Source: Streptomyces camelliae (lineage in GTDB: Bacteria; Actinomycetota; Actinomycetes; Streptomycetales; Streptomycetaceae). Taken from it: a stretch of DNA of 64,000 nt. The DNA is taken from positions 1,116,001-1,180,000 of the forward strand of contig NZ_CP115300.1 in assembly GCF_027625935.1 (NCBI RefSeq). Direction: 5' to 3'. This document shows positions 1 through 64,000 of the stretch, one piece after another. The notes under the pieces are model-generated. The model was not told the DNA's origin and did not search any database. It was given only the letters and a program-made list of their open reading frames with translations. The position numbers were made by a program, and so were the translations under genes. The first letter of the stretch is position 1, and each line of letters starts with the position of its first letter.

Positions 1-1
1 G

Positions 2-91
2 GCCCGCGCTTTCCAGGACCGGTACACCGAGGAGGAGCGGCAGACGGTCCTCACGGCGCTGGAGCTGATGGAACGGCTGTCGCAGCCGTGA
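2..91 (+). CDS. C-terminal end of a protein cut by the window edge, possibly a MarR-type regulator
   Basis: Only the last 29 residues are present, ending in a TGA at 89-91. The tail is an amphipathic helix (YTEEERQTVLTALELMERL) of the kind that ends MarR-family dimerisation domains, but this is too short to assign with confidence. The stop overlaps the GTG start of the following exporter in a GTGA arrangement, which implies translational coupling. A MarR-type repressor in front of an MFS exporter would be a common drug-efflux pairing. That pairing is inference. Confidence 0.4.
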   Translation, partial: ARAFQDRYTEEERQTVLTALELMERLSQP

Positions 92-1497
92 TACCCAGGC
101 TGAGGGGACGCACCGCCCGGGAGGTCGGCCGCCCCGCCCCGGCCGGATTCGACCGCCGGCTCATCGCGCCGATGGCCCTCGGCTCGGTCCTGAACCCCGT
201 CAACTCCTCCATGATCGCCGTGGCGCTGGTGCCGATCGGCGTCGCCTTCGGTGCCCCGCCCGCCGAGACGGTGTGGCTGGTCTCGGCGCTGTACCTGGCC
301 ACGGCCGTCGGCCAGCCCGTGATCGGCCGCCTGGTCGACATGTACGGCCCGCGCAGGCTCTACCTCACCGGTACGGCCCTGGTCGGCGTCGCCGGTCTGC
401 TGGGCGCGCTCGCGCCCTCGCTGGGCGTGCTGATCGCGGCCCGGGTCCTGCTCGGGTTCGGCACGTCGGCGGCGTACCCGGCGGCCATGCGGCTGACCCG
501 CAGCGAGGCCGAGCGCACCGGGCGGGACAGCCCCGCCGGGGTGCTGGCCGTGCTCGCCGTCGCCAACCAGACGGTGGCCGTCGTCGGGCCCGCGCTCGGC
601 GGCCTGCTGATCGGGGCAGGCGGCTGGCGCGCCGTGTTCACCGTCAACGTGCCGCTGTCGGCGGCCTGTCTGGTGCTCGGCGCGCTCCGGCTGCCCCGGA
701 CCGAGACCCGGCGGCGCAGCGTGGACCTGCCCGGCATGGCGCTGTTCGCGCTGATGCTGGTCGCGCTGATGCTGTTCCTGATGGACCCGCGCGGCGACCG
801 CTGGTATCTGCCGGTGCTGTCGGCCGCCGCGGCCGCCGGTTTCGCGCTGCGCGAGCTGCGGGTGCCGGACCCGTTCGTCGACCTGCGCGTCCTCGGCGGC
901 AACGGCCCGCTGCTCGCCACCTATCTGCGCCAGCTGCTCGCCTACACCACGTCGTACACCTTCATGTACGGCTACACGCAGTGGCTGGAGCAGGGGCGCG
1001 GGCTCAGTGCCTCCACCGCCGGGCTCCTGCTGCTGCCCCAGTCGGCCGCCGCGCTGGTCGTGTCCGCGCTCAGCGGACGCCGCGAGGCGGTGCGGAGCAA
1101 GCTGCTCGTCGGCTCGGTGCTCCAGGTCGCCGGCTGCGCCCTGCTGCTCCTCGTGCGCGCCGGCAGTCCGCTGTGGCTGCTGCTCGTGGCCGGCGCGGTG
1201 CTCGGCGTCCCGCAGGGGCTGCTCGGCCTGGCCACGCAGAACGCCCTGTACCGGCAGGCCGCCCCGGAGCGGATCGCCTCAGCGGCCGGGCTCCTGCGGA
1301 CCTTCGGCTATCTCGGCGCGCTGGCCGCGTCCGCCGCCACCGCGGGGTTCTACCCGCACCGCGCCGACACCGCCGGGCTGCACGGCCTGGCCCTGTTCAT
1401 GCTCGCCGGCTCCGCCCTGTTGCTGGCGACGACCCTGCCCGACCGTTCCCTCGGCCGGCTCTCCCCCAGACCCACCAGCACCCCTGGAAAGGACTGA
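88..1497 (+). CDS. MFS transporter, DHA2-like exporter
   Basis: A 469-residue polytopic membrane protein of the major facilitator superfamily, probably a proton-driven exporter of small molecules. It shows a long run of hydrophobic segments and an MFS motif-A-like loop near residue 85 (GRLVDMYGPRRLYL). The first membrane segment carries the N-P-V-N-S-S pattern seen in DHA2 exporters. The GTG start at 88 overlaps the upstream stop by four bases, so it is probably translated by coupling. The isochorismatase-like gene begins 8 bases after its stop, so the three genes look like one operon. The substrate cannot be read from sequence. Confidence 0.8.
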   Translation: MIPRLRGRTAREVGRPAPAGFDRRLIAPMALGSVLNPVNSSMIAVALVPIGVAFGAPPAETVWLVSALYLATAVGQPVIGRLVDMYGPRRLYLTGTALVGVAGLLGALAPSLGVLIAARVLLGFGTSAAYPAAMRLTRSEAERTGRDSPAGVLAVLAVANQTVAVVGPALGGLLIGAGGWRAVFTVNVPLSAACLVLGALRLPRTETRRRSVDLPGMALFALMLVALMLFLMDPRGDRWYLPVLSAAAAAGFALRELRVPDPFVDLRVLGGNGPLLATYLRQLLAYTTSYTFMYGYTQWLEQGRGLSASTAGLLLLPQSAAALVVSALSGRREAVRSKLLVGSVLQVAGCALLLLVRAGSPLWLLLVAGAVLGVPQGLLGLATQNALYRQAAPERIASAAGLLRTFGYLGALAASAATAGFYPHRADTAGLHGLALFMLAGSALLLATTLPDRSLGRLSPRPTSTPGKD

Positions 1498-1504
1498 CCG
1501 ACTC

Positions 1505-2089
1505 ATGTCGCTCACCACGCTCGACCCCCGTACCGCCCTCGTCGCGATCGACCTGCAGAACGCCATCGTGGCCATGCCGACCCAGCCGTACCCCGGCTCC
1601 GAGGTGGTGGCGCGCACGGCGGAGCTCGCCGACGCCTTCCGCGCCCGGAACCTGCCGGTCGTCCTGGTCCGCGTCTCCTTCGCCGCCGACGGCGGGGACA
1701 TGGTGCCCGGCCGCACCGAGCGCCAGGCCCGCGGCCTCGCCTTCCCCGAGGGCTGGGACGTCATCGTCGACGAACTGTCCGGCCACGCCGGCGACATCCG
1801 TGTCACCAAGCACAACTGGAGCGCCTTCCACGGCACCGACCTGGACGTCCAGCTGCGCCGGCGCGGCATCACGCAGATCGTGCTGACCGGCATCGCCACC
1901 AGCATCGGCGTGGAGTCCACCGCCCGGGACGCCTACGCCCACGGCTACCACGTCACCCTCGCCACCGACGCGATGGCCGACGCCGACGGCGAGGCGCACG
2001 CGGGCAGCGTCGAGCGGATCTTCCCGCGGCTCGGCGAGAGCGGTACGACCGCGGACGTCCTGGAGCTGCTGGCGAAGACCCACGCCTGA
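1505..2089 (+). CDS. Isochorismatase-family hydrolase with Gly at the usual Cys position
   Basis: A 194-residue single-domain protein of the isochorismatase/cysteine-hydrolase superfamily. The Asp (D16 in AIDLQN) and Lys (K102 in VTKHNWSAF) of the usual triad are present. The residue aligned with the nucleophilic Cys is glycine (G135 in ATSIGVEST). Gly at this position is found in true isochorismatases such as EntB and PhzD, which hydrolyse a vinyl ether without a Cys, so an amidase or nicotinamidase role is unlikely. ATG at 1505 follows an AAAGGA-type site in the 3' end of the exporter gene. Substrate unknown; co-transcription with an efflux pump suggests handling of an exported or toxic small molecule. 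Confidence 0.8.
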
Positions 2090-2367
2090 CCGACGGCCCT
2101 GCCGGGACATCGCCTCACGGAGGCGGGCCAGTGCCGCCCGCAGGGCCGAGCGCCGGTCCCGCGGGCGGCGGAAGGCCGACGGCCGCCCACCGCTCGTGGC
2201 CGAGGACGCCGCAGGCGGGCCGGGGCGCCGGCCGGGCGAAGGACCGGCTGTCGGCGGAGCGCACCCGGTCCGGGTCGGCGCCCGCCGGCCGGAACACCCC
2301 GACCGCCGGCTCGTACCGGCCGGCGTCGCCGGAACCGGTGGCGTGGCGCACGCCGTGCGCGGCCGTG

Positions 2368-2685
2368 CGGGCGGTAGCCGAGTTCGTCACGGGCCGTGCT
2401 CCAGTCGACCGAGCAGCACAGGTCGTGCCCCTTGCGCTTCCCGGGGAACCGGTGCGGGCCACAGTTGTTGGAGCAGCGGGTGACGCGGACGCCCAGGCCG
2501 TGGGTGCTGTGGCAGATGTCGCCCTGCACGAAGCCGAGGCGGGGGTGGCCGGCCGCGAGGTTGGTCAGGGTGCCGGCGTAGGTGAGCTTGCCCAGCGCGG
2601 CGACGCGGAGCGCGTCGGCGGTGAGCAGCGCGCGCACGTACGCGGATCCGATGAACCCGGCGCCGCCCGTGACGAGGAGATGCAC
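2368..2685 (-). pseudogene. rmlB: Remnant of dTDP-glucose 4,6-dehydratase with internal deletions
   Basis: Reading from a GTG at 2685, three blocks typical of RmlB/RfbB follow one another without a frame change. The first is the NAD-binding N-terminus ([31 protein letters not shown]; 2685-2509). The second is a middle block ([13 protein letters not shown], 2505-2437; the normal Tyr after SNN is Cys). The third is the late block RKGHDL...ARDELGYRP (2436-2368). The catalytic YxxxK region and much of the sugar-binding part are missing, so about 105 residues remain of roughly 325 and the protein cannot be active. The frame then runs into non-homologous sequence. I see no gene in 2090-2367. Confidence 0.75.
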
Positions 2686-2792
2686 CAGAACTCCGGTTCA
2701 CGGTCGGTGATCAGCCTGTCCAGCTTACGGAGTGGGGTGCGCAGGGCGTGGCGCGGGCCCGCCCCCGGCCACCGCGAGTAGCTTCGCCAGGG

Positions 2793-4526
2793 ATGACCGA
2801 ACCACCCCGGATGCCCGACTCCCCCGAAGCCATCGGCGCCCCCGAGGCCGTCGGTGCTCGCGAAGCCCTCGACGCGCGTGCGGCCGCCGAGCGCTACACG
2901 GTCCCCGCCCCACGCCCCGGCCGGACCCTGCTGCGCTGGGCCGCCACGACCGACCACAAGGTGATCGGCCGGCTGTACATGGTCACGGCGTTCTGTTTCT
3001 TCCTCTTCGCCGGGCTGCTGGCCCTCGGCATGCGCGCGGAACTGGCCCGGCCGGGGCTGCAGTTCCTCAGTGAGCACGGCTACGACCAGTTCTTCACCAT
3101 CCACGGCACGATCATGATGCTGCTGTTCGCGACGCCCATGTTCGCCGGGTTCGCCAACGCCGTGATGCCGTTGCAGATCGGCGCGCCGGACCTGGCGCTG
3201 CCCCGGCTGAACGCGATGTCGTACTGGATGTACCTGTTCGGGGCGCTGATGGTGGTGTCCGGCTTCGTCGTGCCGGGCGGGGCCGCCTCGTTCGGCTGGT
3301 TCGCGTACGCGCCGCTGAACAGCGCCTACTTCTCGCCCGGCGCGGGCGGTGATCTGTGGGCGATGGGCCTGGTGGTGACCGGTGTGTCGACGACGCTGAC
3401 TGCGGTCAACTTCATCACGACGATTCTGTGCCTGCGCGCCCCGGGCATGACCATGTTCCGGATGCCCATGTTCACCTGGAACGTGCTGTTCACCTCGATC
3501 CTGGTCCTGCCCGCGTTCCCCGTGTTCGCGGCCGCGCTGCTGGCGCTGGAGGCGGGCCGCAAGTTCGGGGCGCACGTCTTCGACGCGGCGAACGGGGGCG
3601 CGATCCTCTGGCAGCACCTGTTCTGGTTCTTCGGGCATCCGGAGGTCTACATCGTGGCGCTGCCGTTCTTCGGGATCATCTCGGAGGTCATCCCGGTGTT
3701 CTCCCGCAAGCCGCAGTTCGGCTATCTGCCGATGATCGGCGCGACCATCTCGATCACGATGCTGTCGGCAGTGGTGTGGGCGCACCACATGTTCGCCACG
3801 GGCGCGGTGCTGCTGCCGTTCTTCTCCCTGATGTCGTTCCTGATCGCGGTGCCCACCGGGATCAAGTTCTTCGCGTGGATCGGGACGATGGTCAACGGGT
3901 CGGTGTCGTTCGAGACCCCGATGCTGTGGGCCATGGGCTTTCTGATGTCGTTCCTGCTCGGCGGGCTGAGCGGGGTGCTGATCGCCTCCCCGCCGCTGGA
4001 CTTCCACGTGACCGACAGCTACTTCATCGTGGCGCACCTTCACTACGTGCTGTTCGGCACCGTCGTGTTCGCGATGTTCGCCGGGTTCTACTTCTGGTGG
4101 CCGAAGTTCACAGGGAAGATGCTGGACGAGCGGCTCGGCAAGCTGCACTTCTGGCTGCTGTTCCCGGCGTTCCAGCTGACCTTCCTGGTGCAGCACTGGC
4201 TCGGCGCGGCCGGCATGCCGCGCCGGTACGCGGACTATCTCCCGGCGGACGGCTTCACCCTGCTCAACACCCTGTCCTCGGCGGGCGCGTTCCTGCTGGG
4301 CGTCTCCACGCTGCCGTTCCTCTACAACGTCTGGCGCACCGCCGCCAAGGGCGAGAAGGTCACCCTCGACGATCCGTGGGGCTGGGGCCGGGGCCTGGAG
4401 TGGGCCACCTCCTGCCCGCCGCCCCGGCACAACTTCGTCGCCCTGCCCCGGATCCGCTCGGAGTCGCCCGCTTTCGACCTGCACCATCCGGAGGCCGGAC
4501 AGACCGGGGCGGAGGCCGCGCGATGA
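2793..4526 (+). CDS. ctaD: Cytochrome c oxidase subunit I (aa3 type)
   Basis: A 577-residue catalytic subunit of the heme-copper oxidase that reduces oxygen to water in the membrane. Visible ligands and motifs are the heme a His (H104, [10 protein letters not shown]), the GHPEVYI motif with CuB His, Glu and cross-linked Tyr, the WAHHMF CuB His pair, the TGIKFF K-channel Lys, and the [10 protein letters not shown] heme ligands. About twelve membrane spans are evident and the length is normal for the family. ATG 2793 is chosen; an upstream in-frame GTG at 2748 would add an Arg/Pro leader without homology. The stop overlaps the next start (ATGA). No subunit II or III gene is nearby, so this looks like a secondary, orphan oxidase copy. 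Confidence 0.93.
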
Positions 4527-4906
4527 AGACCGAGGCGATGCTGTTCGGCGGGGTGGCGCTGTTCTTCGGCGGGTCCGCCGCGCTGTACGGGGTGTGGTCC
4601 GGGGACGAGACGGGCACGGTCGCGCTGGTCGTCGCCTGCGGGATGGCGGCGCTGGTGGCGTTCTTCTGCCTGATCCAGTACCGGCGCCGGGGCACCCGCG
4701 CCCAGGACCGTACGGCCGCGGAGGTGACCGACGGAGCGGGGCCGGTGGCGTTCTTCCCGGACGAGAGCATGTTCCCGATCGTCACCGCACTGGGCTTCGC
4801 GGTGACGGCGACCGGTGTCGTCTACGGTCTGTGGCTGTTCCTCATCGGTCTGGGTGTTCTGGCTCGTGGGGTGTTCGGGATGGCGTTCCAGTACGCGCAG
4901 CGGTGA
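4523..4906 (+). CDS. ctaF: Cytochrome c oxidase subunit IV, actinobacterial type
   Basis: A 127-residue membrane protein with four hydrophobic helices arranged as two pairs separated by a polar loop ([15 protein letters not shown]). [10 protein letters not shown] segment precedes the third helix. This matches the small actinobacterial CtaF subunit that accompanies the aa3 oxidase. The ATG overlaps the ctaD stop by four bases, so the two are translationally coupled. Its 3' end runs 65 bases into the end of the convergent qcrB gene. Confidence 0.8.
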
Positions 4907-6503
4907 GCTGCCGGCGCGGGGCGCCGGGCCGGAACGAGGTCACGGGTTCGTGGTCGGACTCGTAGCCGCCGGTGACGTTCTGCCGGATCTCACCGGTGGA
5001 CACGCCCTCCGCCAGCCGGTGCCGTTCGGCCTCGGTGAGGGCCCGGCACAGCCACCGGGTCACCACGAACGCCAGCACGGGCGCCACGATCAGGGCGACG
5101 CGCAGCACCCAGGTGAGCGCGTTGACGGAGATACGGAAGGTCTGGGCGATGACGTCGTTGCCGCCGGCCAGCAGCAGCACGCCGTACCAGACGGTGCCCG
5201 CGACGCCGAGGCCGGTGCGGACGGGGCGTTCGCGCGGCCGGTCGCAGAAGTGCTGTTCGTCGCGCCACTCCCCCGTGATGCGCTGCTCCACGAACGGATA
5301 GGCGTAGAGCACGGCGAACAGCAGGGCGGGCAGGACCACGGCGGGCAGCAGGACGTTCCACATCAGGGTGTGCCCGGCGACGTGCGTCTCCCACGCCGGC
5401 ACCAGTCGCAGCGCGCCCTCCAGGAAGCCGACGTACCAGTCGGGCTGGGAGCCGGTGGAGACCAGGTCGGGGCGGTAGGGGCCGTAGTTCCAGACCGGGT
5501 TGACCTGGGCGAGCGCGGACAGCAGCACCAGGACGCCGGCGACGGCGACGGACAGGCCGCCGGAGGAGGCGGTGAACTGCGGGAAGAAGGGCTTGCCGAC
5601 GGCGTTGCGCACGGTGTGGCCCGGGCCGCGCCACTGGGTGTGCTTGAGGTGGAACACCAGGATCAGATGCACGGTGAGCAGGGCGATCAGGGCGCCCGGG
5701 AGCAGCAGGATGTGCACCGGGTACAGGCGGGTGATGATGTCGTGTCCGGGGAACGCGCCGCCGAAGACGAGGAAGGCGACGTACGTACCGACCACCGGGA
5801 TCGACGTCATGATGCCCTGGGCGATGCGCAGCCCGGTGCCGGAGAGCAGGTCGTCGGGGAGGGAGTAGCCGGCGAAGCCCTCGGCGAGGGTGACCACGAA
5901 CAGGGTCAGCCCGATCACCCAGTTCAGCTCGCGGGGGCGGCGGAAGGCCCCGGTGAAGAAGATCCGCAGCAGGTGCACGCCGATCGCGGCGACGAAGACC
6001 AGCGCGGCCCAGTGGTGGGCCTGCCGCATCAGCAGTCCGCCGCGTACGTCGAAGCTGATGCGCAGGGTGGAGTCGAACGCGGCCGACATGCGTACCCCGC
6101 GCAGCGGTGCGTAGGGGCCGGTGTAGACGACCTCGCGCATCTCGGGCGTGAAGAACAGGGTCAGCCAGACCCCGGTGAGGATGAGCACCAGCAGGCTGTA
6201 CAGCGCCAGTTCGCCGAGCAGGAAGGACCAGTGGTCGGGGAACGCCTTGCGCAGCAGCGGGCCGCCCTCCAGCACGGGCAGCCGGGCGTCCGCGGCGCCC
6301 ACGAGCCGTTCGCCACGGCGGCCGGCCCGGCCCGTGGACCCTGCGCCGCCGCTCCCGTGGCCGCCGCCACCGCTCCCCTGTCCCGCGCTCCGAGCCCCAT
6401 GTCCCGCGGGCCCGCTCCCCTGTCCTGCGCTCCGGTTCCCCTGCCCTGCGGCGCCGCTCCCGTGCCCTGCCGTCTGGCTCCCGTGCCCTGCCGGTCCGCT
6501 CAT
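4842..6503 (-). CDS. qcrB: Cytochrome bc1 complex cytochrome b subunit with a repetitive N-terminal extension
   Basis: A 553-residue cytochrome b of the menaquinol:cytochrome c reductase. Heme-ligand helices are visible (RQAHHWAALVF with HLLRIFF, and YPVHILLLPG with LTVHLILVFHLKH), as are the PDWYVGFLEG and quinol-site-like segments. The C-terminal part is extended as in other Streptomyces QcrB proteins. The unusual part is residues 5-53, seven 7-residue repeats of the form AG[H/Q]GSxx. The start overlaps the stop of the small upstream gene (ATGA), which fixes ATG 6503. No qcrC or qcrA is adjacent, so with ctaD/ctaF this is a partial, accessory respiratory set. The last 65 bases overlap ctaF tail to tail. 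Confidence 0.9.
   Translation of the reverse strand: MSGPAGHGSQTAGHGSGAAGQGNRSAGQGSGPAGHGARSAGQGSGGGGHGSGGAGSTGRAGRRGERLVGAADARLPVLEGGPLLRKAFPDHWSFLLGELALYSLLVLILTGVWLTLFFTPEMREVVYTGPYAPLRGVRMSAAFDSTLRISFDVRGGLLMRQAHHWAALVFVAAIGVHLLRIFFTGAFRRPRELNWVIGLTLFVVTLAEGFAGYSLPDDLLSGTGLRIAQGIMTSIPVVGTYVAFLVFGGAFPGHDIITRLYPVHILLLPGALIALLTVHLILVFHLKHTQWRGPGHTVRNAVGKPFFPQFTASSGGLSVAVAGVLVLLSALAQVNPVWNYGPYRPDLVSTGSQPDWYVGFLEGALRLVPAWETHVAGHTLMWNVLLPAVVLPALLFAVLYAYPFVEQRITGEWRDEQHFCDRPRERPVRTGLGVAGTVWYGVLLLAGGNDVIAQTFRISVNALTWVLRVALIVAPVLAFVVTRWLCRALTEAERHRLAEGVSTGEIRQNVTGGYESDHEPVTSFRPGAPRRQLTAARTGTPSRTPHEPEHPDR
6345..6491 (-). repeat. 21-bp tandem repeat inside qcrB (7 copies)
   Basis: Seven head-to-tail 21-bp units encode the heptapeptide AG[H/Q]G[S/N/A]xx directly after the initiator segment MSGP. 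On the top strand the units read as variants of gctcccntgccctgcngnn. Copies differ mainly at codon positions 6-7 of the unit and at His/Gln. The region is in frame and lies before the first membrane helix. Confidence 0.85.
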
Positions 6504-6775
6504 GTGTCCTGCGGTTCCGCCGCCGCCCGGGTCACCTCGGCCTCGATGTCCCCGCGGGGCCGGCCGCTCTCCCTGGCGAACTCGCTGAGCGCGGTCTGCA
6601 CCTCGCGGGCCAGGTCCCGGGAGGCGCGCAGGGCGGTCTCGTAGGTCTCCGACTGAGCGCCCGTCATCCCCCGCTCGGCCGGCGGGCCGTAGGCCTCCCG
6701 CAGTTCGTCGACCGTGCGCTGCGCCGCGTCGGCGGCGCGCTGCTTCTCCACCAGTTCTGCGAAGGTGTGTGCCAC
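6500..6775 (-). CDS. Small helical protein coupled to qcrB
   Basis: A 91-residue soluble protein starting at GTG (VAHTFAELVEKQRAAD). The sequence is almost entirely charged, heptad-like helix: one segment at about 4-35 and another at about 45-80, joined by a loop containing PPAERGMTG. It is therefore a likely helical hairpin or coiled coil. I do not recognise a named family. Its stop overlaps the qcrB start by ATGA, so it is probably translated with the cytochrome b gene and may assist its assembly. That role is inference from position only. Confidence 0.6.
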   Translation of the reverse strand: MAHTFAELVEKQRAADAAQRTVDELREAYGPPAERGMTGAQSETYETALRASRDLAREVQTALSEFARESGRPRGDIEAEVTRAAAEPQDT

Positions 6776-6855
6776 GCCGACCGACCCTAGGCACGCCCGG
6801 CGAGCGAACCCCTCCGACCTGCCGTGTCCGGCCGCACCCGTACCCGAGTGGCGGG

Positions 6856-9306
6856 TCAGCCCTCGGGGACGATGTCCGCCCACACCTGTTTGCCGCCGCT
6901 GACCGGGACCGTCCCCCAGGCCGCCGACACCGCCTCCACCAGCAGGATGCCGCGCCCGCCGGTGGCCTCCCAGCCGATGCTGGTGGGCTTGACGGGGCTG
7001 CGCGGCGAGGCGTCGGTGACCGACAGGCGCAGCCGGTGGTTGACCAGGCTGAGGTCGAGGCGGACCTGACCGTCGGTGTGCACGAGGGCGTTGGTGACGA
7101 GCTCGGAGACCACCAGCAGGGCCGTGTCCAGGGTGTCCTGCGAGACGCCCCAGGTGCGCAGAGTGCGCCGGGTGAAGCGGCGGGCGTGCCCGACCGCCTG
7201 CGGGACCCGCCACACCGTCCAGCTCTCCCGCAGCGGGCGTACGGCCATCCCGTCGTAGCGCATCAGCAGCAGGGCGACGTCGTCGGTGCGGTGGGCGCCG
7301 GCGAGCAGGGCGTCGGCGACCTGGCCGAGGTGCTCGGGGTCGGCGGCGGACAGCTCGCGCACGAGCCGCTCCATGCCCTCGTCGAGGTCGCAGTCCACCG
7401 ACTCCACCAGGCCGTCGGTGGTCAGCGCGAGCACCGTGCCGGGCTGGAGCCTGAGCGGGGTCATCGGGAAGTCCGCCTGCCCGAGCACACCGAGCGGCGG
7501 GCCGCCCTCGGCGTCCACGATCTCGGTGCTGCCGTCCGGGTGGCGCAGCACCGGCTCCAGATGGCCGGCGCGTACGCACCAGGCGGTGCCCTCCTCCATG
7601 TCGACGTCGACGTAGGCGCAGGTGGCGAAGAGGTCGGTCTCCATGTCCAGCAGCAGCCGGTTGGCGTGCGCGACGACCACGTCCGGGGTGTGGCCCTCGG
7701 CGGCGTAGGCACGCAGGGCGGTACGCATCTGGCCCATCAGGGTGGCGGCGCCCGCGTTGTGGCCCTGGACGTCGCCGATGACGAAGGCCACGTGGTGGTC
7801 GGCGAGCGGGATCACGTCGTACCAGTCGCCGCCGACCTCCAGCCCGGCGACAGTGGGCAGATAGCGGGCGACGGCGACCGCGCCGGGCAGCCGGGGCAGC
7901 CGGCGCGGCAGCAGGGTGCGCTGGAGCATGCCGACGAGTTCGTGCTCGGCGTCGAAGGCGTGGGCGCGCAGCAGGGCCTGGCCGGTCAGACCGGCGCAGG
8001 CGGTGAGCAGGGCGCGTTCGTCGGGGCCGAAGTCGTGCGGCCGGTCCCAGCCGATCAGGCAGGCGCCGGCCACCCGGCCGCCTGCGGGCAGCGGCAGCAC
8101 CGCGAGGCCGCCGGGGCCGACGCCGGCGAGGGCGGGCTCCAGCCGACTGCCGGCGGGCCAGATCCGGGCGCGGCCCTCGCGCAGCGCCGCGGCCAGGGTG
8201 GGCATGGAGCGCACCGGCGCGTCGGGCCACTCGGTGCGCCATTCGGTGCGCCACAGCTCGGGCCAGGCCTCGGGTTCGGGCGGATCGAGGACGGTGACGA
8301 CGAGGCGGTCGTTCTCCAGTTCGGCGAGGGCGATCCGGTCGGCCTGCAGCGGTGCCCGCAGGGCGGCGACGACGGCCCGGCCGACGTCCTTGACCGTGCC
8401 GGCGGTGGCGAGGGCGGCGGCCAGGCGCTGCACCCGGGCGACGTCGGTGACGTCGGAGCGCAGCGTGGAAACGTCGGCCACGGTGCCGACCAGCCGGGCC
8501 GGACGGCCCTCCCCGCCGGGCAGCAGCCGGCCGCGCAGCCGCAGCCACAGGGGCTCGCCGGAGGGCTGGAGGATGCGGAACTCCAGTTCGCGTTCGCCGA
8601 TGGTCATGTGGTCGGCTTCGACCACGGACATCAGCGCGGGCACGTCCTCGGGCACGGTCCGGGCGAGGAGGGTCTCCACCCGGCCGTCGAAGCTGTCCCG
8701 GGCGAGCCCGAACAGCCGCAGGATGGCGTCGCCGACCTCGACCCGGCCGGTGTCCATGGCCAGGCTGAAGACGTCCGCGGGCAGCTCGCCGGTCTCCCCC
8801 TCGGCGGCCGGGACGGGTACGGCGACCGCGCGGGCGATCAGCTCCAGGCAGGCCCGTTCGTCGCCGCCGAAGCCGCCGGGATGCTCGCTGACGGCCAGCA
8901 GGGCGCCCGCGCCCGCCGGGCCGAGCGGCAGGGCGGCCACGGAGAAGTCCTGGGACGGGGTGCGCCGCGCCTCGGAGAAGCCGGCCAGCTGTTCCGGACC
9001 CAGCCACTGCGGGCGGCCGGTGCGGTGTGCCTCGGCGACCGGGGAGCCGCCGGCCGCCGGATAGGCGTCCCGGAGCCCGTACAGGGTGCGCGGCAGGCCC
9101 GCCGACTCGGCGAGGCACAGCTGATCGGGGTCGTCGCCGGGCGTGTACACCCCGGCGAAGGCCGCGCCGGAGAACACCAGCGCCTGTTCGAGGACCCGGT
9201 GGAGCCGGTCCGGGAGGCCCTCGGACACGCCGAGGGCGTCGAGGGCGGCCTCGGCACGCTCCGGCCCCGTCCTCGTTCCGCCGACCGCAGCGCCGTCCCT
9301 CACCAC
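6856..9306 (-). CDS. GAF/PAS-SpoIIE serine phosphatase with C-terminal HATPase domain
   Basis: An 816-residue cytoplasmic signalling protein. Order: GAF-like sensor (about 30-170), PAS-like region (about 180-280), second GAF (about 290-440), PP2C/SpoIIE phosphatase (about 455-660; metal ligands in GGDWYDV, GDVQGHN and DDVAL), then an RsbW-like kinase fold (about 690-810; SELVTNALVHT and GGRGILLV motifs). Such proteins dephosphorylate anti-sigma antagonists (RsbU role) and can also act as anti-sigma switch kinases. Two adjacent GTG codons (9306 and 9303) could start it. It is divergent from the lanthipeptide synthetase remnant and one of three related phosphatases in the window. Confidence 0.9.
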   Translation of the reverse strand: MVRDGAAVGGTRTGPERAEAALDALGVSEGLPDRLHRVLEQALVFSGAAFAGVYTPGDDPDQLCLAESAGLPRTLYGLRDAYPAAGGSPVAEAHRTGRPQWLGPEQLAGFSEARRTPSQDFSVAALPLGPAGAGALLAVSEHPGGFGGDERACLELIARAVAVPVPAAEGETGELPADVFSLAMDTGRVEVGDAILRLFGLARDSFDGRVETLLARTVPEDVPALMSVVEADHMTIGERELEFRILQPSGEPLWLRLRGRLLPGGEGRPARLVGTVADVSTLRSDVTDVARVQRLAAALATAGTVKDVGRAVVAALRAPLQADRIALAELENDRLVVTVLDPPEPEAWPELWRTEWRTEWPDAPVRSMPTLAAALREGRARIWPAGSRLEPALAGVGPGGLAVLPLPAGGRVAGACLIGWDRPHDFGPDERALLTACAGLTGQALLRAHAFDAEHELVGMLQRTLLPRRLPRLPGAVAVARYLPTVAGLEVGGDWYDVIPLADHHVAFVIGDVQGHNAGAATLMGQMRTALRAYAAEGHTPDVVVAHANRLLLDMETDLFATCAYVDVDMEEGTAWCVRAGHLEPVLRHPDGSTEIVDAEGGPPLGVLGQADFPMTPLRLQPGTVLALTTDGLVESVDCDLDEGMERLVRELSAADPEHLGQVADALLAGAHRTDDVALLLMRYDGMAVRPLRESWTVWRVPQAVGHARRFTRRTLRTWGVSQDTLDTALLVVSELVTNALVHTDGQVRLDLSLVNHRLRLSVTDASPRSPVKPTSIGWEATGGRGILLVEAVSAAWGTVPVSGGKQVWADIVPEG

Positions 9307-9545
9307 TTCGCCATTACAGCGCGTGTGAGCCTCCTGCGCAGCCCCTGTGAACGCTCCGGACGCCTCGGTGACCGCTCCGGGTGTACCGCGCGCCCGTCCG
9401 CTCGAAAGCCGCCGAACACATCTTGACCCATGAGTTCCGCACGCCGACCTCGTGACAGACGTGACTGTCCGCAGCCGTGTGACGCCTGCGCGTGTCTGTT
9501 CCGGTCACCGGGATTCCGGTCGCCGAGGACGAGAGCGGGAGGGGC

Positions 9546-10001
9546 ATGGACAAGCGGTACGAGGTGTACGCGCTGGCCGACCGGCATTTCTACGACACCC
9601 CCGACCGGCTCTCGGCGGACGGGCGGGAGCCCGCGCCGCTGTTCGCCACGGCGCGCCGCACCGTCCCGGCCGGCTGGCACGCGGCACGCTCCGGCGACCG
9701 GCTGACACTGACCCCGCTCGGCGCGGACGGCGCGCCACTGCCGTCGCCGGCCCAGGGCTGGAAGATCCACTCCTCGGCGACCGCGGCGAACGCCGACCGG
9801 ATCGCCGCCGTCGTCTGGGACTCCTGCGTACCGCGCCGCATCCCGTTCAAGTTCGTGCCCGGCCCGTATCTGCTGCACCTGCGCAACGCCAAGTACGCGG
9901 GCCGCGACACGAGCGGGAAGTTCGTCACGCTGTACCCGGCGGACGAGGAGCAACTGCACCGGACACTGCGCGAGCTGGGCGCACTGCCGGCGGGGTTGTG
10001 A
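9546..10001 (+). pseudogene. Truncated class III lanthipeptide synthetase (LanKC N-terminus only)
   Basis: The 151 residues match the conserved N-terminal region of RamC/LanKC enzymes (MDKRYEVYALADRHFYDTP, PAQGWKIHSSAT, VPFKF-like IPFKFVPGPYLLHLRNAKYAG, GKFVTLYPADEEQL). Full enzymes are about 850-900 residues, with lyase, Ser/Thr kinase and cyclase domains. Here translation stops within a few codons of GALPAGL, where homologues continue with a GEPGPYIL-type segment. A strong site (gggagggg) precedes ATG 9546. The break coincides with the left edge of the TnpB element, so truncation by insertion and deletion is the likely cause. No precursor peptide is visible in 9307-9545. Confidence 0.8.
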
Positions 10002-11812
10002 ACTACTGCCGGGAAAGAGGACATGAATGTGTTCCGGTGCGCATGAGTGGGTCTGTGCCGTGGTGGGCGTGCAGGGAACGAGAGTTCCGTCGTCGAATGG
10101 GTGACCTTGGCGGGTGGTGGTCGTCGAGTGGGGTGTCGGGGTTCTGCGGGTCGGGAGGGGAGGGTGAGCGTGGCGGGCGGACTGCGGGAGATGGCGGCAC
10201 CGTTCGTGGTGCCCGGGCCGTCCGGAGTCGCGGTCCGTGACCGGCTCAAGCAGCTGACCGCCGAGGACGAACGAGTGCTCCGCATGGTCGGCGATCACCT
10301 CGGCTCGCTCGCCTCCCGCGACCTGAAGGCACGCTGCACGGCCGGGCTGGATCATGACAGCGATGCGTGGGCGCAGCGGAAGCGGGTACTGACCGGGCAG
10401 TCGTCCTCACGGTGGGCGGGGTCGGTCACGAAGGCCACCCACGACCAGTGGAGACTGGCCCGGCGCGCCCAGCTCGCGCACATGCAGAACCTCCAGGCGG
10501 GGGTGCGCACGATCGCACACCGACTCTCCCTGCCCGTGGGAGAGAAAGGCAGCAGCAGGCACGTGCCGGGCGGTTACCGCTCTCGGCGCGAGTGGCATGC
10601 CAGGTCCCGCCGCCTACGCGTCCTTCAGGGCCGGCTCGAAGCGGAGCGGGCCGACTGGCAGGCCGGCATCGTGCACGTGGTGCGGCGGCAAGCAGCTGCT
10701 GACCACCCGCCATCACCTTCAGGCGGCCCAGCTCACCGAGGCCGAATGGCGGGCCCGGTGGGAGGCCGGACGCCGGTTCCTCCAGGCCGACGGGGAGTCG
10801 GGGAAGCGGTTCGGCAACGAGACCGTCCGTGTCACCCCCGACGGTGAGGTGAGCATCAAGCTCCCTGCCCTGCTGGCGTATCTGGCGAACGCCCCGCACG
10901 GTCGGTACGTGCTCACCGCCCGGGTGGCGTTCGCGCACCGAGGCGAGCAGTGGGGCGACCGCATCACCGCGAACCGGGCCGTGGCCTATCGCCTCCACGA
11001 AGACATCCTGCGCGGCCGCTGGTACCTCGCCGTCTCCTGGACCATCCCTCCGGCCACGATCGTGCCCCTTTCGGCGGCCCGTGCGAACGGGATGATCGGT
11101 GTCGACACCAACGCCGACCTCCCCCACCGCCGCCTGGCGCCTTGACCTGTACGGCAATCCGGTGTACGGCAATCCGGTGGGCGCGCCACCCCGGTTCGGC
11201 TACGACCCGTCCGGCACCGCCGCCCACCGCGACGCCCAGGTCCGCCACGCCCTCATCCGCCTCCTGCACGTCGCCGAACGCCACGGCCTCGCCATCGCCG
11301 TCGAAGACCTCGTCTTCACCGCGGAGAAGACCCGCGAGAAACACGGCAGACGCAAGCGGTTCCGCAAGCTCATCAGCGGCATGCCCGTGGCCGGACTACG
11401 GGCGCGGCTGGTCAGCATGGCCGCTGAGCTGGGGATCACCCTCGTCGCGGTCGACCCGGCCTACACCTTCAAGTGGGGCGCGCAGCACTGGCAGAAGCCC
11501 CGCACCAGCACCAAGCGGGCCACCACGCGGCACGACGCCGCGGCGGTGACCATCGCACGACGCGCCCTCGGGCACCGTATCCGGCGACGGACGGCACCGC
11601 CCCCGCAGCACCAGAGCGATGCTGCGGGGCATCGGACCGCCCAGGCCGGACCTGGTGTCCGAGGGCGTGAGGGAACCCGCCCCCGCCTTCCCGGACCACG
11701 GACACGATCCGTACCGCCCGGACGCGGAGCGAACTCGGGGGACCAGTGTGCCCAACACCGTTCGGGACACGCGGCTGAGCCTGTGCAACTCATGCTCAGT
11801 CTCTAGGAACGG
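9997..11812 (+). mobile_element. Decayed IS605/IS1341-type element carrying only tnpB
   Basis: A block of foreign sequence sits between two truncated genes, the LanKC N-terminus on the left and the receiver-domain fragment on the right. It contains one TnpB-type gene and no TnpA transposase, as in IS1341-like elements. Boundaries are estimated from where homology to the flanking genes stops, to within about 20 bases. No terminal inverted repeats are expected for this family and none were seen. Because both flanking genes are broken, the insertion was accompanied or followed by loss of intervening DNA. Confidence 0.7.
10164..11806 (+). pseudogene. tnpB: TnpB-like RNA-guided nuclease gene, frameshifted
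   Basis: The three RuvC acidic positions survive in pieces: D in GVDTNAD, E in IAVEDLVF and D in TRHDAAAVTI. The reading frame changes near 10683 (between HVVR and GGKQLLTTRHHL) and again near 11117-11130 (between VDTNAD and AAWRLD), so no intact protein is made. The usual C-terminal zinc finger is replaced by DPAYTFKWGAQHW, as I recall from other Streptomyces members of this group. A 15-bp unit (tacggcaatccggtg) is duplicated at 11150-11179. GTG 10164 follows gggaggggaggg. The final part (SVPPGRGANSGDQCAQHRSG) is the low-complexity end where TnpB elements encode their guide RNA. Confidence 0.8.
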
Positions 11813-11995
11813 TATGCCGTGGCCGTCGGCACAGCCCAGGTCCGCCGCGCACACGTCCGGCGAGACCGACCGTATCCGCGCCGCCGCGCCCCGCCACGGC
11901 GTGTCGTCCACGTCCAGCCCGGGTTCCCGGCCCAGCCACTCCGCCAGGACCGCTCGCACCAGACACGCGTCGTGCACCAGGAGTAACCGGATCAC
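11813..11995 (-). pseudogene. Truncated response-regulator receiver domain
   Basis: From GTG 11995 the frame encodes about 60 residues (VIRLLLVHDACLVRAVLAEW, then PDVCAADL) that resemble the first half of a CheY-like receiver domain of the LuxR/NarL type. The pair of acidic residues normally in the first loop is HD here. After ADGHGIPF the sequence runs into the TnpB element and homology ends, so the phosphoacceptor region's second half and the DNA-binding domain are gone. It was probably a regulator of the lanthipeptide locus whose synthetase is also truncated; that link is inference. Confidence 0.55.
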
Positions 11996-12427
11996 TGTCC
12001 GCCCCCTCGCAAGCTCGTCCTGCCTCAATCCGCGCCGCTCTTCGCAGCTCGTTCCCGTGCCTTCCCGCCGCCCGTGCCGTCGTGCCCGGTGCGGCCGGCC
12101 CGGTGGTCACCGTCGCGGCCCTCCCCCTCGTCCGCCCTCGGCCGCCCTCGGCCGCCCTCGTCCCCCTCGTCCCGTGCGCCGTCCACGTGGTGGTCCACGG
12201 CGCGGAAAGCGCCTGCCCATTCTTGGGCGCGTCCTTCGTTCGCGGGCGCGGAGAATCGGTCATCAGGGTGCGCGGGGGCGCACGCGGAGCACTCGTACGC
12301 CGCCCGCGCTTCCGACACCTCCGGCCCCAGGTCTCGTACGGCGCGGGCGCTCGCCGTGCGCGGCGGGCTCCCGCGAGGGAGTCTGGTCCCCGGGGTGCGA
12401 CGGACGGCCGGGCGAGGAGGTGGTGGC
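11996..12427. other. Intergenic, low-complexity C-rich repeats
   Basis: Between the receiver fragment and the next phosphatase I find no convincing gene. At 12131-12160 there are three near-identical 10-base units (tccgccctcg then gccgccctcg twice) followed by further ccctcgt variants. Open frames crossing it have amino-acid compositions dominated by Arg, Ala and Gly and no family resemblance. The stretch just before 12428 supplies the aggagg site of the phosphatase gene. Confidence 0.5.
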
Positions 12428-14575
12428 GTGTCCGACGGGCCAGGGCCAGGGTCTGGACAGGCGCCGCCGGCCGACGGGGCAGCGGCCGGCAGGCCGGTGC
12501 TGTCGCTCGAACTGACCTCGATGATCGAGGAGGTGCAGGCGCACTCCGGGGCGGTGTATCTGCTGCGCACCGACGAGCCGGTCCTGGAGATGGCGGTGCA
12601 CGCGGGCATGCCCCGGGCGTTCGCGGCGCCCTGGGAGCGGGTCGGGCTGAGCGCGCCGATCCCGGTCGCCGACGCGGCGCGCGAGCGGCGGCTGGTGTGG
12701 GTGGGCGGCGAGGAGGCGATGGCTGGCCGCTATCCGCGGATCGCGGTGGTGCTGCCGTACCCGTTCGCGCTGGCCGCGGTGCCCGTGGCGACCGAGAGCC
12801 GGGTGTACGGCGCGGTGTTCGTGACCTGGCCGGGCGCGCATCCGCCGGAGCTGTCGGACAGGGAGCGCGCGCATCTGACGGCGGCCTGCGACCGGCTCGC
12901 GCTGCGGCTGGAACGGGCCGCCGCGGAGAACCGGCCGATCGGCCCCGAGGCCGATGTGCTGCCGGTGCCGGCGTCGGGGGTGGCGGACACGCTGGGCTCC
13001 GTCGAGGCGACGCGGATGGTGGCCCGGCTGCCGTACGGGCTGATGTCGCTGGATCTGCACGGCCGGATCGTGTTCGTCAACGCGGCCGCCGTCGAGCTGC
13101 TCGGCAGACCGGCCGGGGAACTGCTCGGCACGCTGCCGTGGGTGTCGGTGCCCTGGCTCAACGACCCGACGTACGAGGACCGTTACCGGGCGGCGCTGCT
13201 CAGTCAGCAGGTGACGTCGTTCGTGGCGATGCGCCCGCCGGGCGAGTGGCTGTCGTTCCGGATGTACCCGAGCACGAACGGGCTGAGTGTGCGCGTCACC
13301 CGGGCCCGGGCGATGGCGGACATGACGCCCGGGGCCGTGCAGAGCGGTCCGGCGCCGGCCCGGCTCGTGACGATCTCGCAGGTGCTGAGCCTCGCGGGCG
13401 CGCTGACCGAGGCGGTGGGCGTGCAGGACGTGGTGCAGCTGGTGTGGGACGAGGTGACCCCGGCCGTCGGCGGCAAGGCGATGGTGATCCTCGGCTCGCA
13501 GGGCGGTCGGCTGCATGTGCTGGGGCACCGGGGGTACGACGACCCGCATGTCGTGGAGCGGTTCGACGGGCTGCCGCTGACCGAGCGCACCCCGGGCACC
13601 CACGCCCTGACCAGTGGGGTCCCCGCGTTCTTCGACTCGCAGGAGCAGTTGGAGCGGCTGTATCCGGGCCGGCACGAGACCCCGGACGGCTTCGCGGCCT
13701 GGGCGTATCTGCCGCTGATCGCGTCCGGGCGGCCGGTGGGCACGTGTGTGCTGGCGTACGCCGAGCCGCACGCCTTCCCCGCCGACGAACGGGCCGTGCT
13801 GACCTCCCTCGGCGGGCTGATCGCGCAGGCGCTGGAGCGGGCCCAGCTCTACGACGCCAAGCACCGCCTCGCGCACGGCCTCCAGCAGGCGCTGCTGCCC
13901 AGTTCGCTGGCGCCGCCGCCCGGCATCGAGGCCGCCGCCCGCTATCTGCCGGCCATGCACGGCATGGACATCGGCGGCGACTTCTACGACCTGGTGCCGA
14001 CGCTGCCGCTGACGGCGGCCGTGATCGGGGACGTCCAGGGGCACAACGTGACGGCGGCGGGCCTGATGGGGCAGATCCGTACCGGGGTGCGGGCGTACAC
14101 CACGGTCGGGCAGGCGCCGCACGAGGTGATGAGCAGCACCAACCGGCTGCTGATCGACCTCGGTGCCGAACTGTTCGCCAGCTGTCTGTACCTGCGGCTG
14201 GATCCGGCGCGCGGGCGGGCCGTGATGGCGCGGGCGGGGCATCCGCCGCCGCTGCTGAGACGGCCGGACGGGCGGGTGCGGGTGCTGGACCTGGCCGGCG
14301 GCCCGCTGCTCGGGATCGACGCGGCGGCCGTGTATCCGACGACCGAGGTGTCCCTCGCGCCCGGCTCGGTGCTGGTCCTGTACACCGACGGCCTGGTGGA
14401 GTCCCCCGGCATCGACATCGAGGACGCGCTGGTCGACCTCGGCGGGCTGCTGTCGGAGGCCGGCGACCAGCCGCTGGAGCGGCTCGCGGACGAGGTCGTA
14501 CGGCACAACGCCGCCGCGCGGGGGCGGGTGGACGATGTGGCGGTGCTGCTGCTGCGGGCCTGTACCGGGCCGTGA
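12428..14575 (+). CDS. GAF-PAS-GAF SpoIIE-type serine phosphatase
   Basis: A 715-residue cytoplasmic protein with a GAF-like domain (about 25-150), a PAS domain (about 180-290; YGLMSLDLHGRIVFVNAAAVELLGR), a second GAF (about 315-465) and a PP2C/SpoIIE phosphatase (about 480-712; GGDFYDL, GDVQGHN, DDVAVLLL). Unlike the other two phosphatases in the window it has no HATPase domain. GTG 12428 is chosen because gaggagg lies seven bases upstream; the open frame continues further upstream but in low-complexity sequence. It probably dephosphorylates a STAS-type anti-anti-sigma factor. A strong terminator follows. Confidence 0.88.
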   Translation: MSDGPGPGSGQAPPADGAAAGRPVLSLELTSMIEEVQAHSGAVYLLRTDEPVLEMAVHAGMPRAFAAPWERVGLSAPIPVADAARERRLVWVGGEEAMAGRYPRIAVVLPYPFALAAVPVATESRVYGAVFVTWPGAHPPELSDRERAHLTAACDRLALRLERAAAENRPIGPEADVLPVPASGVADTLGSVEATRMVARLPYGLMSLDLHGRIVFVNAAAVELLGRPAGELLGTLPWVSVPWLNDPTYEDRYRAALLSQQVTSFVAMRPPGEWLSFRMYPSTNGLSVRVTRARAMADMTPGAVQSGPAPARLVTISQVLSLAGALTEAVGVQDVVQLVWDEVTPAVGGKAMVILGSQGGRLHVLGHRGYDDPHVVERFDGLPLTERTPGTHALTSGVPAFFDSQEQLERLYPGRHETPDGFAAWAYLPLIASGRPVGTCVLAYAEPHAFPADERAVLTSLGGLIAQALERAQLYDAKHRLAHGLQQALLPSSLAPPPGIEAAARYLPAMHGMDIGGDFYDLVPTLPLTAAVIGDVQGHNVTAAGLMGQIRTGVRAYTTVGQAPHEVMSSTNRLLIDLGAELFASCLYLRLDPARGRAVMARAGHPPPLLRRPDGRVRVLDLAGGPLLGIDAAAVYPTTEVSLAPGSVLVLYTDGLVESPGIDIEDALVDLGGLLSEAGDQPLERLADEVVRHNAAARGRVDDVAVLLLRACTGP

Positions 14576-14586
14576 GGCGGGCAGCG

Positions 14587-14616
14587 GGTCCGGCCCTCCC
14601 GCCGGAGGGCCGGACC
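14587..14616 (+). terminator. Rho-independent-type hairpin after SpoIIE phosphatase
   Basis: A perfect 13-bp stem (ggtccggccctcc pairing with ggagggccggacc) with a 4-base cgcc loop starts 12 bases after the stop codon. There is no T run, as is usual in Streptomyces. Confidence 0.8.
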
Positions 14617-14680
14617 GTGTCCCCGCCGGCCGGGAACCGCGGGTGAGGCCGGTCGGGGAGCGCGGGGTGAGTCGCTCGGC

Positions 14681-16135
14681 TCAGCGTGTGCCGGTCAGGG
14701 ACGACGACCCGTCCTGCGCGGAACCGTTGCCGGACTGAGCGCTGCCGTTGCCGGACTGGTCAGCGGTGCCGGCACCGGACGGGGCGCTGCCGCTGCCCGT
14801 GCCCGACTGGTCACCGGCGCCGTTGCCGGAGGGGTCCGTGGCCGAGGCGGACGGGTCGGCGCTGCCGCCGATCTGGTCGCCGCCGGCGCCGGCCGGGTCG
14901 CTCGCCGAGGCCGACGGCGCGGCGGAGCCGGACTGGTCGCCCGCGCCGTTGCCCGCGTTACCGGCGTTGCCCGCGTTGCCGTTGCCGAGCGTCGCGCCGG
15001 TGGCCTGGAGGGCGGCGGTGACCGGCTGGAAGAAGGTCTCGCCGCCGCTGGTGCAGTCGCCGCTGCCGCCGGAGGTGAGGCCGACCGCGCCGCCGTCCTG
15101 GGTGAACAGGGAGCCGCCGCTGTCACCGGCCTCCGCGCACACATTGGTCTGGATGAGGCCGTTGACGGTGTCGGTGCCGCCCGGGACGGTCTCGCTCGCG
15201 AAGTTCACGGTGGCGTCCAGGCCGGTGACCTGGCCGTTGTGCAGTCCGGTGGTGGAGCCCATGCGGAAGACGGTCTCGCCGACGGTGGCGTCGGCGGCCT
15301 GGGTGATCTGCACGGTCTGGCCGTTGCCGGCATTGACCGTGCTGGACGTCTGTGTGGTCTTGTCGTTGTACTTGACGAGCGAGAAGTCGTTGCCGGGGAA
15401 CTTGGCCTGGTCGACGGTGGCGATGGGCTGGCCGTTCTGGGAGTCGGACCAGTCCTTGGCGGCGACTCCGCAGTGACCGGCCGTCAGGAAGGCGGGGCTG
15501 CCGTCGGCGGCGGTGACGTTGAAGCCGAGGGAGCAGCGCACGCCGCCCTGCTGGGTCTGGGCGAAGATGGCGTCGCCGCCCGCGACGAAGGTCTTGAAGG
15601 TGCCGGCGGACCTCTTCAGCGTCGCCATCCCGGAGCCGAGGCTCTGCACGGTCGACTGCAGTCTGTCCCACTTGGCGCCGGTGACGGTGGAATCGGCGGT
15701 GACGAGGACCTTGTTGGTGCGCGGGTCGACGGCCCAGGAGGTGCCGGGGATCGTCGCCTTGGTCTTCAGCGTCCCGGCGGCGGCCTTGAGCGCGCTGGTG
15801 CTGTTCTGCACCTGACGGACGACGGCGCCCGCGTTCTTGACCTGGGCGATCACGTTGTTGTCGCCGTTGACCACGTTCACGACCAGCTGCTGCTTGCCGC
15901 TGTCGAAGTACGCTCCGGCGAAGGCCTGGCCGAGGATCTTCTGCAGCTGGGCGGAAAGACCCGAGGCCTGCGAGGCCTTCAGGGTCCGGGCGGTGCCGAG
16001 GGTGCCCGCCGCGTTGGCGTCGTTCTTGTCCTGAGAGGCGTTGGCGTTGGGCAGCAGGAGAGCCGCCGCTCCGAGCGCCGCGACACCGCCCACCGCTATC
16101 GCGGCCTTGCGCTTGGGCATTCGCTTGTGACTCAA
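14681..16135 (-). CDS. Secreted streptogrisin-like S1 serine protease with low-complexity tail
   Basis: A 484-residue preproenzyme. A Lys-rich n-region and hydrophobic core form a signal peptide (1-34). A pro-region follows (about 35-184), then a trypsin-fold domain with His221 (LTAGHC), Asp250 (GNDFSLVKY) and Ser339 (AEAGDSGGS). Four Cys could form two disulfides in the protease fold. Residues 384-484 are a Gly/Asn/Ser/Asp tail with recurring GAGDQSG-type units that ordinary streptogrisins lack. TTG 16135 is taken as the start because aggagg lies eight bases upstream; ATG 16120 is the alternative. It acts extracellularly on proteins; family S1E. Confidence 0.88.
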   Translation of the reverse strand: MSHKRMPKRKAAIAVGGVAALGAAALLLPNANASQDKNDANAAGTLGTARTLKASQASGLSAQLQKILGQAFAGAYFDSGKQQLVVNVVNGDNNVIAQVKNAGAVVRQVQNSTSALKAAAGTLKTKATIPGTSWAVDPRTNKVLVTADSTVTGAKWDRLQSTVQSLGSGMATLKRSAGTFKTFVAGGDAIFAQTQQGGVRCSLGFNVTAADGSPAFLTAGHCGVAAKDWSDSQNGQPIATVDQAKFPGNDFSLVKYNDKTTQTSSTVNAGNGQTVQITQAADATVGETVFRMGSTTGLHNGQVTGLDATVNFASETVPGGTDTVNGLIQTNVCAEAGDSGGSLFTQDGGAVGLTSGGSGDCTSGGETFFQPVTAALQATGATLGNGNAGNAGNAGNGAGDQSGSAAPSASASDPAGAGGDQIGGSADPSASATDPSGNGAGDQSGTGSGSAPSGAGTADQSGNGSAQSGNGSAQDGSSSLTGTR

Positions 16136-16319
16136 CTTCTCGACCTCCTGGGGACGGGGGTCTGCCGCTCATCGGCAGTTCGGGATCGGGGCGCCTGGAT
16201 GGCCGTACGTACGCACCGGGCGCGCGCCGTGTTCAAAGCGGTGGCGCAACTTCCGCGCGGGGCGGGCGAATCGGCCACGCGACGCGTGCCTGGGCGGGCG
16301 GCCGGGAACAATCCCCCAT

Positions 16320-16733
16320 ATGACGATGACCACCGCCGAAGCCGACAAGATCCTCTCCGCCAACTTCGCACCCTGGGTGCTGGATCTCGGGTTGCTGGTC
16401 GAGGACGTCGGCGAGGACCGGGCCGTACTGCGTCTGCCCTGGTCCGAGCGGCTGGCCCGGGAGGGCGGCGGGCTGTCGGGACAGGCGCTGATGGCGGCCG
16501 CCGACACGGCGACGGTGCTCGCGGTGTCGGCTGCGCGGGGTGCCTTCGTGCCGATGACGACGGTGCAGCAGTCGACGTCGTTCCTGAGGCCGGTGACCGG
16601 TGCGGATGTCCTGATCGAAGCGGTCCTGACGAAGCTGGGCCGCCGGACGGCGTTCGCGGACATCACGCTGAGCGACGCCGGCTCGGGCCTGCCGGCCGCC
16701 CGGGCGAGCACGGTGTATGCGATTCTGGGCTGA
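16320..16733 (+). CDS. PaaI-type hotdog thioesterase
   Basis: A 137-residue hotdog-fold protein resembling acyl-CoA thioesterases of the PaaI/YiiD type. Typical features are the central helix with GGLSGQALMAAADTATVLAV, the TVQQSTSFLRPVTG strand and the FADITLSD strand. A substrate thioester is likely but not identifiable. There is only a weak ribosome-binding site, so the mRNA may be nearly leaderless. It stands alone between the divergent protease gene and the peptide locus. Confidence 0.72.
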   Translation: MTMTTAEADKILSANFAPWVLDLGLLVEDVGEDRAVLRLPWSERLAREGGGLSGQALMAAADTATVLAVSAARGAFVPMTTVQQSTSFLRPVTGADVLIEAVLTKLGRRTAFADITLSDAGSGLPAARASTVYAILG

Positions 16734-17187
16734 CACGGTCCGCTACTGATCAGTAACGGTCCGTTCCCGACGCTGAGCGGAATCCCGGCTTCAGGGAATC
16801 TCCACATCGAATACCCAGACGGGTCACCGCCGACAGCGGATCTGCACAACCGCGCGCCCCCGGCAACACGTTTGGCGCGGAGTGCCGGATTCGCCGCTCG
16901 CGGCACAAGGGGCGGGACGCGGCGATGCCGCGCGGCTTGTGAAGGAGTCGCCGACAAGCCGTGCGCACGCCTGCACGGATGAGCCCGTTCCGCAGCCAAG
17001 TGCCCAGGTGAGCGCGTTGGTTGATTGGAAGCGCGCCCCGCGTGCGTGCTTTGATCCATCGCACCGCAGGGTCGCTGCGGGCTCTCGGGCCATGGGAGCC
17101 GGCCGGCCGCGGTCGCGGCCGTCCGTCTGTCCCCAGAGGGGGCCGCTCCCCCCTTGTGAAATATCCATCAGGAAGGGAAGTTCCATC
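16734..17187. other. Upstream region of the peptide-export locus
   Basis: There is no gene-like frame in these 450 bases except an in-frame upstream extension of the peptide gene without coding character. A 12-bp palindrome at 16744-16755 is flanked by direct copies of acggtccg. The region ends with aggaagggaag just before the peptide start at 17188. It most likely holds the promoter and operator of the locus. Confidence 0.5.
16744..16755. promoter_or_regulatory. Palindrome tactgatcagta, possible operator
   Basis: A perfect 12-bp palindrome framed by two copies of acggtccg (16735-16742 and 16756-16763). It sits 11 bases after the thioesterase stop and about 430 bases before the peptide gene. 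Function is inferred only from symmetry. Confidence 0.3.
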
Positions 17188-17403
17188 ATGAACTCCACCC
17201 CCCAGGTTGAGACCGTCGAGATCTCGGACGCCGAGCTGGACAACGTCTCCGGCGGTCTTTCCGTGAACACCCTCAACACCGTGACCGGCGCCGTCAACGG
17301 CATCGCCCCGGTTTCCGGCCTGGTCAACACCGTCGTCGGCACCGCCGAGGGTGTCACCGGCCTGAACGTCGCGCCGGTCACCAACCTGGTCGCCGGTCTC
17401 TGA
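17188..17403 (+). CDS. Double-glycine leader precursor peptide, Cys-free, exported by the adjacent NHLM system
   Basis: A 71-residue peptide. The leader (1-23) ends in the class II/NHLM-type processing motif ELDNVSGG after an acidic helix (QVETVEISDAELDN). The predicted core is 48 residues, rich in Val, Gly, Asn, Thr and Leu, with no Cys, Trp, Tyr, Lys, Arg or His and one Glu. It contains two related blocks (VTGAVNGIAPVSGLV and VTGLNVAPVTNLV). Start ATG 17188 follows aggaagggaag. No lanthipeptide synthetase, radical SAM, cyclodehydratase or other maturase is adjacent, so the product may be unmodified or modified by enzymes elsewhere. C39-peptidase cleavage after Gly23 is expected from the downstream transporter. 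Function unknown: bacteriocin, signal, or self-assembling surface peptide are all possible. Confidence 0.82.
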   Translation: MNSTPQVETVEISDAELDNVSGGLSVNTLNTVTGAVNGIAPVSGLVNTVVGTAEGVTGLNVAPVTNLVAGL

Positions 17404-17423
17404 TCGCACCCAGGTGTCACCGA

Positions 17424-17454
17424 AGTCCCGGAGCTGTTTCCCCGCTCCGGGACT
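17424..17454 (+). terminator. Hairpin between precursor gene and export genes (attenuator-like)
   Basis: A perfect 11-bp stem (agtcccggagc with gctccgggact) and 9-base loop, 20 bases after the precursor stop and 57 bases before the HlyD-like gene. Its position suggests partial termination, so that precursor transcript exceeds exporter transcript. Confidence 0.7.
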
Positions 17455-17511
17455 CTCGGGTGCCCGCGTCTGTAGTCGTCACGCTGTCTGTCCTCGGGTG
17501 AGGGAAGTCCC

Positions 17512-18315
17512 GTGCAATTCCGCCAACAGGCCCTCGCCAAGCTCCAGTCGCCGGAAGAGCTGGACCTTCCGGTGCGCCTGGCCCGTCCCCAGGGCTGGCT
17601 CGCGCTGGGGGTCACCGTCGTCGTCATGGCGGCGGCCTCCGTCTGGGCCGTGACCGGTTCGGTCGCCTCCACGGTGAGCGCGCCCGCCATCCTCACGCAC
17701 GGGCAGGGCAGTTACCTCCTGCAGAGCCCGGTGTCCGGCCAGGTCACGGCCGTCCTCGCGCAGCAGGGCGAACAGCTGCCGGCGAACGCCCCGGTCCTCA
17801 AGGTCCGTACCACGCAGGGCGATTCGGTCGTCCGCACGGTCGCCGCGGGCCGCGTCACCGCGCTCGCCGCCACCATCGGGCAGATCATCCAGACCGGCAC
17901 GAACGTCGCCGCCGTCGAGAAGGTCGCCCACGCCTCCGACCCGCTGTACGCGACCGTGTACGTCCCCGCCGAGAACGCCGCAGCCATCCCCGCGCACGCC
18001 TCCGTCGACCTCACCGTGTCCTCCGTGCCGACGCAGACGTACGGCGTCCTGCGCGGCGAGGTGAAGGCGGTGGACCGCGAGGCACAGTCGGCCCAGTCGA
18101 TCGCCGCGTTCCTCGGCGACAGCCAGCTCGGCCAGCAGTTCACCCGGGGCGGCCGCCCGGTGGCCGTCACCGTCGCGCTGGACACGTCGGCGACGAAGAG
18201 CGGCTACCGCTGGTCCACCTCCGACGGGCCGCCGTTCGGGCTCGACTCGATGACCCTCGCCTCCGCCTCGGTCAAGCTGGCCGACCAGCGTCCGATCGAT
18301 TGGCTGCTGCCGTGA
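17512..18315 (+). CDS. HlyD-family secretion adaptor, NHLM bacteriocin system
   Basis: A 267-residue membrane fusion protein with a cytoplasmic N-terminus, one membrane span (about 28-48) and an extracytoplasmic lipoyl-like domain (SPVSGQVTAVLAQQGEQL) followed by a barrel region (PLYATVYVPAEN). It matches the short HlyD-like proteins found beside paired NHLM ABC transporters. GTG 17512 follows agggaag. Its stop overlaps the GTG start of the next gene (GTGA). It probably bridges the transporter to the cell exterior in this monoderm. Confidence 0.8.
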   Translation: MQFRQQALAKLQSPEELDLPVRLARPQGWLALGVTVVVMAAASVWAVTGSVASTVSAPAILTHGQGSYLLQSPVSGQVTAVLAQQGEQLPANAPVLKVRTTQGDSVVRTVAAGRVTALAATIGQIIQTGTNVAAVEKVAHASDPLYATVYVPAENAAAIPAHASVDLTVSSVPTQTYGVLRGEVKAVDREAQSAQSIAAFLGDSQLGQQFTRGGRPVAVTVALDTSATKSGYRWSTSDGPPFGLDSMTLASASVKLADQRPIDWLLP

Positions 18316-20534
18316 GCACGACTCAGGAAACCCGCGGCCGCAGACGGGCCGCCCCGGCCAAGCGGCCGGTCCCCAAGCCCCGCGGCGGCACGGTCCGTAC
18401 CCCCACCGTGCTCCAGATGGAGGCCGTCGAGTGCGGAGCCGCCTCCCTCGCGATGGTCCTCGGCCACTACGGCCGGCACGTCCCGCTGGAGGAGCTGCGC
18501 ATCGCCTGCGGTGTCTCCCGCGACGGCTCGCGCGCCTCCAACCTCCTGAAGGCCGCCCGCAGTTACGGTCTGACGGCCAAGGGCATGCAGATGGACCTGG
18601 CGGCCCTCGCGGAGGTCGCGGCACCGGCCATCCTCTTCTGGGAGTTCAACCACTACGTCGTCTTCGACGGCATGGGCCGCCGCTTCGGCCGGCGCGGGGT
18701 GTACATCAACGACCCCGCCAAGGGCCGCCGGTTCGTGCCCATGGAGGAGTTCGACGGCAGCTTCACCGGTGTGGTGCTGGTGCTGGAGCCCGGCGACGGC
18801 TTCAGCAAGGGCGGACGCAAACCGGGCGTGCTCGGCGCGATGCCGGCCCGGCTGCGCGGGACCGCGGGCACCCTGCCCGCCGCCGTCCTGGCCAGCCTGC
18901 TGCTGGTCGCGGTCGGCGCCGCCGTGCCCGCGCTCAGCCGCACCTACATCGACATGTTCCTCATCGGCGGCCGGACCTCGCTGCTCGGCACGCTGTTCGC
19001 GTCGATGGGCACCTGTGTGCTGCTCACCCTGGTGCTGACCTGGCTCCAGCAGGCCAATCTGCTGCACGGCCGGATCATCTCCTCGACCCTGTCCAGCGCC
19101 CGTTTCCTGCGCCATCTGCTGCGGCTGCCGGTCACGTTCTTCGCCCAGCGCTCCCCCGCCGACCTGGTGCAGCGCCTTCAGTCCAACGACCAGGTCGCCG
19201 AGACCCTGGCCCGCGACCTCGCGGCGGCCGGCGTGGACGCGATCGTCGTCGTCCTGTACGCCGTGCTCCTCTACAGCTACGACCCGCAGCTGACGTTCGT
19301 CGGCATCGGCGTGGCCCTGCTCAACGTGGTCGCCATGCGGCTGGTCGTACGGCTGCGCGCGACGCGTACGGCGAAGCTGCGCGCGGACACGGCACGGCTC
19401 ACCAACACCTCGTACACCGGCCTTCAGCTGATCGAGACGATGAAGGCCACCGGCGGCGAGGACGGCTACTTCCGCAAGTGGGCCGGGCAGCACGCCACCA
19501 CCCTGGAGGAGGAGCAGCGGCTCGGGGTGCCGAGCGCGTGGCTCGGGGTGGTCGCGCCGACGCTGGCCACGTTCAACAGCGCGCTGATCCTGTGGATCGG
19601 CGGGCTCAGGGCGGTCGAGGGGCACATCTCGGTCGGTCTGCTGGTCGCGTTCCAGGCGCTGGTGGCCCGCTTCACCGCCCCGCTCACCCGGCTCAACGGC
19701 GTGGCGGGCCGCATCCAGGACTTCGCCGCCGACGTGGCCCGGCTGAAGGACGTGGAGAACTTCCAGGCCGACCCGCTCTACGCCCGCCCCGGCGGCGCCG
19801 ACTCCACACGCCGGCTCCAGGGGCACGTCGAGCTGGAGAACGTCACCTTCGGCTACAGCCCCCTGGACAAACCGCTGCTCAGCGGCTTCGACCTGACCGT
19901 GGGTCCGGGGCAGCAGGTCGCGCTGGTCGGCGGCTCGGGCAGCGGCAAGTCGACGGTGTCCCGGCTGATCTCGGGCCTGTACGCCCCGTGGGACGGCGTG
20001 ATCCGGATCGACGGCCGCCGGCTGGAGGACATCCCGCGCGGGGCGCTGGCCTCCTCCGTCTCCTTCGTCGACCAGGACGTGTTCCTCTTCGAGGGCACGG
20101 TCCGCGACAACGTGGCCCTGTGGGATCCGTCGATCCCGGACGAGGCCGTGGTGGAGGCGCTGAAGGACGCGGCCCTGTACGACGTCGTCATGCGCCGGCC
20201 CGGCGGCATCCACAGCACGGTCGAGCAGGACGGCCACAACTTCTCCGGCGGCCAGCGCCAGCGCCTGGAGATCGCGCGGGCGCTGGTGCGCCGGCCGAGC
20301 ATCCTCGTGCTGGACGAGGTGACGAGCGCGCTGGACGCGGAGACCGAGCTGATCGTGATGGACAACCTGCGCCGGCGCGGCTGCGCCTGTGTGGTGATCG
20401 CCCACCGGCTGAGCACGGTCCGCGACAGCGACGAGATCGTGGTGCTCCAGCACGGCACGGTCGTCGAACGCGGCAGGCACGAGGAACTGGTGGCGCACGG
20501 CGGCACGTACGCGGCACTGGTCAGGGAGCGGTGA
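18312..20534 (+). CDS. C39 peptidase-containing ABC transporter (NHLM family)
   Basis: A 740-residue combined protease/exporter. The N-terminal C39 domain has Gln35, Cys41 (QMEAVECGAAS), His114 (FNHYVVFDG) and Asp134 (YINDPAKG), all catalytic residues in place. Six membrane helices follow (about 180-450). The ATPase domain has Walker A near 540 (GGSGSGKST), signature FSGGQRQRLEIARAL, Walker B ILVLDEVTSALD and the H-loop IAHRL. It should cut the precursor after its Gly-Gly and export the core. GTG 18312 overlaps the preceding stop. The next gene begins one base after its stop. Confidence 0.93.
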   Translation: MSTTQETRGRRRAAPAKRPVPKPRGGTVRTPTVLQMEAVECGAASLAMVLGHYGRHVPLEELRIACGVSRDGSRASNLLKAARSYGLTAKGMQMDLAALAEVAAPAILFWEFNHYVVFDGMGRRFGRRGVYINDPAKGRRFVPMEEFDGSFTGVVLVLEPGDGFSKGGRKPGVLGAMPARLRGTAGTLPAAVLASLLLVAVGAAVPALSRTYIDMFLIGGRTSLLGTLFASMGTCVLLTLVLTWLQQANLLHGRIISSTLSSARFLRHLLRLPVTFFAQRSPADLVQRLQSNDQVAETLARDLAAAGVDAIVVVLYAVLLYSYDPQLTFVGIGVALLNVVAMRLVVRLRATRTAKLRADTARLTNTSYTGLQLIETMKATGGEDGYFRKWAGQHATTLEEEQRLGVPSAWLGVVAPTLATFNSALILWIGGLRAVEGHISVGLLVAFQALVARFTAPLTRLNGVAGRIQDFAADVARLKDVENFQADPLYARPGGADSTRRLQGHVELENVTFGYSPLDKPLLSGFDLTVGPGQQVALVGGSGSGKSTVSRLISGLYAPWDGVIRIDGRRLEDIPRGALASSVSFVDQDVFLFEGTVRDNVALWDPSIPDEAVVEALKDAALYDVVMRRPGGIHSTVEQDGHNFSGGQRQRLEIARALVRRPSILVLDEVTSALDAETELIVMDNLRRRGCACVVIAHRLSTVRDSDEIVVLQHGTVVERGRHEELVAHGGTYAALVRER

Positions 20535-20535
20535 G

Positions 20536-23361
20536 ATGACGACGGTCCAGGAGGGATACAACGGCGACCTCGTGCTCGGCGCGCTGGGGTCCATGGGCAC
20601 CCGCATCGACTGTGCCGGCTTCAACCGCGTCGACCTGGAAGGCCCGCAGGTGCTGTGGCTGGTCGCGGCGGGCGCCCTGGACCTGTTCGCGGTGGACGCC
20701 GCCCAGCAGGGCCACTGGCACCACCTCGGCCGGCTGGAGGCGGGCACGCTGCTGCTCGGCCCGGTCGCGGGGCCCCAGCACACCCTGGTGGCCCGCCCGG
20801 TGCGCGACTGCGCGCTGCACCGGATCAGCCTGCGCGAGCTGTACCAGCCCGCCAACACCCAGACCTGGTCGTACGACGAGTACGGCAACCCGCAGTACGT
20901 CCCGCCCGCCACCAGCCCGCTGGAGTACGCGGTCGCGCTCGGCGTCGGCCGCGGCCTGTCCGTCCTGTTCCAGGCCCCGATGGCCGAGGACCGCTCCCAG
21001 GCGCCCACCGACGACGACGTGTTCTGGATGCAGGTCCCGCCGGGCAGCGTGCAGTACGGCTCGCTCTACGGCGCGGAGGCCGCCGCCGATCTGCTGATGG
21101 ACCCGGCGCTGTGGCAGTCGATGGTGGACCAGCAGTACCGGCTGCTGACCGCGCTGGACCGGTGGATCGAGCAGCTGGAGCGCACCCACGAGACCCGCGC
21201 GGCCGCCGGTATCAAGGCCGGTGAGGAGGTCCGCGCCCAGGCCGACCGGACGCTGCTCGCCTCCATCGGCAAGCGCTCGGCCCGCCGGACCACGGCCGCC
21301 GACGCGGATGCCGGGTACGCGGCCTGCAAGCTGGTCGCCGAGGCGGCCGGGATCAAGCTCGCCGAGTCCGCGCAGAGCGGCACCGAGAGCGAACGCCTCG
21401 ACCCGGTGGAGCGGGTCGCCCTCGCCTCCCGGGTACGCACCCGGACCGTACGGCTCCAGGGGCGCTGGTGGCGGGAGAACGTGGGCCCGCTGGTCGGGCA
21501 CCGGGCACTGTCCGGGGCGCCGGTCGCGCTGCTGTGGCGGCGCGGCGGCTATGTGGCCGTCCATCCGGGCACCGGGCGCGAGACGCCGGTCGAGAAGGCG
21601 AACGCGGAGGAGTTCGAGCCGCGCGGGGTGATGTTCTACCGGCCGCTGCCCGACAAGGCGCTCACGCCGCTCGGTCTGCTGCGGTTCAGCCTCCAGGGCA
21701 CGCGCGGCGATCTGCTCAACCTGCTGCTGGCCGGGCTGGTGACGGTGGCGATCGGCGCGCTGGTGCCGGTCGCGACCGGCAAGGTGCTCGGCGAGTACGT
21801 GCCGAAGGCACAGGAAGGCCTGATCGCCCAGGTGTGCCTGGCCGTGATGGTGAGCGGGGTGGTCGCGGCGGCGTTCACGCTGCTGGAGAACCTGTCCATC
21901 CTGCGGCTGGAGGGCCGGATCGAGGCCGCGCTCCAGCCCGCCGTGTGGGACAGGCTGCTCCGGCTGCCCACCCGGTTCTTCACCCAGCGCTCCACCGGTG
22001 AGCTGGCCAGCGCCGCCATGGGCATCAGCGCGATCCGCCGGCTGCTGGCGGGGGTCGGCCCGGTGGTCGCGCAGTCGGTGACGGTCGGTGCGATGAACCT
22101 CGGCATGCTGTTCTGGTACAGCCCGGCGCTGGCGATGGCGGCGCTCGGCATGCTCGTCGTCATCGCGGCCGTGTTCCTGGGCCTTGGGCTGTGGCAGGTG
22201 CGCTGGCAGCGGCGGCTGGTGACACTCGGCAACAAGCTGAACAACCAGGCCTTCCAGACCCTGCGCGGCCTGCCCAAGCTGCGGGTGGCGGCGGCCGAGA
22301 ACTACGCGTACGCCGCCTGGGCGCGGGAGTTCGCGCGCAGCCGGGAGCTGCAGCAGAAGGTCGGCCGGATCAAGAACCTCACGACGGTGCTGGGCGCGGT
22401 CTATCTGCCGATCGTCACGCTGCTGATGTTCATGCTGCTGGCGGGCCCGGCGAGGGGCGCGATGTCGGCGGCGGACTTCCTCACCTTCAACACCTCGGTG
22501 ACGATGGTGCTGACCTCGGTCACCCAGCTGACCGGCTCCTTCGTCTCGGCGGTGGCCGCGCTGCCGCTGTTCGAGGAGATCAAGCCGGTCTTCGAGGCGA
22601 TGCCCGAGGTGCGCACGTCGAGCACCCGGCCGGGCCCGCTGTCGGGTGCGCTGGAGGCCCGGCGCCTCTCCTTCCGGTACGCCGACGACGGCCCCCTCGT
22701 TCTCGACGACGTGTCCTTCGCCGTCCGGCCGGGCGAGTTCGTCGCGGTCGTCGGTCCGAGCGGCTGCGGCAAGTCCACCCTGCTGCGGCTGCTGATCGGC
22801 TTCGACAAGCCGGTCTCCGGCAGCGTCCTGTACGACGGCCAGGACCTGGCGGCGCTCGACCAGTCGGCGGTGCGCCGGCAGTGCGGAGTGGTCCTCCAGC
22901 ACGCCCAGCCCTTCACCGGCTCCATCCTGGACGTGATCTGCGGCACCGAGCCGTACACGCCGGAGGAGGCGATGGCGGCGGCCGAGATGGCGGGGCTCGC
23001 GGAGGACATCAAGCGGATGCCGATGGGCCTGCACACGATCGTGGCGGCGGGCGGCGCGATCTCCGGCGGCCAGCGCCAGCGCCTGATGATCGCCCAGGCC
23101 CTGATCCGGCGCCCGCGCATCCTCTTCTTCGACGAGGCCACCAGCGCCCTGGACAACGACACCCAGCGCATCGTCATCGACAGCACGCGCAAGCTGAACG
23201 CCACCCGCGTCGTCATCGCGCACCGGCTCTCGACCGTCCTGGACGCCGACCGGGTGATCGTGATGGAGGACGGCAAGGTCGTCCAGCAGGGCAGCCCGGC
23301 CGAGCTGCTCGCCGACACCGGCGGCCGGCTGCACGAGCTGGTGCGCAGGCAGCTGGCCTAG
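20536..23361 (+). CDS. Second NHLM-type ABC transporter (permease-ATPase with N-terminal domain)
   Basis: A 941-residue partner transporter. Residues 1-390 form a soluble region: a cyclic-nucleotide-binding-like N-terminal fold and a domain preceding the permease (RLQGRWWRENVGPLVGH). Membrane helices follow (about 395-680), then an ATPase with Walker A near 741 (GPSGCGKST), signature ISGGQRQRLMIAQAL and Walker B ILFFDEATSALD. Paired transporters of this length with a C39 transporter and an HlyD-like protein define the NHLM export module. It has no peptidase domain. Stop codon overlaps that of the convergent YihY gene in the palindrome cctagg. Confidence 0.9.
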   Translation: MTTVQEGYNGDLVLGALGSMGTRIDCAGFNRVDLEGPQVLWLVAAGALDLFAVDAAQQGHWHHLGRLEAGTLLLGPVAGPQHTLVARPVRDCALHRISLRELYQPANTQTWSYDEYGNPQYVPPATSPLEYAVALGVGRGLSVLFQAPMAEDRSQAPTDDDVFWMQVPPGSVQYGSLYGAEAAADLLMDPALWQSMVDQQYRLLTALDRWIEQLERTHETRAAAGIKAGEEVRAQADRTLLASIGKRSARRTTAADADAGYAACKLVAEAAGIKLAESAQSGTESERLDPVERVALASRVRTRTVRLQGRWWRENVGPLVGHRALSGAPVALLWRRGGYVAVHPGTGRETPVEKANAEEFEPRGVMFYRPLPDKALTPLGLLRFSLQGTRGDLLNLLLAGLVTVAIGALVPVATGKVLGEYVPKAQEGLIAQVCLAVMVSGVVAAAFTLLENLSILRLEGRIEAALQPAVWDRLLRLPTRFFTQRSTGELASAAMGISAIRRLLAGVGPVVAQSVTVGAMNLGMLFWYSPALAMAALGMLVVIAAVFLGLGLWQVRWQRRLVTLGNKLNNQAFQTLRGLPKLRVAAAENYAYAAWAREFARSRELQQKVGRIKNLTTVLGAVYLPIVTLLMFMLLAGPARGAMSAADFLTFNTSVTMVLTSVTQLTGSFVSAVAALPLFEEIKPVFEAMPEVRTSSTRPGPLSGALEARRLSFRYADDGPLVLDDVSFAVRPGEFVAVVGPSGCGKSTLLRLLIGFDKPVSGSVLYDGQDLAALDQSAVRRQCGVVLQHAQPFTGSILDVICGTEPYTPEEAMAAAEMAGLAEDIKRMPMGLHTIVAAGGAISGGQRQRLMIAQALIRRPRILFFDEATSALDNDTQRIVIDSTRKLNATRVVIAHRLSTVLDADRVIVMEDGKVVQQGSPAELLADTGGRLHELVRRQLA

Positions 23362-24227
23362 GGCTCCTCGCACTCGTCCTCGGGCCGCTGGTGGTGGGAC
23401 GGAAGCCAGTGGTGCTCGACGAACCAGCGGCCGAACAGGGCACCGCCGTAGATGACGAACCCGACGCCGATCAGCCAGGACTCGACCACGAGGACGGTGC
23501 CGACGGCGCCGTAGCTGAGCGCGTTGGTGACGATCAGCGGGGTGAAGACGAGGTAGGAGAACGCGCGCAGGCCGACCAGGCCGAGGACAGTGGCGACGGC
23601 GCCCGGCAGCAGGGAACGCCAGTGGACCTGGCCGCCCAGCAGGAAGCGCTGCCCCCACCAGAAGAAGACCACGCCCGTCACGGCGGACAGCACGACCCGC
23701 TGGCTGCCGGGCACGGCGGCCTTCGTGGCGGCCTCCTGGTAGAGGTAGGCGGTGAGCACCAGCAGCCAGGTCGCCTGCCGCCACACCCGGTGCCAGGGGC
23801 CTGCGGCCACGCCCCAGATCCGCTCGTAGGCGTTCTGCACACTGCCGCCGAAGGTCACGCCGAACACGCCGAGCAGGACGAGGCCGAAGACGCTGGTCGT
23901 GCCGACGACGTTGCGCGGCGGGCTGATGACGTCGGTGAGCGCGTGGGCGGACGTCCCGGACAGGCCCATGCCGTCGGTGAGCCAGGAGGCGAAACCGCCC
24001 CGCGCCAGGGGGTCGGCGGCGGCGACCACGATCAGCAGCGGTGCCAGCGTCACCAGGGCGAGCGTGGCGAACCCCATGGCCCGGTGCATCAGTTCCAGCT
24101 CCCGGCCGTGCTCGATCAGGGCCCGCACCCTGAGCCACTCCCAGGCGCGGTGCAGGCCGCGCCGCCACCGCTTCACGGCTCCTCCCGGGCTCGCCGCCGC
24201 CACGCTCTCCTGAGGCGATTCATCCAT
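23358..24227 (-). CDS. YihY/BrkB-family integral membrane protein
   Basis: A 289-residue polytopic membrane protein with about six hydrophobic segments. It shows the YihY/UPF0761 features: a long N-terminal amphipathic helix, LALVTLAPLLIVV, the GGSVQNAYERIWG segment after the third span, and an acidic C-terminus. The biochemical role of the family is not established; it was once misassigned as ribonuclease BN. It is convergent with the NHLM operon and divergent from the DHA2 exporter. Confidence 0.82.
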   Translation of the reverse strand: MDESPQESVAAASPGGAVKRWRRGLHRAWEWLRVRALIEHGRELELMHRAMGFATLALVTLAPLLIVVAAADPLARGGFASWLTDGMGLSGTSAHALTDVISPPRNVVGTTSVFGLVLLGVFGVTFGGSVQNAYERIWGVAAGPWHRVWRQATWLLVLTAYLYQEAATKAAVPGSQRVVLSAVTGVVFFWWGQRFLLGGQVHWRSLLPGAVATVLGLVGLRAFSYLVFTPLIVTNALSYGAVGTVLVVESWLIGVGFVIYGGALFGRWFVEHHWLPSHHQRPEDECEEP

Positions 24228-24292
24228 CCTGGCGCGCTCCGGGCAACTCGCCGCCGCCGTGGCACACCCGGCCGGGGCACTCCAAGGAATCC

Positions 24293-24314
24293 AGCGAAAC
24301 GTTGCCGTTTCGCT
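24293..24314. promoter_or_regulatory. Inverted repeat, likely TetR-type operator 1
   Basis: Perfect 8-bp arms agcgaaac / gtttcgct separated by six bases, upstream of the DHA2 exporter. It shares the cgaaac/gtttcg half-sites with the second repeat 25 bases downstream. Confidence 0.6.
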
Positions 24315-24338
24315 GAAAGTGTTCTACGCTCGATGTGT

Positions 24339-24353
24339 ACGAAACAGTTTCGT
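24339..24353. promoter_or_regulatory. Inverted repeat, likely TetR-type operator 2
   Basis: Perfect 7-bp arms acgaaac / gtttcgt around a single A, 49 bases before the exporter start. A site of this form is typical of TetR-family repressors. No tetR gene is adjacent. Confidence 0.65.
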
Positions 24354-24402
24354 TTACGTGCCGTTCACTTCCGCACCCCGGACGACTTCCCTGGAGTGGT
24401 TC

Positions 24403-25917
24403 ATGTCCCAGAAGACCCTGGCCGAGGGCTCCCGCGCCGGAGCCGAGGCGATCGACAAGCCCGAAGTGAGCGCGGCCCCGGCGAAGCGCTGGTGGATCCT
24501 CGCGGTCGTCGCCGTCGCGCAGCTGATGGTCGTCCTCGACGCCACGATCGTGAACATCGCCCTGCCGTCCGCCCAGACCGACCTCGGCTTCTCCGACGGC
24601 AGCCGGCAGTGGATCGTGACGGCGTACGCGCTGGCCTTCGCCTCCTTGCTGCTGCTCGGTGGACGCATCGCCGACCTCTTCGGCCGCAAGCCCGCCTTCC
24701 TCGTCGGCGTCGTCGGCTTCGCCGGAGCCTCCGCGCTCGGCGGCGCCGCGAACGGCTTCACCATGCTGGTGATCGCCCGCGCCCTCCAGGGAGCCTTCGG
24801 CGCCCTGCTCGCGCCCGCCGCGCTGTCGCTGCTCAACACCACCTTCACGGACGCCCGGGAGCGGGCCCGCGCCTTCAGCGTGTACGGCGCGATCGCCGGC
24901 GCCGGCGGCGCGGTGGGCCTGCTGCTCGGCGGTGTGCTGACCGACGCGTTCGACTGGCGCTGGACCCTGTACGTGAACGTGGCCATCGCCGTCGTCGCCT
25001 TCGCGGGCGGCTGGCTCCTGCTGAGCAACCACCGTGACGCCGCCGGCGCCAAGCTCGACGTGCCGGGCACGGTCCTGGTCGCCGCCGGACTGTTCGCCCT
25101 GGTCTACGGCTTCTCCAACGCCGAGACGCACGACTGGGGTTCGCCGCTCACCTGGGGCTTCCTGATCGCCGGCGGTCTGCTGCTCGCCGCCTTCGCCTGG
25201 TGGCAGACCCGGACCGCGCACCCGCTGCTGCCGCTGCGCATCCTGCTGGACCGCAACCGCGCCGCCTCCTACCTCGCGGTGCTGATCAGCGGCGCGGGCA
25301 TGTTCGGCGTGTTCCTCTTCCTGACCTACTACCTCCAGCTCAACCTCGGCTTCAGCCCCACGAAGACGGGCGTGGCGTTCCTGCCGATGGTCGGCGCGCT
25401 GATGGTGACCGCGCAGGCCGGCAGCACCATGCTGCTGCCCCGGATCGGCCCGAAGGCGGTCATCCCGCTGGGCTTCGCGATCGCCGCGGCCGGCATGGCC
25501 TGGCTGACCGGCATCGGCCTCGGCGCGCACTACGCGAGCGCGGTGCTGCCCCAGCTGATCGTGATCGGCGTCGGCCTCGGCCTGGTCATGCCGACGGCCA
25601 TGCAGCTGGCCACCGGCGGGGTCGCGGCGGAGGACGCGGGCGTGGCCTCCGCCACCGTCAACGCCATGCAGCAGGTGGGCGGTTCGATCGGTACGGCGCT
25701 GCTGAACACTCTCGCCTCGACGGCCGCCGCGAACTACCTGTCCGGCAAGGACGCCACCAGCAAGCTGGTGCAGGCGCAGGCGACCATCGAGAGCTACACG
25801 ACCGCCTTCTGGTGGTCCGCGGGCCTCTTCGCGGCGGGCGCGCTGATCGCCTTCCTGCTCTACCGGCGCGGGGTGCCGCGCCAGGACGCGGGAGCCGCTC
25901 CGGTCGTCCACATGTGA
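24403..25917 (+). CDS. DHA2-family MFS drug exporter (EmrB/QacA-like)
   Basis: A 504-residue, 14-span exporter. Recognisable features are LMVVLDATIVNIALPSAQ in helix 1, motif A (GGRIADLFGRKPAFL), motif C (GAIAGAGGAVGLLLGGVLTD) and the FDWRWTLYVNV segment. ATG 24403 follows a ggag at a suitable distance. It probably expels lipophilic toxins or antibiotics using the proton gradient. Two palindromic cgaaac...gtttcg sites sit in the promoter region, so it is likely repressed by a TetR-type regulator encoded elsewhere. A strong terminator follows. Confidence 0.9.
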   Translation: MSQKTLAEGSRAGAEAIDKPEVSAAPAKRWWILAVVAVAQLMVVLDATIVNIALPSAQTDLGFSDGSRQWIVTAYALAFASLLLLGGRIADLFGRKPAFLVGVVGFAGASALGGAANGFTMLVIARALQGAFGALLAPAALSLLNTTFTDARERARAFSVYGAIAGAGGAVGLLLGGVLTDAFDWRWTLYVNVAIAVVAFAGGWLLLSNHRDAAGAKLDVPGTVLVAAGLFALVYGFSNAETHDWGSPLTWGFLIAGGLLLAAFAWWQTRTAHPLLPLRILLDRNRAASYLAVLISGAGMFGVFLFLTYYLQLNLGFSPTKTGVAFLPMVGALMVTAQAGSTMLLPRIGPKAVIPLGFAIAAAGMAWLTGIGLGAHYASAVLPQLIVIGVGLGLVMPTAMQLATGGVAAEDAGVASATVNAMQQVGGSIGTALLNTLASTAAANYLSGKDATSKLVQAQATIESYTTAFWWSAGLFAAGALIAFLLYRRGVPRQDAGAAPVVHM

Positions 25918-25934
25918 CCGCCGGAACCATGAGC

Positions 25935-25974
25935 CCGAGGGGCCGCCGTCAGCAGGGAGACGGCGGCCCCTCGG
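25935..25974 (+). terminator. Strong hairpin after the DHA2 exporter
   Basis: A perfect 16-bp stem (ccgaggggccgccgtc with gacggcggcccctcgg) and 8-base loop, 17 bases after the stop. Confidence 0.85.
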
Positions 25975-26299
25975 CCCGTCACGGCGGCGGTCCCCGGCGG
26001 GACGGCTGCGCCGTGTCGCTCTGTGTGCCCGCCGCGTCCCGGCATACGACACGAGTCATCGGCACAGGGCGGACGGCACCGGTTGAAACCGGTGTTTTTT
26101 CGCCGCTCCCCGGGTCGGGCCCCCCACGGGCCTTCCCCGGGGAGCGGCTGTGTGCCCGGAAGCCGGCGGGCGGCCCCACTCCGCCCGTCGGTCCCGGTGC
26201 GAGATCGCTCGTCCCCCGCCGCAGTGGCCGCACTCCCCAGTCACGGACCTGTTCCGGCGCGTACGGGGCCGGGCGATCCCGGTCCTGGACGGCGAACTC

Positions 26300-26734
26300 C
26301 TAGAAGGAGAAGACGCCGTCGCCCACGGAGTCCTTCATGCAGGCGTTGCCGAAGGTCCGGTCGTAGGAGACGCGTTGGCCCTGCCAGACGCCCTGGACGG
26401 TGACGACGACCGGGTCGTACAGATTGGTGCACCACACGCCCTCGGCGGGCCGCAGCGCGTTGAAGTCCCCGCCGGTGCCGCGCAGTTCGGCGCAGGCTCG
26501 GGCCGCGTCGGGGTGAGTGCCGGAGGGCGTGGGGGCGCAGGCGAGGGTGACGGCGCGCTCGGGGGTGGCCGTGGCCGCGTCGTTGCCGTGGCCCACGGTG
26601 AGGACCAGCGCCGAGGGGGCGTAGAGCGACGACGGGGCGACGCCCGGCGCCGCGACGGCGGCCCCGGTCAGGGGTCCGCAGACGGCGGCGGCCGTGAGGC
26701 CGAGGGCCGCTGCCCAGCGCGCGGTGTTCCGCAT
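26300..26734 (-). CDS. Streptomyces subtilisin inhibitor (SSI) family protease inhibitor
   Basis: A 144-residue secreted inhibitor. A signal peptide (1-29, AAVAA) is followed by the SSI domain: [15 protein letters not shown], the [15 protein letters not shown] block, [20 protein letters not shown] and a C-terminal VFSF. All four conserved Cys (66, 81, 102, 132) are present for two disulfides. By alignment with SSI (CPMVYDP) the reactive-site P1 residue is Asn104 and P1' is Leu105, where Met, Lys or Arg is usual at P1. ATG 26734 is chosen because ggaagg lies nine bases upstream; ATG 26743 has no room for a site. Confidence 0.9.
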
Positions 26735-27110
26735 TGTGTGCATCCTTCCGCTCGAACAGACGAGGTGCCGGCCCGGGCCCAGGTGGGGCGCCGGAGCGGC
26801 GAGCGCCACTCTGCCGAGTCCACCGGGGAAACACACATCGAACGCATGGGTTTCGGTAACCTTTCGTGTTGAATCAGTGGCGTGATGTCACGGAATTCGC
26901 ACACCGTGACCCAGGAACAGAGCGGGTTCCGCCCGGTCGAAGCGATTCAATGGCCGAAAATCAGCGCCTCGTTAATCGTCCTGAAACATTCCGACCTTGC
27001 CCCCTTCAAGTCCCTTCATGACTCCTTGTGTTCATGAAGTGATCACGTATCGTCGGTCTGCACGCACGCTCAGCTCCTCAGCTCCTCAGCGACGAGAGGC
27101 GGACGACCGG
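26735..27110. other. Divergent promoter region between SSI and the hydroxy-acid oxidase
   Basis: No gene seen. The region is less GC-rich than its surroundings. Two adjacent 8-bp palindromes, ttcatgaa (27031-27038) and gtgatcac (27039-27046), lie 65 bases before the oxidase start and could be an operator. A repeated cagctcct follows at 27071-27086. Confidence 0.4.
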
Positions 27111-28280
27111 ATGGCGAAGCACTGGGCCGACTTCCAGTACGAGATCTATCTGAACGGGATGACAGGTGCCGTGCCGCGTCTGCCCACCGATCTGACCCGG
27201 CTGGAGGAGCTGGCCGAACACCGGCTCGCCCCGGGCCCGATGGGGTACGTGGCGGGCAGTGCGGGCGACGGGAGCACGGCCCGTGCCAACCGGGCCGCGC
27301 TCTCCCGGCGCCGGATCGTGCCACGCATGCTGCGGGACGTCGGCGAGCGGGAGCTGTCCGTCGAGGTGCTCGGGCGGTCCCTGCCGGCGCCACTGGCGCT
27401 GGCCCCCGTCGGCGTGCTGAGCATCATGCATCCGGACGCCGAACTGGCCGCCGCCCGGGCCGCCGCCGCGCAGGGCGTGCCGTACATCCTGTCGTCGGCG
27501 TCGAGCACGCCGATGGAGCGGGTGGCCGACGCGATGGGGGACGCCGAGCGGTGGTTCCAGCTGTACTGGGGCAAGGACCGCGAGGTGACCCGGAGTTTCC
27601 TCGACCGGGCGAAGGCGGCCGGGTTCTCGGTGCTGGTCGTCACCCTGGACACCCAGCTGCTGGCGTGGCGGCCCCGCGACCTGGACCAGGCGTATCTGCC
27701 GTTCCTGCACGGGGCGGGCACCGCCAACTACTTCACCGACCCGGCCTTCCGGGCGGGGCTGGAGCGGTCCGTGGAGGAGGATCCGAACGCGGCGGTGCTG
27801 CGCTTCCTCGGCCTGTTCGGGGATCCGGGCAAGACCTGGCCGGACCTGGCCTTCCTACGCGCGCACTGGGACGGTCCGATCGTCCTCAAGGGTGTGCTGC
27901 ACCCGGACGACGCCCGGCAGGCCGCCGACGCCGGGATGGACGGCGTGGTGGTCTCCAACCACGGCGGCCGGCAGGTGGCCGGCTCGGTCGCCGCGGCCGA
28001 CGCGCTGCCCCGGGTCGCGGACGCGGTCGGCGACCGGCTGACGGTGCTGTTCGACAGCGGGGTGCGCACCGGCGACGACGTGTTCAAGGCGCTGGCCCTG
28101 GGCGCGCGGGCGGTGCTGGTCGGCCGGCCGTACGTCTACGGGCTCGGACTGGACGGGCAGGCGGGCGTGGAGCACGTCATCCGGTGTCTGCTCGCCGAGT
28201 TCGACCTCACGCTCGCGCTGTCCGGGCACCGCGCCCCGGGGACGGTGTCGGCGGCCGACCTCGTCGAGGAGCCTGGCTGA
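27111..28280 (+). CDS. FMN-dependent alpha-hydroxy-acid oxidase, lactate 2-monooxygenase-like
   Basis: A 389-residue TIM-barrel flavoprotein of the lactate oxidase/glycolate oxidase family. Lys260 (IVLKGVLHPDD) and catalytic base His284 (VVSNHGGRQ) are visible, with the flavin-phosphate-binding FDSGVRTGDDVFKALALGA. The length and the insert around 200-240 resemble proteins annotated as lactate 2-monooxygenase, which convert lactate and oxygen to acetate and carbon dioxide. A plain oxidase or dehydrogenase cannot be excluded. ATG 27111 follows gagaggcgg. Confidence 0.85.
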   Translation: MAKHWADFQYEIYLNGMTGAVPRLPTDLTRLEELAEHRLAPGPMGYVAGSAGDGSTARANRAALSRRRIVPRMLRDVGERELSVEVLGRSLPAPLALAPVGVLSIMHPDAELAAARAAAAQGVPYILSSASSTPMERVADAMGDAERWFQLYWGKDREVTRSFLDRAKAAGFSVLVVTLDTQLLAWRPRDLDQAYLPFLHGAGTANYFTDPAFRAGLERSVEEDPNAAVLRFLGLFGDPGKTWPDLAFLRAHWDGPIVLKGVLHPDDARQAADAGMDGVVVSNHGGRQVAGSVAAADALPRVADAVGDRLTVLFDSGVRTGDDVFKALALGARAVLVGRPYVYGLGLDGQAGVEHVIRCLLAEFDLTLALSGHRAPGTVSAADLVEEPG

Positions 28281-28290
28281 GCCTGCCCTG

Positions 28291-28317
28291 GCCGGTGGCG
28301 GGCGGCCCGCCACCGGC
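28291..28317. terminator. Bidirectional hairpin between convergent genes
   Basis: A perfect 12-bp stem (gccggtggcggg with cccgccaccggc) and 3-base loop, located between the stops of the FMN oxidase (28280) and the lectin-type membrane protein (28324). Confidence 0.8.
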
Positions 28318-28323
28318 GGTGTC

Positions 28324-30039
28324 TCAGGTGTCCTTCTCCGGCAGCCCGGCCGGCTGCGGGGACGGCCCGCCCGTGCCCGCGATGGACAGGGAGCCGGGGC
28401 TCGCCGCCGGCGCGTCGGTGACCCAGCGCTGGCCGGCCGAGTGGTCCCGGACCTTGACGACGAGGTCGGCGCCCGGGGTGGCGCCCGCGGCGGCGAGGGC
28501 GAGGGTGCGGTCCCAGCGGGTCAGCAACTCGCCCTCGGCGCTGCGGTCGTAGCGCACGTCGTTCGCCCGCGCGGAGCCCGCACCGGCGCAGCTGCCGAGG
28601 ATCACCACCCCGGCGTCGGCGTGCGAGTCCAGGCACAGGTCCGGACCGGCCGCGCTGCGCAGCAGGCCGTCGGCGTCGTACGTCCACTGCTGGGTGGCCG
28701 CCGAGGAGCACACGGCCAGCACCGCACCCGCCCCGGCGCGCGGGGTGCCCTTGACGTCCAGGCACAGGTCGGCGTCGGCGTTGCGCAACCGGGCGGGCCG
28801 GCCGGACGTGGGCAGACCGGCGGTACCGGGGGCGGTGGCGGAGGTGGGCGCGGACGGGCCGCCGGGAACGGCGCTGGTGGAGGCGACCGGGTCGGTGCCG
28901 TCGCCGCCGTCCGGCCACATGCTGATCGCCAGCACCGTCGCGAGCAGCCCGGCCGAGGCCACGCCGACACCGGTGAGCAGCGTCCGGGACGACAACGCGG
29001 TGACGGGTGCGCGCAGTACGGCCGCCGGGATCCGGGCGAGCGGTCCGGGCTCGTCGCCGCCGCGCCGCCGGCCGCGGGACACCCGGCCGTGCCCGTCGCC
29101 GCGCCCCGCGGAGCCGCTCCCGGTGGCGCGGGCGAACAGCCCGGGCTTGTCCCCGCCGCGCCGCCGTCCGCCGGAGCGCCGGGAGCCGCCGCGGGCGGGA
29201 CCGGGGCGGCGGCCGGGGCGGGAGTCGAGGTAGCGACGGGCACCCCAGCCGAGCACGGCCTCGGCGAGCAGCACGCCCAAGGCCGCGTCGGCGTGGCCGA
29301 GTTGCTCGGCGGCGTGCCGGCAGTAGGCACAGGCGGCCAGATGTTCCTGGACATCGGGCAGCAGGGCACCGCCGCGGCGGATCGGGACGTCGAGCAGGCG
29401 GTTGTAGTAGCGGCAGTCCTTGCCGGGGGCGAGTTCCCGGTGGGCGCGGACCAGGCCTTCGCGGAACTTGTCCCGCGCCTGCTCCAGCGCGGCCGTCGCG
29501 CTGTCGGCGTCCAGGCCGAGCAGGGCGGCGGGCACGGTGACCGGCTCGGCCTCGACCTCGGTGTGCCACAGCAGCGCCTGCTCCAGCCGGGGAAGGGCGT
29601 GGAAGGAGCGGTCGGACAGGGCGCGGTTCTCCGGTATGAGCGTCTTGGCGGCGCGCATACCGCGGCCCCCGGCGGGCTTGCCGAGTCCGGGCAGTACGGC
29701 GGTGATCCGGTCGGTGCCGGACCAGTTGACGACCGTGTCGCGGACGGTGACCAGCAGGCGGGGCCGCAGTGCCTCGGCGGGTTCGCCGAGCGCGAGACGG
29801 CCGAGGACCTGGTGGAAGGCGGTGGCGGTGACCATGTGGGCGAGGGGCCCGGGCATGGCCAGGCAGATGACCGCGTACTCGTGCGCCGGCTGCCAGTGCC
29901 GGGCCATCAGCAGGGCGGTGGACCGCGAGCCTTCCGCGTCGGAGCCGGCCCGCAGCGGACCGGCGAGCAACTCGTCCGGTTCCCCGGGATCTCCGCCGGG
30001 CGGCGGATAGGGGGGACGAGGAGGGTGGGGGGTGGGCAC
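28324..30039 (-). CDS. Membrane protein fusing sigma-factor-like region, anti-sigma zinc motif and ricin-type trefoil (paralogue 1)
   Basis: A 571-residue protein. Residues about 40-205 resemble a degenerate sigma-70 factor, with a region-4-like stretch ALPRLEQALLWHTEVEAEP...EQARDKFREGLVRAH. At 233-240 is an anti-sigma-type zinc motif (H233-x3-C237-x2-C240). After a basic Gly/Arg linker comes one membrane span (about 354-375), a Ser/Thr/Pro stalk, and a ricin-B-like beta-trefoil (about 415-541; CLDVKG, QQWTYDADG, LCLDSHADAG). Topology would put the sigma-like and zinc parts inside and the lectin outside. GTG 30039 has aaggaa eight bases upstream. A longer paralogue lies at 43996-46434. A carbohydrate-sensing transcriptional switch is a hypothesis. 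Confidence 0.75.
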   Translation of the reverse strand: MPTPHPPRPPYPPPGGDPGEPDELLAGPLRAGSDAEGSRSTALLMARHWQPAHEYAVICLAMPGPLAHMVTATAFHQVLGRLALGEPAEALRPRLLVTVRDTVVNWSGTDRITAVLPGLGKPAGGRGMRAAKTLIPENRALSDRSFHALPRLEQALLWHTEVEAEPVTVPAALLGLDADSATAALEQARDKFREGLVRAHRELAPGKDCRYYNRLLDVPIRRGGALLPDVQEHLAACAYCRHAAEQLGHADAALGVLLAEAVLGWGARRYLDSRPGRRPGPARGGSRRSGGRRRGGDKPGLFARATGSGSAGRGDGHGRVSRGRRRGGDEPGPLARIPAAVLRAPVTALSSRTLLTGVGVASAGLLATVLAISMWPDGGDGTDPVASTSAVPGGPSAPTSATAPGTAGLPTSGRPARLRNADADLCLDVKGTPRAGAGAVLAVCSSAATQQWTYDADGLLRSAAGPDLCLDSHADAGVVILGSCAGAGSARANDVRYDRSAEGELLTRWDRTLALAAAGATPGADLVVKVRDHSAGQRWVTDAPAASPGSLSIAGTGGPSPQPAGLPEKDT

Positions 30040-30405
30040 TGAGCGGGTTCCTTTGGTGCGTGATGCGTCGTTGCGTATCTCAGGGGCGCGCACGGGGAGG
30101 GGAACTCTCCGGTCCTCGGCCGGTGAACGATCCGCAACTGCCGGAAGAACCCCGGACTTTACCCCCCGCACGGGCGCGTCAACCCTTGCACAACTTCCAC
30201 ACGAGCAACAAGGCGCCCGCACAACTCGACCGGTTTGAAGGAAAGTCAGGAATTGCGCCGTCCCCGCCGTTGGCCGGCCATCGGTATTCGACGGCCCGAG
30301 CACCCCGTGTGAACCGTGCGCACTCACCAGCCCGCCGCGCGCGTTCCCGGCCCGTGCCGCCCCGTGGTGGACTGGGGCCGGCCCTCTCGGAAGGCCCCGC
30401 ACGGG

Positions 30406-30442
30406 GTGGGGGTCCCCCCGGTTCGAGCGAAGTCGAGAACCG
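30406..30442 (-). repeat. Interspersed Streptomyces repeat, partial copy
   Basis: Sequence ggtgggggtccccccggttc and the following gagcgaagtcgagaacc match, in reverse orientation, the left half of the element at 56591-56676 with few differences. It contains its own inverted repeat (gggggtccccc). Confidence 0.65.
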
Positions 30443-30493
30443 GTGGAAGGTCTCCTGTGCGAGATGGGCCGCCGGCCCCGTTCCTCCTGCCCT

Positions 30494-30521
30494 CGGCCGG
30501 CGGGCTTCCCCCTGCCGGCCG
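30494..30521 (-). terminator. Hairpin downstream of the Doc-like gene
   Basis: 8-bp arms cggccggc / gccggccg with a 12-base loop, 34 bases beyond the toxin stop codon. Confidence 0.5.
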
Positions 30522-30554
30522 GGGCGGGTGCGGACCGGCGCCGCCCGCCTCGGC

Positions 30555-30932
30555 TCAGATCTGCCAGGAACGCAGCCGGTCGGCCGCGCCGTACACGTCC
30601 GCCTTGCCGGAGATCAGGTCGCGGGCGAGGTCGACGAGGGCGCCGTAGGGCGGGTCGATGCCGACGCCGCTGACGAACATGTAGGCCACGGCGGTCGCGC
30701 AGGCGAAACGGGCGTTGGCTGCGGGCAGCGGCTTGAGCACGGCGAGGGTGTGCAGCAGGGCGGCGGCCCGCCAGGCGGGGTCGGAGTCCACGCCGAGCCG
30801 GGGTGGGTCCACGCGGTGCCGGGCGACGGCGGCGACCAGTGCGGAGAAGTCGTCGACCGAGGGCTGGTCGGGCAGGACCTCCTCATGGCGCTGGAGCAGC
30901 CAGGGGACGTCGATATGGATGACGGAGGGCAT
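30555..30932 (-). CDS. Doc/Fic-fold toxin component with degenerate active site
   Basis: A 125-residue all-helical protein resembling Doc (death-on-curing) of the Fic superfamily. The position of the canonical HxFx(D/E)GNxR loop reads K67-PLPAANA-R75: the catalytic His is Lys and the first Gly is Ala, while Asn and Arg are kept. The surrounding helices (AWRAAALLHTLAVL before, FACATAVAYMFVSG after) fit the fold. It starts three bases after the antitoxin stop. Because the His is missing, transferase or kinase activity is doubtful. Confidence 0.72.
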   Translation of the reverse strand: MPSVIHIDVPWLLQRHEEVLPDQPSVDDFSALVAAVARHRVDPPRLGVDSDPAWRAAALLHTLAVLKPLPAANARFACATAVAYMFVSGVGIDPPYGALVDLARDLISGKADVYGAADRLRSWQI

Positions 30933-30935
30933 CGC

Positions 30936-31175
30936 TCAGGCGGCCTCGTCCTTCGCCGGGGGCTCGTCGTCGGGAAAGGCGGCCGCGAACTCCTCGGCGT
31001 GCGCGGCGAAGAACTGCCGGAAGGCCTGGGCGCCCTCCTGCAGCGCCCGGTGCCGGGCGATGTCGGCGGCGGCGGCCTCGCGCACGAGGGCCTTCATCGA
31101 CGTACCGCGCTCCTTGGCGATCTGCCGCAGGTCCTCTAGTTCCCGGTCGCTGAACTCCACATTGAGAGCTGGCAT
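30936..31175 (-). CDS. Ribbon-helix-helix antitoxin paired with the Doc-like protein
   Basis: A 79-residue protein. The N-terminal strand and two helices (MPALNVEFSDRELEDLRQIA and ERGTSMKALVREAAAADIARH) are a ribbon-helix-helix DNA-binding unit. An acidic C-terminal tail (AAAFPDDEPPAKDEAA) would wrap the toxin. It is the first gene of the two-gene operon and should repress it from the repeats just upstream (31185-31215). Confidence 0.75.
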   Translation of the reverse strand: MPALNVEFSDRELEDLRQIAKERGTSMKALVREAAAADIARHRALQEGAQAFRQFFAAHAEEFAAAFPDDEPPAKDEAA

Positions 31176-31184
31176 GCCCCTCAC

Positions 31185-31215
31185 GGTACCGCGAGGGTAC
31201 TTACCCGTAAATACC
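31185..31215. promoter_or_regulatory. Operator region of the toxin-antitoxin operon
   Basis: Overlapping symmetric elements, gtacc-gcgag-ggtac then ggta-ctt-acc, and a further atacc, lie ten bases upstream of the antitoxin start. Clustered short half-sites of this kind are typical of ribbon-helix-helix autorepression. Confidence 0.5.
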
Positions 31216-31359
31216 ACCAGGTCAGACGCTATACGGCACGGTACCTTCGAGGCCCGAGGGCGATGTCCGATTCCCGCCGGTCCCCGGGCGCCCGGCACAG
31301 CAGACTCGGCAGTGGAAGGCAGAGAACGAAAGCGACCGAAGGAAACGCAAGGAGCGGCG

Positions 31360-31869
31360 ATGAACACGCGCACCGTCCACACCGTCCACCCGAGCCCGCT
31401 GGGCGACCTGCTGCTGACCGCCACGGTGTCGGCCGACGGCGTCACGCTCACCTCGCTGACCCTGCCCGGACAGCGCGGCGCACCCACGGTCCGCGCCGAG
31501 GACCGCGACGACGCGCCGTTCGCCGAGGCGCACCGGCAACTGGACGCCTACTTCGCGGGCCGCCGAATCCGCTTCGACCTGCCGCTCGCGCCCGCGGGTA
31601 CGGCATTCCAGCGGGCGGTGTGGCAGGCCCTGGACGACATCCCCTACGGCACGACGACCACGTACGGCGAGCTGGCCGCCCGGCTGGGCGTGCCGCGCAG
31701 CGAACTGCGCGCGGTCGGCCGGGCCCTCGGCGCCAACCCGGTGCTCCTCGTCCGCCCCTGCCACCGGGTGATCGGCGCGGACGGCTCGATGCGCGGGTAC
31801 GCGGGCGGTGTCGGGAACAAGGTGTGGCTGCTGACGCACGAGGGCGCGCTGCAGCCGACGCTGGTGTGA
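31360..31869 (+). CDS. ogt: Methylated-DNA--protein-cysteine methyltransferase
   Basis: A 169-residue DNA repair protein that removes alkyl groups from O6-guanine by suicide transfer to Cys134 in the LVRPCHRVIG motif. The N-terminal ribonuclease-H-like domain and the GTAFQRAVWQALDDIPYG and TYGELAARLG segments of the DNA-binding domain are all present. ATG 31360 follows aaggagcgg. A remnant of a 2-oxoglutarate-dependent oxygenase follows 11 bases later, probably once co-transcribed as a second alkylation-repair gene. Confidence 0.92.
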   Translation: MNTRTVHTVHPSPLGDLLLTATVSADGVTLTSLTLPGQRGAPTVRAEDRDDAPFAEAHRQLDAYFAGRRIRFDLPLAPAGTAFQRAVWQALDDIPYGTTTTYGELAARLGVPRSELRAVGRALGANPVLLVRPCHRVIGADGSMRGYAGGVGNKVWLLTHEGALQPTLV

Positions 31870-31880
31870 GGGAGGCGGGC

Positions 31881-32144
31881 ATGCGCTTCACCCTGGCGGA
31901 GGCCCGGCGCCGGGTGGCCGGCACGGACCGGGCCGCGCTCACGGCCGAGCTGGACGAGCACGGCGGCGCGCCCACCGGCCCGCTGCTGACGCCCGCGGAG
32001 TGCGCCCAGCCGGCCGCCCTGTACGACCGGCCGGTCCGGGCAGGACTGACGGGGAGTGATACGAGAACCCCGCCCGGACCGGCGTACCCCCGCTACACGT
32101 CGAGGCGGCTGATGCGCACCGCCCCCTTCGCCTCGCCCGGGTAG
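31881..32144 (+). pseudogene. Remnant of a 2OG-Fe(II) oxygenase
   Basis: The first ~47 residues (RRRVAGTDRAALTAELDEHG, TGPLLTPAEC, ALYD) match the N-terminus of a 2-oxoglutarate/iron oxygenase that often follows ogt in Streptomyces. The sequence then jumps to DRPVRAG, which resembles the DRPVRSARGW segment near the end of such proteins, so roughly 150 residues including the HxD...H iron site appear deleted. The frame runs on into the 3' end of the convergent GH2 gene. A ggaggcgg site precedes ATG 31881. Confidence 0.55.
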
Positions 32145-35100
32145 GCGCTCGTGAGCGTCAGCCGCAGCCGCGAGCCCCGCACCGCGTCGAAGGTGATCAC
32201 GGTCGGGCTGTCCGAGCCGGTGGCCCACTCCGTCTTCGCGCCGGTCACCGGCACATAGGCGCGGCCGTCCCACACCGCCACCTCGGCCCGTGCGGGCAGC
32301 GTGTGGCCTGCGTCCACCGTGAAGGAGACCGCCACCCGGTCGAAGGTCCGCATCCGCCCGGCGTCGACGGACACCCAGTCCGTCGCACGGGCTCCGCCGA
32401 AGGCGGGCAGCAGCGCGGTGGCCGACTTGGTGAAGGCGTTGGACCAGCCGGTGGCCGGATCGCCGTCGAGCATGGCGGCGGGGAGGGTGTCCTCGCGTCC
32501 GGAGTAACTGGCGTCCGCGTACGGGTGGTCGAGCGGCTCGGGGTGGTCCGGCCGGAAACGGGCCGCCGGGGTGCGGGACGCCTCGCGCGCCGCTGTCGCG
32601 TGCACGCTCACCGTGCCCGTGCGCAGGCCGTCCACGCGCGCGGTGACCTTCAGCTCGCCGGGGTCGGTGCCGGAGCGGACGATGGCGAGGGCCTTGCCGT
32701 GGAACGCGGTGCGGGTGCTCGCCTGATAGCGCTCGGCGCTCTCCTCGCGGCCGTTGTCGACCCCGGCGAGCGAACCGCCGCTGACGTCGAAGGTGATGAG
32801 GTGCTCGGCGTCCGGCACCACCACTCCGCGCGCGTCGACGATGTCGGCGGTGACAAAGACCAGCGAACGGCCGTCGGCGGCAAGGGAGTCGCGGTCGGCG
32901 GTGAGGCGTACGGCCCGCGGATCCCCGGCGGTGCGCAGTACATCGGTGGCGACGATCCTGCCGTCCCGGCGGGCCACCGCCCGCAACTCGCCCGGCTGGT
33001 ACGGCACTTTCCAGGCCAGGTGGAGTTTGCCCGCGCTGCCGTTGGGGCTGGTGTAACTGCCCGGGTAGGGGCCGTCGGTGAAGGTCTTGTCGTCGCCGGT
33101 GGCCTCGGTGGTCTCCAGATAGGCGCGGCCGTCGGTGGTCTGCTTGACGTCGAACTCCCGTACCCCGAGGGACGTTCCGTTGAGGAACAGCTCGACGGAG
33201 GGCACGTTGGCGTACGCCCAGACCTCGACCGTGTCGCCCTCCTCGTGGTTCCAGGTCATCGGCAGCAGATGGACCATCGGCTCGGCCGTCCACTGGCTCC
33301 GGAAGAGGTGGTACATGTCCTTCGGGAAGCCGGCGGTGTCCACCGCGCCGAAGAAGGACGCCTTGACCGGGAAGACGTCGTACGGGGTGGGCTCGCCGAT
33401 GTAGTCGATGCCGGACCACAGGAACTGGCCCGCGAACCACCTGCGGTCCCGGTCCTTCTTGTGGCCGTACTCGCCGCTCATCGTCCAGGAGGCGAGGTTG
33501 TTGTCGTAGGAGGAGGTCTCCCGCCGGCCCGGGGTGTGGTTCTCGCCGGTGTTGAGGTGCTCGGGCTCCTGGTAGGCGCCGCGGGTCGAGGTCTCCGAGG
33601 AGGACTCGGACTCGAAGAGGAACAGGTGCGGGTACTTCGCGTGCAGGGCGTCGACCGACTTCGCGGTGTTGTAGTTGAGGCCGAGGCCGTCGAGCTTGGC
33701 GAGCATCAGGTCGGCCGGGGAGCCGGTGGCGGGCACGCCGTGGTACTTGTTGGACCCGATCACCACCGGGCGGGTGCCGTCGGCGGCCTTGATCGCGCCG
33801 ATGATCCGGTCGGCCATGGCGAGCCCGGCCGTGGAGGTGGAGTCGGGGATCTCGTTGCCGATGGACCACAGGACGACGGCCGGTGAGTTGCGGGCGGCGA
33901 GCACCATCTCGGTGGCGTCCTTCTCGCACCACTCGTCGAAGAACCGGCCGTAGTCGTACGTCGTCTTCCCGGTCCGCCAGCAGTCGAAGGCCTCGACCAT
34001 CATCACGATGCCCAGTTCCTCGCAGACCTGGATCATCTGCGGCGAGGGCGGGTTGTGCGAGGTGCGGAAGGCGTTGACGCCCATCGACTTCATGATCCGC
34101 ATCTGTCTGCGGACCGCGTCGAGGCTGATCGCCGCGCCGAGGGCGCCCTGGTCGTGGTGGAGGTCGACGCCCTTGATCTTGGTGTAGGTGCCGTTGAGAG
34201 AGAAGCCCTCGTCGGGGTCGAAGCGGTAGTCGCGGATGCCGAAGGGCGTGCGGAAGGTGTCGGTGGTGCGGCCGCCGGCCCGCAGTTCGGTGTGCAGGGT
34301 GTACCGGTTGCCGGGGGTGTCGAAGTCCCACAGCCGCGGCTCGGGGACGGTCAGTTCGTGGGTCTCGGTGGCCTGCTCGGACACGGCGACCGTGGTGACG
34401 GCGCGGGCGACGGTACGGCCGTCGGGGCCGACGATCCGGGACAGGACCTGGACGCCGGTGCCGGTGCCGGACTCGTTCACCACGGTCGTCGCCACCCGGA
34501 CCAGGGCGCTGTCGGCCGAGATCCGCGGGGTGGTCACACAGGTGCCCCAGCGGGCCACGTGCACCGGCTCGGTGATCACGAGGCGGGCCTCGCGGTAGAT
34601 GCCGCTGCCGGAGTACCAGCGGCTGCTCGGCAGCCGGTTCTGCACCTTGACCGCGAGGACGTTCGGCGTGCTGCCGTCGGTGTGCACGAGGTCGGTGAGA
34701 TCGAGGGCGAAGCCGGTGTAGCCGTAGGGATGGTGGCCGGCTTCCGTGCCGTTGCAGTAGACGTAGGAGTCCATGTAGACGCCGTCGAACTCCACCGAGA
34801 TCCGCTTGCCGGCGTACCCGGGCGGCAGGGTGAAGGCGAGCCGGTACCAGCCGAGGCCGCCGGGCAGGAAGCCGGTGCCGCTGGTGGTGCCGTTGTCGGT
34901 GCTCGGGGTCTGCTCGATGCTCCAGTCGTGCGGGACGGCGACCTCGCGCCAGGCCGAGTCGTCGTACCCGGGATCGGCGGCTCGGCCGTAGGCGCCGGTC
35001 GGATCGGTGATGCCGCCCGGGTTGACCAGCGCGAAGCGCCAGCCGTCCCGCAGCGGCACGGTGTGGCGGCCGCCGGCGCCCGGGGACGCGTCGGCGGCGA

Positions 35101-35191
35101 GGGCGGCCGGAGCCGCCGTGGCGTTCAGCAGTGCTCCGGCCGCGGGCGTTGCCGTGGCTGCGACCAGTACCGATCGGCGCGTGACCGTCAT
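32093..35191 (-). CDS. Secreted GH2-family beta-galactosidase with C-terminal discoidin-like domain
   Basis: A 1032-residue exported enzyme. The N-terminus is a Tat-type signal (TRRSVLVAATATPAAGALL). Sugar-binding, immunoglobulin-like and TIM-barrel GH2 domains follow. The acid/base Glu lies in WSIGNEIPDS and the nucleophile Glu in the LFLFESESSSETS segment. Further Ig-like modules (about 690-860) and an F5/8-type C domain (about 880-1030; DGDPATGWSNAF) complete it. GH2 members of this form hydrolyse beta-galactosides in plant or host glycans. No sugar transporter or regulator is adjacent. Confidence 0.88.
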   Translation of the reverse strand: MTVTRRSVLVAATATPAAGALLNATAAPAALAADASPGAGGRHTVPLRDGWRFALVNPGGITDPTGAYGRAADPGYDDSAWREVAVPHDWSIEQTPSTDNGTTSGTGFLPGGLGWYRLAFTLPPGYAGKRISVEFDGVYMDSYVYCNGTEAGHHPYGYTGFALDLTDLVHTDGSTPNVLAVKVQNRLPSSRWYSGSGIYREARLVITEPVHVARWGTCVTTPRISADSALVRVATTVVNESGTGTGVQVLSRIVGPDGRTVARAVTTVAVSEQATETHELTVPEPRLWDFDTPGNRYTLHTELRAGGRTTDTFRTPFGIRDYRFDPDEGFSLNGTYTKIKGVDLHHDQGALGAAISLDAVRRQMRIMKSMGVNAFRTSHNPPSPQMIQVCEELGIVMMVEAFDCWRTGKTTYDYGRFFDEWCEKDATEMVLAARNSPAVVLWSIGNEIPDSTSTAGLAMADRIIGAIKAADGTRPVVIGSNKYHGVPATGSPADLMLAKLDGLGLNYNTAKSVDALHAKYPHLFLFESESSSETSTRGAYQEPEHLNTGENHTPGRRETSSYDNNLASWTMSGEYGHKKDRDRRWFAGQFLWSGIDYIGEPTPYDVFPVKASFFGAVDTAGFPKDMYHLFRSQWTAEPMVHLLPMTWNHEEGDTVEVWAYANVPSVELFLNGTSLGVREFDVKQTTDGRAYLETTEATGDDKTFTDGPYPGSYTSPNGSAGKLHLAWKVPYQPGELRAVARRDGRIVATDVLRTAGDPRAVRLTADRDSLAADGRSLVFVTADIVDARGVVVPDAEHLITFDVSGGSLAGVDNGREESAERYQASTRTAFHGKALAIVRSGTDPGELKVTARVDGLRTGTVSVHATAAREASRTPAARFRPDHPEPLDHPYADASYSGREDTLPAAMLDGDPATGWSNAFTKSATALLPAFGGARATDWVSVDAGRMRTFDRVAVSFTVDAGHTLPARAEVAVWDGRAYVPVTGAKTEWATGSDSPTVITFDAVRGSRLRLTLTSAYPGEAKGAVRISRLDV

Positions 35192-35384
35192 GGCGGCTCT
35201 CCCTCATCAGGGCCCAGAAATAATCACAACTGATCGTGAACAAACAGATTCTGACGGCCTGCCACGCACGATCGTCAAGGGTGCGGCACGTGGTGCCCGC
35301 ACCCCGATGACACATCGGCCGGATTTCCCCCTTGACCGTGTTCGACGGACCGGTCGGCCGACCGGAGGCGCGGGTTCGCGGGCG

Positions 35385-35408
35385 GGCGTGACGCACTAGG
35401 CTGGGTAC
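35385..35408 (+). promoter_or_regulatory. Possible SigB-type promoter of the third SpoIIE phosphatase
   Basis: gggtac at 35403-35408 matches the -10 element of Streptomyces stress sigma factors and lies 49 bases before the start codon. A ggcgt at 35385-35389 could be the -35, but the 13-base spacing is shorter than usual. Confidence 0.25.
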
Positions 35409-35457
35409 AGAAGTGGTGCCACCTGTTCACTGTGAGTGTGCGCTGGGAGCGGCGACG

Positions 35458-37836
35458 ATGAGCCGGGTCTATCCGTTCGACGATGCGATGACGGCCCGGG
35501 CCGTCATCGACGACGACGGAACGCTGGTGGAGTGGAACGAGGGCGCCCGGCGCCTGCTCGGCCACCCCGCCGAGGCGGTCCTGGGCCGCCCCGCCGCCCG
35601 GCTGCTCGCCGGGGACACCGGCCCGGCCGTCCCCGCGGGCCCTCGCTGGGACGGAACGGTCGGATTGCGCCACCGAGACGGCCGTACGATCCCGGTCTGG
35701 CTGCTCGCCCACCGCCGCCCGCCCCGCGACGGACACCGCGGCGACTGGCTGGTGGTCACCCCGCTGACCGGCGCGGAGCCGCCCACCGCGGACGACCCGC
35801 TCGTCGACGCGGGCCTGATCCAGTCGCCGTGCGCGCTGGCCGTGTACGACGACACGCTCCGGCTGCGCCGGATGAACGACGCCATGGCCGAGGTCGCCGG
35901 CCTGCCGGAGGAGCGGCTCCGGGGTCTCAGGCTCGCGGAGATCGGCGGCAAGCAGGAGAGCGAGGACCTGGAGCAGGCCATGCTCCAGGTGCTGACCAGC
36001 GGTGAGCCGCTGGACGTACAGACCTATATGCGCACGGGCGGCGAGCAGCGCGCCCACGCCTGGCTCGCCCGGATGGCCCCGGTCCGGGACGACGCGGGCC
36101 GGGTGCGCGGGGTGTGTCTGGCGGCGCACGACATCACCGACAACTACCGGGCTCGGCAGCGGCTGCAGCTGGTGAACGAGGCGAGTGTGCGCATCGGCAG
36201 CACCCTCGACGTCACCCGTACGGCCCAGGAGCTGGCGGACGTGTGCGTGCCCGTCCTCGCCGACTTCGTCACCGTCGACCTGCTCGACCCGCATGAGCAC
36301 GGCGGCGAGCCCCCGGCCCGCATCACGGCACCGGTGCCGCTGCGCCGGATCGCCCACTGCTCGGTGCACCCCGAGGTGCCGGAGGCGGTGATCAGCCCCG
36401 GGCAGACCGAGGAGTACCCGGCGGGCTCCCCGCAGGCCGACTCGCTGACCGCGGGGCACACCATCGTCGCCTCGGTGACCGAGGGTGACATCGACGACTG
36501 GCTGACCTGGCACACCGCGCGCGCCCAGCGGGTGCGGGAGTTCGGCATGCACTCCTCGATGTCGGTGCCGATCCAGGCGCGCGGGCTGACCCTCGGGGTC
36601 GCGGTCCTCACCCGCTACCGGCGCCCGGACCCGTTCACCGCGGACGACGTGCTGCTGGCCGAGGAGATCACCGCCCGCGCCGCCGTCTGTATCGACAACG
36701 CCCGCCGCTACTCCCGCGAGCGGGAGACCGCGCTCGCCCTCCAGCGCAGTCTGCTGCCCCGCTCCCTGCCGCGCACGGCCGCGCTGGAGGTGTCCTCGCG
36801 CTATCTGCCGGCCGCGCGGGCCGGGGTGGGCGGCGACTGGTTCGACGTCATCCCGCTGTCCGGGTTGCGGGTCGCGATGGTCGTCGGGGACGTCGTCGGG
36901 CACGGTGTCGAGGCCTCGGCCACGATGGGCCGGCTGCGGACGGCCGTACGCACCCTCGCCGACATCGACCTGGCCCCGGACGAACTGCTCACCCACCTGG
37001 ACGACCTGGTGGTCCGGCTGTCGGAGGAATCCGGCGCCGACAGCCCCGGCGAGGTCGGCGCGACCTGCCTGTACGCCGTCTACGACCCGGTGTCGCGGCG
37101 CTGCACCGCGGCCCGCGCCGGGCATCCGCCGCCGGTGCTGATCCGGCCGGGCGGCGCGCCGCGGGCGCTGGACCTGCCGGGCGGTCCCCCGCTCGGGGTG
37201 GGCGGGCTGCCCTTCGAGGCCATCGAGGTGGACCTGCCCGAGGGCACCGTCCTCGCGCTGTACACGGACGGGCTCGTGGGGTCTCGGGAGCGGGACCCGG
37301 AGACGAGCCGGGCGATGCTCCACGAGGCGCTCGGAGCGCACTCCGGTCCGCTGGACGAGACCTGCGACCGCGTCCTGCACACCCTGCTGCCCCCGGGCGG
37401 CTCCGCGGACGACGTGGCACTGCTGCTCGCCCGCACCCGGGGCCTGCCCGCCGCGCAGGTGGCGACCTGGGACATCCCGGCCGACCCGGCGCTCGTCGCG
37501 CCCGTCCGCAAGCAGGTCGTGGAGCAGCTGGACACCTGGCGGCTGAGCGAGGCGTCGTTCACGGCGGAGCTGGTGGTCAGCGAACTGGTCACCAACGCCA
37601 TCCGGTACGGCTCCCACCCCATCCGCCTCCGGCTGATCCAGGACGCGGGCACGCTGATCTGCGAGGTGTCCGACACCAGCCCCACCGCCCCGCATCTGCG
37701 CCGCGCCAAGATCTTCGACGAGGGCGGCCGGGGTCTGCTGCTGGTCGCCCAGCTCACCCAGCGCTGGGGCAGCCGCCACACCCCGGAGGGCAAGACGATC
37801 TGGGCGGAGCTGCCGGTGTACGAGGAGGACCGGTAG
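35458..37836 (+). CDS. PAS-PAS-GAF SpoIIE phosphatase with HATPase domain
   Basis: A 792-residue cytoplasmic signalling protein. Two PAS domains (about 10-110; and 120-230, ALAVYDDTLRLRRMNDAMAE) precede a GAF domain (about 240-410), a PP2C/SpoIIE phosphatase (about 425-650; GGDWFDV, GDVVGHG, DDVALLLA) and a C-terminal RsbW-like ATPase (about 665-790; SELVTNAIRYG, GGRGLLLV). ATG 35458 is favoured by gggagc upstream. It probably controls a sigma-B-like partner-switching cascade; the STAS protein at 63322 is of the substrate type. Confidence 0.9.
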   Translation: MSRVYPFDDAMTARAVIDDDGTLVEWNEGARRLLGHPAEAVLGRPAARLLAGDTGPAVPAGPRWDGTVGLRHRDGRTIPVWLLAHRRPPRDGHRGDWLVVTPLTGAEPPTADDPLVDAGLIQSPCALAVYDDTLRLRRMNDAMAEVAGLPEERLRGLRLAEIGGKQESEDLEQAMLQVLTSGEPLDVQTYMRTGGEQRAHAWLARMAPVRDDAGRVRGVCLAAHDITDNYRARQRLQLVNEASVRIGSTLDVTRTAQELADVCVPVLADFVTVDLLDPHEHGGEPPARITAPVPLRRIAHCSVHPEVPEAVISPGQTEEYPAGSPQADSLTAGHTIVASVTEGDIDDWLTWHTARAQRVREFGMHSSMSVPIQARGLTLGVAVLTRYRRPDPFTADDVLLAEEITARAAVCIDNARRYSRERETALALQRSLLPRSLPRTAALEVSSRYLPAARAGVGGDWFDVIPLSGLRVAMVVGDVVGHGVEASATMGRLRTAVRTLADIDLAPDELLTHLDDLVVRLSEESGADSPGEVGATCLYAVYDPVSRRCTAARAGHPPPVLIRPGGAPRALDLPGGPPLGVGGLPFEAIEVDLPEGTVLALYTDGLVGSRERDPETSRAMLHEALGAHSGPLDETCDRVLHTLLPPGGSADDVALLLARTRGLPAAQVATWDIPADPALVAPVRKQVVEQLDTWRLSEASFTAELVVSELVTNAIRYGSHPIRLRLIQDAGTLICEVSDTSPTAPHLRRAKIFDEGGRGLLLVAQLTQRWGSRHTPEGKTIWAELPVYEEDR

Positions 37837-37839
37837 GGG

Positions 37840-38388
37840 TCAGGATCCGGCCAGCCAGGGCCGTACCTGCTTGCGGGCCTCGTGCAGACGGGACTTGAGG
37901 GTGCCCAGCGGGATGCCGACGCGCTCGGCGACCTCGGCGTAGTCCAGCTGGCAGATGTCACGGTAGACCAGCGGCGCGACCAGGTGCGGGTGGGTGCGCT
38001 CCAGGCGGTCCAGGGCCTCCAGCAGATCCACCCGGGAGCCGGCGATGACGCTGGTGGTGCGCGGGTCGACGGCGTACGCGGGCTCGATGGTGGCCGGCTG
38101 CTCGGCGGCGCGCCGCTTCAGCTCGCGGTACTTCTGCCGGCAGCAGTTGGCGACCACGGTGTACAGCCAGGTGCCGAAGCGGCTGCGGCCCTGGAAGGCC
38201 GTGATGTACCGGGCCACCTGGAGCAGCACGTCCTGGGCGGCCTCCTCGGCGTCCTCCCGGCAGGGCAGGAAGCGCCCGCAGCGCCGCACGACCTCCGGCC
38301 GGATCTCGGCCAGCAGACGGTCCAGCGCGGCGCTGTCGCCCGCGGCGGCCCACCGGGCGAGGTCTTCCATCGGCGCCTGGTCCTGCAC
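37840..38388 (-). CDS. ECF-type RNA polymerase sigma factor
   Basis: A 182-residue group 4 sigma factor. Region 2 (about 40-100) has CREDAEEAAQDVLLQVARYI and FGTWLYTVVANCC. Region 4 (about 125-178) has YRDICQLDYAEVAERVGIPLGTLKSRLHEARKQV-type helix-turn-helix features. No anti-sigma gene is adjacent; instead a Ser/Thr kinase is divergent, 47 bases away. GTG 38388 or ATG 38370 may start it. Kinase-linked ECF groups are known, so control by phosphorylation is a reasonable hypothesis. Confidence 0.85.
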   Translation of the reverse strand: MQDQAPMEDLARWAAAGDSAALDRLLAEIRPEVVRRCGRFLPCREDAEEAAQDVLLQVARYITAFQGRSRFGTWLYTVVANCCRQKYRELKRRAAEQPATIEPAYAVDPRTTSVIAGSRVDLLEALDRLERTHPHLVAPLVYRDICQLDYAEVAERVGIPLGTLKSRLHEARKQVRPWLAGS

Positions 38389-38435
38389 GGACGGGCCCCC
38401 CTTCGAGTCGATCTCAGGCCAGGCATGATAGTCGT

Positions 38436-39833
38436 ATGCACTCCCAAGGGCGGATCGGCCGCTACCGCCTCGAACAGCCGCTGGGCAGCGGCGCCTTCGC
38501 CACGGTGTGGCTCGCGCACGACGAAGAGCTCCAGGCCCCGGTCGCGGTGAAGGTCCTCGCCGAGAACTGGACCCACCGGCTCGACATCAGGGAGCGCTTC
38601 CTGTCCGAGGCCCGGCTGCTGCGCCGGGCCGGCTCCAACCGGGTGGTGCAGGTCTACGACATCGGTCAACTCCCGGACGGCAGGCCGTACTTCGTGATGG
38701 AGTACGCCGACGGCGGCACCCTCGCCGATCTGCTGGCCGGCGGCCCGCTACCGGTGCGGGACGCGCTGGCGCTGACCGCGGAGGCCGCGCGCAGTGCCGC
38801 CGCGCTGCACGAGGCGGGCATCGTGCACCGTGACATCAAGCCGACCAACGTGCTGCTGCACACCGCCCCGGACGGCACCCGCCGGATTCTGCTGGCCGAC
38901 CTGGGTCTGGCCAAGAGCCTCGCGCAGGCCTCGGTGCTGACGCTGGCCGCGGGTTCGGCGGGCTATCAGCCGCCGGAGCAGGCCGAGCCCGGTGAGGGCA
39001 TCGACGAGCGGGCCGACGTCTACAGCCTGGGCGCGGTCGGCTACGAGCTGCTCACCGGGACCGTGCCGGGCTCCCCGGGCCGGGTCGTACCGCCCCGCCG
39101 GCTGCGGCCGGACCTCGGCCAGGACGTGGAGCGGGCGGTGCTGCGGGCGCTGGAGCCGGACCGGGCGCGGCGCTGGCCCGGTGCGCAGGCGTTCGCGCAC
39201 GAGCTGGACCGGCTCGCGGCGGCCTCGGCGACACCGCACACCGCCCGGCGGCTGGACGGGGTGCGCGGACGGCTGAACATCGTGACGATGTCGCTGGCCG
39301 CCGTCCTCGCCGCCGCCGCTGCCGCGGCCGTGGTGACCGTCGTCCTCCACCACCGCGGCGGCTCCTCGGACGAGACGCAGGTGAAGGACGCGACCGGGCG
39401 GGTGGTCGCACAGGTGCCCGCGGGCTGGGCCCGCGAGCTGCGCGACTCCGGCTGGGACCCGGGGGTGCTGGGGCTGGCCAAGGGGCACGAGCCGGGGCTG
39501 GTGGTCGCCGACGACCTGACCCGGTGGGCCGATCTGGGCAAGCCGGTGGACGGTGTCTTCGTCGGGGTGAGCGAGCACGGCGACCTCACGGCGAAGGTGT
39601 CGGCCCTCGCCCACTCCGGCTGCCGCTACTCCGGCAGCCGTACCTTCTCCGACGCGGACTTCCGCGGCCTGGTGCGGGCCTGGAGCGGCTGCCCGGACGG
39701 CGGCTCGGTCACGGAGTCCGCGCTGGTTCCGGCGAACGACGGCACCGGTCAGCCGCAGGTGTACGTACAGGTGCGCGAGCGGGGAACCGGTGATGCCACG
39801 GACGGCATCCTCCGTTCGCTGCGGGTCGGGTGA
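38436..39833 (+). CDS. Membrane Ser/Thr protein kinase with extracytoplasmic domain
   Basis: A 465-residue Hanks-type kinase. The Gly-rich loop (LGSGAFATV), Lys39 (VAVKVL), catalytic loop HRDIKPTN (131-138) and APE-equivalent PPEQ are present; the Mg-binding DFG is DLG (155-157). The membrane span is at 283-304 and a 160-residue extracytoplasmic part with two Cys (SGCRYSG, WSGCPDG) has no recognisable sensor family. It is divergently paired with the ECF sigma gene over a 47-base shared promoter region, suggesting a common regulatory circuit. Confidence 0.9.
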   Translation: MHSQGRIGRYRLEQPLGSGAFATVWLAHDEELQAPVAVKVLAENWTHRLDIRERFLSEARLLRRAGSNRVVQVYDIGQLPDGRPYFVMEYADGGTLADLLAGGPLPVRDALALTAEAARSAAALHEAGIVHRDIKPTNVLLHTAPDGTRRILLADLGLAKSLAQASVLTLAAGSAGYQPPEQAEPGEGIDERADVYSLGAVGYELLTGTVPGSPGRVVPPRRLRPDLGQDVERAVLRALEPDRARRWPGAQAFAHELDRLAAASATPHTARRLDGVRGRLNIVTMSLAAVLAAAAAAAVVTVVLHHRGGSSDETQVKDATGRVVAQVPAGWARELRDSGWDPGVLGLAKGHEPGLVVADDLTRWADLGKPVDGVFVGVSEHGDLTAKVSALAHSGCRYSGSRTFSDADFRGLVRAWSGCPDGGSVTESALVPANDGTGQPQVYVQVRERGTGDATDGILRSLRVG

Positions 39834-39985
39834 CGCCACGCCTGCCGGAGGCCGGCGCGGGGAAGGAACCCTGCGTGTGCCGAACTTCTCGGGCGCTGCG
39901 CGCATCGGAACGTGATGACGGCGCACTCGGCGCCGCAGGCACGCGTTTCCCCGTGTGCCGTGATCATCCAGGAGTGGTGAGCGAC

Positions 39986-40687
39986 ATGGTGTACGCACCC
40001 CGGTCCACGCGACACGGGGCCCTGCTCGTCGGTACGTTCGCCGTGCTGGGCCTCCTGACCGCCTGTGGCAGCAGCAGTCACGACGTCCACAGCAACCCGC
40101 CTCTCACATCGTCCGGTACCGCCGCGCCCGCGACGGGCGGCGCCGAGAGCGCGGCACCCGGCACATCCGCGCCCGGGTCCGCCTCCGCCGGCACCGGCGC
40201 CGCCCCGTCGTCCGTCCCGCAGGCCACGGCGTCGCAGGGCGGCGGTACGACCACCACGACGGCCGCGAGCTCCCGCTGCCACACCGCGCAGCTGAGGGCC
40301 TCCGTGGGCCGCGACGACCCGGGCGCCGGACAGGAGAACTTCCCGGTCGTCCTCACCAACACCTCCGGGAAGGCCTGCACCCTGCACGGCTATCCGGGCG
40401 CGGCCTTCGTCAGCGCCTCCGGCGGACAGCTCGGCCCGAACCCCAAGCGCGAGTCGGGCTCGCCGGTGACCGTCACGCTCCGGCCGGGGCAGAGCGCCTG
40501 GGCGGGGCTGACGTTCTCCAACCCGGGAATCAGCGGCGCGAAGACGGCCACCCCGGCCGCGCTGCTGGTCACGCCGCCGGACGAACGCGACTCCCTGAAG
40601 GTCTCATGGACGGGCGGCGCGGTGCCCGTGAGCGGGAACTCCTCGTCCGTCTTCCTGTCCGTGCTCGCCCCCGGAACGGCCCCCTGA
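39986..40687 (+). CDS. Lipoprotein with DUF4232-like domain
   Basis: A 233-residue exported lipoprotein. The signal peptide ends in lipobox LLTAC. A Ser/Thr/Ala/Gly-rich linker (about 35-100) leads to a beta-rich C-terminal domain (about 105-233) with SRCHTAQLRASVG and NTSGKACTLHGYPGAAFV. This resembles the DUF4232 domain found in many actinobacterial cell-surface proteins; its function is unknown. ATG 39986 has an aggag eleven bases upstream; in-frame GTGs just before it are alternatives. Confidence 0.78.
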   Translation: MVYAPRSTRHGALLVGTFAVLGLLTACGSSSHDVHSNPPLTSSGTAAPATGGAESAAPGTSAPGSASAGTGAAPSSVPQATASQGGGTTTTTAASSRCHTAQLRASVGRDDPGAGQENFPVVLTNTSGKACTLHGYPGAAFVSASGGQLGPNPKRESGSPVTVTLRPGQSAWAGLTFSNPGISGAKTATPAALLVTPPDERDSLKVSWTGGAVPVSGNSSSVFLSVLAPGTAP

Positions 40688-40708
40688 CCTGCGCAGAATC
40701 CGCCCCGA

Positions 40709-40743
40709 GAACCCCGCTGTGCCCCGCCGGGCCGGCGGGGTTC
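40709..40743 (+). terminator. Hairpin after the lipoprotein gene
   Basis: 9-bp arms gaaccccgc / gcggggttc enclose a second GC-rich hairpin; 22 bases after the stop codon. Confidence 0.65.
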
Positions 40744-40887
40744 GTCATGAGCGCGCCACGACTGTCACAGAACGGCAACAGGCGCCGCCGGCCGCGATCT
40801 TTCTTCCGGCTCCCGCGATCGAACCCGTCGACCGCACGGTGAGCAGGCCCCGCAGAGGGCCGAGAGACGAAGGAAATCGGGGACGAC

Positions 40888-42129
40888 ATGAGCGGGATCT
40901 CACGCAGGCGGATGCTGATGGCGGGCGCGGCCGCGGGCGCCCTGGGCACGCTGGCCGCCTGCTCCGACGGCACCGGCCTGTCGGTCAGCGGTCCGGCCTC
41001 GGGCGGCAAGGACACCGCCCAGGCCCGGCCGGTGAAGCCGATCGGTGACGGCTCCACCGCCGACACCGGCGCCCAGCCGCACCAGCCGACGCCGGAGCGG
41101 CTGAAGGCGGGCCAGAAGCCGCCGCAGTTCGTGGTGTTCTCCTGGGACGGGGCGGGCGAGCTGAGCAACCAGCTGTTCTCCCGGTTCCGCAAGGTGGCCG
41201 CCGACCACGGCGCCAAGATGACGTTCTTCCTCAGCGGCATCTACACCCTGCCCGAGTCCAAGAAGCACCTGTACAGCCCGCCGCAGCACCCGGTGGGCGC
41301 CTCCGACATCGGCTACCTCGCCGACCGGCACATCCACGCCACCCTCCAGGAGGTCCGCTCCGCCTGGCTGGAGGGCCATGAGATAGGCACCCACTTCAAC
41401 GGGCACTTCTGCGGGGCGAACGGGGTGCGCAACTGGTCCCCGGCCGAGTGGCGCAGCGAGATCGACCAGGCCATGAGCTTCGTGACGCAGTGGAAGACCA
41501 ACACCGGCTTCACGGACCTCGAACCGCTGCCCTTCGACTACCGCAAGGAGCTGATCGGCGGCCGCACCCCCTGCCTGGAGGGCCAGTCCAACCTGCTGCC
41601 CACCGCGGCCGCGCTCGGCTGGAAGTACGACGCCAGCTCCCCCGGCGGTCTGCAGATCTGGCCGGGCAAGGTGCAGGGCGGCAAGATCTGGGACTTCCCG
41701 CTGCAGTCCATACCCTTCCCCGGGCACAGCTTCCAGGTCCTGTCGATGGACTACAACATGATGTACAACCAGTCCGGCGGCAACCCCCTCGGCGACCGGA
41801 CCCAGTTCGACGCCTGGCGCACCCAGGCCCGGGACGCCTATGTCGCCGGCTTCCAGCGGGCGTACACGACCAACCGCGCCCCCTTCTTCATCGGCAACCA
41901 CTTCGAGCGCTGGAACGGCGGCATCTACATGGACGCCGTCGAGGAGGCGATCGGGAAGATGGCCGCGTACGGCGACGACGTGCGGTTCGTGTCGTTCAAA
42001 CAGCTCGTGCACTGGCTGGAGGCGCAGGACCAGGCGGTGCTGCGCAAGCTGCGCACCCTGGTGCCCGGACAGGCTCCGACGGGCGGCTGGGCGGAGTTCC
42101 TGGGCGGGGCGGGCAGTCAGTCGTCCTGA
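40888..42129 (+). CDS. Exported polysaccharide deacetylase-like lipoprotein
   Basis: A 413-residue protein with a twin-Arg signal (SRRRMLMAGAAAG) and a lipobox-like LAAC. The NodB-type fold shows a metal-binding Asp in VVFSWDGAGE and His-x3-His in HEIGTHFNGHF. Late motifs include FFIGNHFERWNGG. The catalytic Asp-Asp pair is reduced to a single Asp (WDG), so the exact chemistry is uncertain, but other carbohydrate esterase 4 proteins vary here. It probably deacetylates an extracellular polysaccharide or peptidoglycan. ATG 40888 lies after aggaaatcgggg. Confidence 0.82.
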   Translation: MSGISRRRMLMAGAAAGALGTLAACSDGTGLSVSGPASGGKDTAQARPVKPIGDGSTADTGAQPHQPTPERLKAGQKPPQFVVFSWDGAGELSNQLFSRFRKVAADHGAKMTFFLSGIYTLPESKKHLYSPPQHPVGASDIGYLADRHIHATLQEVRSAWLEGHEIGTHFNGHFCGANGVRNWSPAEWRSEIDQAMSFVTQWKTNTGFTDLEPLPFDYRKELIGGRTPCLEGQSNLLPTAAALGWKYDASSPGGLQIWPGKVQGGKIWDFPLQSIPFPGHSFQVLSMDYNMMYNQSGGNPLGDRTQFDAWRTQARDAYVAGFQRAYTTNRAPFFIGNHFERWNGGIYMDAVEEAIGKMAAYGDDVRFVSFKQLVHWLEAQDQAVLRKLRTLVPGQAPTGGWAEFLGGAGSQSS

Positions 42130-42199
42130 GACGTTCACGATCGTCTGTTTTCATGGGCGGGCACCATGTGATCGATGGCCGTTTCCGGAAGGACCCGCC

Positions 42200-43453
42200 C
42201 TGAACACCCCGCTCGCCGAAGCCCTGTCCGCCGTGCTGCTCGTCGCGGTGCTCGCCTGGGCCGTCGTACGGCCCTTCGGCTGGCCGGAGGCCGTCATGGC
42301 CGTACCGGCCGCCGGGATCGCGGTCGCCACCGGTGCGATCTCCCTCGACCACGCCCGGGCGGAGGCGGAGCGGCTCGGGCCGGTGGTCGGGTTCCTGGCG
42401 GCGGTGCTGGTGCTCGCCCACTTCTGCGATGTGGAGGGCCTGTTCCAGGCGTGCGGGGCGTGGATGGCGCGGTGGGCGGCGGGCCGTCCGGTGCGGCTGC
42501 TGACGGCGGTCTTCGTGCTGGCGTCCGCCATCACCGCCGTGCTCAGCCTGGACGCCACGATCGTGCTGCTGACCCCGGTGGTCTTCGCCACGGCCGCGCG
42601 GACCGGCGTACGACCCAAACCGCATGTCTACGCCTGTACGCACCTGTCGAACACGGCATCGTTGCTGCTCCCGGTCTCCAACCTGACGAACCTGCTGGCG
42701 TTCGCGGCGAGCGGGCTGAGCTTCACCCGGTTCGCGGCGCTGATGGCGCTGCCGTGGCTGGTGGCGATCGGCGCCGAGTACCTCGTGTTCCGGCGGTTCT
42801 TCGCCCGTGACCTCGCGGCGGCCGCCCCGGTGGGCACGGACTTCGGTGCGGCACCCCGGCTGCCGCTGTTCGCCCTGGTCACGGTCGGCTGCACGCTGGC
42901 GGGGTTCGTGGTGGCATCGGCGTTCGGGGTGGACCCGGCCTGGGTGGCGGCGGCAGGTGCGCTGGTGCTGGCGGGCCGGGCGCTGGTGCGCCGCAAGGCC
43001 GGCCCGCTGACCGTCGTACGGGCGGCGGCCCCCGCCTTCCTCGCGTTCGTGCTGGCGCTGGGCATCGTGGTGCGGGCGGTCGTCGACAACGGGCTCGCCG
43101 ACGTCCTCGGACATGCGATGCCGGGCGGCACGGGCCTGCTCGCCCTCCTGGGCATCGCCGCGCTGGCCGCCGTCCTGGCGAACCTGATCAACAACCTGCC
43201 GGCGGTGCTGGTGCTGCTCCCGCTGGCCGTGCCGGGCGGGCCGGGGGCGGTGCTGGCGGTGCTGCTCGGCGTGAACATCGGCCCGAACCTGACCTACGCC
43301 GGATCGCTGGCGACGCTGCTGTGGCGGCGGATCGTGCACCAGCACGAACACGAGGTGGACCTCGGGGAGTTCACCCGGCTGGGCCTGATCGCCGTGCCGT
43401 CCTCACTCGCGGTCGCGGTGGTGGCACTCTGGGGGTCGCTGCAGATCCTCTGA
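42200..43453 (+). CDS. ArsB/SLC13-type membrane permease, probable CTG start
   Basis: A 417-residue integral membrane protein with about ten spans. Motifs of the ion-transporter superfamily are seen: SLDATIVLLTPV, THLSNTASLLLPVSNLTNLLAF and ANLINNLPAVLVLLPL. It may export arsenite or transport dicarboxylates or other anions. No ATG, GTG or TTG exists between the previous in-frame stop and the conserved N-terminal segment NTPLAEALSAV. CTG 42200 follows ggaagg with seven bases between, so it is taken as the start. A UspA-type gene follows 32 bases later. Confidence 0.78.
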   Translation: MNTPLAEALSAVLLVAVLAWAVVRPFGWPEAVMAVPAAGIAVATGAISLDHARAEAERLGPVVGFLAAVLVLAHFCDVEGLFQACGAWMARWAAGRPVRLLTAVFVLASAITAVLSLDATIVLLTPVVFATAARTGVRPKPHVYACTHLSNTASLLLPVSNLTNLLAFAASGLSFTRFAALMALPWLVAIGAEYLVFRRFFARDLAAAAPVGTDFGAAPRLPLFALVTVGCTLAGFVVASAFGVDPAWVAAAGALVLAGRALVRRKAGPLTVVRAAAPAFLAFVLALGIVVRAVVDNGLADVLGHAMPGGTGLLALLGIAALAAVLANLINNLPAVLVLLPLAVPGGPGAVLAVLLGVNIGPNLTYAGSLATLLWRRIVHQHEHEVDLGEFTRLGLIAVPSSLAVAVVALWGSLQIL

Positions 43454-43485
43454 AAGTCCGTCCCAGGTCTGGGGAGGCCGACCGG

Positions 43486-43977
43486 ATGCGTGTGATCGCC
43501 TGGCTCGTCGAGGGCACCTGGCCCGCCTGCGTGGACGCCGTGCGCGCCCATGTGTCACCGGGCGCGGAGGTGGTGCTGCTGCATGTCAGCGGGGCCGAGA
43601 TGCCGGGGCTGGCGCACGGGGCGTTCGCCGGGCTGCTCGGCCGCGGGCATCCGGAGCGGGATCCGGGCGACCGGCTGGAGGCGCTCGGCGGGACGTCGGC
43701 GGCCGAGCTGCTGGGGGCGGCGGCCGAGCGGCTGGGCCGGCCGTGTGTGCGCGAGGAGCGGTCGGGCCGGGTCGAGCGGGAGGTGGTGGCCGCCTGCGAG
43801 GGCGCCGATCTCCTGGTGCTGGCCCGCGACGGCGACCGCTCCCGGCTCGGCCCGCACAGCCTGGGCCCGGCGGTCCGCTTCGCCGTCGACCACGCACCCT
43901 GCCCGGTCCTTCTGGTATGGCCGGAACCACCCCCGCCCCTGGGCACGATCCCGCCTCCGCCTCCGCACCGTCCGTGA
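43486..43977 (+). CDS. Universal stress protein-like protein
   Basis: A 163-residue UspA-fold protein. The first strand (MRVIAWLVEG), the VVLLHVSG strand, the ADLLVLARDG strand and the nucleotide-binding loop variant RLGPHSLGPAVRFAVDHAPCPVLLVW are visible. It ends with a Pro-rich tail. ATG 43486 follows ggggaggcc. It probably forms an operon with the upstream permease, a pairing seen for several transporters and Usp domains. Confidence 0.75.
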   Translation: MRVIAWLVEGTWPACVDAVRAHVSPGAEVVLLHVSGAEMPGLAHGAFAGLLGRGHPERDPGDRLEALGGTSAAELLGAAAERLGRPCVREERSGRVEREVVAACEGADLLVLARDGDRSRLGPHSLGPAVRFAVDHAPCPVLLVWPEPPPPLGTIPPPPPHRP

Positions 43978-43995
43978 CGCGACGGCGCCACCGGA

Positions 43996-46434
43996 TCAGC
44001 GGCGCCACCCGCCTCCTCCGCCATAGCCCCCGCCATACCCCCCTCCGTATCCCCCACCCCAACCGCAGTAGTACGGGTACGCCGAGCAGGGGTCCTGCGT
44101 GGCGGAGGGCCTCGGTGTCGGGGCGGCCGTGGGGTGCGTGGGGGCCGGCGTGGGTGACGGGGCGGTCCTGGACGGCTCGGGAGTGGGTGCCGGGGGCGTC
44201 GGGCGCGGGGTGGCGGGCGGCGAAGGGGCCACGGTGCTGTCCCAGTTGACGTTCTGCATCTGCAGCTCCGGCTTGGCGGTGTCGACGGACCAGCGCTGGT
44301 CCGTGCCGGGGGCCCGGTTCTTGGTGACCAGGGCGCCCGATCCGTCGGTGGCGGCCGGGGTGAGTGCCAGCTCCTGGTTCCAGCGCGGCACGAGGACGCC
44401 CTGGAGCGTGAAGTCGTAGCGGATGTTCCGGGCGGCCGCGCCAGTGACCGAACACGGGGCGAGGCGGACCGAGTAGCCGAGGCTGGAGTCCAGACACAGG
44501 TCGGGCGCGGCGGAGTTGCGCAAGCGTCCGTCGGTCTCGTACGTCCACTGCTGGCTCGGCGTCGCGCCGCACGTGGCCAGTTCGGTCTCGGCGCCCTCGA
44601 CGGCCTTGCCGCCGACGACACCGACACAGAGCCCGGAGGCGAGATTGCGCAGCCGGCCCTGCAGCGTGCCCTGCCCTGCGGCGCCCGCACCGGCCCAGGA
44701 CGCACCGGGGCTCGACGCGCCCTTGCCCGGCGCCCGCGAGGAGGCGCCGTCACCGGCCGGGGCCGGGCCGTCGCCGGAGCCCAGCACCGACCACAGCACC
44801 AGGGGCAGCACGACCAGCCCGCTGACGGTCCCCACGGCCAGGGCGAGGTTACGGCGCCGGACGCGCCGGGCGGCGCGGTGGGCCGAGCGGCGGGAAGGGG
44901 CGGCGGGCTCGTCGGGACCCGCGGGCCCGTCGGCGGCAGCGGCTTCGGCGGAGGCGGTGCCGCGGTGCCGGCGCGGTGCCGCGACGGCACCGAGCGGTCT
45001 CGTCGACTCGGCGGAGCCGGACCGTCGTGCGGGGCCGGCGGGGCCGCGGCGGCGGACGGCCGGCGCGGGGCGCCGTCGGCTCGGCGGCACGACGTCGTCG
45101 TGCCCCGCCGGTCCGGCGACGTGCTCGCGCCCGGCGGGCTCGGCGGGCCGGGCGTGCCCACCGGACTCGGCGGATCGGTCGTGCCCTGAAGGCTCGGCGG
45201 AACGACCGTATCCGGCGGACGCGGCAGGACCGCCGTACCCACCGCGCTCCCCAGAACCGCCGTACCCCGCAGGCCCGGCAGAACCGCCGCGGCCCGAAGG
45301 CTCAGCGGAACGTCCGCGCCCCGCGGACCCGGCAGCACGGCCGTAGCCCTCGGACTCGGCAGAACGACCACGCCCCGAAGGCTCGGCGGAACGACCGTAT
45401 CCGGCGGACGCGGCGGAGCTGCCGTATCCCATGGGGTCGTCAGAACCGCCGTACCCCGCAGGCCCGGCAGAACCGCCGCGTCCGGAAGGCCCAGCGGAAC
45501 CGCCGTATCCCCCGCGCTCGGCAGCACGGCCATGCCCCCGGCCCTCGTGCCCCTGGCCGGTGGGCTCGGGGGAGGTGAAGGACTCGCCGGACGGGGGTGC
45601 CACGGAGGCGGGGTCCGGGGCGGGGGCGGGGGGCTCCTCGGGGTGGGCTGTGCGGGACTCGACGTAGGCGCGGGCGCCCCAGCCGAGGACCGCCTCGGCG
45701 AGGGCGAGACCCAGGCCCGTGTTGAACGCGGCGAGCTGGTCGGCGGTCCGGCGGCAGTGGGTGCAGCGGGCCAGGTGCCGGCTCAGGTCCGGGTCCAGGT
45801 CGACGCCGCCGCGCCGGAACGTCACGTCGAGCATGCGCAGATAGCGCTGGCACTCCTCCTCGGGGGCGAGCTCCCGGTGGACCTGGAGGCACTCCTCGCG
45901 CAGCCGTTCGCGGGCCCGCCGGAGCTCGATGCCGGCCTCTTCCTCGTCCAGCCCCAGCAGGGCCGCGGGCACGGCGAGCGGCTCGGCCTCGACCTCGGTG
46001 TGCCACAGCACGGCGCGTGAGATCTGGGGCACCCGCTGGAAGGCACGGGACAGCAGCCGCCGGCCGGGCGGGGGCAGCAGCCGGGCGGACGCGCGCTCAC
46101 CGGTCTCGGCGGACCGCAGCGCCGGGTGCAGGAGTTCCTGCCGGCCGTCCGCGTCCCATTCGGCCGCGATCCGGCGGACGGTGACCAGCAGGTGGGGCCG
46201 CCATGCGGCGGACGGGCCGTTCTGCCGGAGCGAGGCGCCGAAGAGCCGGGTGAAGGCGGCGGTGGTGAGCATGCCGGCGGCGCGCGGGCTCGCCGTGCAC
46301 AGGCGGGCGTAGGCGAAGGCCGCTTCCCAGTGCCGGTCGAGCAGTTCACCGACGGGATGGAGCGCGGGAGTCGCGCCCGTCCACTTCTTCAGTTCGGCAC
46401 TGAGTTGCTCGTCCGACAGGCCTGCCTCATTCAC
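43996..46434 (-). CDS. Membrane protein fusing sigma-factor-like region, anti-sigma zinc motif, repeats and ricin-type trefoil (paralogue 2)
   Basis: An 812-residue paralogue of the protein at 28324-30039. Residues 1-195 are sigma-like (FQRVPQISRAVLWHTEVEAE, then RRARERLREECLQVH). The zinc motif is H220-x3-C224-x2-C227. A run of sixteen 9-residue repeats (303-446) and a basic stretch precede one membrane span (about 530-552). The ricin-type trefoil is at about 593-717 (LCVGVVGGK, QQWTYETDG, LCLDSSLG), followed by a Pro/Thr stalk (735-780) and a Cys-containing Gly/Tyr/Trp tail. GTG 46434 has ggagg nine bases upstream. The shared LWHTEVEAEP, VPAALLGLD and LAEAVLGWGAR segments prove common ancestry of the two proteins. 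Confidence 0.78.
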   Translation of the reverse strand: MNEAGLSDEQLSAELKKWTGATPALHPVGELLDRHWEAAFAYARLCTASPRAAGMLTTAAFTRLFGASLRQNGPSAAWRPHLLVTVRRIAAEWDADGRQELLHPALRSAETGERASARLLPPPGRRLLSRAFQRVPQISRAVLWHTEVEAEPLAVPAALLGLDEEEAGIELRRARERLREECLQVHRELAPEEECQRYLRMLDVTFRRGGVDLDPDLSRHLARCTHCRRTADQLAAFNTGLGLALAEAVLGWGARAYVESRTAHPEEPPAPAPDPASVAPPSGESFTSPEPTGQGHEGRGHGRAAERGGYGGSAGPSGRGGSAGPAGYGGSDDPMGYGSSAASAGYGRSAEPSGRGRSAESEGYGRAAGSAGRGRSAEPSGRGGSAGPAGYGGSGERGGYGGPAASAGYGRSAEPSGHDRSAESGGHARPAEPAGREHVAGPAGHDDVVPPSRRRPAPAVRRRGPAGPARRSGSAESTRPLGAVAAPRRHRGTASAEAAAADGPAGPDEPAAPSRRSAHRAARRVRRRNLALAVGTVSGLVVLPLVLWSVLGSGDGPAPAGDGASSRAPGKGASSPGASWAGAGAAGQGTLQGRLRNLASGLCVGVVGGKAVEGAETELATCGATPSQQWTYETDGRLRNSAAPDLCLDSSLGYSVRLAPCSVTGAAARNIRYDFTLQGVLVPRWNQELALTPAATDGSGALVTKNRAPGTDQRWSVDTAKPELQMQNVNWDSTVAPSPPATPRPTPPAPTPEPSRTAPSPTPAPTHPTAAPTPRPSATQDPCSAYPYYCGWGGGYGGGYGGGYGGGGGWRR
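45097..45528 (-). repeat. 27-bp tandem repeat (16 copies) encoding a nonapeptide
   Basis: Sixteen contiguous 27-bp units, exactly 432 bp, encode variants of [R/G]SAExxG[Y/R/H]G within the juxtamembrane cytoplasmic part of the lectin-type protein. RSAEPSGRG and GSAGPAGYG each occur twice or more as exact copies. All units are in frame. Confidence 0.9.
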
Positions 46435-46741
46435 GGCCGCATTCCTCCAGACGCGATACGGGAATTAGTCCATACCAACGGGTATGGGGAGGTGATGGGC
46501 AGCTCTGACGTCCACCTGAGGCGGCTCTTTTGAAGCGTGAGGGGTGTACGGGGAGCGGCCTGACGCATGCAGCGGGGAATGTAATTTGTCTGCACGCCGA
46601 CAGCGCACACTTTTGCACAGCGCGGCACAGAGGAACAAGGGATCTCACGTTTCTCGACTATTCCGAACGCAAGACCTTCCGTTGACGATTTGTCAAAAGC
46701 GCCCGGTCGAGGCAAACGCGATTCCCCCTTACCGCTCCCCC
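46435..46741. other. Intergenic region upstream of the lectin-type protein
   Basis: No gene seen. It contains a perfect inverted repeat (46470-46487) and, near the AraC gene end, a direct repeat of ccccttaccgc (46725-46749). The DNA is less GC-rich than neighbouring genes (gtaatttgtctgc, gacgatttgtcaaaa), as expected for a promoter. Confidence 0.5.
46470..46487. promoter_or_regulatory. Inverted repeat ccatacc-aacg-ggtatgg
   Basis: Perfect 7-bp arms with a 4-base spacer, centred 44 bases upstream of the GTG start of the lectin-type gene on the minus strand. A repressor site overlapping the promoter is plausible. Confidence 0.45.
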
Positions 46742-47641
46742 TTACCGCCGTTCACCCGCCCGGTAGGCGCCGGGCGGCACCCCGTGGTGTTCCCGGAAGA
46801 CCCGGCTGAAGTGGTACGGGCTCGGGAATCCGGAGGCCGCCGCCACCCGCTCCACCGTCAGGTCGGTGGCCTCCAGGAGCCGGGCCGCGTGCCGCAGCCG
46901 GGCCTCGCGCAGGGCCCGCATCGGGGAGCGGCCGGTACGCCGGGTGAAGAGGTGCGCGAAGCGGGACGGCGACAGCGCGACGCTCTCGGCGAGCGAGCGG
47001 ACGGTGTGCGGGGCACCGGGGTCGGCGGCGATCAACTCCTCGGCACGGCGCACCCGGTCATCACCCGCCGGCACGGCGACCGACTCGCGGGCACCGCGCG
47101 CGGCGAGCAGGACGACCTCCTCCAGCGCGCACAGGGCCAGCTCCCTCTCCAGGAAGCCCTCGGCCACGGCGACCGGCTCCGGCTCGCGCGGGGCGTCGAG
47201 GCCCGGCCCCCGGCCGTCGGCGAGCATGCGGGCGAAGGCCGCCCCGATCCGGTCGTGCAGGGCGGCGGGGACGGACGGTACGGCGTACAGGCCGTCGGCC
47301 ACGGCGTACGGGGCGAGCCACGGGGTCCAGGACGGGCGGGTTCCGCAATGGGTCCACCAGAACCGCCAGTGCGCGGCGCCGGGCGCGACGGTGTAGCGGT
47401 GTCCGGTGCCGGGTGCGAGCACCACCAGGTCCCCGGCGCCGGCCTCGGTGCCGGCGGTGCCCTGGCGGAGCAGGCCGCGCCCGCCCGTGGTGAAGGTGAA
47501 CAGCCAGCTGGCGGATCCCCCGGGCCGGTTGACGCCGTAGCCCGGACCCTGGTCGTAGCGGCCGGTCACCACCAGTCCGGGCGGCGGGGACGGATCGCCG
47601 GCGGCAGCCGTCACGGGCAGTTCCTCAGCACGCACGGACAT
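46742..47641 (-). CDS. AraC-family transcriptional regulator
   Basis: A 299-residue regulator with an N-terminal cupin-like sensor domain (about 20-170; GDLVVLAPGTGHRY) and two C-terminal helix-turn-helix units (about 195-295; VRSLAESVALSPSRFAHLFTRRTG and ERVAAASGFPSPYHFSRVFREHHG). It is divergent from a PhyH-type dioxygenase gene with 65 bases between, and probably activates it in response to its substrate. Confidence 0.88.
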   Translation of the reverse strand: MSVRAEELPVTAAAGDPSPPPGLVVTGRYDQGPGYGVNRPGGSASWLFTFTTGGRGLLRQGTAGTEAGAGDLVVLAPGTGHRYTVAPGAAHWRFWWTHCGTRPSWTPWLAPYAVADGLYAVPSVPAALHDRIGAAFARMLADGRGPGLDAPREPEPVAVAEGFLERELALCALEEVVLLAARGARESVAVPAGDDRVRRAEELIAADPGAPHTVRSLAESVALSPSRFAHLFTRRTGRSPMRALREARLRHAARLLEATDLTVERVAAASGFPSPYHFSRVFREHHGVPPGAYRAGERR

Positions 47642-47706
47642 CCTCCCTTCGGCTGTGCCCGCCTAGCGTGACGGACACAGAAGCACCGGACTTCAGGAGC
47701 GCACTC

Positions 47707-48516
47707 ATGACAGCCACGGACAACAACGCCATCCTGCCCGAGACACTCCGGCAGCGGTTCGAGGAGGACGGATTCACCGTCGTACGCGCACTGTTCGACC
47801 GGGCCGAGGCCGAGCGGCTGTGCGACGTCTTCGCGGCACTGCACGCGGCCGGTCCGGTGCCGGGGCACTTCGAGCCCCGCCCGGCCGACCCCGACCCGCT
47901 GCGCCGCCATCCCCGGGTGATGCAGCCGCACGAATTCAGCGCCCCGGCACGGGAGTTGCTGCTGGACGCCCGACTGCGGACCGTCCTGGAGGTGCTGTTC
48001 GGCGAGGAGGTGCTGGCCGCGCAGAGCATGTTCTACTTCAAGCCGCCGGGGGCACGCGGGCAGGCGCTGCACCAGGACAACTTCTATCTGCGGGTCGAGC
48101 CGGGCACGTGCATCGCGGCATGGGTGGCCTGCGAGCCGATCGACCGGGAGAACGGCGGCCTCGAAGTCGTCCCGGGCACCCACCGGATGGACCTGTTCTG
48201 TCCCGAACTCGCCGACGAGGAGCAGTCGTTCGCCCGCGAGTACGTCCCGCCGCCGCCCGGACTCGTGCCGGTGGCCGTCGATCTGGCGCCGGGGGACGTG
48301 CTGTTCTTCAACGGCAGCCTGGTGCACGGTTCCGGGCCCAACCGCTCCGCCGACCGCTTCCGGCGCTCGTTCATCGGACACTACGTGGGGCGGTCGGCCG
48401 AGCGGATCGGGGCGTACTACCGGACGCTGGCGATGAGCGGGGAGCGGGTGCCGCTGGCGGAGAGCGAGGGGGCCGGTCCGTGCGGCACGGAGTTCGTACC
48501 GCACGGACCCCACTGA
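47707..48516 (+). CDS. Phytanoyl-CoA dioxygenase (PhyH) family protein
   Basis: A 269-residue Fe(II)/2-oxoglutarate-dependent oxygenase. The iron-binding His-x-Asp is in LHQDNFYLRV, the distal His in GSLVHGSGPNRS, and the 2-oxoglutarate-binding Arg follows in DRFRRSF. NGGLEVVPGTHRMD is characteristic of the family. The hydroxylated substrate is unknown. ATG 47707 follows caggagcg. The gene is divergent from its likely AraC regulator and converges on the aldo/keto reductase. Confidence 0.87.
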   Translation: MTATDNNAILPETLRQRFEEDGFTVVRALFDRAEAERLCDVFAALHAAGPVPGHFEPRPADPDPLRRHPRVMQPHEFSAPARELLLDARLRTVLEVLFGEEVLAAQSMFYFKPPGARGQALHQDNFYLRVEPGTCIAAWVACEPIDRENGGLEVVPGTHRMDLFCPELADEEQSFAREYVPPPPGLVPVAVDLAPGDVLFFNGSLVHGSGPNRSADRFRRSFIGHYVGRSAERIGAYYRTLAMSGERVPLAESEGAGPCGTEFVPHGPH

Positions 48517-48520
48517 CGGG

Positions 48521-49489
48521 TCAGTGACCGCTGATCGCCCGCGGCGTGTACGGCTGCTCCAGCTCCGCCAGCTCCTTCTCCGTCAGCTCCAGCTCCACCG
48601 CGGCCACGGCATCCTCGATGTGCCGGGGTTTGCCGGCGCCGACGATCGGGGCCGCCACCGTGTCCTGGTGGAGCAGCCAGGCGAGGGCCACCTGGGCGCG
48701 GGGGACGCCGCGGGCCTCCGCGACGCGGGTGACGGCCTCGACGATCGAGCGGTCGCTCTCCAGATACAGCCGCCCGCCGAAGTTGTCGCCCGCGCTGCGC
48801 TCGGTGACCGTGCCCCAGTCGCGGGTGAGCCGGCCCCGGGCGAGCGGGCTCCACGGCAGCGCACTGACACCCTGGTCGGCGCAGAGCGGCAGCATCTCCC
48901 GCTCCTCCTCGCGGTACAGCAGGTTGTAGTGGTTCTGCATGGACACGAATTTCGTCCAGCCGTGCCGCTCGGCCGTGTACTGCGCCTTGGAGAACTCCCA
49001 CGCGTACATCGAACTCGCCCCGATGTAGCGGACCTTGCCCGCCTTGACCAGGTCGTGCAGCGCCTCCATCGTCTCCTCGACCGGGGTGGCGTGGTCGTAG
49101 CGGTGGATCTGGTAGAGGTCGACGTAGTCGGTGCCGAGGCGGCGCAAGCTGTGGTCGATCTCGGTCATGACGGCCTTGCGGGACAGTCCGGCCGCGTTGG
49201 GGCCCGGCCGCATCCGGCCGTTGACCTTGGTGGCCAGCACGATCTCGTCGCGGTTCGCGAAGTCGCGCAGGGCCTTGCCGACGATCTCCTCGCTGGTGCC
49301 GTCGGAGTAGACGTTGGCGGTGTCGAAGAAGTTGATGCCCGCCTCCAGCGCCTGCCGGATCAGCGGGCGGGACGCCTCCTCGTCGAGGGTCCACTCGTGG
49401 ACGCCGCGGTCGGGCAGACCGTAGGTCATGCAGCCCAGACAGATCCGCGACACGTCCAGGCCCGTGGAACCGAGCTTCACGTACTGCAT
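48521..49489 (-). CDS. Aldo/keto reductase
   Basis: A 322-residue NADPH-dependent oxidoreductase with the TIM-barrel AKR fold. The catalytic tetrad is visible as Asp and Tyr in DTANVYS, Lys in LATKVNG and His in YQIHRYD. C-terminal cofactor-binding APIVGAGKPRHIED is present. It is of the type that reduces aldehydes and ketones or acts as a potassium-channel beta-subunit-like reductase. ATG 49489. Four bases separate its stop from that of the PhyH gene. Confidence 0.9.
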   Translation of the reverse strand: MQYVKLGSTGLDVSRICLGCMTYGLPDRGVHEWTLDEEASRPLIRQALEAGINFFDTANVYSDGTSEEIVGKALRDFANRDEIVLATKVNGRMRPGPNAAGLSRKAVMTEIDHSLRRLGTDYVDLYQIHRYDHATPVEETMEALHDLVKAGKVRYIGASSMYAWEFSKAQYTAERHGWTKFVSMQNHYNLLYREEEREMLPLCADQGVSALPWSPLARGRLTRDWGTVTERSAGDNFGGRLYLESDRSIVEAVTRVAEARGVPRAQVALAWLLHQDTVAAPIVGAGKPRHIEDAVAAVELELTEKELAELEQPYTPRAISGH

Positions 49490-49630
49490 CGTTGCTGCTC
49501 CCGCCGTCGGAAAACGATGGACGTGACCGAGCGTACGACGGGACGGGGCGCCGACTTGACTATGAGAACGCGCGGGCGATTTGATCCTGACACGTGCCGC
49601 GCCGCCCGGCGTGGGCAGGATGGAGCGGAC

Positions 49631-50500
49631 TTGCCCCCCACGGGTGTTCTTCGCGCCGCGGGTTCCCGGAGGACCGCGGGCGCCCTGGCAGCAGCCCTGA
49701 TCGTCACCGTGTCGGCCCTGGCAGGCTGTGCCGCGGGGGGCTCCGGCGGCTCCGCCGACAAGGACACGAGCAGCTCGGCACCGCCGGCCGCCGTGCGGCT
49801 GCCGCCGCGTCACGCCGGATTCGACTACCAGATCGGCGGAGCCTATCCCCCGCCGAAGGACGTACGGATCGTCAGCCGCGACCGCTCCGACTCCCCCGCG
49901 CCGGGCCTGTACAACATCTGCTACGTCAACGCCTTCCAGGCCCAGCCCCAGGAACGTGCCTCGTGGCCGGCCGACCTGCTGCTGCGCGACGCGCACGGCC
50001 AGGTCGTCATCGACGAGGACTGGAACGAGGCGCTGCTCGACATCGGCACCCCGGCCAAGCGCACCCGGGTCGCCGAGCGGGTGAACCAGTGGATCGACGG
50101 GTGCGCGCAGAAGGGCTACGACGCCGTCGAGCCGGACAACTACGACAGCTACACCCGCTCCCACCACCTGCTCACCGCGTCCGACGCGACCGCCTTCATG
50201 TCCCTGCTGTCCCGGCACGCCCACGCCCGGCACCTGGCCGTCGGGCAGAAGAACACCGCCGAACTGGCCGGTGAGCGGGGGCGGGCCGGGCTGGACTTCG
50301 CGGTGACGGAGGAGTGCGGGCAGTACGACGAGTGCGGGGTGTACGCGAAGGCGTTCGACGACCGGGTCGTGGACATCGAGTACACCGACAGCGGTCTGCG
50401 CAAGGCGCTCGACCGGTGGGGTGAGCGGATCAGCATCGTGCGGCGAGACCGGGATGTGTCCATGCCGGGCAGCTCTGAATACGTCCGAAAGACGAGGTAG
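49631..50500 (+). CDS. GH114-type endo-alpha-1,4-polygalactosaminidase-like lipoprotein
   Basis: A 289-residue exported protein. A signal peptide with lipobox LAGC precedes a TIM-barrel domain with the GH114 pattern: FDYQIGGAYPPP, YNICYVNAFQ, DEDWNEALLDI, YDAVEPDNYDSY and TEECGQYDEC. Family members act on galactosaminogalactan or related polymers. TTG 49631 gives a normal-length signal and has a ggag nearby; ATG 49562 and ATG 49517 are in-frame alternatives that would add an Arg-rich extension without homology. Confidence 0.8.
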   Translation: MPPTGVLRAAGSRRTAGALAAALIVTVSALAGCAAGGSGGSADKDTSSSAPPAAVRLPPRHAGFDYQIGGAYPPPKDVRIVSRDRSDSPAPGLYNICYVNAFQAQPQERASWPADLLLRDAHGQVVIDEDWNEALLDIGTPAKRTRVAERVNQWIDGCAQKGYDAVEPDNYDSYTRSHHLLTASDATAFMSLLSRHAHARHLAVGQKNTAELAGERGRAGLDFAVTEECGQYDECGVYAKAFDDRVVDIEYTDSGLRKALDRWGERISIVRRDRDVSMPGSSEYVRKTR

Positions 50501-50569
50501 CGCTGCGCCGTCCGGGGTGCCACGAAATGCCGTCGTGCGTGTGCGGCGGCATCGTGGTTTCTCGGGCCC

Positions 50570-50623
50570 ACGCGGCGAAGCCGCATATCGACACGGCCCC
50601 GCGCCCTTGAACGGGGCGCTGTC
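50570..50623 (+). repeat. Interspersed Streptomyces intergenic repeat, copy A
   Basis: acgcggcgaagccgcatatc, then gacacggccccgcgccc, ttgaa and cggggcgctg match the right half of the element at 56591-56676 at nearly every base. It contains two short hairpins (gcggc/gccgc and gccccg/cggggc). Confidence 0.75.
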
Positions 50624-50741
50624 GTTGCTGCCGTCAGGTGACCAGCCGGCGTGGGACAGGATGGATCGTCGTACTGTCGGCTCATTCTCGGCGGCAGACG
50701 ACCGGCGTTCGGTCGGTCATGGCCGTCTTGGAGGAAACTTG

Positions 50742-51587
50742 GTGCCGAAACGTTCCACCACGCTCAGAGCCCTGGCCGGGGCAACGCTGCTGCCGCTGAC
50801 CCTCGTCACCCCCGCCTGGGGGCACTCCGCGGCCGCGCCCGAGACGCCGGGCACGCTGTGCGCGGCCGCCGGCACTCTGCACGGCCCGCACGGTGAGCAG
50901 GCTCAGGTCAGCCTGTGTGCGGACACCGGCTCCCCGCGGCTGAACATCACGGCACCGGCCGTCTGTCAGGGCGCCGACACCAAGGTCCGGTACGCCTGCC
51001 GTACCGAGGGCATGTGGGAGGTGCGCCGGGCCGGCAAGTCGCTGGGCACCGGATCGCTGCCCGGCTCGCGGCTGTACGCGGGGCCGGGCGCGTACGACCT
51101 CTCCGCCACCGTGCGGGTGAGGTCGGTGCCCGCCGGAGTCGACCTGAAGGGCTCGGTGCGGGCCACGCTGTCGCTGACCGCTCCGGCGGCGAAGGCCACG
51201 CACGTCGTCACCGTCGACAAGGCGGTACTGCGCCGCAACGCCACGACGACGGTGACGTACACGATCCACCGGAACAGCGACCAGGGCGACGGCAACGCGC
51301 GGCTGGGCATGATCGGTGAGGAGGGCACCGGCCTGCAGGTCCGCAGCGCCGACCGCCGCTGTGTGAACCCGCTGGTGGGCCGCTACCCGTCGAAGACCCG
51401 GCTGGCGCACTCGCTGGACTGCACCGTGACCGAGCTCCAGCCCGGCCACCCGGAGCAGATCAAGGTCCGGGTCACCGTCGGCGCGAAGTGCTCCACGGTG
51501 GTCTCGAAGCTCGGCTACTGGGTGCCGCAGGGCCAGAGCATGTTCACCGGGGCCATGCTGGAGGGTCCGAAGCTGACCTGCCGCTAG
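50742..51587 (+). CDS. Secreted Cys-containing protein of unknown family
   Basis: A 281-residue exported protein with a clear signal peptide (1-28, ending TPAWGHSAA). The mature part looks all-beta, with two halves: about 35-155 (LNITAPAVCQGADTKVRYAC) and about 165-281 (THVVTVDKAVLRRNATTTVTYTIH). It has nine mature Cys, including CVNP and a near-terminal TCR end. I do not recognise the family; similar proteins occur in Streptomyces only as hypotheticals as far as I recall. GTG 50742 has ggagg seven bases upstream. Stop shares a ctag with the convergent flavoprotein gene. Confidence 0.7.
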   Translation: MPKRSTTLRALAGATLLPLTLVTPAWGHSAAAPETPGTLCAAAGTLHGPHGEQAQVSLCADTGSPRLNITAPAVCQGADTKVRYACRTEGMWEVRRAGKSLGTGSLPGSRLYAGPGAYDLSATVRVRSVPAGVDLKGSVRATLSLTAPAAKATHVVTVDKAVLRRNATTTVTYTIHRNSDQGDGNARLGMIGEEGTGLQVRSADRRCVNPLVGRYPSKTRLAHSLDCTVTELQPGHPEQIKVRVTVGAKCSTVVSKLGYWVPQGQSMFTGAMLEGPKLTCR

Positions 51588-52117
51588 AGCGGCTCGATCA
51601 GGTCCAGTGCCCGCTCCCACCCGAAGTCCGGCCGGCTGCCGTCCGGCCGGGCTTCGCCGTTGTACGGCTCGCCGAAGCGGACGCCCATCCCGCGCAGCCG
51701 GGCCACACTGTCCCGGTAGGCGGGGTGGGCGGCCAGGGCGCCGGCCACACAGGGCAGAGCCGCCACGGGTATGCCGAGGCCGGCGGCCTCGCACAGGGTG
51801 CCGAGGGCGAGCGTGTCGGCGATGCCGGCCGCCCATTTGTTGACGGTGTTGAAGGTGGCGGGGGCCACCGCGACGGCGTCCGGCGGCGGGAACGGACGCG
51901 GGTCGGCGGGGGTGCGCCAGGCCGAGCGGACGGGACGGCCGGTCTGCGCCGCCACCGCCTCGGTGTCGAAGAAGCCGCCCGCGGCGACCGGTGTCGCGAT
52001 GACACCGACCTCCCAGTTCCGTGCCTGCGCGCCGGTGATCAGCCCGCCGACGCCGGAGGCGATGCCGGCCGCGCAGACGACGACGTAGAGGAAGGGTTTC
52101 TCGGCCTGTTCGGTCAT
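51584..52117 (-). CDS. Flavoprotein of the PPC-decarboxylase/HFCD superfamily
   Basis: A 177-residue FMN-binding Rossmann-like protein (pfam Flavoprotein). Features are LYVVVCAAGIASGV, GVIATPVAAGGFFD, and VAVAPATFNTVNKWAAGIADTLALG, the FMN-phosphate loop of the family. Other members decarboxylate peptidyl-cysteine or phosphopantothenoylcysteine, but no such substrate is indicated here. It lies nine bases after the DUF1348 gene, so the two are probably co-transcribed. Confidence 0.8.
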   Translation of the reverse strand: MTEQAEKPFLYVVVCAAGIASGVGGLITGAQARNWEVGVIATPVAAGGFFDTEAVAAQTGRPVRSAWRTPADPRPFPPPDAVAVAPATFNTVNKWAAGIADTLALGTLCEAAGLGIPVAALPCVAGALAAHPAYRDSVARLRGMGVRFGEPYNGEARPDGSRPDFGWERALDLIEPL

Positions 52118-52126
52118 CCGGGAACC

Positions 52127-52585
52127 CTACTGAAGCGGGAAGGTCGCCCCTCGTTCGGCCTCGGGGCGGGGGCCGAAGATCCGGCGCTCGTGCTCCTCGA
52201 TGGCGACGTCGTTGATGCTGGCCTCGCGGCGCGTCATCAGGCCGTGCTCGTCGAACTCCCACAGCTCGTTGCCGTACGAACGCCACCACTGGCCGTCGGC
52301 GTCATGGGACTCGTACTGGAAGCGGACGGCGATGCGGTTGCCGTCGAAGGCCCACAGGTCCTTGCGCAGGGCGTAGTCCAGCTCGCGCTGCCACTTGGCG
52401 GTGAGGAACGCGACGATCTCGGCGCGTCCGGTGACGAAGGTGCCGCGGTTGCGCCAGACGGAGTCCTCGGAATAGGCGAGGGCCACCTTGTGCGGGTCGC
52501 GGGTGTTCCAGGCGTCCTCGGCGGCCTGGACCTTCTGCACGGCGGTCTCGCGGGTGAACGGCGGCAGGGGCGGGCGGTCGGCCAT
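52127..52585 (-). CDS. DUF1348 (NTF2-like) protein
   Basis: A 152-residue protein of the nuclear-transport-factor-2-like fold. Its motifs [47 protein letters not shown] and [17 protein letters not shown] are those of DUF1348. The molecular role is unknown. It is divergent from a TetR regulator, and two identical-arm palindromes occupy the shared promoter region, so it is probably repressed by that regulator. Confidence 0.88.
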
Positions 52586-52612
52586 GGTCTCCTCCTTGAC
52601 TCGGACACACGA

Positions 52613-52628
52613 GAGAACGAGCGTTCTC
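52613..52628. promoter_or_regulatory. TetR operator, copy 1
   Basis: gagaacg-ag-cgttctc, perfect 7-bp arms, 28 bases upstream of the DUF1348 start. Confidence 0.7.
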
Positions 52629-52647
52629 CGTGTGGCTGCTACCGTAG

Positions 52648-52663
52648 GAGAACGCCCGTTCTC
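52648..52663. promoter_or_regulatory. TetR operator, copy 2
   Basis: gagaacg-cc-cgttctc with the same arms as copy 1, centred exactly 35 bases from it and 27 bases before the tetR start. Confidence 0.7.
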
Positions 52664-52689
52664 ACGTCAAGGATCGTCAAGGAGTGCCG

Positions 52690-53289
52690 ATGCCGCCGAT
52701 GGACACCCAGGCCGCCCGGGACAAGGCGCTCGACGCCGCGGAGCGGCTGTTCTACGCCCGCGGCATCCAGGCGGTGGGCATGGACGAGCTCCGCGGCGCC
52801 TCCGGGCTCTCGCTCAAGCGGCTCTACCAGCTGTTCCCCACCAAGGAGCAGTTCGTCACGGAGTATCTGGCCCGGCGGGACGAGCGCTGGCGGCGGCGGC
52901 TGGCCGAGCACGTCGCACGGCAGCGGGACCCGCGCGAGCGGATCCCGGCCGTGTTCGACTGGCTGGAGGAGTGGTTCGCCGAGGACGGCTTCCGCGGCTG
53001 CGCCTGGATCAACGCCTACGGCGAACTGGGCGCCACCTCCGCCCCGGTGACGGAGCAGGTGCGCGCACACAAGGAGGCGTTCCGCAGCTACCTGGCCTCA
53101 CTGGTCGACGCCGCCGCACTGCCCGCCGCGCTCACCGGCCCCCTGTTCCTGCTGGCCGAGGGAGCCATGGTCACGGCGGGCATCACCGGCGGCACCCGGC
53201 CGGCGGCCGAGGCCCGTGCGGCGGCGCGGGCGCTGGTGGCGGCCGCCGGCCGCCCGGAGGGGGTCAGCCGGCCGGCTCCGACACCCTGA
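52690..53289 (+). CDS. TetR-family transcriptional regulator
   Basis: A 199-residue regulator. The N-terminal helix-turn-helix (ALDAAERLFYARGIQAVGMDE and GLSLKRLYQLFPTKEQF) is followed by a ligand-binding helical domain containing GCAWINAYGELG. ATG 52690 has aaggag five bases upstream. It is divergent from the DUF1348 gene and should bind the paired gagaacg palindromes between them. Its 3' end overlaps the convergent ferredoxin gene by 26 bases. Confidence 0.9.
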   Translation: MPPMDTQAARDKALDAAERLFYARGIQAVGMDELRGASGLSLKRLYQLFPTKEQFVTEYLARRDERWRRRLAEHVARQRDPRERIPAVFDWLEEWFAEDGFRGCAWINAYGELGATSAPVTEQVRAHKEAFRSYLASLVDAAALPAALTGPLFLLAEGAMVTAGITGGTRPAAEARAAARALVAAAGRPEGVSRPAPTP

Positions 53290-53470
53290 TCGCGCCGACC
53301 GGGCAGGCGCGCGCCGCCTCCCTGACCATCGGGTCCCCCGCGCCGACCTCGCGGCCGGGGAGCACGGTGCTGAAGCCGTCGTCGTCCTGGGTGAAGACCT
53401 TCGGGGCGGTCAGCGCGCACTGCCCCGCGCCGATGCAGACGTCCGTGTCGATGTCGATCCTGATGTTCAT
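53264..53470 (-). CDS. 3Fe-4S ferredoxin for the adjacent P450
   Basis: A 68-residue ferredoxin. Cys12, Cys18 and Cys56 (VCIGAGQCAL and ARACPVGAI) ligate a [3Fe-4S] cluster; the residue that would be the fourth Cys is Ala (A15). This is the type that delivers electrons to CYP105 enzymes (as SoyB does for SoyC). It starts 12 bases after the P450 stop and is surely co-expressed. Its reductase is not encoded nearby. Confidence 0.92.
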   Translation of the reverse strand: MNIRIDIDTDVCIGAGQCALTAPKVFTQDDDGFSTVLPGREVGAGDPMVREAARACPVGAIRVSEPAG

Positions 53471-53482
53471 GAGCTGAGCCTC

Positions 53483-54712
53483 TTACCAGGTCACGGGGAG
53501 TTCCAGCATCCCCTGGATCGTGTCGCCGCGTTTGAAGGGGATCTCCTCGGCCGGGACGGCGAGGCGCAGGCCGGGCAGCCGGGACAGCAGACTGCCGAGG
53601 GCGATCTCCAGCTCCGCGCGGGCCAGGTTCTGGCCCAGACACTGGTGGATGCCGAAGCCGAACGCCACGTGGTGGCGGGTGGAGCGGTGGAAGTCCAGGG
53701 TGTCGGGGTCCGCGTACTGCCCCGGGTCCCGGTTGATGACCGAGGTCGAGAAGACCACGCCCTCCCCGGCCCGGATCGTGGCGCCGGCGATCTCGATGTC
53801 CTCCAGCGCCACCCGCATCAGCCCCTCCGCGATGGAGAGCATCCGCATCAGCTCCTCCACGGCGGCGGGCAGCAGGGCCGGGTCGGCGCGCAGCTCGGCC
53901 AGCCGGTCGGGGTGCTGGAGCAGGGTGAAGGTGCCCAGGGAGATCATGTTGGCGGTGGTCTCGTGACCCGCGACCAGCAGGATCAGGGCCAGCGACACGA
54001 CTTCGGCACGGTCCAGGGCGCCGTCGCGCAGCTGATGGCGGACGAGGTCGTCGAGGATGCCCTCGCCGGGCTCGGTCGCCCTGTCCTTCTCGTCGATCAG
54101 CCCGCCGAGGTACTCCTCCAGGCGCTCACGGGCGGCCATGCTGTCGGCCGCCGTCGGGCCGCGCAGCAGGGTGCGGGACTGCTCCTCGAAGAACTCGTGG
54201 TCGGCGTACGGCACGCCGAGCAGGCCGCAGATCACCGTCGACGGCACGGGCAGCGCGAAGGCGGAGACCAGTTCGGCCGGCGGTCCCTGGGCGGTCATCC
54301 GGTCCAGCAGCTCGTCCACGACCCGCTGGATCCAGGGCCGCAGCTCGGTGGCGCGCCGGACGGTGAACTCCGGGATCATCATCCGCCGCTGCTGGTTGTG
54401 TTCGGGGTCGTCCAGCCCGAGCAGGGCCACCCGGCGGTCCCGGACGCCCTGGAAGCGCTCGGTGGGCACGGGAAAGTCGGGGTGGCGGCGGTCGGAGGAC
54501 AGCCGGGGGTCGGAGAGCAGGGCCCGGGCGGCGGCGTGTCCGGTGACCGCCCAGACCTCGCGGCCGTCGTAGAGGGTGACGCGGGACAGGGCTCGCCCGT
54601 CGCGCAGTGACTCGTATCCGGTGGGCGGGTGGTAGGGGCAGGTGCGGTCCTGCGGGAAGGCGACGGGTTCGGCCGGAGTCCCCGGGGTGGTCATGTCCGT
54701 CAGTTCCGTCAT
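53483..54712 (-). CDS. Cytochrome P450, CYP105-like
   Basis: A 409-residue soluble P450. The oxygen-binding helix motif is AGHETT (248-253), the ExxR is E287-R290 (EELMR), and the heme Cys is C358 in FGFGIHQCLGQNLARAELEIAL. The DPEHNQQRRMMIPEFT segment is typical of CYP105. Together with the ferredoxin it forms a monooxygenase unit for oxidising xenobiotics or secondary metabolites. ATG 54712 has gagg seven bases upstream; ATG 54694 is an alternative. Confidence 0.92.
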   Translation of the reverse strand: MTELTDMTTPGTPAEPVAFPQDRTCPYHPPTGYESLRDGRALSRVTLYDGREVWAVTGHAAARALLSDPRLSSDRRHPDFPVPTERFQGVRDRRVALLGLDDPEHNQQRRMMIPEFTVRRATELRPWIQRVVDELLDRMTAQGPPAELVSAFALPVPSTVICGLLGVPYADHEFFEEQSRTLLRGPTAADSMAARERLEEYLGGLIDEKDRATEPGEGILDDLVRHQLRDGALDRAEVVSLALILLVAGHETTANMISLGTFTLLQHPDRLAELRADPALLPAAVEELMRMLSIAEGLMRVALEDIEIAGATIRAGEGVVFSTSVINRDPGQYADPDTLDFHRSTRHHVAFGFGIHQCLGQNLARAELEIALGSLLSRLPGLRLAVPAEEIPFKRGDTIQGMLELPVTW

Positions 54713-54911
54713 GGAAAGACCTCGCAGACGAAGAAGTGCGTGGTACCGATCTTCATTAGATGCCCGAGGCACCTATGGGTCCACGTCAAGTTCGGCCACT
54801 TCGGTGATCCGCGGGATCTGGCCGAAGAAGGGGGTGCGAGGGAAGGGAACCGGCCGGATCCGGCGGCCTGAAGCCGTGCACCGGCCGACGGAGGTCCGCC
54901 CGGTTGGCCGG

Positions 54912-55364
54912 TCATGACTCCAGGGTACGGCTTGCGTCCGGCGCGAAGGCGCGGGCCACGGCGAGGCTGTCCTCGTACACGTGGTGCCGTACGACGAGGC
55001 CGTCCCGGACGGTGAGGTGCAGGGCGAACCGGGCCGTGTACGCGCGGCCTGTGGGTGCCGCCGTCTGCCGGATGACACCGAGGACCACCGCGTCCTCACC
55101 CTCGACGAGGATCCGCTCGACGCTCGTGTCCGCCTTCTCCGGCACATGGTGGGCGGCCAGTTCCCGGAAGTGGCCGGCGGCGTCGGCACGGGTGGAGCGG
55201 TGCCGGATCCACGGGGTGTCGGCGCGGCCGTGCTCCTCCTCCGGCCAGTCCAGCCGCCAGTCGCAGCCGTCCGCGTACAGCTCGGCGATCCGACGCGCGT
55301 CGCCGGCGCCGATCCGGCTGAGCAGTTCCTGTACGACGGTGCGGGTCGTGGGGATGGCGGCCAT
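54912..55364 (-). CDS. SnoaL-like (NTF2-fold) protein
   Basis: A 150-residue ketosteroid-isomerase-like protein with VVQELLSRIGAGDARRIAELYADGCDW at the start and FALHLTVRDGLVVRHHVYEDSLAVARAF near the end. These patterns match SnoaL-like domains, which include cyclases and proteins of unknown role. ATG 55364. The gene is divergent from an F420-type oxidoreductase with symmetric sites in between. Confidence 0.8.
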   Translation of the reverse strand: MAAIPTTRTVVQELLSRIGAGDARRIAELYADGCDWRLDWPEEEHGRADTPWIRHRSTRADAAGHFRELAAHHVPEKADTSVERILVEGEDAVVLGVIRQTAAPTGRAYTARFALHLTVRDGLVVRHHVYEDSLAVARAFAPDASRTLES

Positions 55365-55440
55365 GGGTGTTCTCCTCGCAGGGCGGGGGCCTGGGCGGTG
55401 GGACGGGGCCACTGTGCCGCCGGCCGGTGCCAGGGGTCGA

Positions 55441-55455
55441 TTACCTGTGAGGTAA
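55441..55455. promoter_or_regulatory. Palindrome ttacct-gtg-aggtaa, likely operator
   Basis: Perfect 6-bp arms with a 3-base centre, located 77 bases upstream of the SnoaL gene and 104 before the oxidoreductase. The high AT content for this genome and position between divergent genes suggest a regulator site; the regulator is not adjacent. Confidence 0.5.
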
Positions 55456-55499
55456 CGGCCGTTCGGGGGAAGGGATCCGCGGTGCGGATGATCCGTGCG

Positions 55500-55523
55500 G
55501 CCACCGGTGTTGGAGCCGGTGGC
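55500..55523. promoter_or_regulatory. Inverted repeat gccaccgg / ccggtggc in the leader of the oxidoreductase gene
   Basis: Perfect 8-bp arms with an 8-base loop, 35 bases before ATG 55559. It could be an operator or an mRNA hairpin. Confidence 0.4.
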
Positions 55524-55558
55524 AGACAGCCGTTGGACCGATGAAGGGGACGGATCCC

Positions 55559-56008
55559 ATGCCTCTTGAGGGTGAGTACGAACCCAGCCCGACGCAGTGG
55601 GTGCGCGAGCAGGTCGAGTTGTACGAGAGCTCCGGCGGGACGAAGGGGACGACGCTCATGGACACCGGGCTGCCGGTGATCGTCCTGACGACGCGGGGCG
55701 CGAAGAGCGGGAAGATCCGCAAGACACCGCTGATGCGGGTGGAGCACGACGGAACGTACGCGGTGGTCGCCTCGCAGGGCGGCGCGCCCAAGCACCCGGT
55801 GTGGTACTTCAACATCACCTCCGATCCGCACGTCGAGCTCCAGGACGGGCCGGCCAAGCAGGACCTGCGGGCCCGTGAGGTCACCGGCGAGGAGAAGGCG
55901 CTGTGGTGGGAGCGGGCCGTGGCCGCGTACCCGCCGTACGCCGACTACCAGAAGAAGACCTCGCGGGAGATCCCGGTGTTCGTGCTGGAGCCCTTCGACG
56001 GGAGCTGA
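55559..56008 (+). CDS. F420-dependent nitroreductase-family oxidoreductase (Ddn-like)
   Basis: A 149-residue split-barrel protein of the deazaflavin-dependent nitroreductase family. Characteristic segments are [42 protein letters not shown] and [17 protein letters not shown]. It probably uses F420H2 to reduce quinones or nitro compounds. ATG 55559 is preferred because agggga lies at a normal distance; ATG 55541 is possible. A strong terminator follows. Confidence 0.88.
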
Positions 56009-56090
56009 ACCGCGCCGGGCAGCGGCGGAATTCAGATAAATCTGCGCCGGGCAGGTGTGAACCCTTCTCGGCGCGGGCATTCGTGCCACA

Positions 56091-56123
56091 GGCCCCGCCG
56101 CGTTCCCCCGTCGCGGCGGGGCC
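56091..56123 (+). terminator. Strong hairpin after the F420-type oxidoreductase
   Basis: A perfect 12-bp stem (ggccccgccgcg with cgcggcggggcc) and 9-base loop, followed by ctttcgt. Confidence 0.85.
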
Positions 56124-56216
56124 CTTTCGTGCCCTCGTCCGCGGGCGTCCCGGCGAACGGGTGGCCCCCGAAGGGCGGCCCGCTAGGAGGGTGGTCCGGC
56201 GCGGAAGAAGTCACCC

Positions 56217-56522
56217 ATGGCCAAGAAAAAGAAGAAGAAGCTCCCCTTCGTCTACCAGCCGATCGGTTTCGTGCTCGGCTGGGTGAGCGGCGCGGTGGCC
56301 GGGCTCGCCTTCCGGCAGACCTGGAAGGCGCTCCGGCACGAGGAGGACGCGCCCGACGCGCTGGACCCGGACCGCGGCTGGGGCGAGATCCTGCTGGCCG
56401 CGGCGGTGCAGGGGGCGATCTTCGCCGTGGTGCGCAGCGCGGTGGATCGTGCGGGAGCGAAGGCTATTGCGCGGTCCACCGGTGTTTGGCCTGTGGCCTC
56501 GGAGGAGGGTGGGCCGGGTTGA
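56217..56522 (+). CDS. DUF4235-like small membrane protein
   Basis: A 101-residue protein with a Lys-rich start (MAKKKKKKLPF), a first hydrophobic segment (IGFVLGWVSGAVAGLAF) and a second (GEILLAAAVQGAIFAVVRSAVDRAGA). This arrangement and the RQTWKAL segment match DUF4235, a family of small actinobacterial membrane proteins of unknown function. ATG 56217 follows agaagtcaccc. Confidence 0.75.
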   Translation: MAKKKKKKLPFVYQPIGFVLGWVSGAVAGLAFRQTWKALRHEEDAPDALDPDRGWGEILLAAAVQGAIFAVVRSAVDRAGAKAIARSTGVWPVASEEGGPG

Positions 56523-56590
56523 GCCGCCGGCTCGCCATAGGGGTATCGGCCGTATGCGGCTGCGGCGCCGTCGTGGTCGATCGCTCCCCC

Positions 56591-56676
56591 GAGTTCTCGG
56601 CTTCGCTCGAACAGGGGGACCCCCAACGCGGCGGAGCCGCACATCGATACAGCCCCGCGCCCTTACGGGGCGCTGA
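56591..56676 (+). repeat. Interspersed Streptomyces intergenic repeat, copy B (longest)
   Basis: The left part (gagttctcggcttcgctcga then acagggggaccccc) matches the reverse of the copy at 30406-30442. The right part (acgcggcggagccgcacatc then gatacagccccgcgccctta) matches 50570-50623. It contains several nested hairpins. The convergent flavin-type oxidoreductase gene ends inside it. Confidence 0.75.
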
Positions 56677-57127
56677 GCCACTTCCCCTCGCTCATCAGCT
56701 CCCGGCCCCTCAGTTCGTTCGCCTCGCGCCAGGCCTGGACGCGCTGTGGGAGGACCTTGAAGTACAGGTAACGGGTGGCCAGAAGGCGGGGGTCGAAGCC
56801 GGTCTTGCCTGCGAAGACCTCGGCGTCCTCCTCGGGGAGGTCTTCCGGGGGAACCATCTGGACCGTGGCGTCGATCATGACGACGTCCCGGGTGGGGCCG
56901 AGGCCCAGGCGGGCGCGGCCCGTGGTCGCGAGGTTGCGGCCGGTGGGGCTCTCGGCCGGGGTGGCGATCAGCAGGGTGGCGCCGTCCCACACGAAGGACA
57001 GCGGTACGAGAAAGGGAGCACCGCCGTCGGGGCCGGCCGTGGCGACCCAGACGTCGACGTCGTTCTCCAGCCGGTGGAGGGTGTCCTTCTTGCGCTCTGC
57101 CAGGGTGCGGGCGGGCGGTGGGGTCAT
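56663..57127 (-). CDS. Pyridoxamine 5'-phosphate oxidase-family (split-barrel) protein
   Basis: A 154-residue split-beta-barrel protein. Features are DVDVWVATAGPDGGAPFLVPLSF, LLIATPAESPTGRNLATTGRARLGLG and DVVMIDATVQMV. Members bind FMN, F420 or biliverdin; the cofactor here is not determinable. ATG 57127 has gaggagg nine bases upstream. The last five residues and the TAA stop lie within an interspersed intergenic repeat, so the natural C-terminus may have been replaced. Confidence 0.82.
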   Translation of the reverse strand: MTPPPARTLAERKKDTLHRLENDVDVWVATAGPDGGAPFLVPLSFVWDGATLLIATPAESPTGRNLATTGRARLGLGPTRDVVMIDATVQMVPPEDLPEEDAEVFAGKTGFDPRLLATRYLYFKVLPQRVQAWREANELRGRELMSEGKWLSAP

Positions 57128-57171
57128 GGCGTACGGCCTCCTCGGGATAGCCATCCCCGCCAGTGTGACCG

Positions 57172-57891
57172 TCAGCCCGCCCCTTGCGCACGGTATTGAT
57201 CGAGGCGTGTCCGTGCCGCCGTCAGCAGCAGGTCGAGGGCGGCCGGGTAGGAACTGGCCCGCATGGTGGCGACGAGGTGGCGGGACGTGGCCGCGATGTG
57301 CGGGTGCGTGGCGGCGGGCAGGCGGCCGTAGGTGGTGCGCCACACCTCCGCCTCGGCCTCGCGCGCGGCCCGGGGCAGGGCGGTGCCCGCGGAGTCCAGC
57401 GCGCCGAAGGCGAGGGCCTGGTCGACGAAGGCGTGGTAGAGCCGCGCAGCCTCCGCATCCGGGAACCCGGCCCGCCGCAGCACCCCGAGGATGGTCTCCA
57501 CGGCGTGGATCTCGTGCGCCCGGCCGGTGACCCGGTGGGCGCTGAGCACCGCCGCCCGGGGGTGCGCGAGGGCGCCGGCGTGCATCCGCAGGCCCAGATC
57601 GCGCAGGTCGGCCTGCCAGTCGCCGGTGGGCCGCCAGGTGCGCATGGTGTGGCCGATCAGCTCGTCGGCGATGGCCAGCATCAGATCGTCGGTGTGCCGG
57701 AAGTACCGGTACAGGGAGCTGGGATCGGCGCCGAGGGCCCGGCCGAGGCGGCGCACGGACAGGGCGTCGGCGCCGTGCTCCTCGATCAGCCGCAGCGCGG
57801 TGGCGACGATCAGCTCCTCGGACAGGACGACGCCCTGTTTGGTGGGGCGTCGGCGCTGCCGGCCGGCGGCCGGTACGACGCGTTCGCTCAT
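57172..57891 (-). CDS. TetR-family transcriptional regulator with TetR_C-type domain
   Basis: A 239-residue regulator with an N-terminal helix-turn-helix (IVATALRLIEEHGADALSVR and ALGADPSSLYRYFRHTDDLM). Its large C-terminal ligand domain is of the tetracycline-repressor type. It is divergent from an amino-acid-type permease and probably controls that permease, the amidohydrolase or itself. A caac-acc-gttg element lies in the intergenic region (57924-57936) but is too short to be sure of. The split-barrel gene follows 44 bases downstream. Confidence 0.88.
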   Translation of the reverse strand: MSERVVPAAGRQRRRPTKQGVVLSEELIVATALRLIEEHGADALSVRRLGRALGADPSSLYRYFRHTDDLMLAIADELIGHTMRTWRPTGDWQADLRDLGLRMHAGALAHPRAAVLSAHRVTGRAHEIHAVETILGVLRRAGFPDAEAARLYHAFVDQALAFGALDSAGTALPRAAREAEAEVWRTTYGRLPAATHPHIAATSRHLVATMRASSYPAALDLLLTAARTRLDQYRAQGAG

Positions 57892-58012
57892 GGGGCCTCC
57901 TCGGATTGCCCGGCACCTTATGACAACACCGTTGACCTGTGAAGTGCGCGGGCGGTTTCATCTCCGGTCACCGGGGCCGACCAGGCCCCCCGGTGCGAGC
58001 GGAGAGCCGGCG

Positions 58013-59515
58013 ATGAACCAGACCCCCTTCGGTGTGGATCCCCCCGCGCAGCCCGAGCTGCGCAAGTCCCTGAGCGTGCTGGACGGTGTCGCCGTGGCCG
58101 CGTCCAGTACGGCCGCGACCACGAGCATCGGCATCGGCCTCGGCGTGACGGCCGGGGTCGTCGGCCTGCATCTGCCGGCGATCATGCTGCTGGCGTTCCT
58201 GCCGATCCTCGGCATCGCCGGGGCCTACTCCCGGCTCAACCGGGTGGAGCCGAACGCGGGCAACGGCTATGTGTGGGTGGGCCGTTCGCTCAGCCCCTGG
58301 CTCGGTTTCCTGGTCGGCTGGGTCAACTGCGTGGCGAGCGTGGCCTTCCTCGCCTATACCACCGCGGTCACCGGTTCCGCCCTGCTGCAGCTGGCCGGGG
58401 AGGCGGGGGTGCACCGGATCGGCTCGCTCGCGCTCGACCCGGGCTCCACGGCGCAGACGACGGCCCTCGGCATCGTCGTGCTGGTCGCGGTCACCCTGAC
58501 CGCCGTGACCGGGGTGCGTACGGCGGCCCGGCTGCAGACCGGGCTGCTGCTCTTCGAGTACGCCGTCCTGCTGGGCTTCTGCGGCTACGGCATCGCCGTG
58601 GGCCCGCACCCGTTCCGGCTCTCCTGGTTCGACCCCTTCGCGATCCCCTCGGCGTCCGCCCTGGCGCAGGGGCTGCTGCTGTCGGTGTTCTGCTACTGGG
58701 GTTTCGAGGCCGCGTTCACCGTCAACGAGGAGGTGCGCGAGCCGCGCGACGCCTCTCGGGCCGGGACGATCACCCTGGTGACCATGCTCGGGCTGTTCCT
58801 GCTCGGCTCGGTCGCCTTCCAACGGGTGCTGTCCGGGCCGGAGTTGGCCGGACACGGTGCTGAGGGCCTGGCGTACTTCGGGGACCGGCTGGCCCAGCAG
58901 CCGCTGGCCGCGCTGCCGTTGGTGGCGCTGATGTTCTCGGCGGTGGCCTCGCTCCAGGCCGGGGTCATCCCGACGGCCCGCGGGATGTTCGCGATGAGCC
59001 GGGACCGTACCCTCGGGCCGGTGTGGTCCAAGGTCAGCTCCCGGTACGGGACTCCGGCGGCCGGGACGCTGCTGATCGGGGCGGTGTCCGCGGCGGTGGC
59101 GTTGCTCGCGCTGGTGATCCCGCGTCTCGCCGACATGATCAACGCCACGGTGAACGCGGTCGGGATCGTCGTCTCGCTGTCGTACGCGCTGACCGCGCTC
59201 GCCGCCGCGGTGCGCTTCCGCGCCGCGCTGCGCGAGGGGCTGCGCGAGGGGCTGAGGGCGGTGGTGCTGCCCGCGCTGAGCGCTCTGGCGCTGCTGGGGC
59301 TCGGCGGGTATCTGGGGTGGTCCTTCTACCGCTCCACCGACCATCTGGAACTCCGCGCGGACAACGGCTGGTTCCTGCTGCTCATGCCGGTCGCGATGAT
59401 CGCCTCCGGGTTCGTCGTGGCCGCGTGGGCGAAGTGGGGGCGCAGATCGCCGTACTTCCGCACCGGGCACGGCACCGACGCCGACGCGCCCGAGCTGCTC
59501 CCGAGCTCCAACTGA
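58013..59515 (+). CDS. APC-family amino-acid/amine permease
   Basis: A 500-residue, roughly 12-span transporter of the amino acid-polyamine-organocation superfamily. The first span has the unwound SSTAATTSIGIGLG stretch, followed by GNGYVWVGRSLSPWLGFLVGW and the span-6-type CYWGFEAAFTVNEEVREPR. The next gene is an amidohydrolase starting 33 bases after its stop, so the pair probably imports and hydrolyses an amide or formamide-type compound. ATG 58013 follows ggagagccgg. Confidence 0.87.
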   Translation: MNQTPFGVDPPAQPELRKSLSVLDGVAVAASSTAATTSIGIGLGVTAGVVGLHLPAIMLLAFLPILGIAGAYSRLNRVEPNAGNGYVWVGRSLSPWLGFLVGWVNCVASVAFLAYTTAVTGSALLQLAGEAGVHRIGSLALDPGSTAQTTALGIVVLVAVTLTAVTGVRTAARLQTGLLLFEYAVLLGFCGYGIAVGPHPFRLSWFDPFAIPSASALAQGLLLSVFCYWGFEAAFTVNEEVREPRDASRAGTITLVTMLGLFLLGSVAFQRVLSGPELAGHGAEGLAYFGDRLAQQPLAALPLVALMFSAVASLQAGVIPTARGMFAMSRDRTLGPVWSKVSSRYGTPAAGTLLIGAVSAAVALLALVIPRLADMINATVNAVGIVVSLSYALTALAAAVRFRAALREGLREGLRAVVLPALSALALLGLGGYLGWSFYRSTDHLELRADNGWFLLLMPVAMIASGFVVAAWAKWGRRSPYFRTGHGTDADAPELLPSSN

Positions 59516-59548
59516 CCTGTATGCACAGACCACTTCAGGAAAGGCATC

Positions 59549-61174
59549 ATGCACGCTGATCTCCTCTTCACCGGCGGTCCCGTCCTCACCCCCGAGGGCC
59601 GTACGGCGAGTGCCGTGGCCGTCACCGGTGACCGGATCACCGCCGTCGGGCACGACGAGGTGCGCGAACTCGCCGGGCCCCGCACCGAGGTGGTGGACCT
59701 CGCCGGGCGGCTGCTGCTGCCCGGCTTCCAGGACGCGCACGTCCATCCCGTGCCGGCCGGGCTGGAGCTGAGCCAGTGCGATCTGACGGGCGCGCGGACG
59801 GCAGAGGAGTCCGTGGCCGCCGTACGCGCCTATGCCGACGCCCATCCGGACCGTGCGTGGATCCTCGGCGGCGGCTGGTCGATGGAGGCGTTCGCGGGCG
59901 GTACACCGACCAAGGAGCTGCTCGACGCGGCCGTACCGGACCGGCCGGTGTATCTGCCCAACCGGGACCATCACGGCGCCTGGGTGAACAGCCGGGCGCT
60001 TGAGCTGGCGGGCATCGGCCGGGACACGCCCGACCCGGCCGACGGGCGGATCGAGCGGGACGCCTCCGGGGAGCCGGGCGGCACTCTCCAGGAGGGCGCG
60101 ATGCAGCTGGTCGGCCGGCTGGCCCCGCCCGCGACCGCGGCCGACCGGCTGGGGGCGCTGCTGCACGCCCAGCGGCATCTGCACGCGCTCGGCATCACCG
60201 CGTGGCAGGACGCGCTGGTCGGGGACTTCCTCGGTATGGACGACCCGGCCGAGGCGTACCGCACGGCCGCCCGGGCAGGGACGCTCACCGCGCGGGTGGT
60301 GGGCGCGCTGTGGTGGGACCGGGAGCGTGGCGCCGAGCAGATCCCCGAACTAGTGGAGAAACGGCGGGAGTTCAGCCACGGCCGGTTCCGGGCGGGCTCG
60401 GTGAAGCTGATGCTGGACGGGGTCGCCGAGAACGGTACGGCCGCCCTGCTCGACCCCTATCTGGACACGTGCGGCTGCGCCACCGCCAACCGCGGCAAGA
60501 GCTTCATCGACCCCGGCCGACTGCCGAAGTACGTCACGGAGCTGGACGCACTCGGCTTCCAGTGCCACTTCCACGCCCTCGGCGACCGGGCCGTACGCGA
60601 CGCACTGGACGCCGTCGAGGCGGCGCGCGCCGCGAACGGGCCGAGTGACACCCGGCCGCATCTCGCACACCTCCAGGTCGTACACCCGGACGACGTGCCC
60701 CGGTTCGCACGGCTCGGCGCGACCGCCAACATCCAGCCGCTGTGGGCCGCGCACGAACCGCAGATGGACGAGCTGACGATCCCCTTCCTCGGGGCCGAAC
60801 GGGCTTCCTGGCAGTACCCCTTCGGGGCACTGCTGCGATCCGGGGCACGGCTCGCGGCGGGCAGCGACTGGCCGGTGAGCAGCCCCGATCCGCTCCAGGG
60901 CATCCATGTCGCGGTCAACCGGGTGGAACCGGGCGGCGGTGGACCGGTGTTCCTGCCCGGGGAACGGCTCGGCCTCGCGGACGCGCTGACGGCGTACACG
61001 GCTGGGTCGGCGTACGTGAACCATCTGGACGACACCGGCCGGGTGGCCGTCGGGGCGCTGGCCGACCTGGTGGTGCTGGACCGGGATCCGTTCGCCGGTC
61101 CGCCGGAGGAGATCACGCAGACGGGCGTGGCGCTCACCTATGTGGGCGGGGAGCGGGTGTACGCGGCCGGGTGA
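59549..61174 (+). CDS. Amidohydrolase, YtcJ/NfdA-like
   Basis: A 541-residue metal-dependent hydrolase. The metal-binding His-x-His is in LPGFQDAHVHPVP, further His ligands are in CHFHALGDRAV and LAHLQVVHPDD, and the Asp is in LAAGSDWPVSSPDPLQGI. This arrangement and length match the YtcJ group (N-substituted formamide deformylases and relatives). ATG 59549 follows aggaaagg. It is likely co-transcribed with the upstream permease. Confidence 0.88.
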   Translation: MHADLLFTGGPVLTPEGRTASAVAVTGDRITAVGHDEVRELAGPRTEVVDLAGRLLLPGFQDAHVHPVPAGLELSQCDLTGARTAEESVAAVRAYADAHPDRAWILGGGWSMEAFAGGTPTKELLDAAVPDRPVYLPNRDHHGAWVNSRALELAGIGRDTPDPADGRIERDASGEPGGTLQEGAMQLVGRLAPPATAADRLGALLHAQRHLHALGITAWQDALVGDFLGMDDPAEAYRTAARAGTLTARVVGALWWDRERGAEQIPELVEKRREFSHGRFRAGSVKLMLDGVAENGTAALLDPYLDTCGCATANRGKSFIDPGRLPKYVTELDALGFQCHFHALGDRAVRDALDAVEAARAANGPSDTRPHLAHLQVVHPDDVPRFARLGATANIQPLWAAHEPQMDELTIPFLGAERASWQYPFGALLRSGARLAAGSDWPVSSPDPLQGIHVAVNRVEPGGGGPVFLPGERLGLADALTAYTAGSAYVNHLDDTGRVAVGALADLVVLDRDPFAGPPEEITQTGVALTYVGGERVYAAG

Positions 61175-61186
61175 CCTCGGGGCGGC

Positions 61187-62155
61187 TCAGCGGGCCTGCT
61201 GGAACGTTCTGCGGTAGGCCTGCGGGGACACCCCGATGGCCGCGTGGAGGTGCTGGCGCAGCGAGGCGCCGGTGGCGAAGCCGACCTCGGCGGCGATCCG
61301 GTCCACCGGAAGGTCGCTGGACTCCAGCAGATGCCGGGCCCGGGCGACGCGCTGCTGGATCAGCCAGCGGCCGGGGCTGAGGCCGACCTCGTCACTGAAG
61401 CGGCGGGCGAAGGTGCGCAGGCTCATCCGGGCGTGGCCGGCGAGGTCGGCCAGGGTGAGCGGCTCGCCCAGGCGCTCCAGGGCCCACAGCCGGGTCCCGG
61501 CCGTGCTCGCCGCGCCGCTCTCCGGGACGGGCTGCTCGATGTACTGGGCCTGGCCGCCGTCCCGGAACGGCGGGACGACACAGCAGCGGGCGACGAAGTT
61601 GGCCAGCTCGCTGCCGTGGTCGGTGCGCACGATGTGCAGGCAGACGTCGACGCCGGCGGCGGCTCCGGCCGAGGTGAGGATGCGGCCGTCGGCGACGAAG
61701 AGCACGTCCGGGTCGAGGTCCACCTGCGGGAAGCGGCGCCGGAACGGCTCGGCACAGTGCCAGTGGGTGGTGGCCTTGCGGCCGTCGAGCAGGCCGGCCT
61801 GGGCGAGGACGAACGCGGCCGTGCAGATGGAGACGATCCGGGCGTCCGGGCGGATGCGGGCGAGCGCCGCGGCGACCTCGTCGGGCAGTTCGTCGGGGAT
61901 GTACGCCGGCGGCATCGAGGTGACGACCACCGTGTCCGCCGTGTCCAGGATCTCCGGGCCGTGCTCGACGCCGATGGTGAAGTCGGCGCTGCTGCGCACG
62001 GGCAGGCCGTCGACCGAGCAGGTGAGCACCTCGTAGTGGCCGTCGGCGGCGCCGAGGATCCGGCTGGGGATGCCCAGTTCGAAGGGGTAGACGCCGTCCA
62101 GCGCGAGGACGACGACCCGCTCGGGGCGGCGGGTGCGCGGGAGCAGATCAGGCAT
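61187..62155 (-). CDS. GlxA-type AraC-family regulator with DJ-1/PfpI domain
   Basis: A 322-residue regulator. The N-terminal DJ-1/PfpI-like domain (about 10-190) includes VVVLALDGVYPFELG, the nucleophile-elbow-like SICTAAFVLAQAGLLDG and ATTHWHCAEPF. Two helix-turn-helix units follow (about 225-320; LADLAGHARMSLRTFARRF and VDRIAAEVGFATGASLRQHL). It is divergent from a quinone oxidoreductase-like gene, 71 bases apart, which it probably controls. Confidence 0.9.
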   Translation of the reverse strand: MPDLLPRTRRPERVVVLALDGVYPFELGIPSRILGAADGHYEVLTCSVDGLPVRSSADFTIGVEHGPEILDTADTVVVTSMPPAYIPDELPDEVAAALARIRPDARIVSICTAAFVLAQAGLLDGRKATTHWHCAEPFRRRFPQVDLDPDVLFVADGRILTSAGAAAGVDVCLHIVRTDHGSELANFVARCCVVPPFRDGGQAQYIEQPVPESGAASTAGTRLWALERLGEPLTLADLAGHARMSLRTFARRFSDEVGLSPGRWLIQQRVARARHLLESSDLPVDRIAAEVGFATGASLRQHLHAAIGVSPQAYRRTFQQAR

Positions 62156-62226
62156 GGCAGGATCTTATCGAAAGGTGGCCATCATGCCATTTTCCTGTCG
62201 CGCGAACCCGGGCAGGCTGGTTGACC

Positions 62227-63177
62227 ATGAACGATGTGAACACGATGCGAGCCATCAGCCAGGACGTCCTCGGCGGTCCCGAGGTGCTGAAGGAAGTACG
62301 GGTGGAGCGGCCGAAGCCGGGGCCGAACCAGGTGCTGGTCCGGGTGCGGGCCGCCGGGGTCAACCCCACGGACTGGAAGCACCGGGCCCTGGGGGTCTTC
62401 CTGGGCGAGCCGCCGTTCGTCCTCGGCTGGGACGTCTCCGGGGAGGTCGCCGAGACCGGGATCGGCGTGGCCGCCTTCCGGCCCGGCGACGAGGTCTTCG
62501 GCATGCTGCCCTACCCGTACGGGGCCGGCTCGCACGCGGAGTACGTGATCGCCCCGGTGCGTGCCCTCACGCACAAGCCGGCCTCCCTCGACCACACCCA
62601 GGCGGGCGCACTGCCGCTGGTGTCGCTGACCGCCTGGCAGGCGCTGACCGAGCACGCGGACGTCCGGCCGGGGCAGCGGGTGCTGATCCATGCGGCGGCG
62701 GGCGGGGTCGGGCATGTGGCCGTGCAGATCGCCAAGGCGCGTGGCGCGTATGTGATCGGCACGGCGAGCGCGGGCAAGCACGGCTTCCTGCGCGAGATCG
62801 GCGTGGACGAGCCGGTCGACTACCGGACGACCGACGTCACCGAGGCGGTGCGGGACGTGGACGTCGTCCTGGACACGCTCGGCGGGGACACGTCCGTACA
62901 GTCGTTGAAGGTGCTGCGGCCCGGCGGGGTCGTCGTGTCGATCCTGCCCGTCGGCTCCTCGGAGTTCCCCGACGAGGCCGAGCGGCGCGGGGTACGGGCC
63001 GTGCGCATGCTGGTGGACGCCGACCGGGCCGGCATGGAGGCGATCGCGGGGCTGGCGGAGTCGGGAAAGCTGACGGCGGCGATCGCCGGGACGTTTCCGC
63101 TGGCCGACGCGGCGAAGGCGCACGCGCTGGGCGAGACCGGCCGGACGGCGGGGAAGCTGGTGCTGCTGGTCGACTGA
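62227..63177 (+). CDS. NADP-dependent quinone oxidoreductase-like protein (MDR superfamily)
   Basis: A 316-residue zinc-independent medium-chain reductase. Features are GPNQVLVRVRAAGVNPTDWK, the substrate loop LGWDVSGEV, and the nucleotide-binding VLIHAAAGGVGHVAVQIAKA followed by VIGTASAGK. It probably reduces quinones or enones with NADPH. ATG 62227 is used; ATG 62245 (MRAISQDVLGG) is a plausible alternative. Regulated in all likelihood by the divergent GlxA-type protein. Confidence 0.9.
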   Translation: MNDVNTMRAISQDVLGGPEVLKEVRVERPKPGPNQVLVRVRAAGVNPTDWKHRALGVFLGEPPFVLGWDVSGEVAETGIGVAAFRPGDEVFGMLPYPYGAGSHAEYVIAPVRALTHKPASLDHTQAGALPLVSLTAWQALTEHADVRPGQRVLIHAAAGGVGHVAVQIAKARGAYVIGTASAGKHGFLREIGVDEPVDYRTTDVTEAVRDVDVVLDTLGGDTSVQSLKVLRPGGVVVSILPVGSSEFPDEAERRGVRAVRMLVDADRAGMEAIAGLAESGKLTAAIAGTFPLADAAKAHALGETGRTAGKLVLLVD

Positions 63178-63321
63178 GCAATGGTCGCCGGGCAGTTGAC
63201 CGACACGCGCGAAACTCGACGACATATGTCAATCGAACATGCTCAAATTCCTTTCATCGAGGGTAACTTGGCGATCGGGGACTGACCCCGTGGCCGGGCG
63301 TGGGTGGGAGGTGAAGCGGCC

Positions 63322-63702
63322 GTGCGGGACGAGCGTGCACCCTTCCACCGCCATCTGCGCGTCTACGAACACCGGGCGCACACGGTGCTGGAGCTGCGCG
63401 GCGAGATCGACCTGGTCTCGGCCACGGAGATCGGCCCGCTGCTCGACCGGTTCACCGGCCGGCCCGGCGCCCGGGTGGTGATCGACCTGCGCCCGGTGGA
63501 GTTCTTCGACTGCTCGGGGCTGCGGCTGCTGCAGCGGGCCCGCGTCCGGGTGCAGGACGGCGGCGGACGGGTGTTCCTGGTGTGCACGCATCCGCTGACC
63601 CTGCGCGTCCTGAAGGTCACCGGGCTGTCCCGGCTGCTGCCCGCCCACCCCAGTCTGGACGCGGCCCTGGCCCGCTCCGAGGCCGCGTCCGGCTCGCTGT
63701 AG
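63322..63702 (+). CDS. STAS-domain anti-sigma factor antagonist
   Basis: A 126-residue anti-anti-sigma (SpoIIAA/RsbV-like) protein. TVLELRGEIDLVSATEI and VVIDLRPVEFFDCSGLRLLQRARVRVQ form the STAS core, with Ser in FFDCSGLR as the likely phosphorylation site. SpoIIE phosphatases of the kind found three times in this window act on such proteins. GTG 63322 has gggagg ten bases upstream. No partner kinase is adjacent. Confidence 0.87.
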   Translation: MRDERAPFHRHLRVYEHRAHTVLELRGEIDLVSATEIGPLLDRFTGRPGARVVIDLRPVEFFDCSGLRLLQRARVRVQDGGGRVFLVCTHPLTLRVLKVTGLSRLLPAHPSLDAALARSEAASGSL

Positions 63703-63725
63703 GCTCCCGGTCCCCTCCGGGGCCG

Positions 63726-64000
63726 CTACGACTGCTCGAACAGGGCGCTCACCGACTCGCCGTCGTGAATGCGCCGTACCGCTTCGGCCAGGGCGGGGGC
63801 GATGGACAGCACCCGGAGTTTGTCCGTGTGTTCGTCCGCCGGCACCGGCACGGTGTTGGTGCAGACGATCTCCAGCACGTCCGGCTGCTCGCTCAGCCGC
63901 TTGACGGCACCGGCCGCGAACACACCGTGCGTGCACGCCACCCGGATCGAGCGGGGCGACGACTCCCGGAGTCTGTCGAGGAGTTCGAGCACCGTGCTGC
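63726..64000 (-). CDS. Ribose-phosphate pyrophosphokinase-like, C-terminal part (5' end beyond window)
   Basis: The last ~91 residues of a PRPP synthetase-type protein: SIRVACTHGVFAAGAVKRLS, VCTNTVPVPADE, DKLRVLSIAPALAEAVRRIHDGESVSALF. This is the C-terminal domain that contributes to the ribose-5-phosphate and allosteric sites. The upstream catalytic domain lies outside the window. Sequence differences from the usual Prs C-terminus suggest it may be a second, divergent copy, but that cannot be judged from the fragment. Confidence 0.82.
   Translation of the reverse strand, partial: STVLELLDRLRESSPRSIRVACTHGVFAAGAVKRLSEQPDVLEIVCTNTVPVPADEHTDKLRVLSIAPALAEAVRRIHDGESVSALFEQS

What the first reader, a model, noticed from the sequence alone, without database searches (positions are those of the whole stretch)
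17188..23361. Intact NHLM-type export locus with a short Cys-free precursor and no maturation enzyme
The 71-residue precursor has a clear ELDNVSGG leader end and sits directly before an HlyD-like adaptor, a C39-peptidase ABC transporter with complete catalytic residues and a second NHLM ABC transporter. NHLM systems were defined with long nitrile-hydratase-like or Nif11 leaders and modified cores. Here the leader is only 23 residues, the core has no Cys, and no lanthipeptide synthetase, radical SAM or cyclodehydratase gene is adjacent. A dedicated two-transporter machine for an apparently unmodified, hydrophobic Val/Gly/Asn/Thr peptide is unusual and I know of no characterised product.
Basis: partly seen in the sequence, partly recalled or inferred. 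Interest (0 to 1): 0.82.

Follow-up and report, generated by a model that had tools for sequence, protein, structure and literature searches.

The report
Streptomyces exporter for unmodified hydrophobic peptides
Many Streptomyces carry a small secretion machine whose cargo is a short, greasy, cysteine-free peptide that looks chemically unmodified; the locus is already in print as a putative bacteriocin cluster, but what the peptide does is unknown.

Summary
Window 17188-23361 is a four-gene unit: a 71-residue double-glycine precursor (48-residue Cys-free core), a short HlyD-like adaptor, a C39-peptidase NHLM ABC transporter and a second NHLM ABC transporter. It is not a rarity: it matches the published S. 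coelicolor locus SCO0753-SCO0756. In a 199-genome genus sample 145 carry the C39 transporter; where both parts could be placed, precursor and transporter adjoin in 118 of 122 genomes. In 38 lineage-spread loci only the exporter genes recur in all. The window's genome shows no LanM and no LANC_like domain, so the database name 'type A2 lantipeptide' is unsupported. Additions here: scattered 'orphan' precursors with the same leader and other cores (one in this genome, 3.9 Mb away); a shared promoter-like element (40 of 56 main, 16 of 18 orphan loci; 17 of 14018 random pieces); a conserved hairpin between precursor and exporter. Best reading: one exporter secretes a co-regulated set of unmodified hydrophobic peptides, most likely acting on the producer's own surface. 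Gene content and synteny are shown; cleavage, lack of modification, exporter sharing and the surface role are inferred.

The parts
17188..17403 (+). precursor peptide gene, 71 aa; leader codons 17188-17256 ending ELDNVSGG, core codons 17257-17400 (48 aa, no Cys)
   Evidence: homologues; NCBIfam TIGR01847 bacteriocin_sig 18.8 bits over cut-off 15.7
17512..18315 (+). short HlyD-like membrane fusion protein, 267 aa (GTG start)
   Evidence: TIGR03794 148.6 bits, under its cut-off 156.2; HlyD_3 4.6e-11
18312..20534 (+). NHLM ABC1: C39 peptidase + permease + ATPase, 740 aa
   Evidence: TIGR03796 1027.9 bits; Peptidase_C39, ABC_membrane, ABC_tran; only match over the cut-off in the genome
20536..23361 (+). 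NHLM ABC2: second ABC transporter without peptidase, 941 aa
   Evidence: TIGR03797 893.7 bits
17023..17057 (+). shared promoter-like element GATTGG-N17-GTGCTTTGATCC
   Evidence: right half, relaxed, in 40 of 56 main and 16 of 18 orphan upstream regions against 17 of 14018 random pieces; anchored consensus; strict two-part pattern matches only here in the own genome and misses the own orphan, which has CTGG for TTGG
16938..16978 (+). upstream element TGTGAAG...CGTG...TGCACG, GTGAAG 107 bases before the GTG of the promoter-like element; tentative activator site
   Evidence: strict form in 31 of 56 main and 1 of 18 orphan loci, control 5 of 21273; consensus
17424..17454 (+). terminator-like hairpin between precursor and exporter (11-bp perfect stem, 9-base loop, no T run)
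   Evidence: perfect stem >=9 bp in 73 of 81 close and 16 of 22 divergent intergenic pieces; 3 of 405 mononucleotide shuffles and 11 of 405 random pieces; whole-piece fold not unusual, z -1.24
14681..16135 (-). divergent alpha-lytic-type secreted serine protease; neighbour, probably not part of the system
   Evidence: Pro_Al_protease, Trypsin; match in 77 of 80 close loci but only 7 of 38 lineage-spread loci

Best explanation
The locus makes and secretes a small unmodified peptide. The precursor is probably made in excess over the exporter (hairpin after the precursor gene), its 23-residue double-glycine leader docks on the C39 domain of ABC1, which cuts after GG, and the 48-residue hydrophobic, non-cationic core leaves through an ABC1/ABC2/HlyD complex. 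The same exporter serves further precursors with the same leader encoded elsewhere and switched on from the same promoter type, so one machine secretes a co-regulated peptide set. The cores most likely act on the producer's own hyphal surface or matrix (coat, surfactant or adhesion modulator) rather than as an antibiotic. Shown here by sequence: leader, exporter families, synteny, no recurring enzyme gene in the flanks, no LanM or LANC_like domain in this genome, shared promoter-like element, hairpin. From a paper: strong control by the SCO5282/5283 two-component system in S. coelicolor. Inferred: cleavage, export, lack of modification, precursor excess, exporter sharing, surface role.
For: Synteny: precursor-HlyD-ABC1 in 80 of 80 named Streptomyces loci. 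In the 199-genome sample the exporter's ABC1 is in 145 and a P0001 match in 130, both in 126; of the 122 of these whose best precursor row was listed, 118 have it within 5 kb of ABC1 and the other four on a separate contig. Blind check: of 20 exporter loci in genomes where P0001 had found nothing, all 15 of the main type carry an adjacent short GG precursor with a Cys-free core. Cys-free: 289 of 289 retrieved precursor proteins (the best 120 of each of three searches), with no Lys, Arg, Trp or Cys in any core; 81 of 81 close nucleotide-derived ones. Only exporter genes recur in all of 38 lineage-spread loci. Own genome: LanM 0, LANC_like 0. Orphan: same leader; a 264-base stretch covering about 195 upstream bases plus the leader codons is 75% identical, E 4.4e-39, the only strong match besides itself. 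Type-2 orphan in 21 of 199 genomes, all 21 among the 145 with the exporter. Expression: SCO0753 is the most overexpressed gene in the dispersed SCO5282-D125G strain, operon almost silent in the null mutant (PMC6629963).
Against: I found no mass spectrometry, knockout or phenotype of the peptide itself in my paper searches. The SCO5282 mutant changes many genes, so its dispersed growth does not show what the peptide does. 54 of 199 sampled genomes lack ABC1 over the cut-off, so the system is dispensable. The core evolves faster than the leader (dN/dS 0.54 against 0.17) and differs much between lineages, which would also fit an antagonistic peptide. Ser/Thr are abundant in the core, so dehydration by an unlinked enzyme is not excluded. 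Co-occurrence counts take no account of relatedness. The strict upstream element is absent in 25 of 56 main and 17 of 18 orphan loci, and the promoter-like half in 16 of 56 and 2 of 18. A helix-like hydrophobic period is weak for the window's core alone (120 of 2000 shuffles reach it). The hairpin lacks a T run.
Confidence: 0.5

Rival explanations
1. An unmodified class II-like bacteriocin: a GG-leader peptide exported by its C39 transporter that permeabilises competitors' membranes, immunity being intrinsic or unlinked.
For: Leader passes NCBIfam TIGR01847 bacteriocin_sig; a C39 exporter is the classic bacteriocin route; hydrophobic core with GxxxG spacings; faster core evolution; literature calls it a bacteriocin cluster (PMC5733086 and PMC6414726 passages).
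Against: No recurring immunity-gene candidate of 130 aa or more: only the exporter genes are in all of 38 loci (shorter frames were not compared). Cores have no Lys or Arg in 289 of 289 proteins, unlike the mostly cationic class II bacteriocins (recalled). Whole precursor 82-97% identical in the 80 listed Streptomyces loci (the list keeps the best 80 of 313, so divergent ones are left out).
Confidence: 0.2
2. A secreted signal: the exported core or a fragment is sensed at the surface and feeds back on development.
For: Precursor found only in one family in these samples, nearly always one exporter per genome, tightly regulated (PMC6629963); GG-leader export is a common route for signal peptides (established knowledge).
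Against: No receptor or kinase recurs beside it; 48 residues and a strongly hydrophobic composition are unusual for a diffusible signal (recalled); the hairpin suggests that bulk product is wanted.
Confidence: 0.15
3. A true RiPP (lanthipeptide, linaridin-like or otherwise dehydrated) matured by an enzyme encoded elsewhere.
For: NCBI name 'type A2 lantipeptide', taken at face value in PMC13047742 (passages); Thr/Ser-rich core; stand-alone LanM serving separate clusters is proposed for Prochlorococcus (PMC3140520 passages); LanM over the cut-off in 52 of 199 sampled genomes.
Against: No Cys in 289 of 289; own genome has no LanM and no LANC_like domain; 112 of 145 exporter genomes lack LanM at E<=1e-50, and LanM genomes carry the exporter less often (33 of 53) than the rest (112 of 146). 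YcaO, radical SAM and class III enzymes were not searched genome-wide.
Confidence: 0.1

Closest known systems
S. coelicolor SCO0753-SCO0756 (Arroyo-Perez et al. 2019, PMC6629963)
   Same: Same gene order and functions; hydrophobic, cysteine-free peptide; said to be conserved in many Streptomyces; neighbours also fit: a secreted protease (SCO0752, PMC6295645 passage) on one side and an SSI-type inhibitor (SCO0762 is Sti-like, PMC4255298 passage; here 26300-26836) on the other
   Different: I could not fetch the S. coelicolor record by name; orthology rests on order, description, one exporter per genome and a relative named Streptomyces violaceoruber, P0182, at 83% identity. The passages and the one section that I read do not mention orphan precursors or the promoter element
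NHLP/TOMM microcin export system TIGR03794/03796/03797 (Haft et al. 2010, PMC2887384, passages)
   Same: Same three exporter families
   Different: There: nitrile-hydratase or Nif11-related leaders, hypervariable cores often rich in Cys/Ser/Thr, and modification enzymes beside many of them. Here: 23-residue leader, Cys-free core that keeps its composition, no enzyme found
Cyanobacterial GG-precursor clusters, groups I-VII (PMC3140520, passages) and NCBIfam CTB family NF038167
   Same: GG leader, C39 transporter and HlyD; only group IV is defined by LanM; NF038167 matches the leader weakly (E 0.007, under cut-off)
   Different: The second ABC transporter is reported for groups IV and V (fused in VII) only; no relation of the cores was tested
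SapB / chaplins of Streptomyces
   Same: Hydrophobic secreted products of the hyphal surface (analogy drawn in PMC6629963)
   Different: SapB is a lanthipeptide; chaplins use Sec signal peptides (recalled); no sequence relation was tested

Membership tests
NHLM three-gene export system | ABC1 over TIGR03796 cut-off | tested here: met
   1027.9 against 853.3 bits
NHLM three-gene export system | ABC2 over TIGR03797 cut-off | tested here: met
   893.7 against 709.4 bits
NHLM three-gene export system | HlyD over TIGR03794 cut-off | tested here: not met
   148.6 against 156.2 bits; best family by far, protein shorter than the model. So: works like an NHLM exporter, full membership of the adaptor not met
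NHLP / Nif11 precursor (Haft 2010) | nitrile-hydratase-like or Nif11-like leader | tested here: not met
   23-residue leader, no such NCBIfam hit at E<=0.1
Class II lanthipeptide ('type A2 lantipeptide') | Cys in the core for thioether rings | tested here: not met
   0 of 289 cores, 0 of 81
Class II lanthipeptide ('type A2 lantipeptide') | LanM / LANC_like enzyme | tested here: not met
   none in own genome
Double-glycine leader peptide exported by C39 ABC transporter | GG leader beside a C39 exporter | tested here: met
   TIGR01847 over cut-off; synteny
Double-glycine leader peptide exported by C39 ABC transporter | cleavage after GG and secretion | not testable with these tools
   needs mass spectrometry
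Class II bacteriocin | antimicrobial activity | not testable with these tools
   bench test needed
Class II bacteriocin | linked immunity gene | tested here: inconclusive
   no recurring neighbour of 130 aa or more besides the exporter in 38 loci; smaller frames, where immunity genes often lie, were not compared
SCO0753-0756 orthologue | direct sequence comparison with SCO0753-0756 | not testable with these tools
   named record not available; order and description match

The most novel reading that the evidence does not exclude
Streptomycetaceae run a surface-peptide regulon: one NHLM exporter, derived from a RiPP machine, now secretes a family of unmodified, non-cationic hydrophobic peptides encoded at several unlinked loci under one promoter type and one two-component system, and these peptides remodel the hyphal surface or matrix as a further class beside SapB and the chaplins/rodlins.
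Probability: 0.3. Interest if true: 0.78.

Novelty: new variant of a known kind. Interest (0 to 1): 0.5.

Why it matters
A peptide-exporter pair found in most of the sampled Streptomyces, strongly regulated in S. coelicolor, has no known product or function and is labelled a lantipeptide in databases although nothing found here supports that. If the regulon reading holds, it shows a RiPP-type export machine working without modification and gives a handle on pellet formation, which matters for fermentation.

Tried and rejected
Maturation enzyme: sought as a recurring neighbour in 38 lineage-spread loci (frames of 130 aa or more from four reference loci, about 5-6 kb upstream and 3 kb downstream; for three of the four references only the top 14 rows were printed) and as LanM / LANC_like genome-wide; none. 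Protease as a partner: in 77 of 80 close loci but 7 of 38 spread ones. Known RNA in the window: no Rfam match. Frame 16169-17059(-) as a gene: codon-position GC 0.62/0.69/0.78 is not coding-like and in most relatives its similarity shrinks to the stretch just upstream of the precursor. Whole-piece RNA folds of the intergenic and 5' regions: z -1.24 and -1.74, not convincing. Conserved context of orphans: at most 3 of 21 orphan loci share neighbours with the three references tested. Exporter loss in precursor-only genomes: of four (G001, G043, G119, G180) I opened two; G180 has the exporter with ABC1 split over two frames, G119 has HlyD beside the precursor at the start of the contig; G001 and G043 are weak matches (E 4e-4 and 8.8e-4), not opened. 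Structure of the precursor: no model obtained. Rows set apart: five opened loci with ABC1 at about 49-58% identity are another NHLM type and are not in the 'main type' counts; G120 was not opened; four genomes (G008, G018, G060, G145) have both parts but no listed precursor position, so they are not among the 122. The lineage-spread loci L141-L160 and L212-L226 were chosen because a precursor match had been found, so they are no independent test of adjacency.
Full report
OBSERVATION. The precursor (17188-17403) has 71 residues, a 23-residue leader ending ELDNVSGG and a 48-residue core of V, T, G, L, N, A, S, P, I and one E, with no Cys. HlyD-like, NHLM_ABC1 with Peptidase_C39 and NHLM_ABC2 follow on the same strand, the last three chained by overlap or near-overlap. 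The HlyD falls just short of its NCBIfam cut-off (148.6 against 156.2). This ABC1 is the only one over the NHLM_ABC1 cut-off in the 9.6-Mb genome.

HOW COMMON. Protein search gave 635 homologues of the precursor; in the 120 listed, the organisms named are Streptomyces and the usual NCBI name is 'type A2 lantipeptide'. In the named genome collection 313 of 496 pattern stretches encode a relative; in the best 80, precursor, HlyD and ABC1 stand together in 80 and ABC2 is seen in 79. In 199 genomes of the genus, ABC1 over the cut-off is in 145, twice in two of them, and P0001 finds a precursor in 130; 126 have both. For 122 of the 126 the best precursor position was listed: it is within 5 kb of ABC1 in 118, and on another contig in four. 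Of the 19 exporter-only genomes I opened 18 (20 loci): all 15 loci of the main exporter type (ABC1 79-83% identical) have a divergent adjacent short GG precursor with a Cys-free core; the other five are a more distant NHLM type, one of them on a 3.2-kb contig. In the family sample 52 of 101 genomes in 8 of 17 genera match the precursor profile; 17 such loci of other genera were opened: 15 show the exporter beside the match (13 with an extracted frame, each Cys-free) and two are orphans. In the class sample 31 of 394 genomes match, all in the window's genus, 1 of 137 genera.

NO MATURATION ENZYME FOUND. Across 38 loci spread over the lineages, the frames of 130 aa or more that recur in all are the three exporter genes (and frames opposite them); in the window's list the next real neighbour, the divergent alpha-lytic-type protease, is in 7 of 38, although it is in 77 of 80 close loci. 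The own genome has no LanM and no LANC_like domain. LanM is over the cut-off in 52 of 199 genus genomes. At E<=1e-50, 33 of 53 LanM genomes and 112 of 146 others carry the exporter, so LanM does not travel with it. The core has no Cys in 289 of 289 retrieved proteins and no Lys, Arg or Trp either; these are the best-listed members, and some more divergent ones do have an Arg. YcaO, radical SAM and class III enzymes were not searched genome-wide.

ORPHAN PRECURSORS. The genome holds a second precursor 3.9 Mb away (G000:C1:5010100-5010306, minus), with nearly the same leader and a different Cys-free core. A 264-base stretch, about 195 bases upstream plus the leader codons, is 75% identical to the window locus, E 4.4e-39; the next match in the genome is a 33-base piece at E 0.005. 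Twenty second loci from other genomes were opened; 15 gave a clear frame, 14 of them Cys-free. The type like the own orphan (E<=5.3e-17, a cut set by me at a gap in the list) is in 21 of 199 genomes, all 21 among the exporter carriers; 53 of 199 genomes show two or more matches to that profile, weak ones included, 51 of them exporter carriers. Since the own genome has one NHLM_ABC1, sharing of the exporter is the simplest reading; relatedness was not corrected for.

SHARED CONTROL. A promoter-like element GATTGG-N17-GTGCTTTGATCC lies before the start codon (GTG at -142). Its right half, relaxed, is within 330 bp upstream in 40 of 56 main loci and 16 of 18 orphan loci, against 17 of 14018 random pieces of the same loci. 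A second element, TGTGAAG...CGTG...TGCACG, is found in strict form in 31 of 56 main loci, 25 of these exactly 107 bases before the GTG by my count, in 1 of 18 orphan loci, and in 5 of 21273 random pieces; orphans show a degenerate form at about the same place. The 22-base step between GTGAAG and the next GTG would suit an OmpR-type regulator, and SCO5283 is listed as OmpR type (PMC9739842, passages); this link is inference. Between precursor and HlyD a perfect stem of at least 9 bp occurs in 73 of 81 close and 16 of 22 divergent pieces, against 3 of 405 mononucleotide shuffles and 11 of 405 random pieces; a partial terminator giving precursor excess is the likely use.

WHAT IS IN PRINT. Searches: 'SCO0753' to 'SCO0756' (4 papers), 'type A2 lantipeptide' with Streptomyces (1 paper), NHLM with Streptomyces and bacteriocin (none), double-glycine with peptidase C39 and Streptomyces (1 paper, listing only), NHLM or nitrile hydratase leader with ABC transporter (7 papers), SCO5282/5283 (6 papers), SCO0752/SCO0762 (10 papers). 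PMC6629963 (passages and section 29) gives SCO0753 as the most overexpressed gene (log2 6.3; qPCR 8.1) in the dispersed SCO5282-D125G strain and the operon as almost silent in the null mutant; it says the peptide is hydrophobic, lacks cysteines, is conserved with its transporter, and might change the hyphal surface. PMC5882110 (passage) lists sco0756 as up-regulated when Ppm1 activity is lost; PMC5733086 (passages) has SCO0753 up in the aor1 mutant; PMC6414726 (passage) lists SCO0756 as bacteriocin biosynthesis. These fit an envelope-related role but test nothing about the peptide. I met no mention of orphan precursors or of the shared promoter in what I read; the library lacks most subscription journals.

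HOW IT LIKELY WORKS. Leader docking and cleavage by the C39 domain, export through ABC1/ABC2/HlyD, no modification, co-regulated co-substrates from orphan genes, action at the own surface. The first steps follow from the families; the last rests on composition (GRAVY 0.95 for the window core, no basic residue), wide retention and the published expression data. Bacteriocin and signal remain open. The core's dN/dS of 0.54 (leader 0.17) was measured on relatives chosen for similarity and is weak evidence either way.

VERDICT. A published but unstudied Streptomyces locus; as a system a variant of NHLM export with apparently unmodified cargo. New here, as far as my searches go, are the orphan set, the shared element and the hairpin, all testable in a laboratory strain.

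Noticed in passing
L003 10748-10903(-), own genome near C1:5010800: A 51-aa frame with a Cys/Gly-rich tail (GACGCGSGCGCGCQQGNPCQCG) lies just upstream of the orphan precursor; a PhoU-like frame is at L003 11020-11709(-) (name recalled from the translation, no search run).
   Followed up: no
L180 4989-5222(+): An orphan precursor with the usual GG leader has a His-rich core (HHGHHGHHGHHGMHGG), which might bind metal.
   Followed up: no
L220 8445-8672(-) and 8974-9180(-): Two tandem GG precursors stand in front of one exporter in a genome of another genus of the family.
   Followed up: no
L136, L140, L258, L259, L261-L263: A second, more distant NHLM type in actinomycetes sits directly after a frame containing MWKYETVAYPLILKHVGVLYQ or a close variant, which looks like a SagB-type dehydrogenase end (recalled), i.e. 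a TOMM-type locus.
   Followed up: partly
window 26300-26836(-): SSI-type protease inhibitor (PF00720, 2.3e-37), fitting the position of Sti-like SCO0762 near SCO0752-0756.
   Followed up: partly
window 4815-14646: Ten frames scanned in about 10 kb gave no Pfam match at 1e-6; the true frames there may not have been chosen.
   Followed up: no
window 14681-16135(-): Alpha-lytic-type protease with a long Gly/Ala/Asn/Ser-rich tail after the trypsin-like domain.
   Followed up: no
public records of the precursor family: NCBI names many of these proteins 'type A2 lantipeptide' although no Cys and, in this genome, no LanM supports it.
   Followed up: yes
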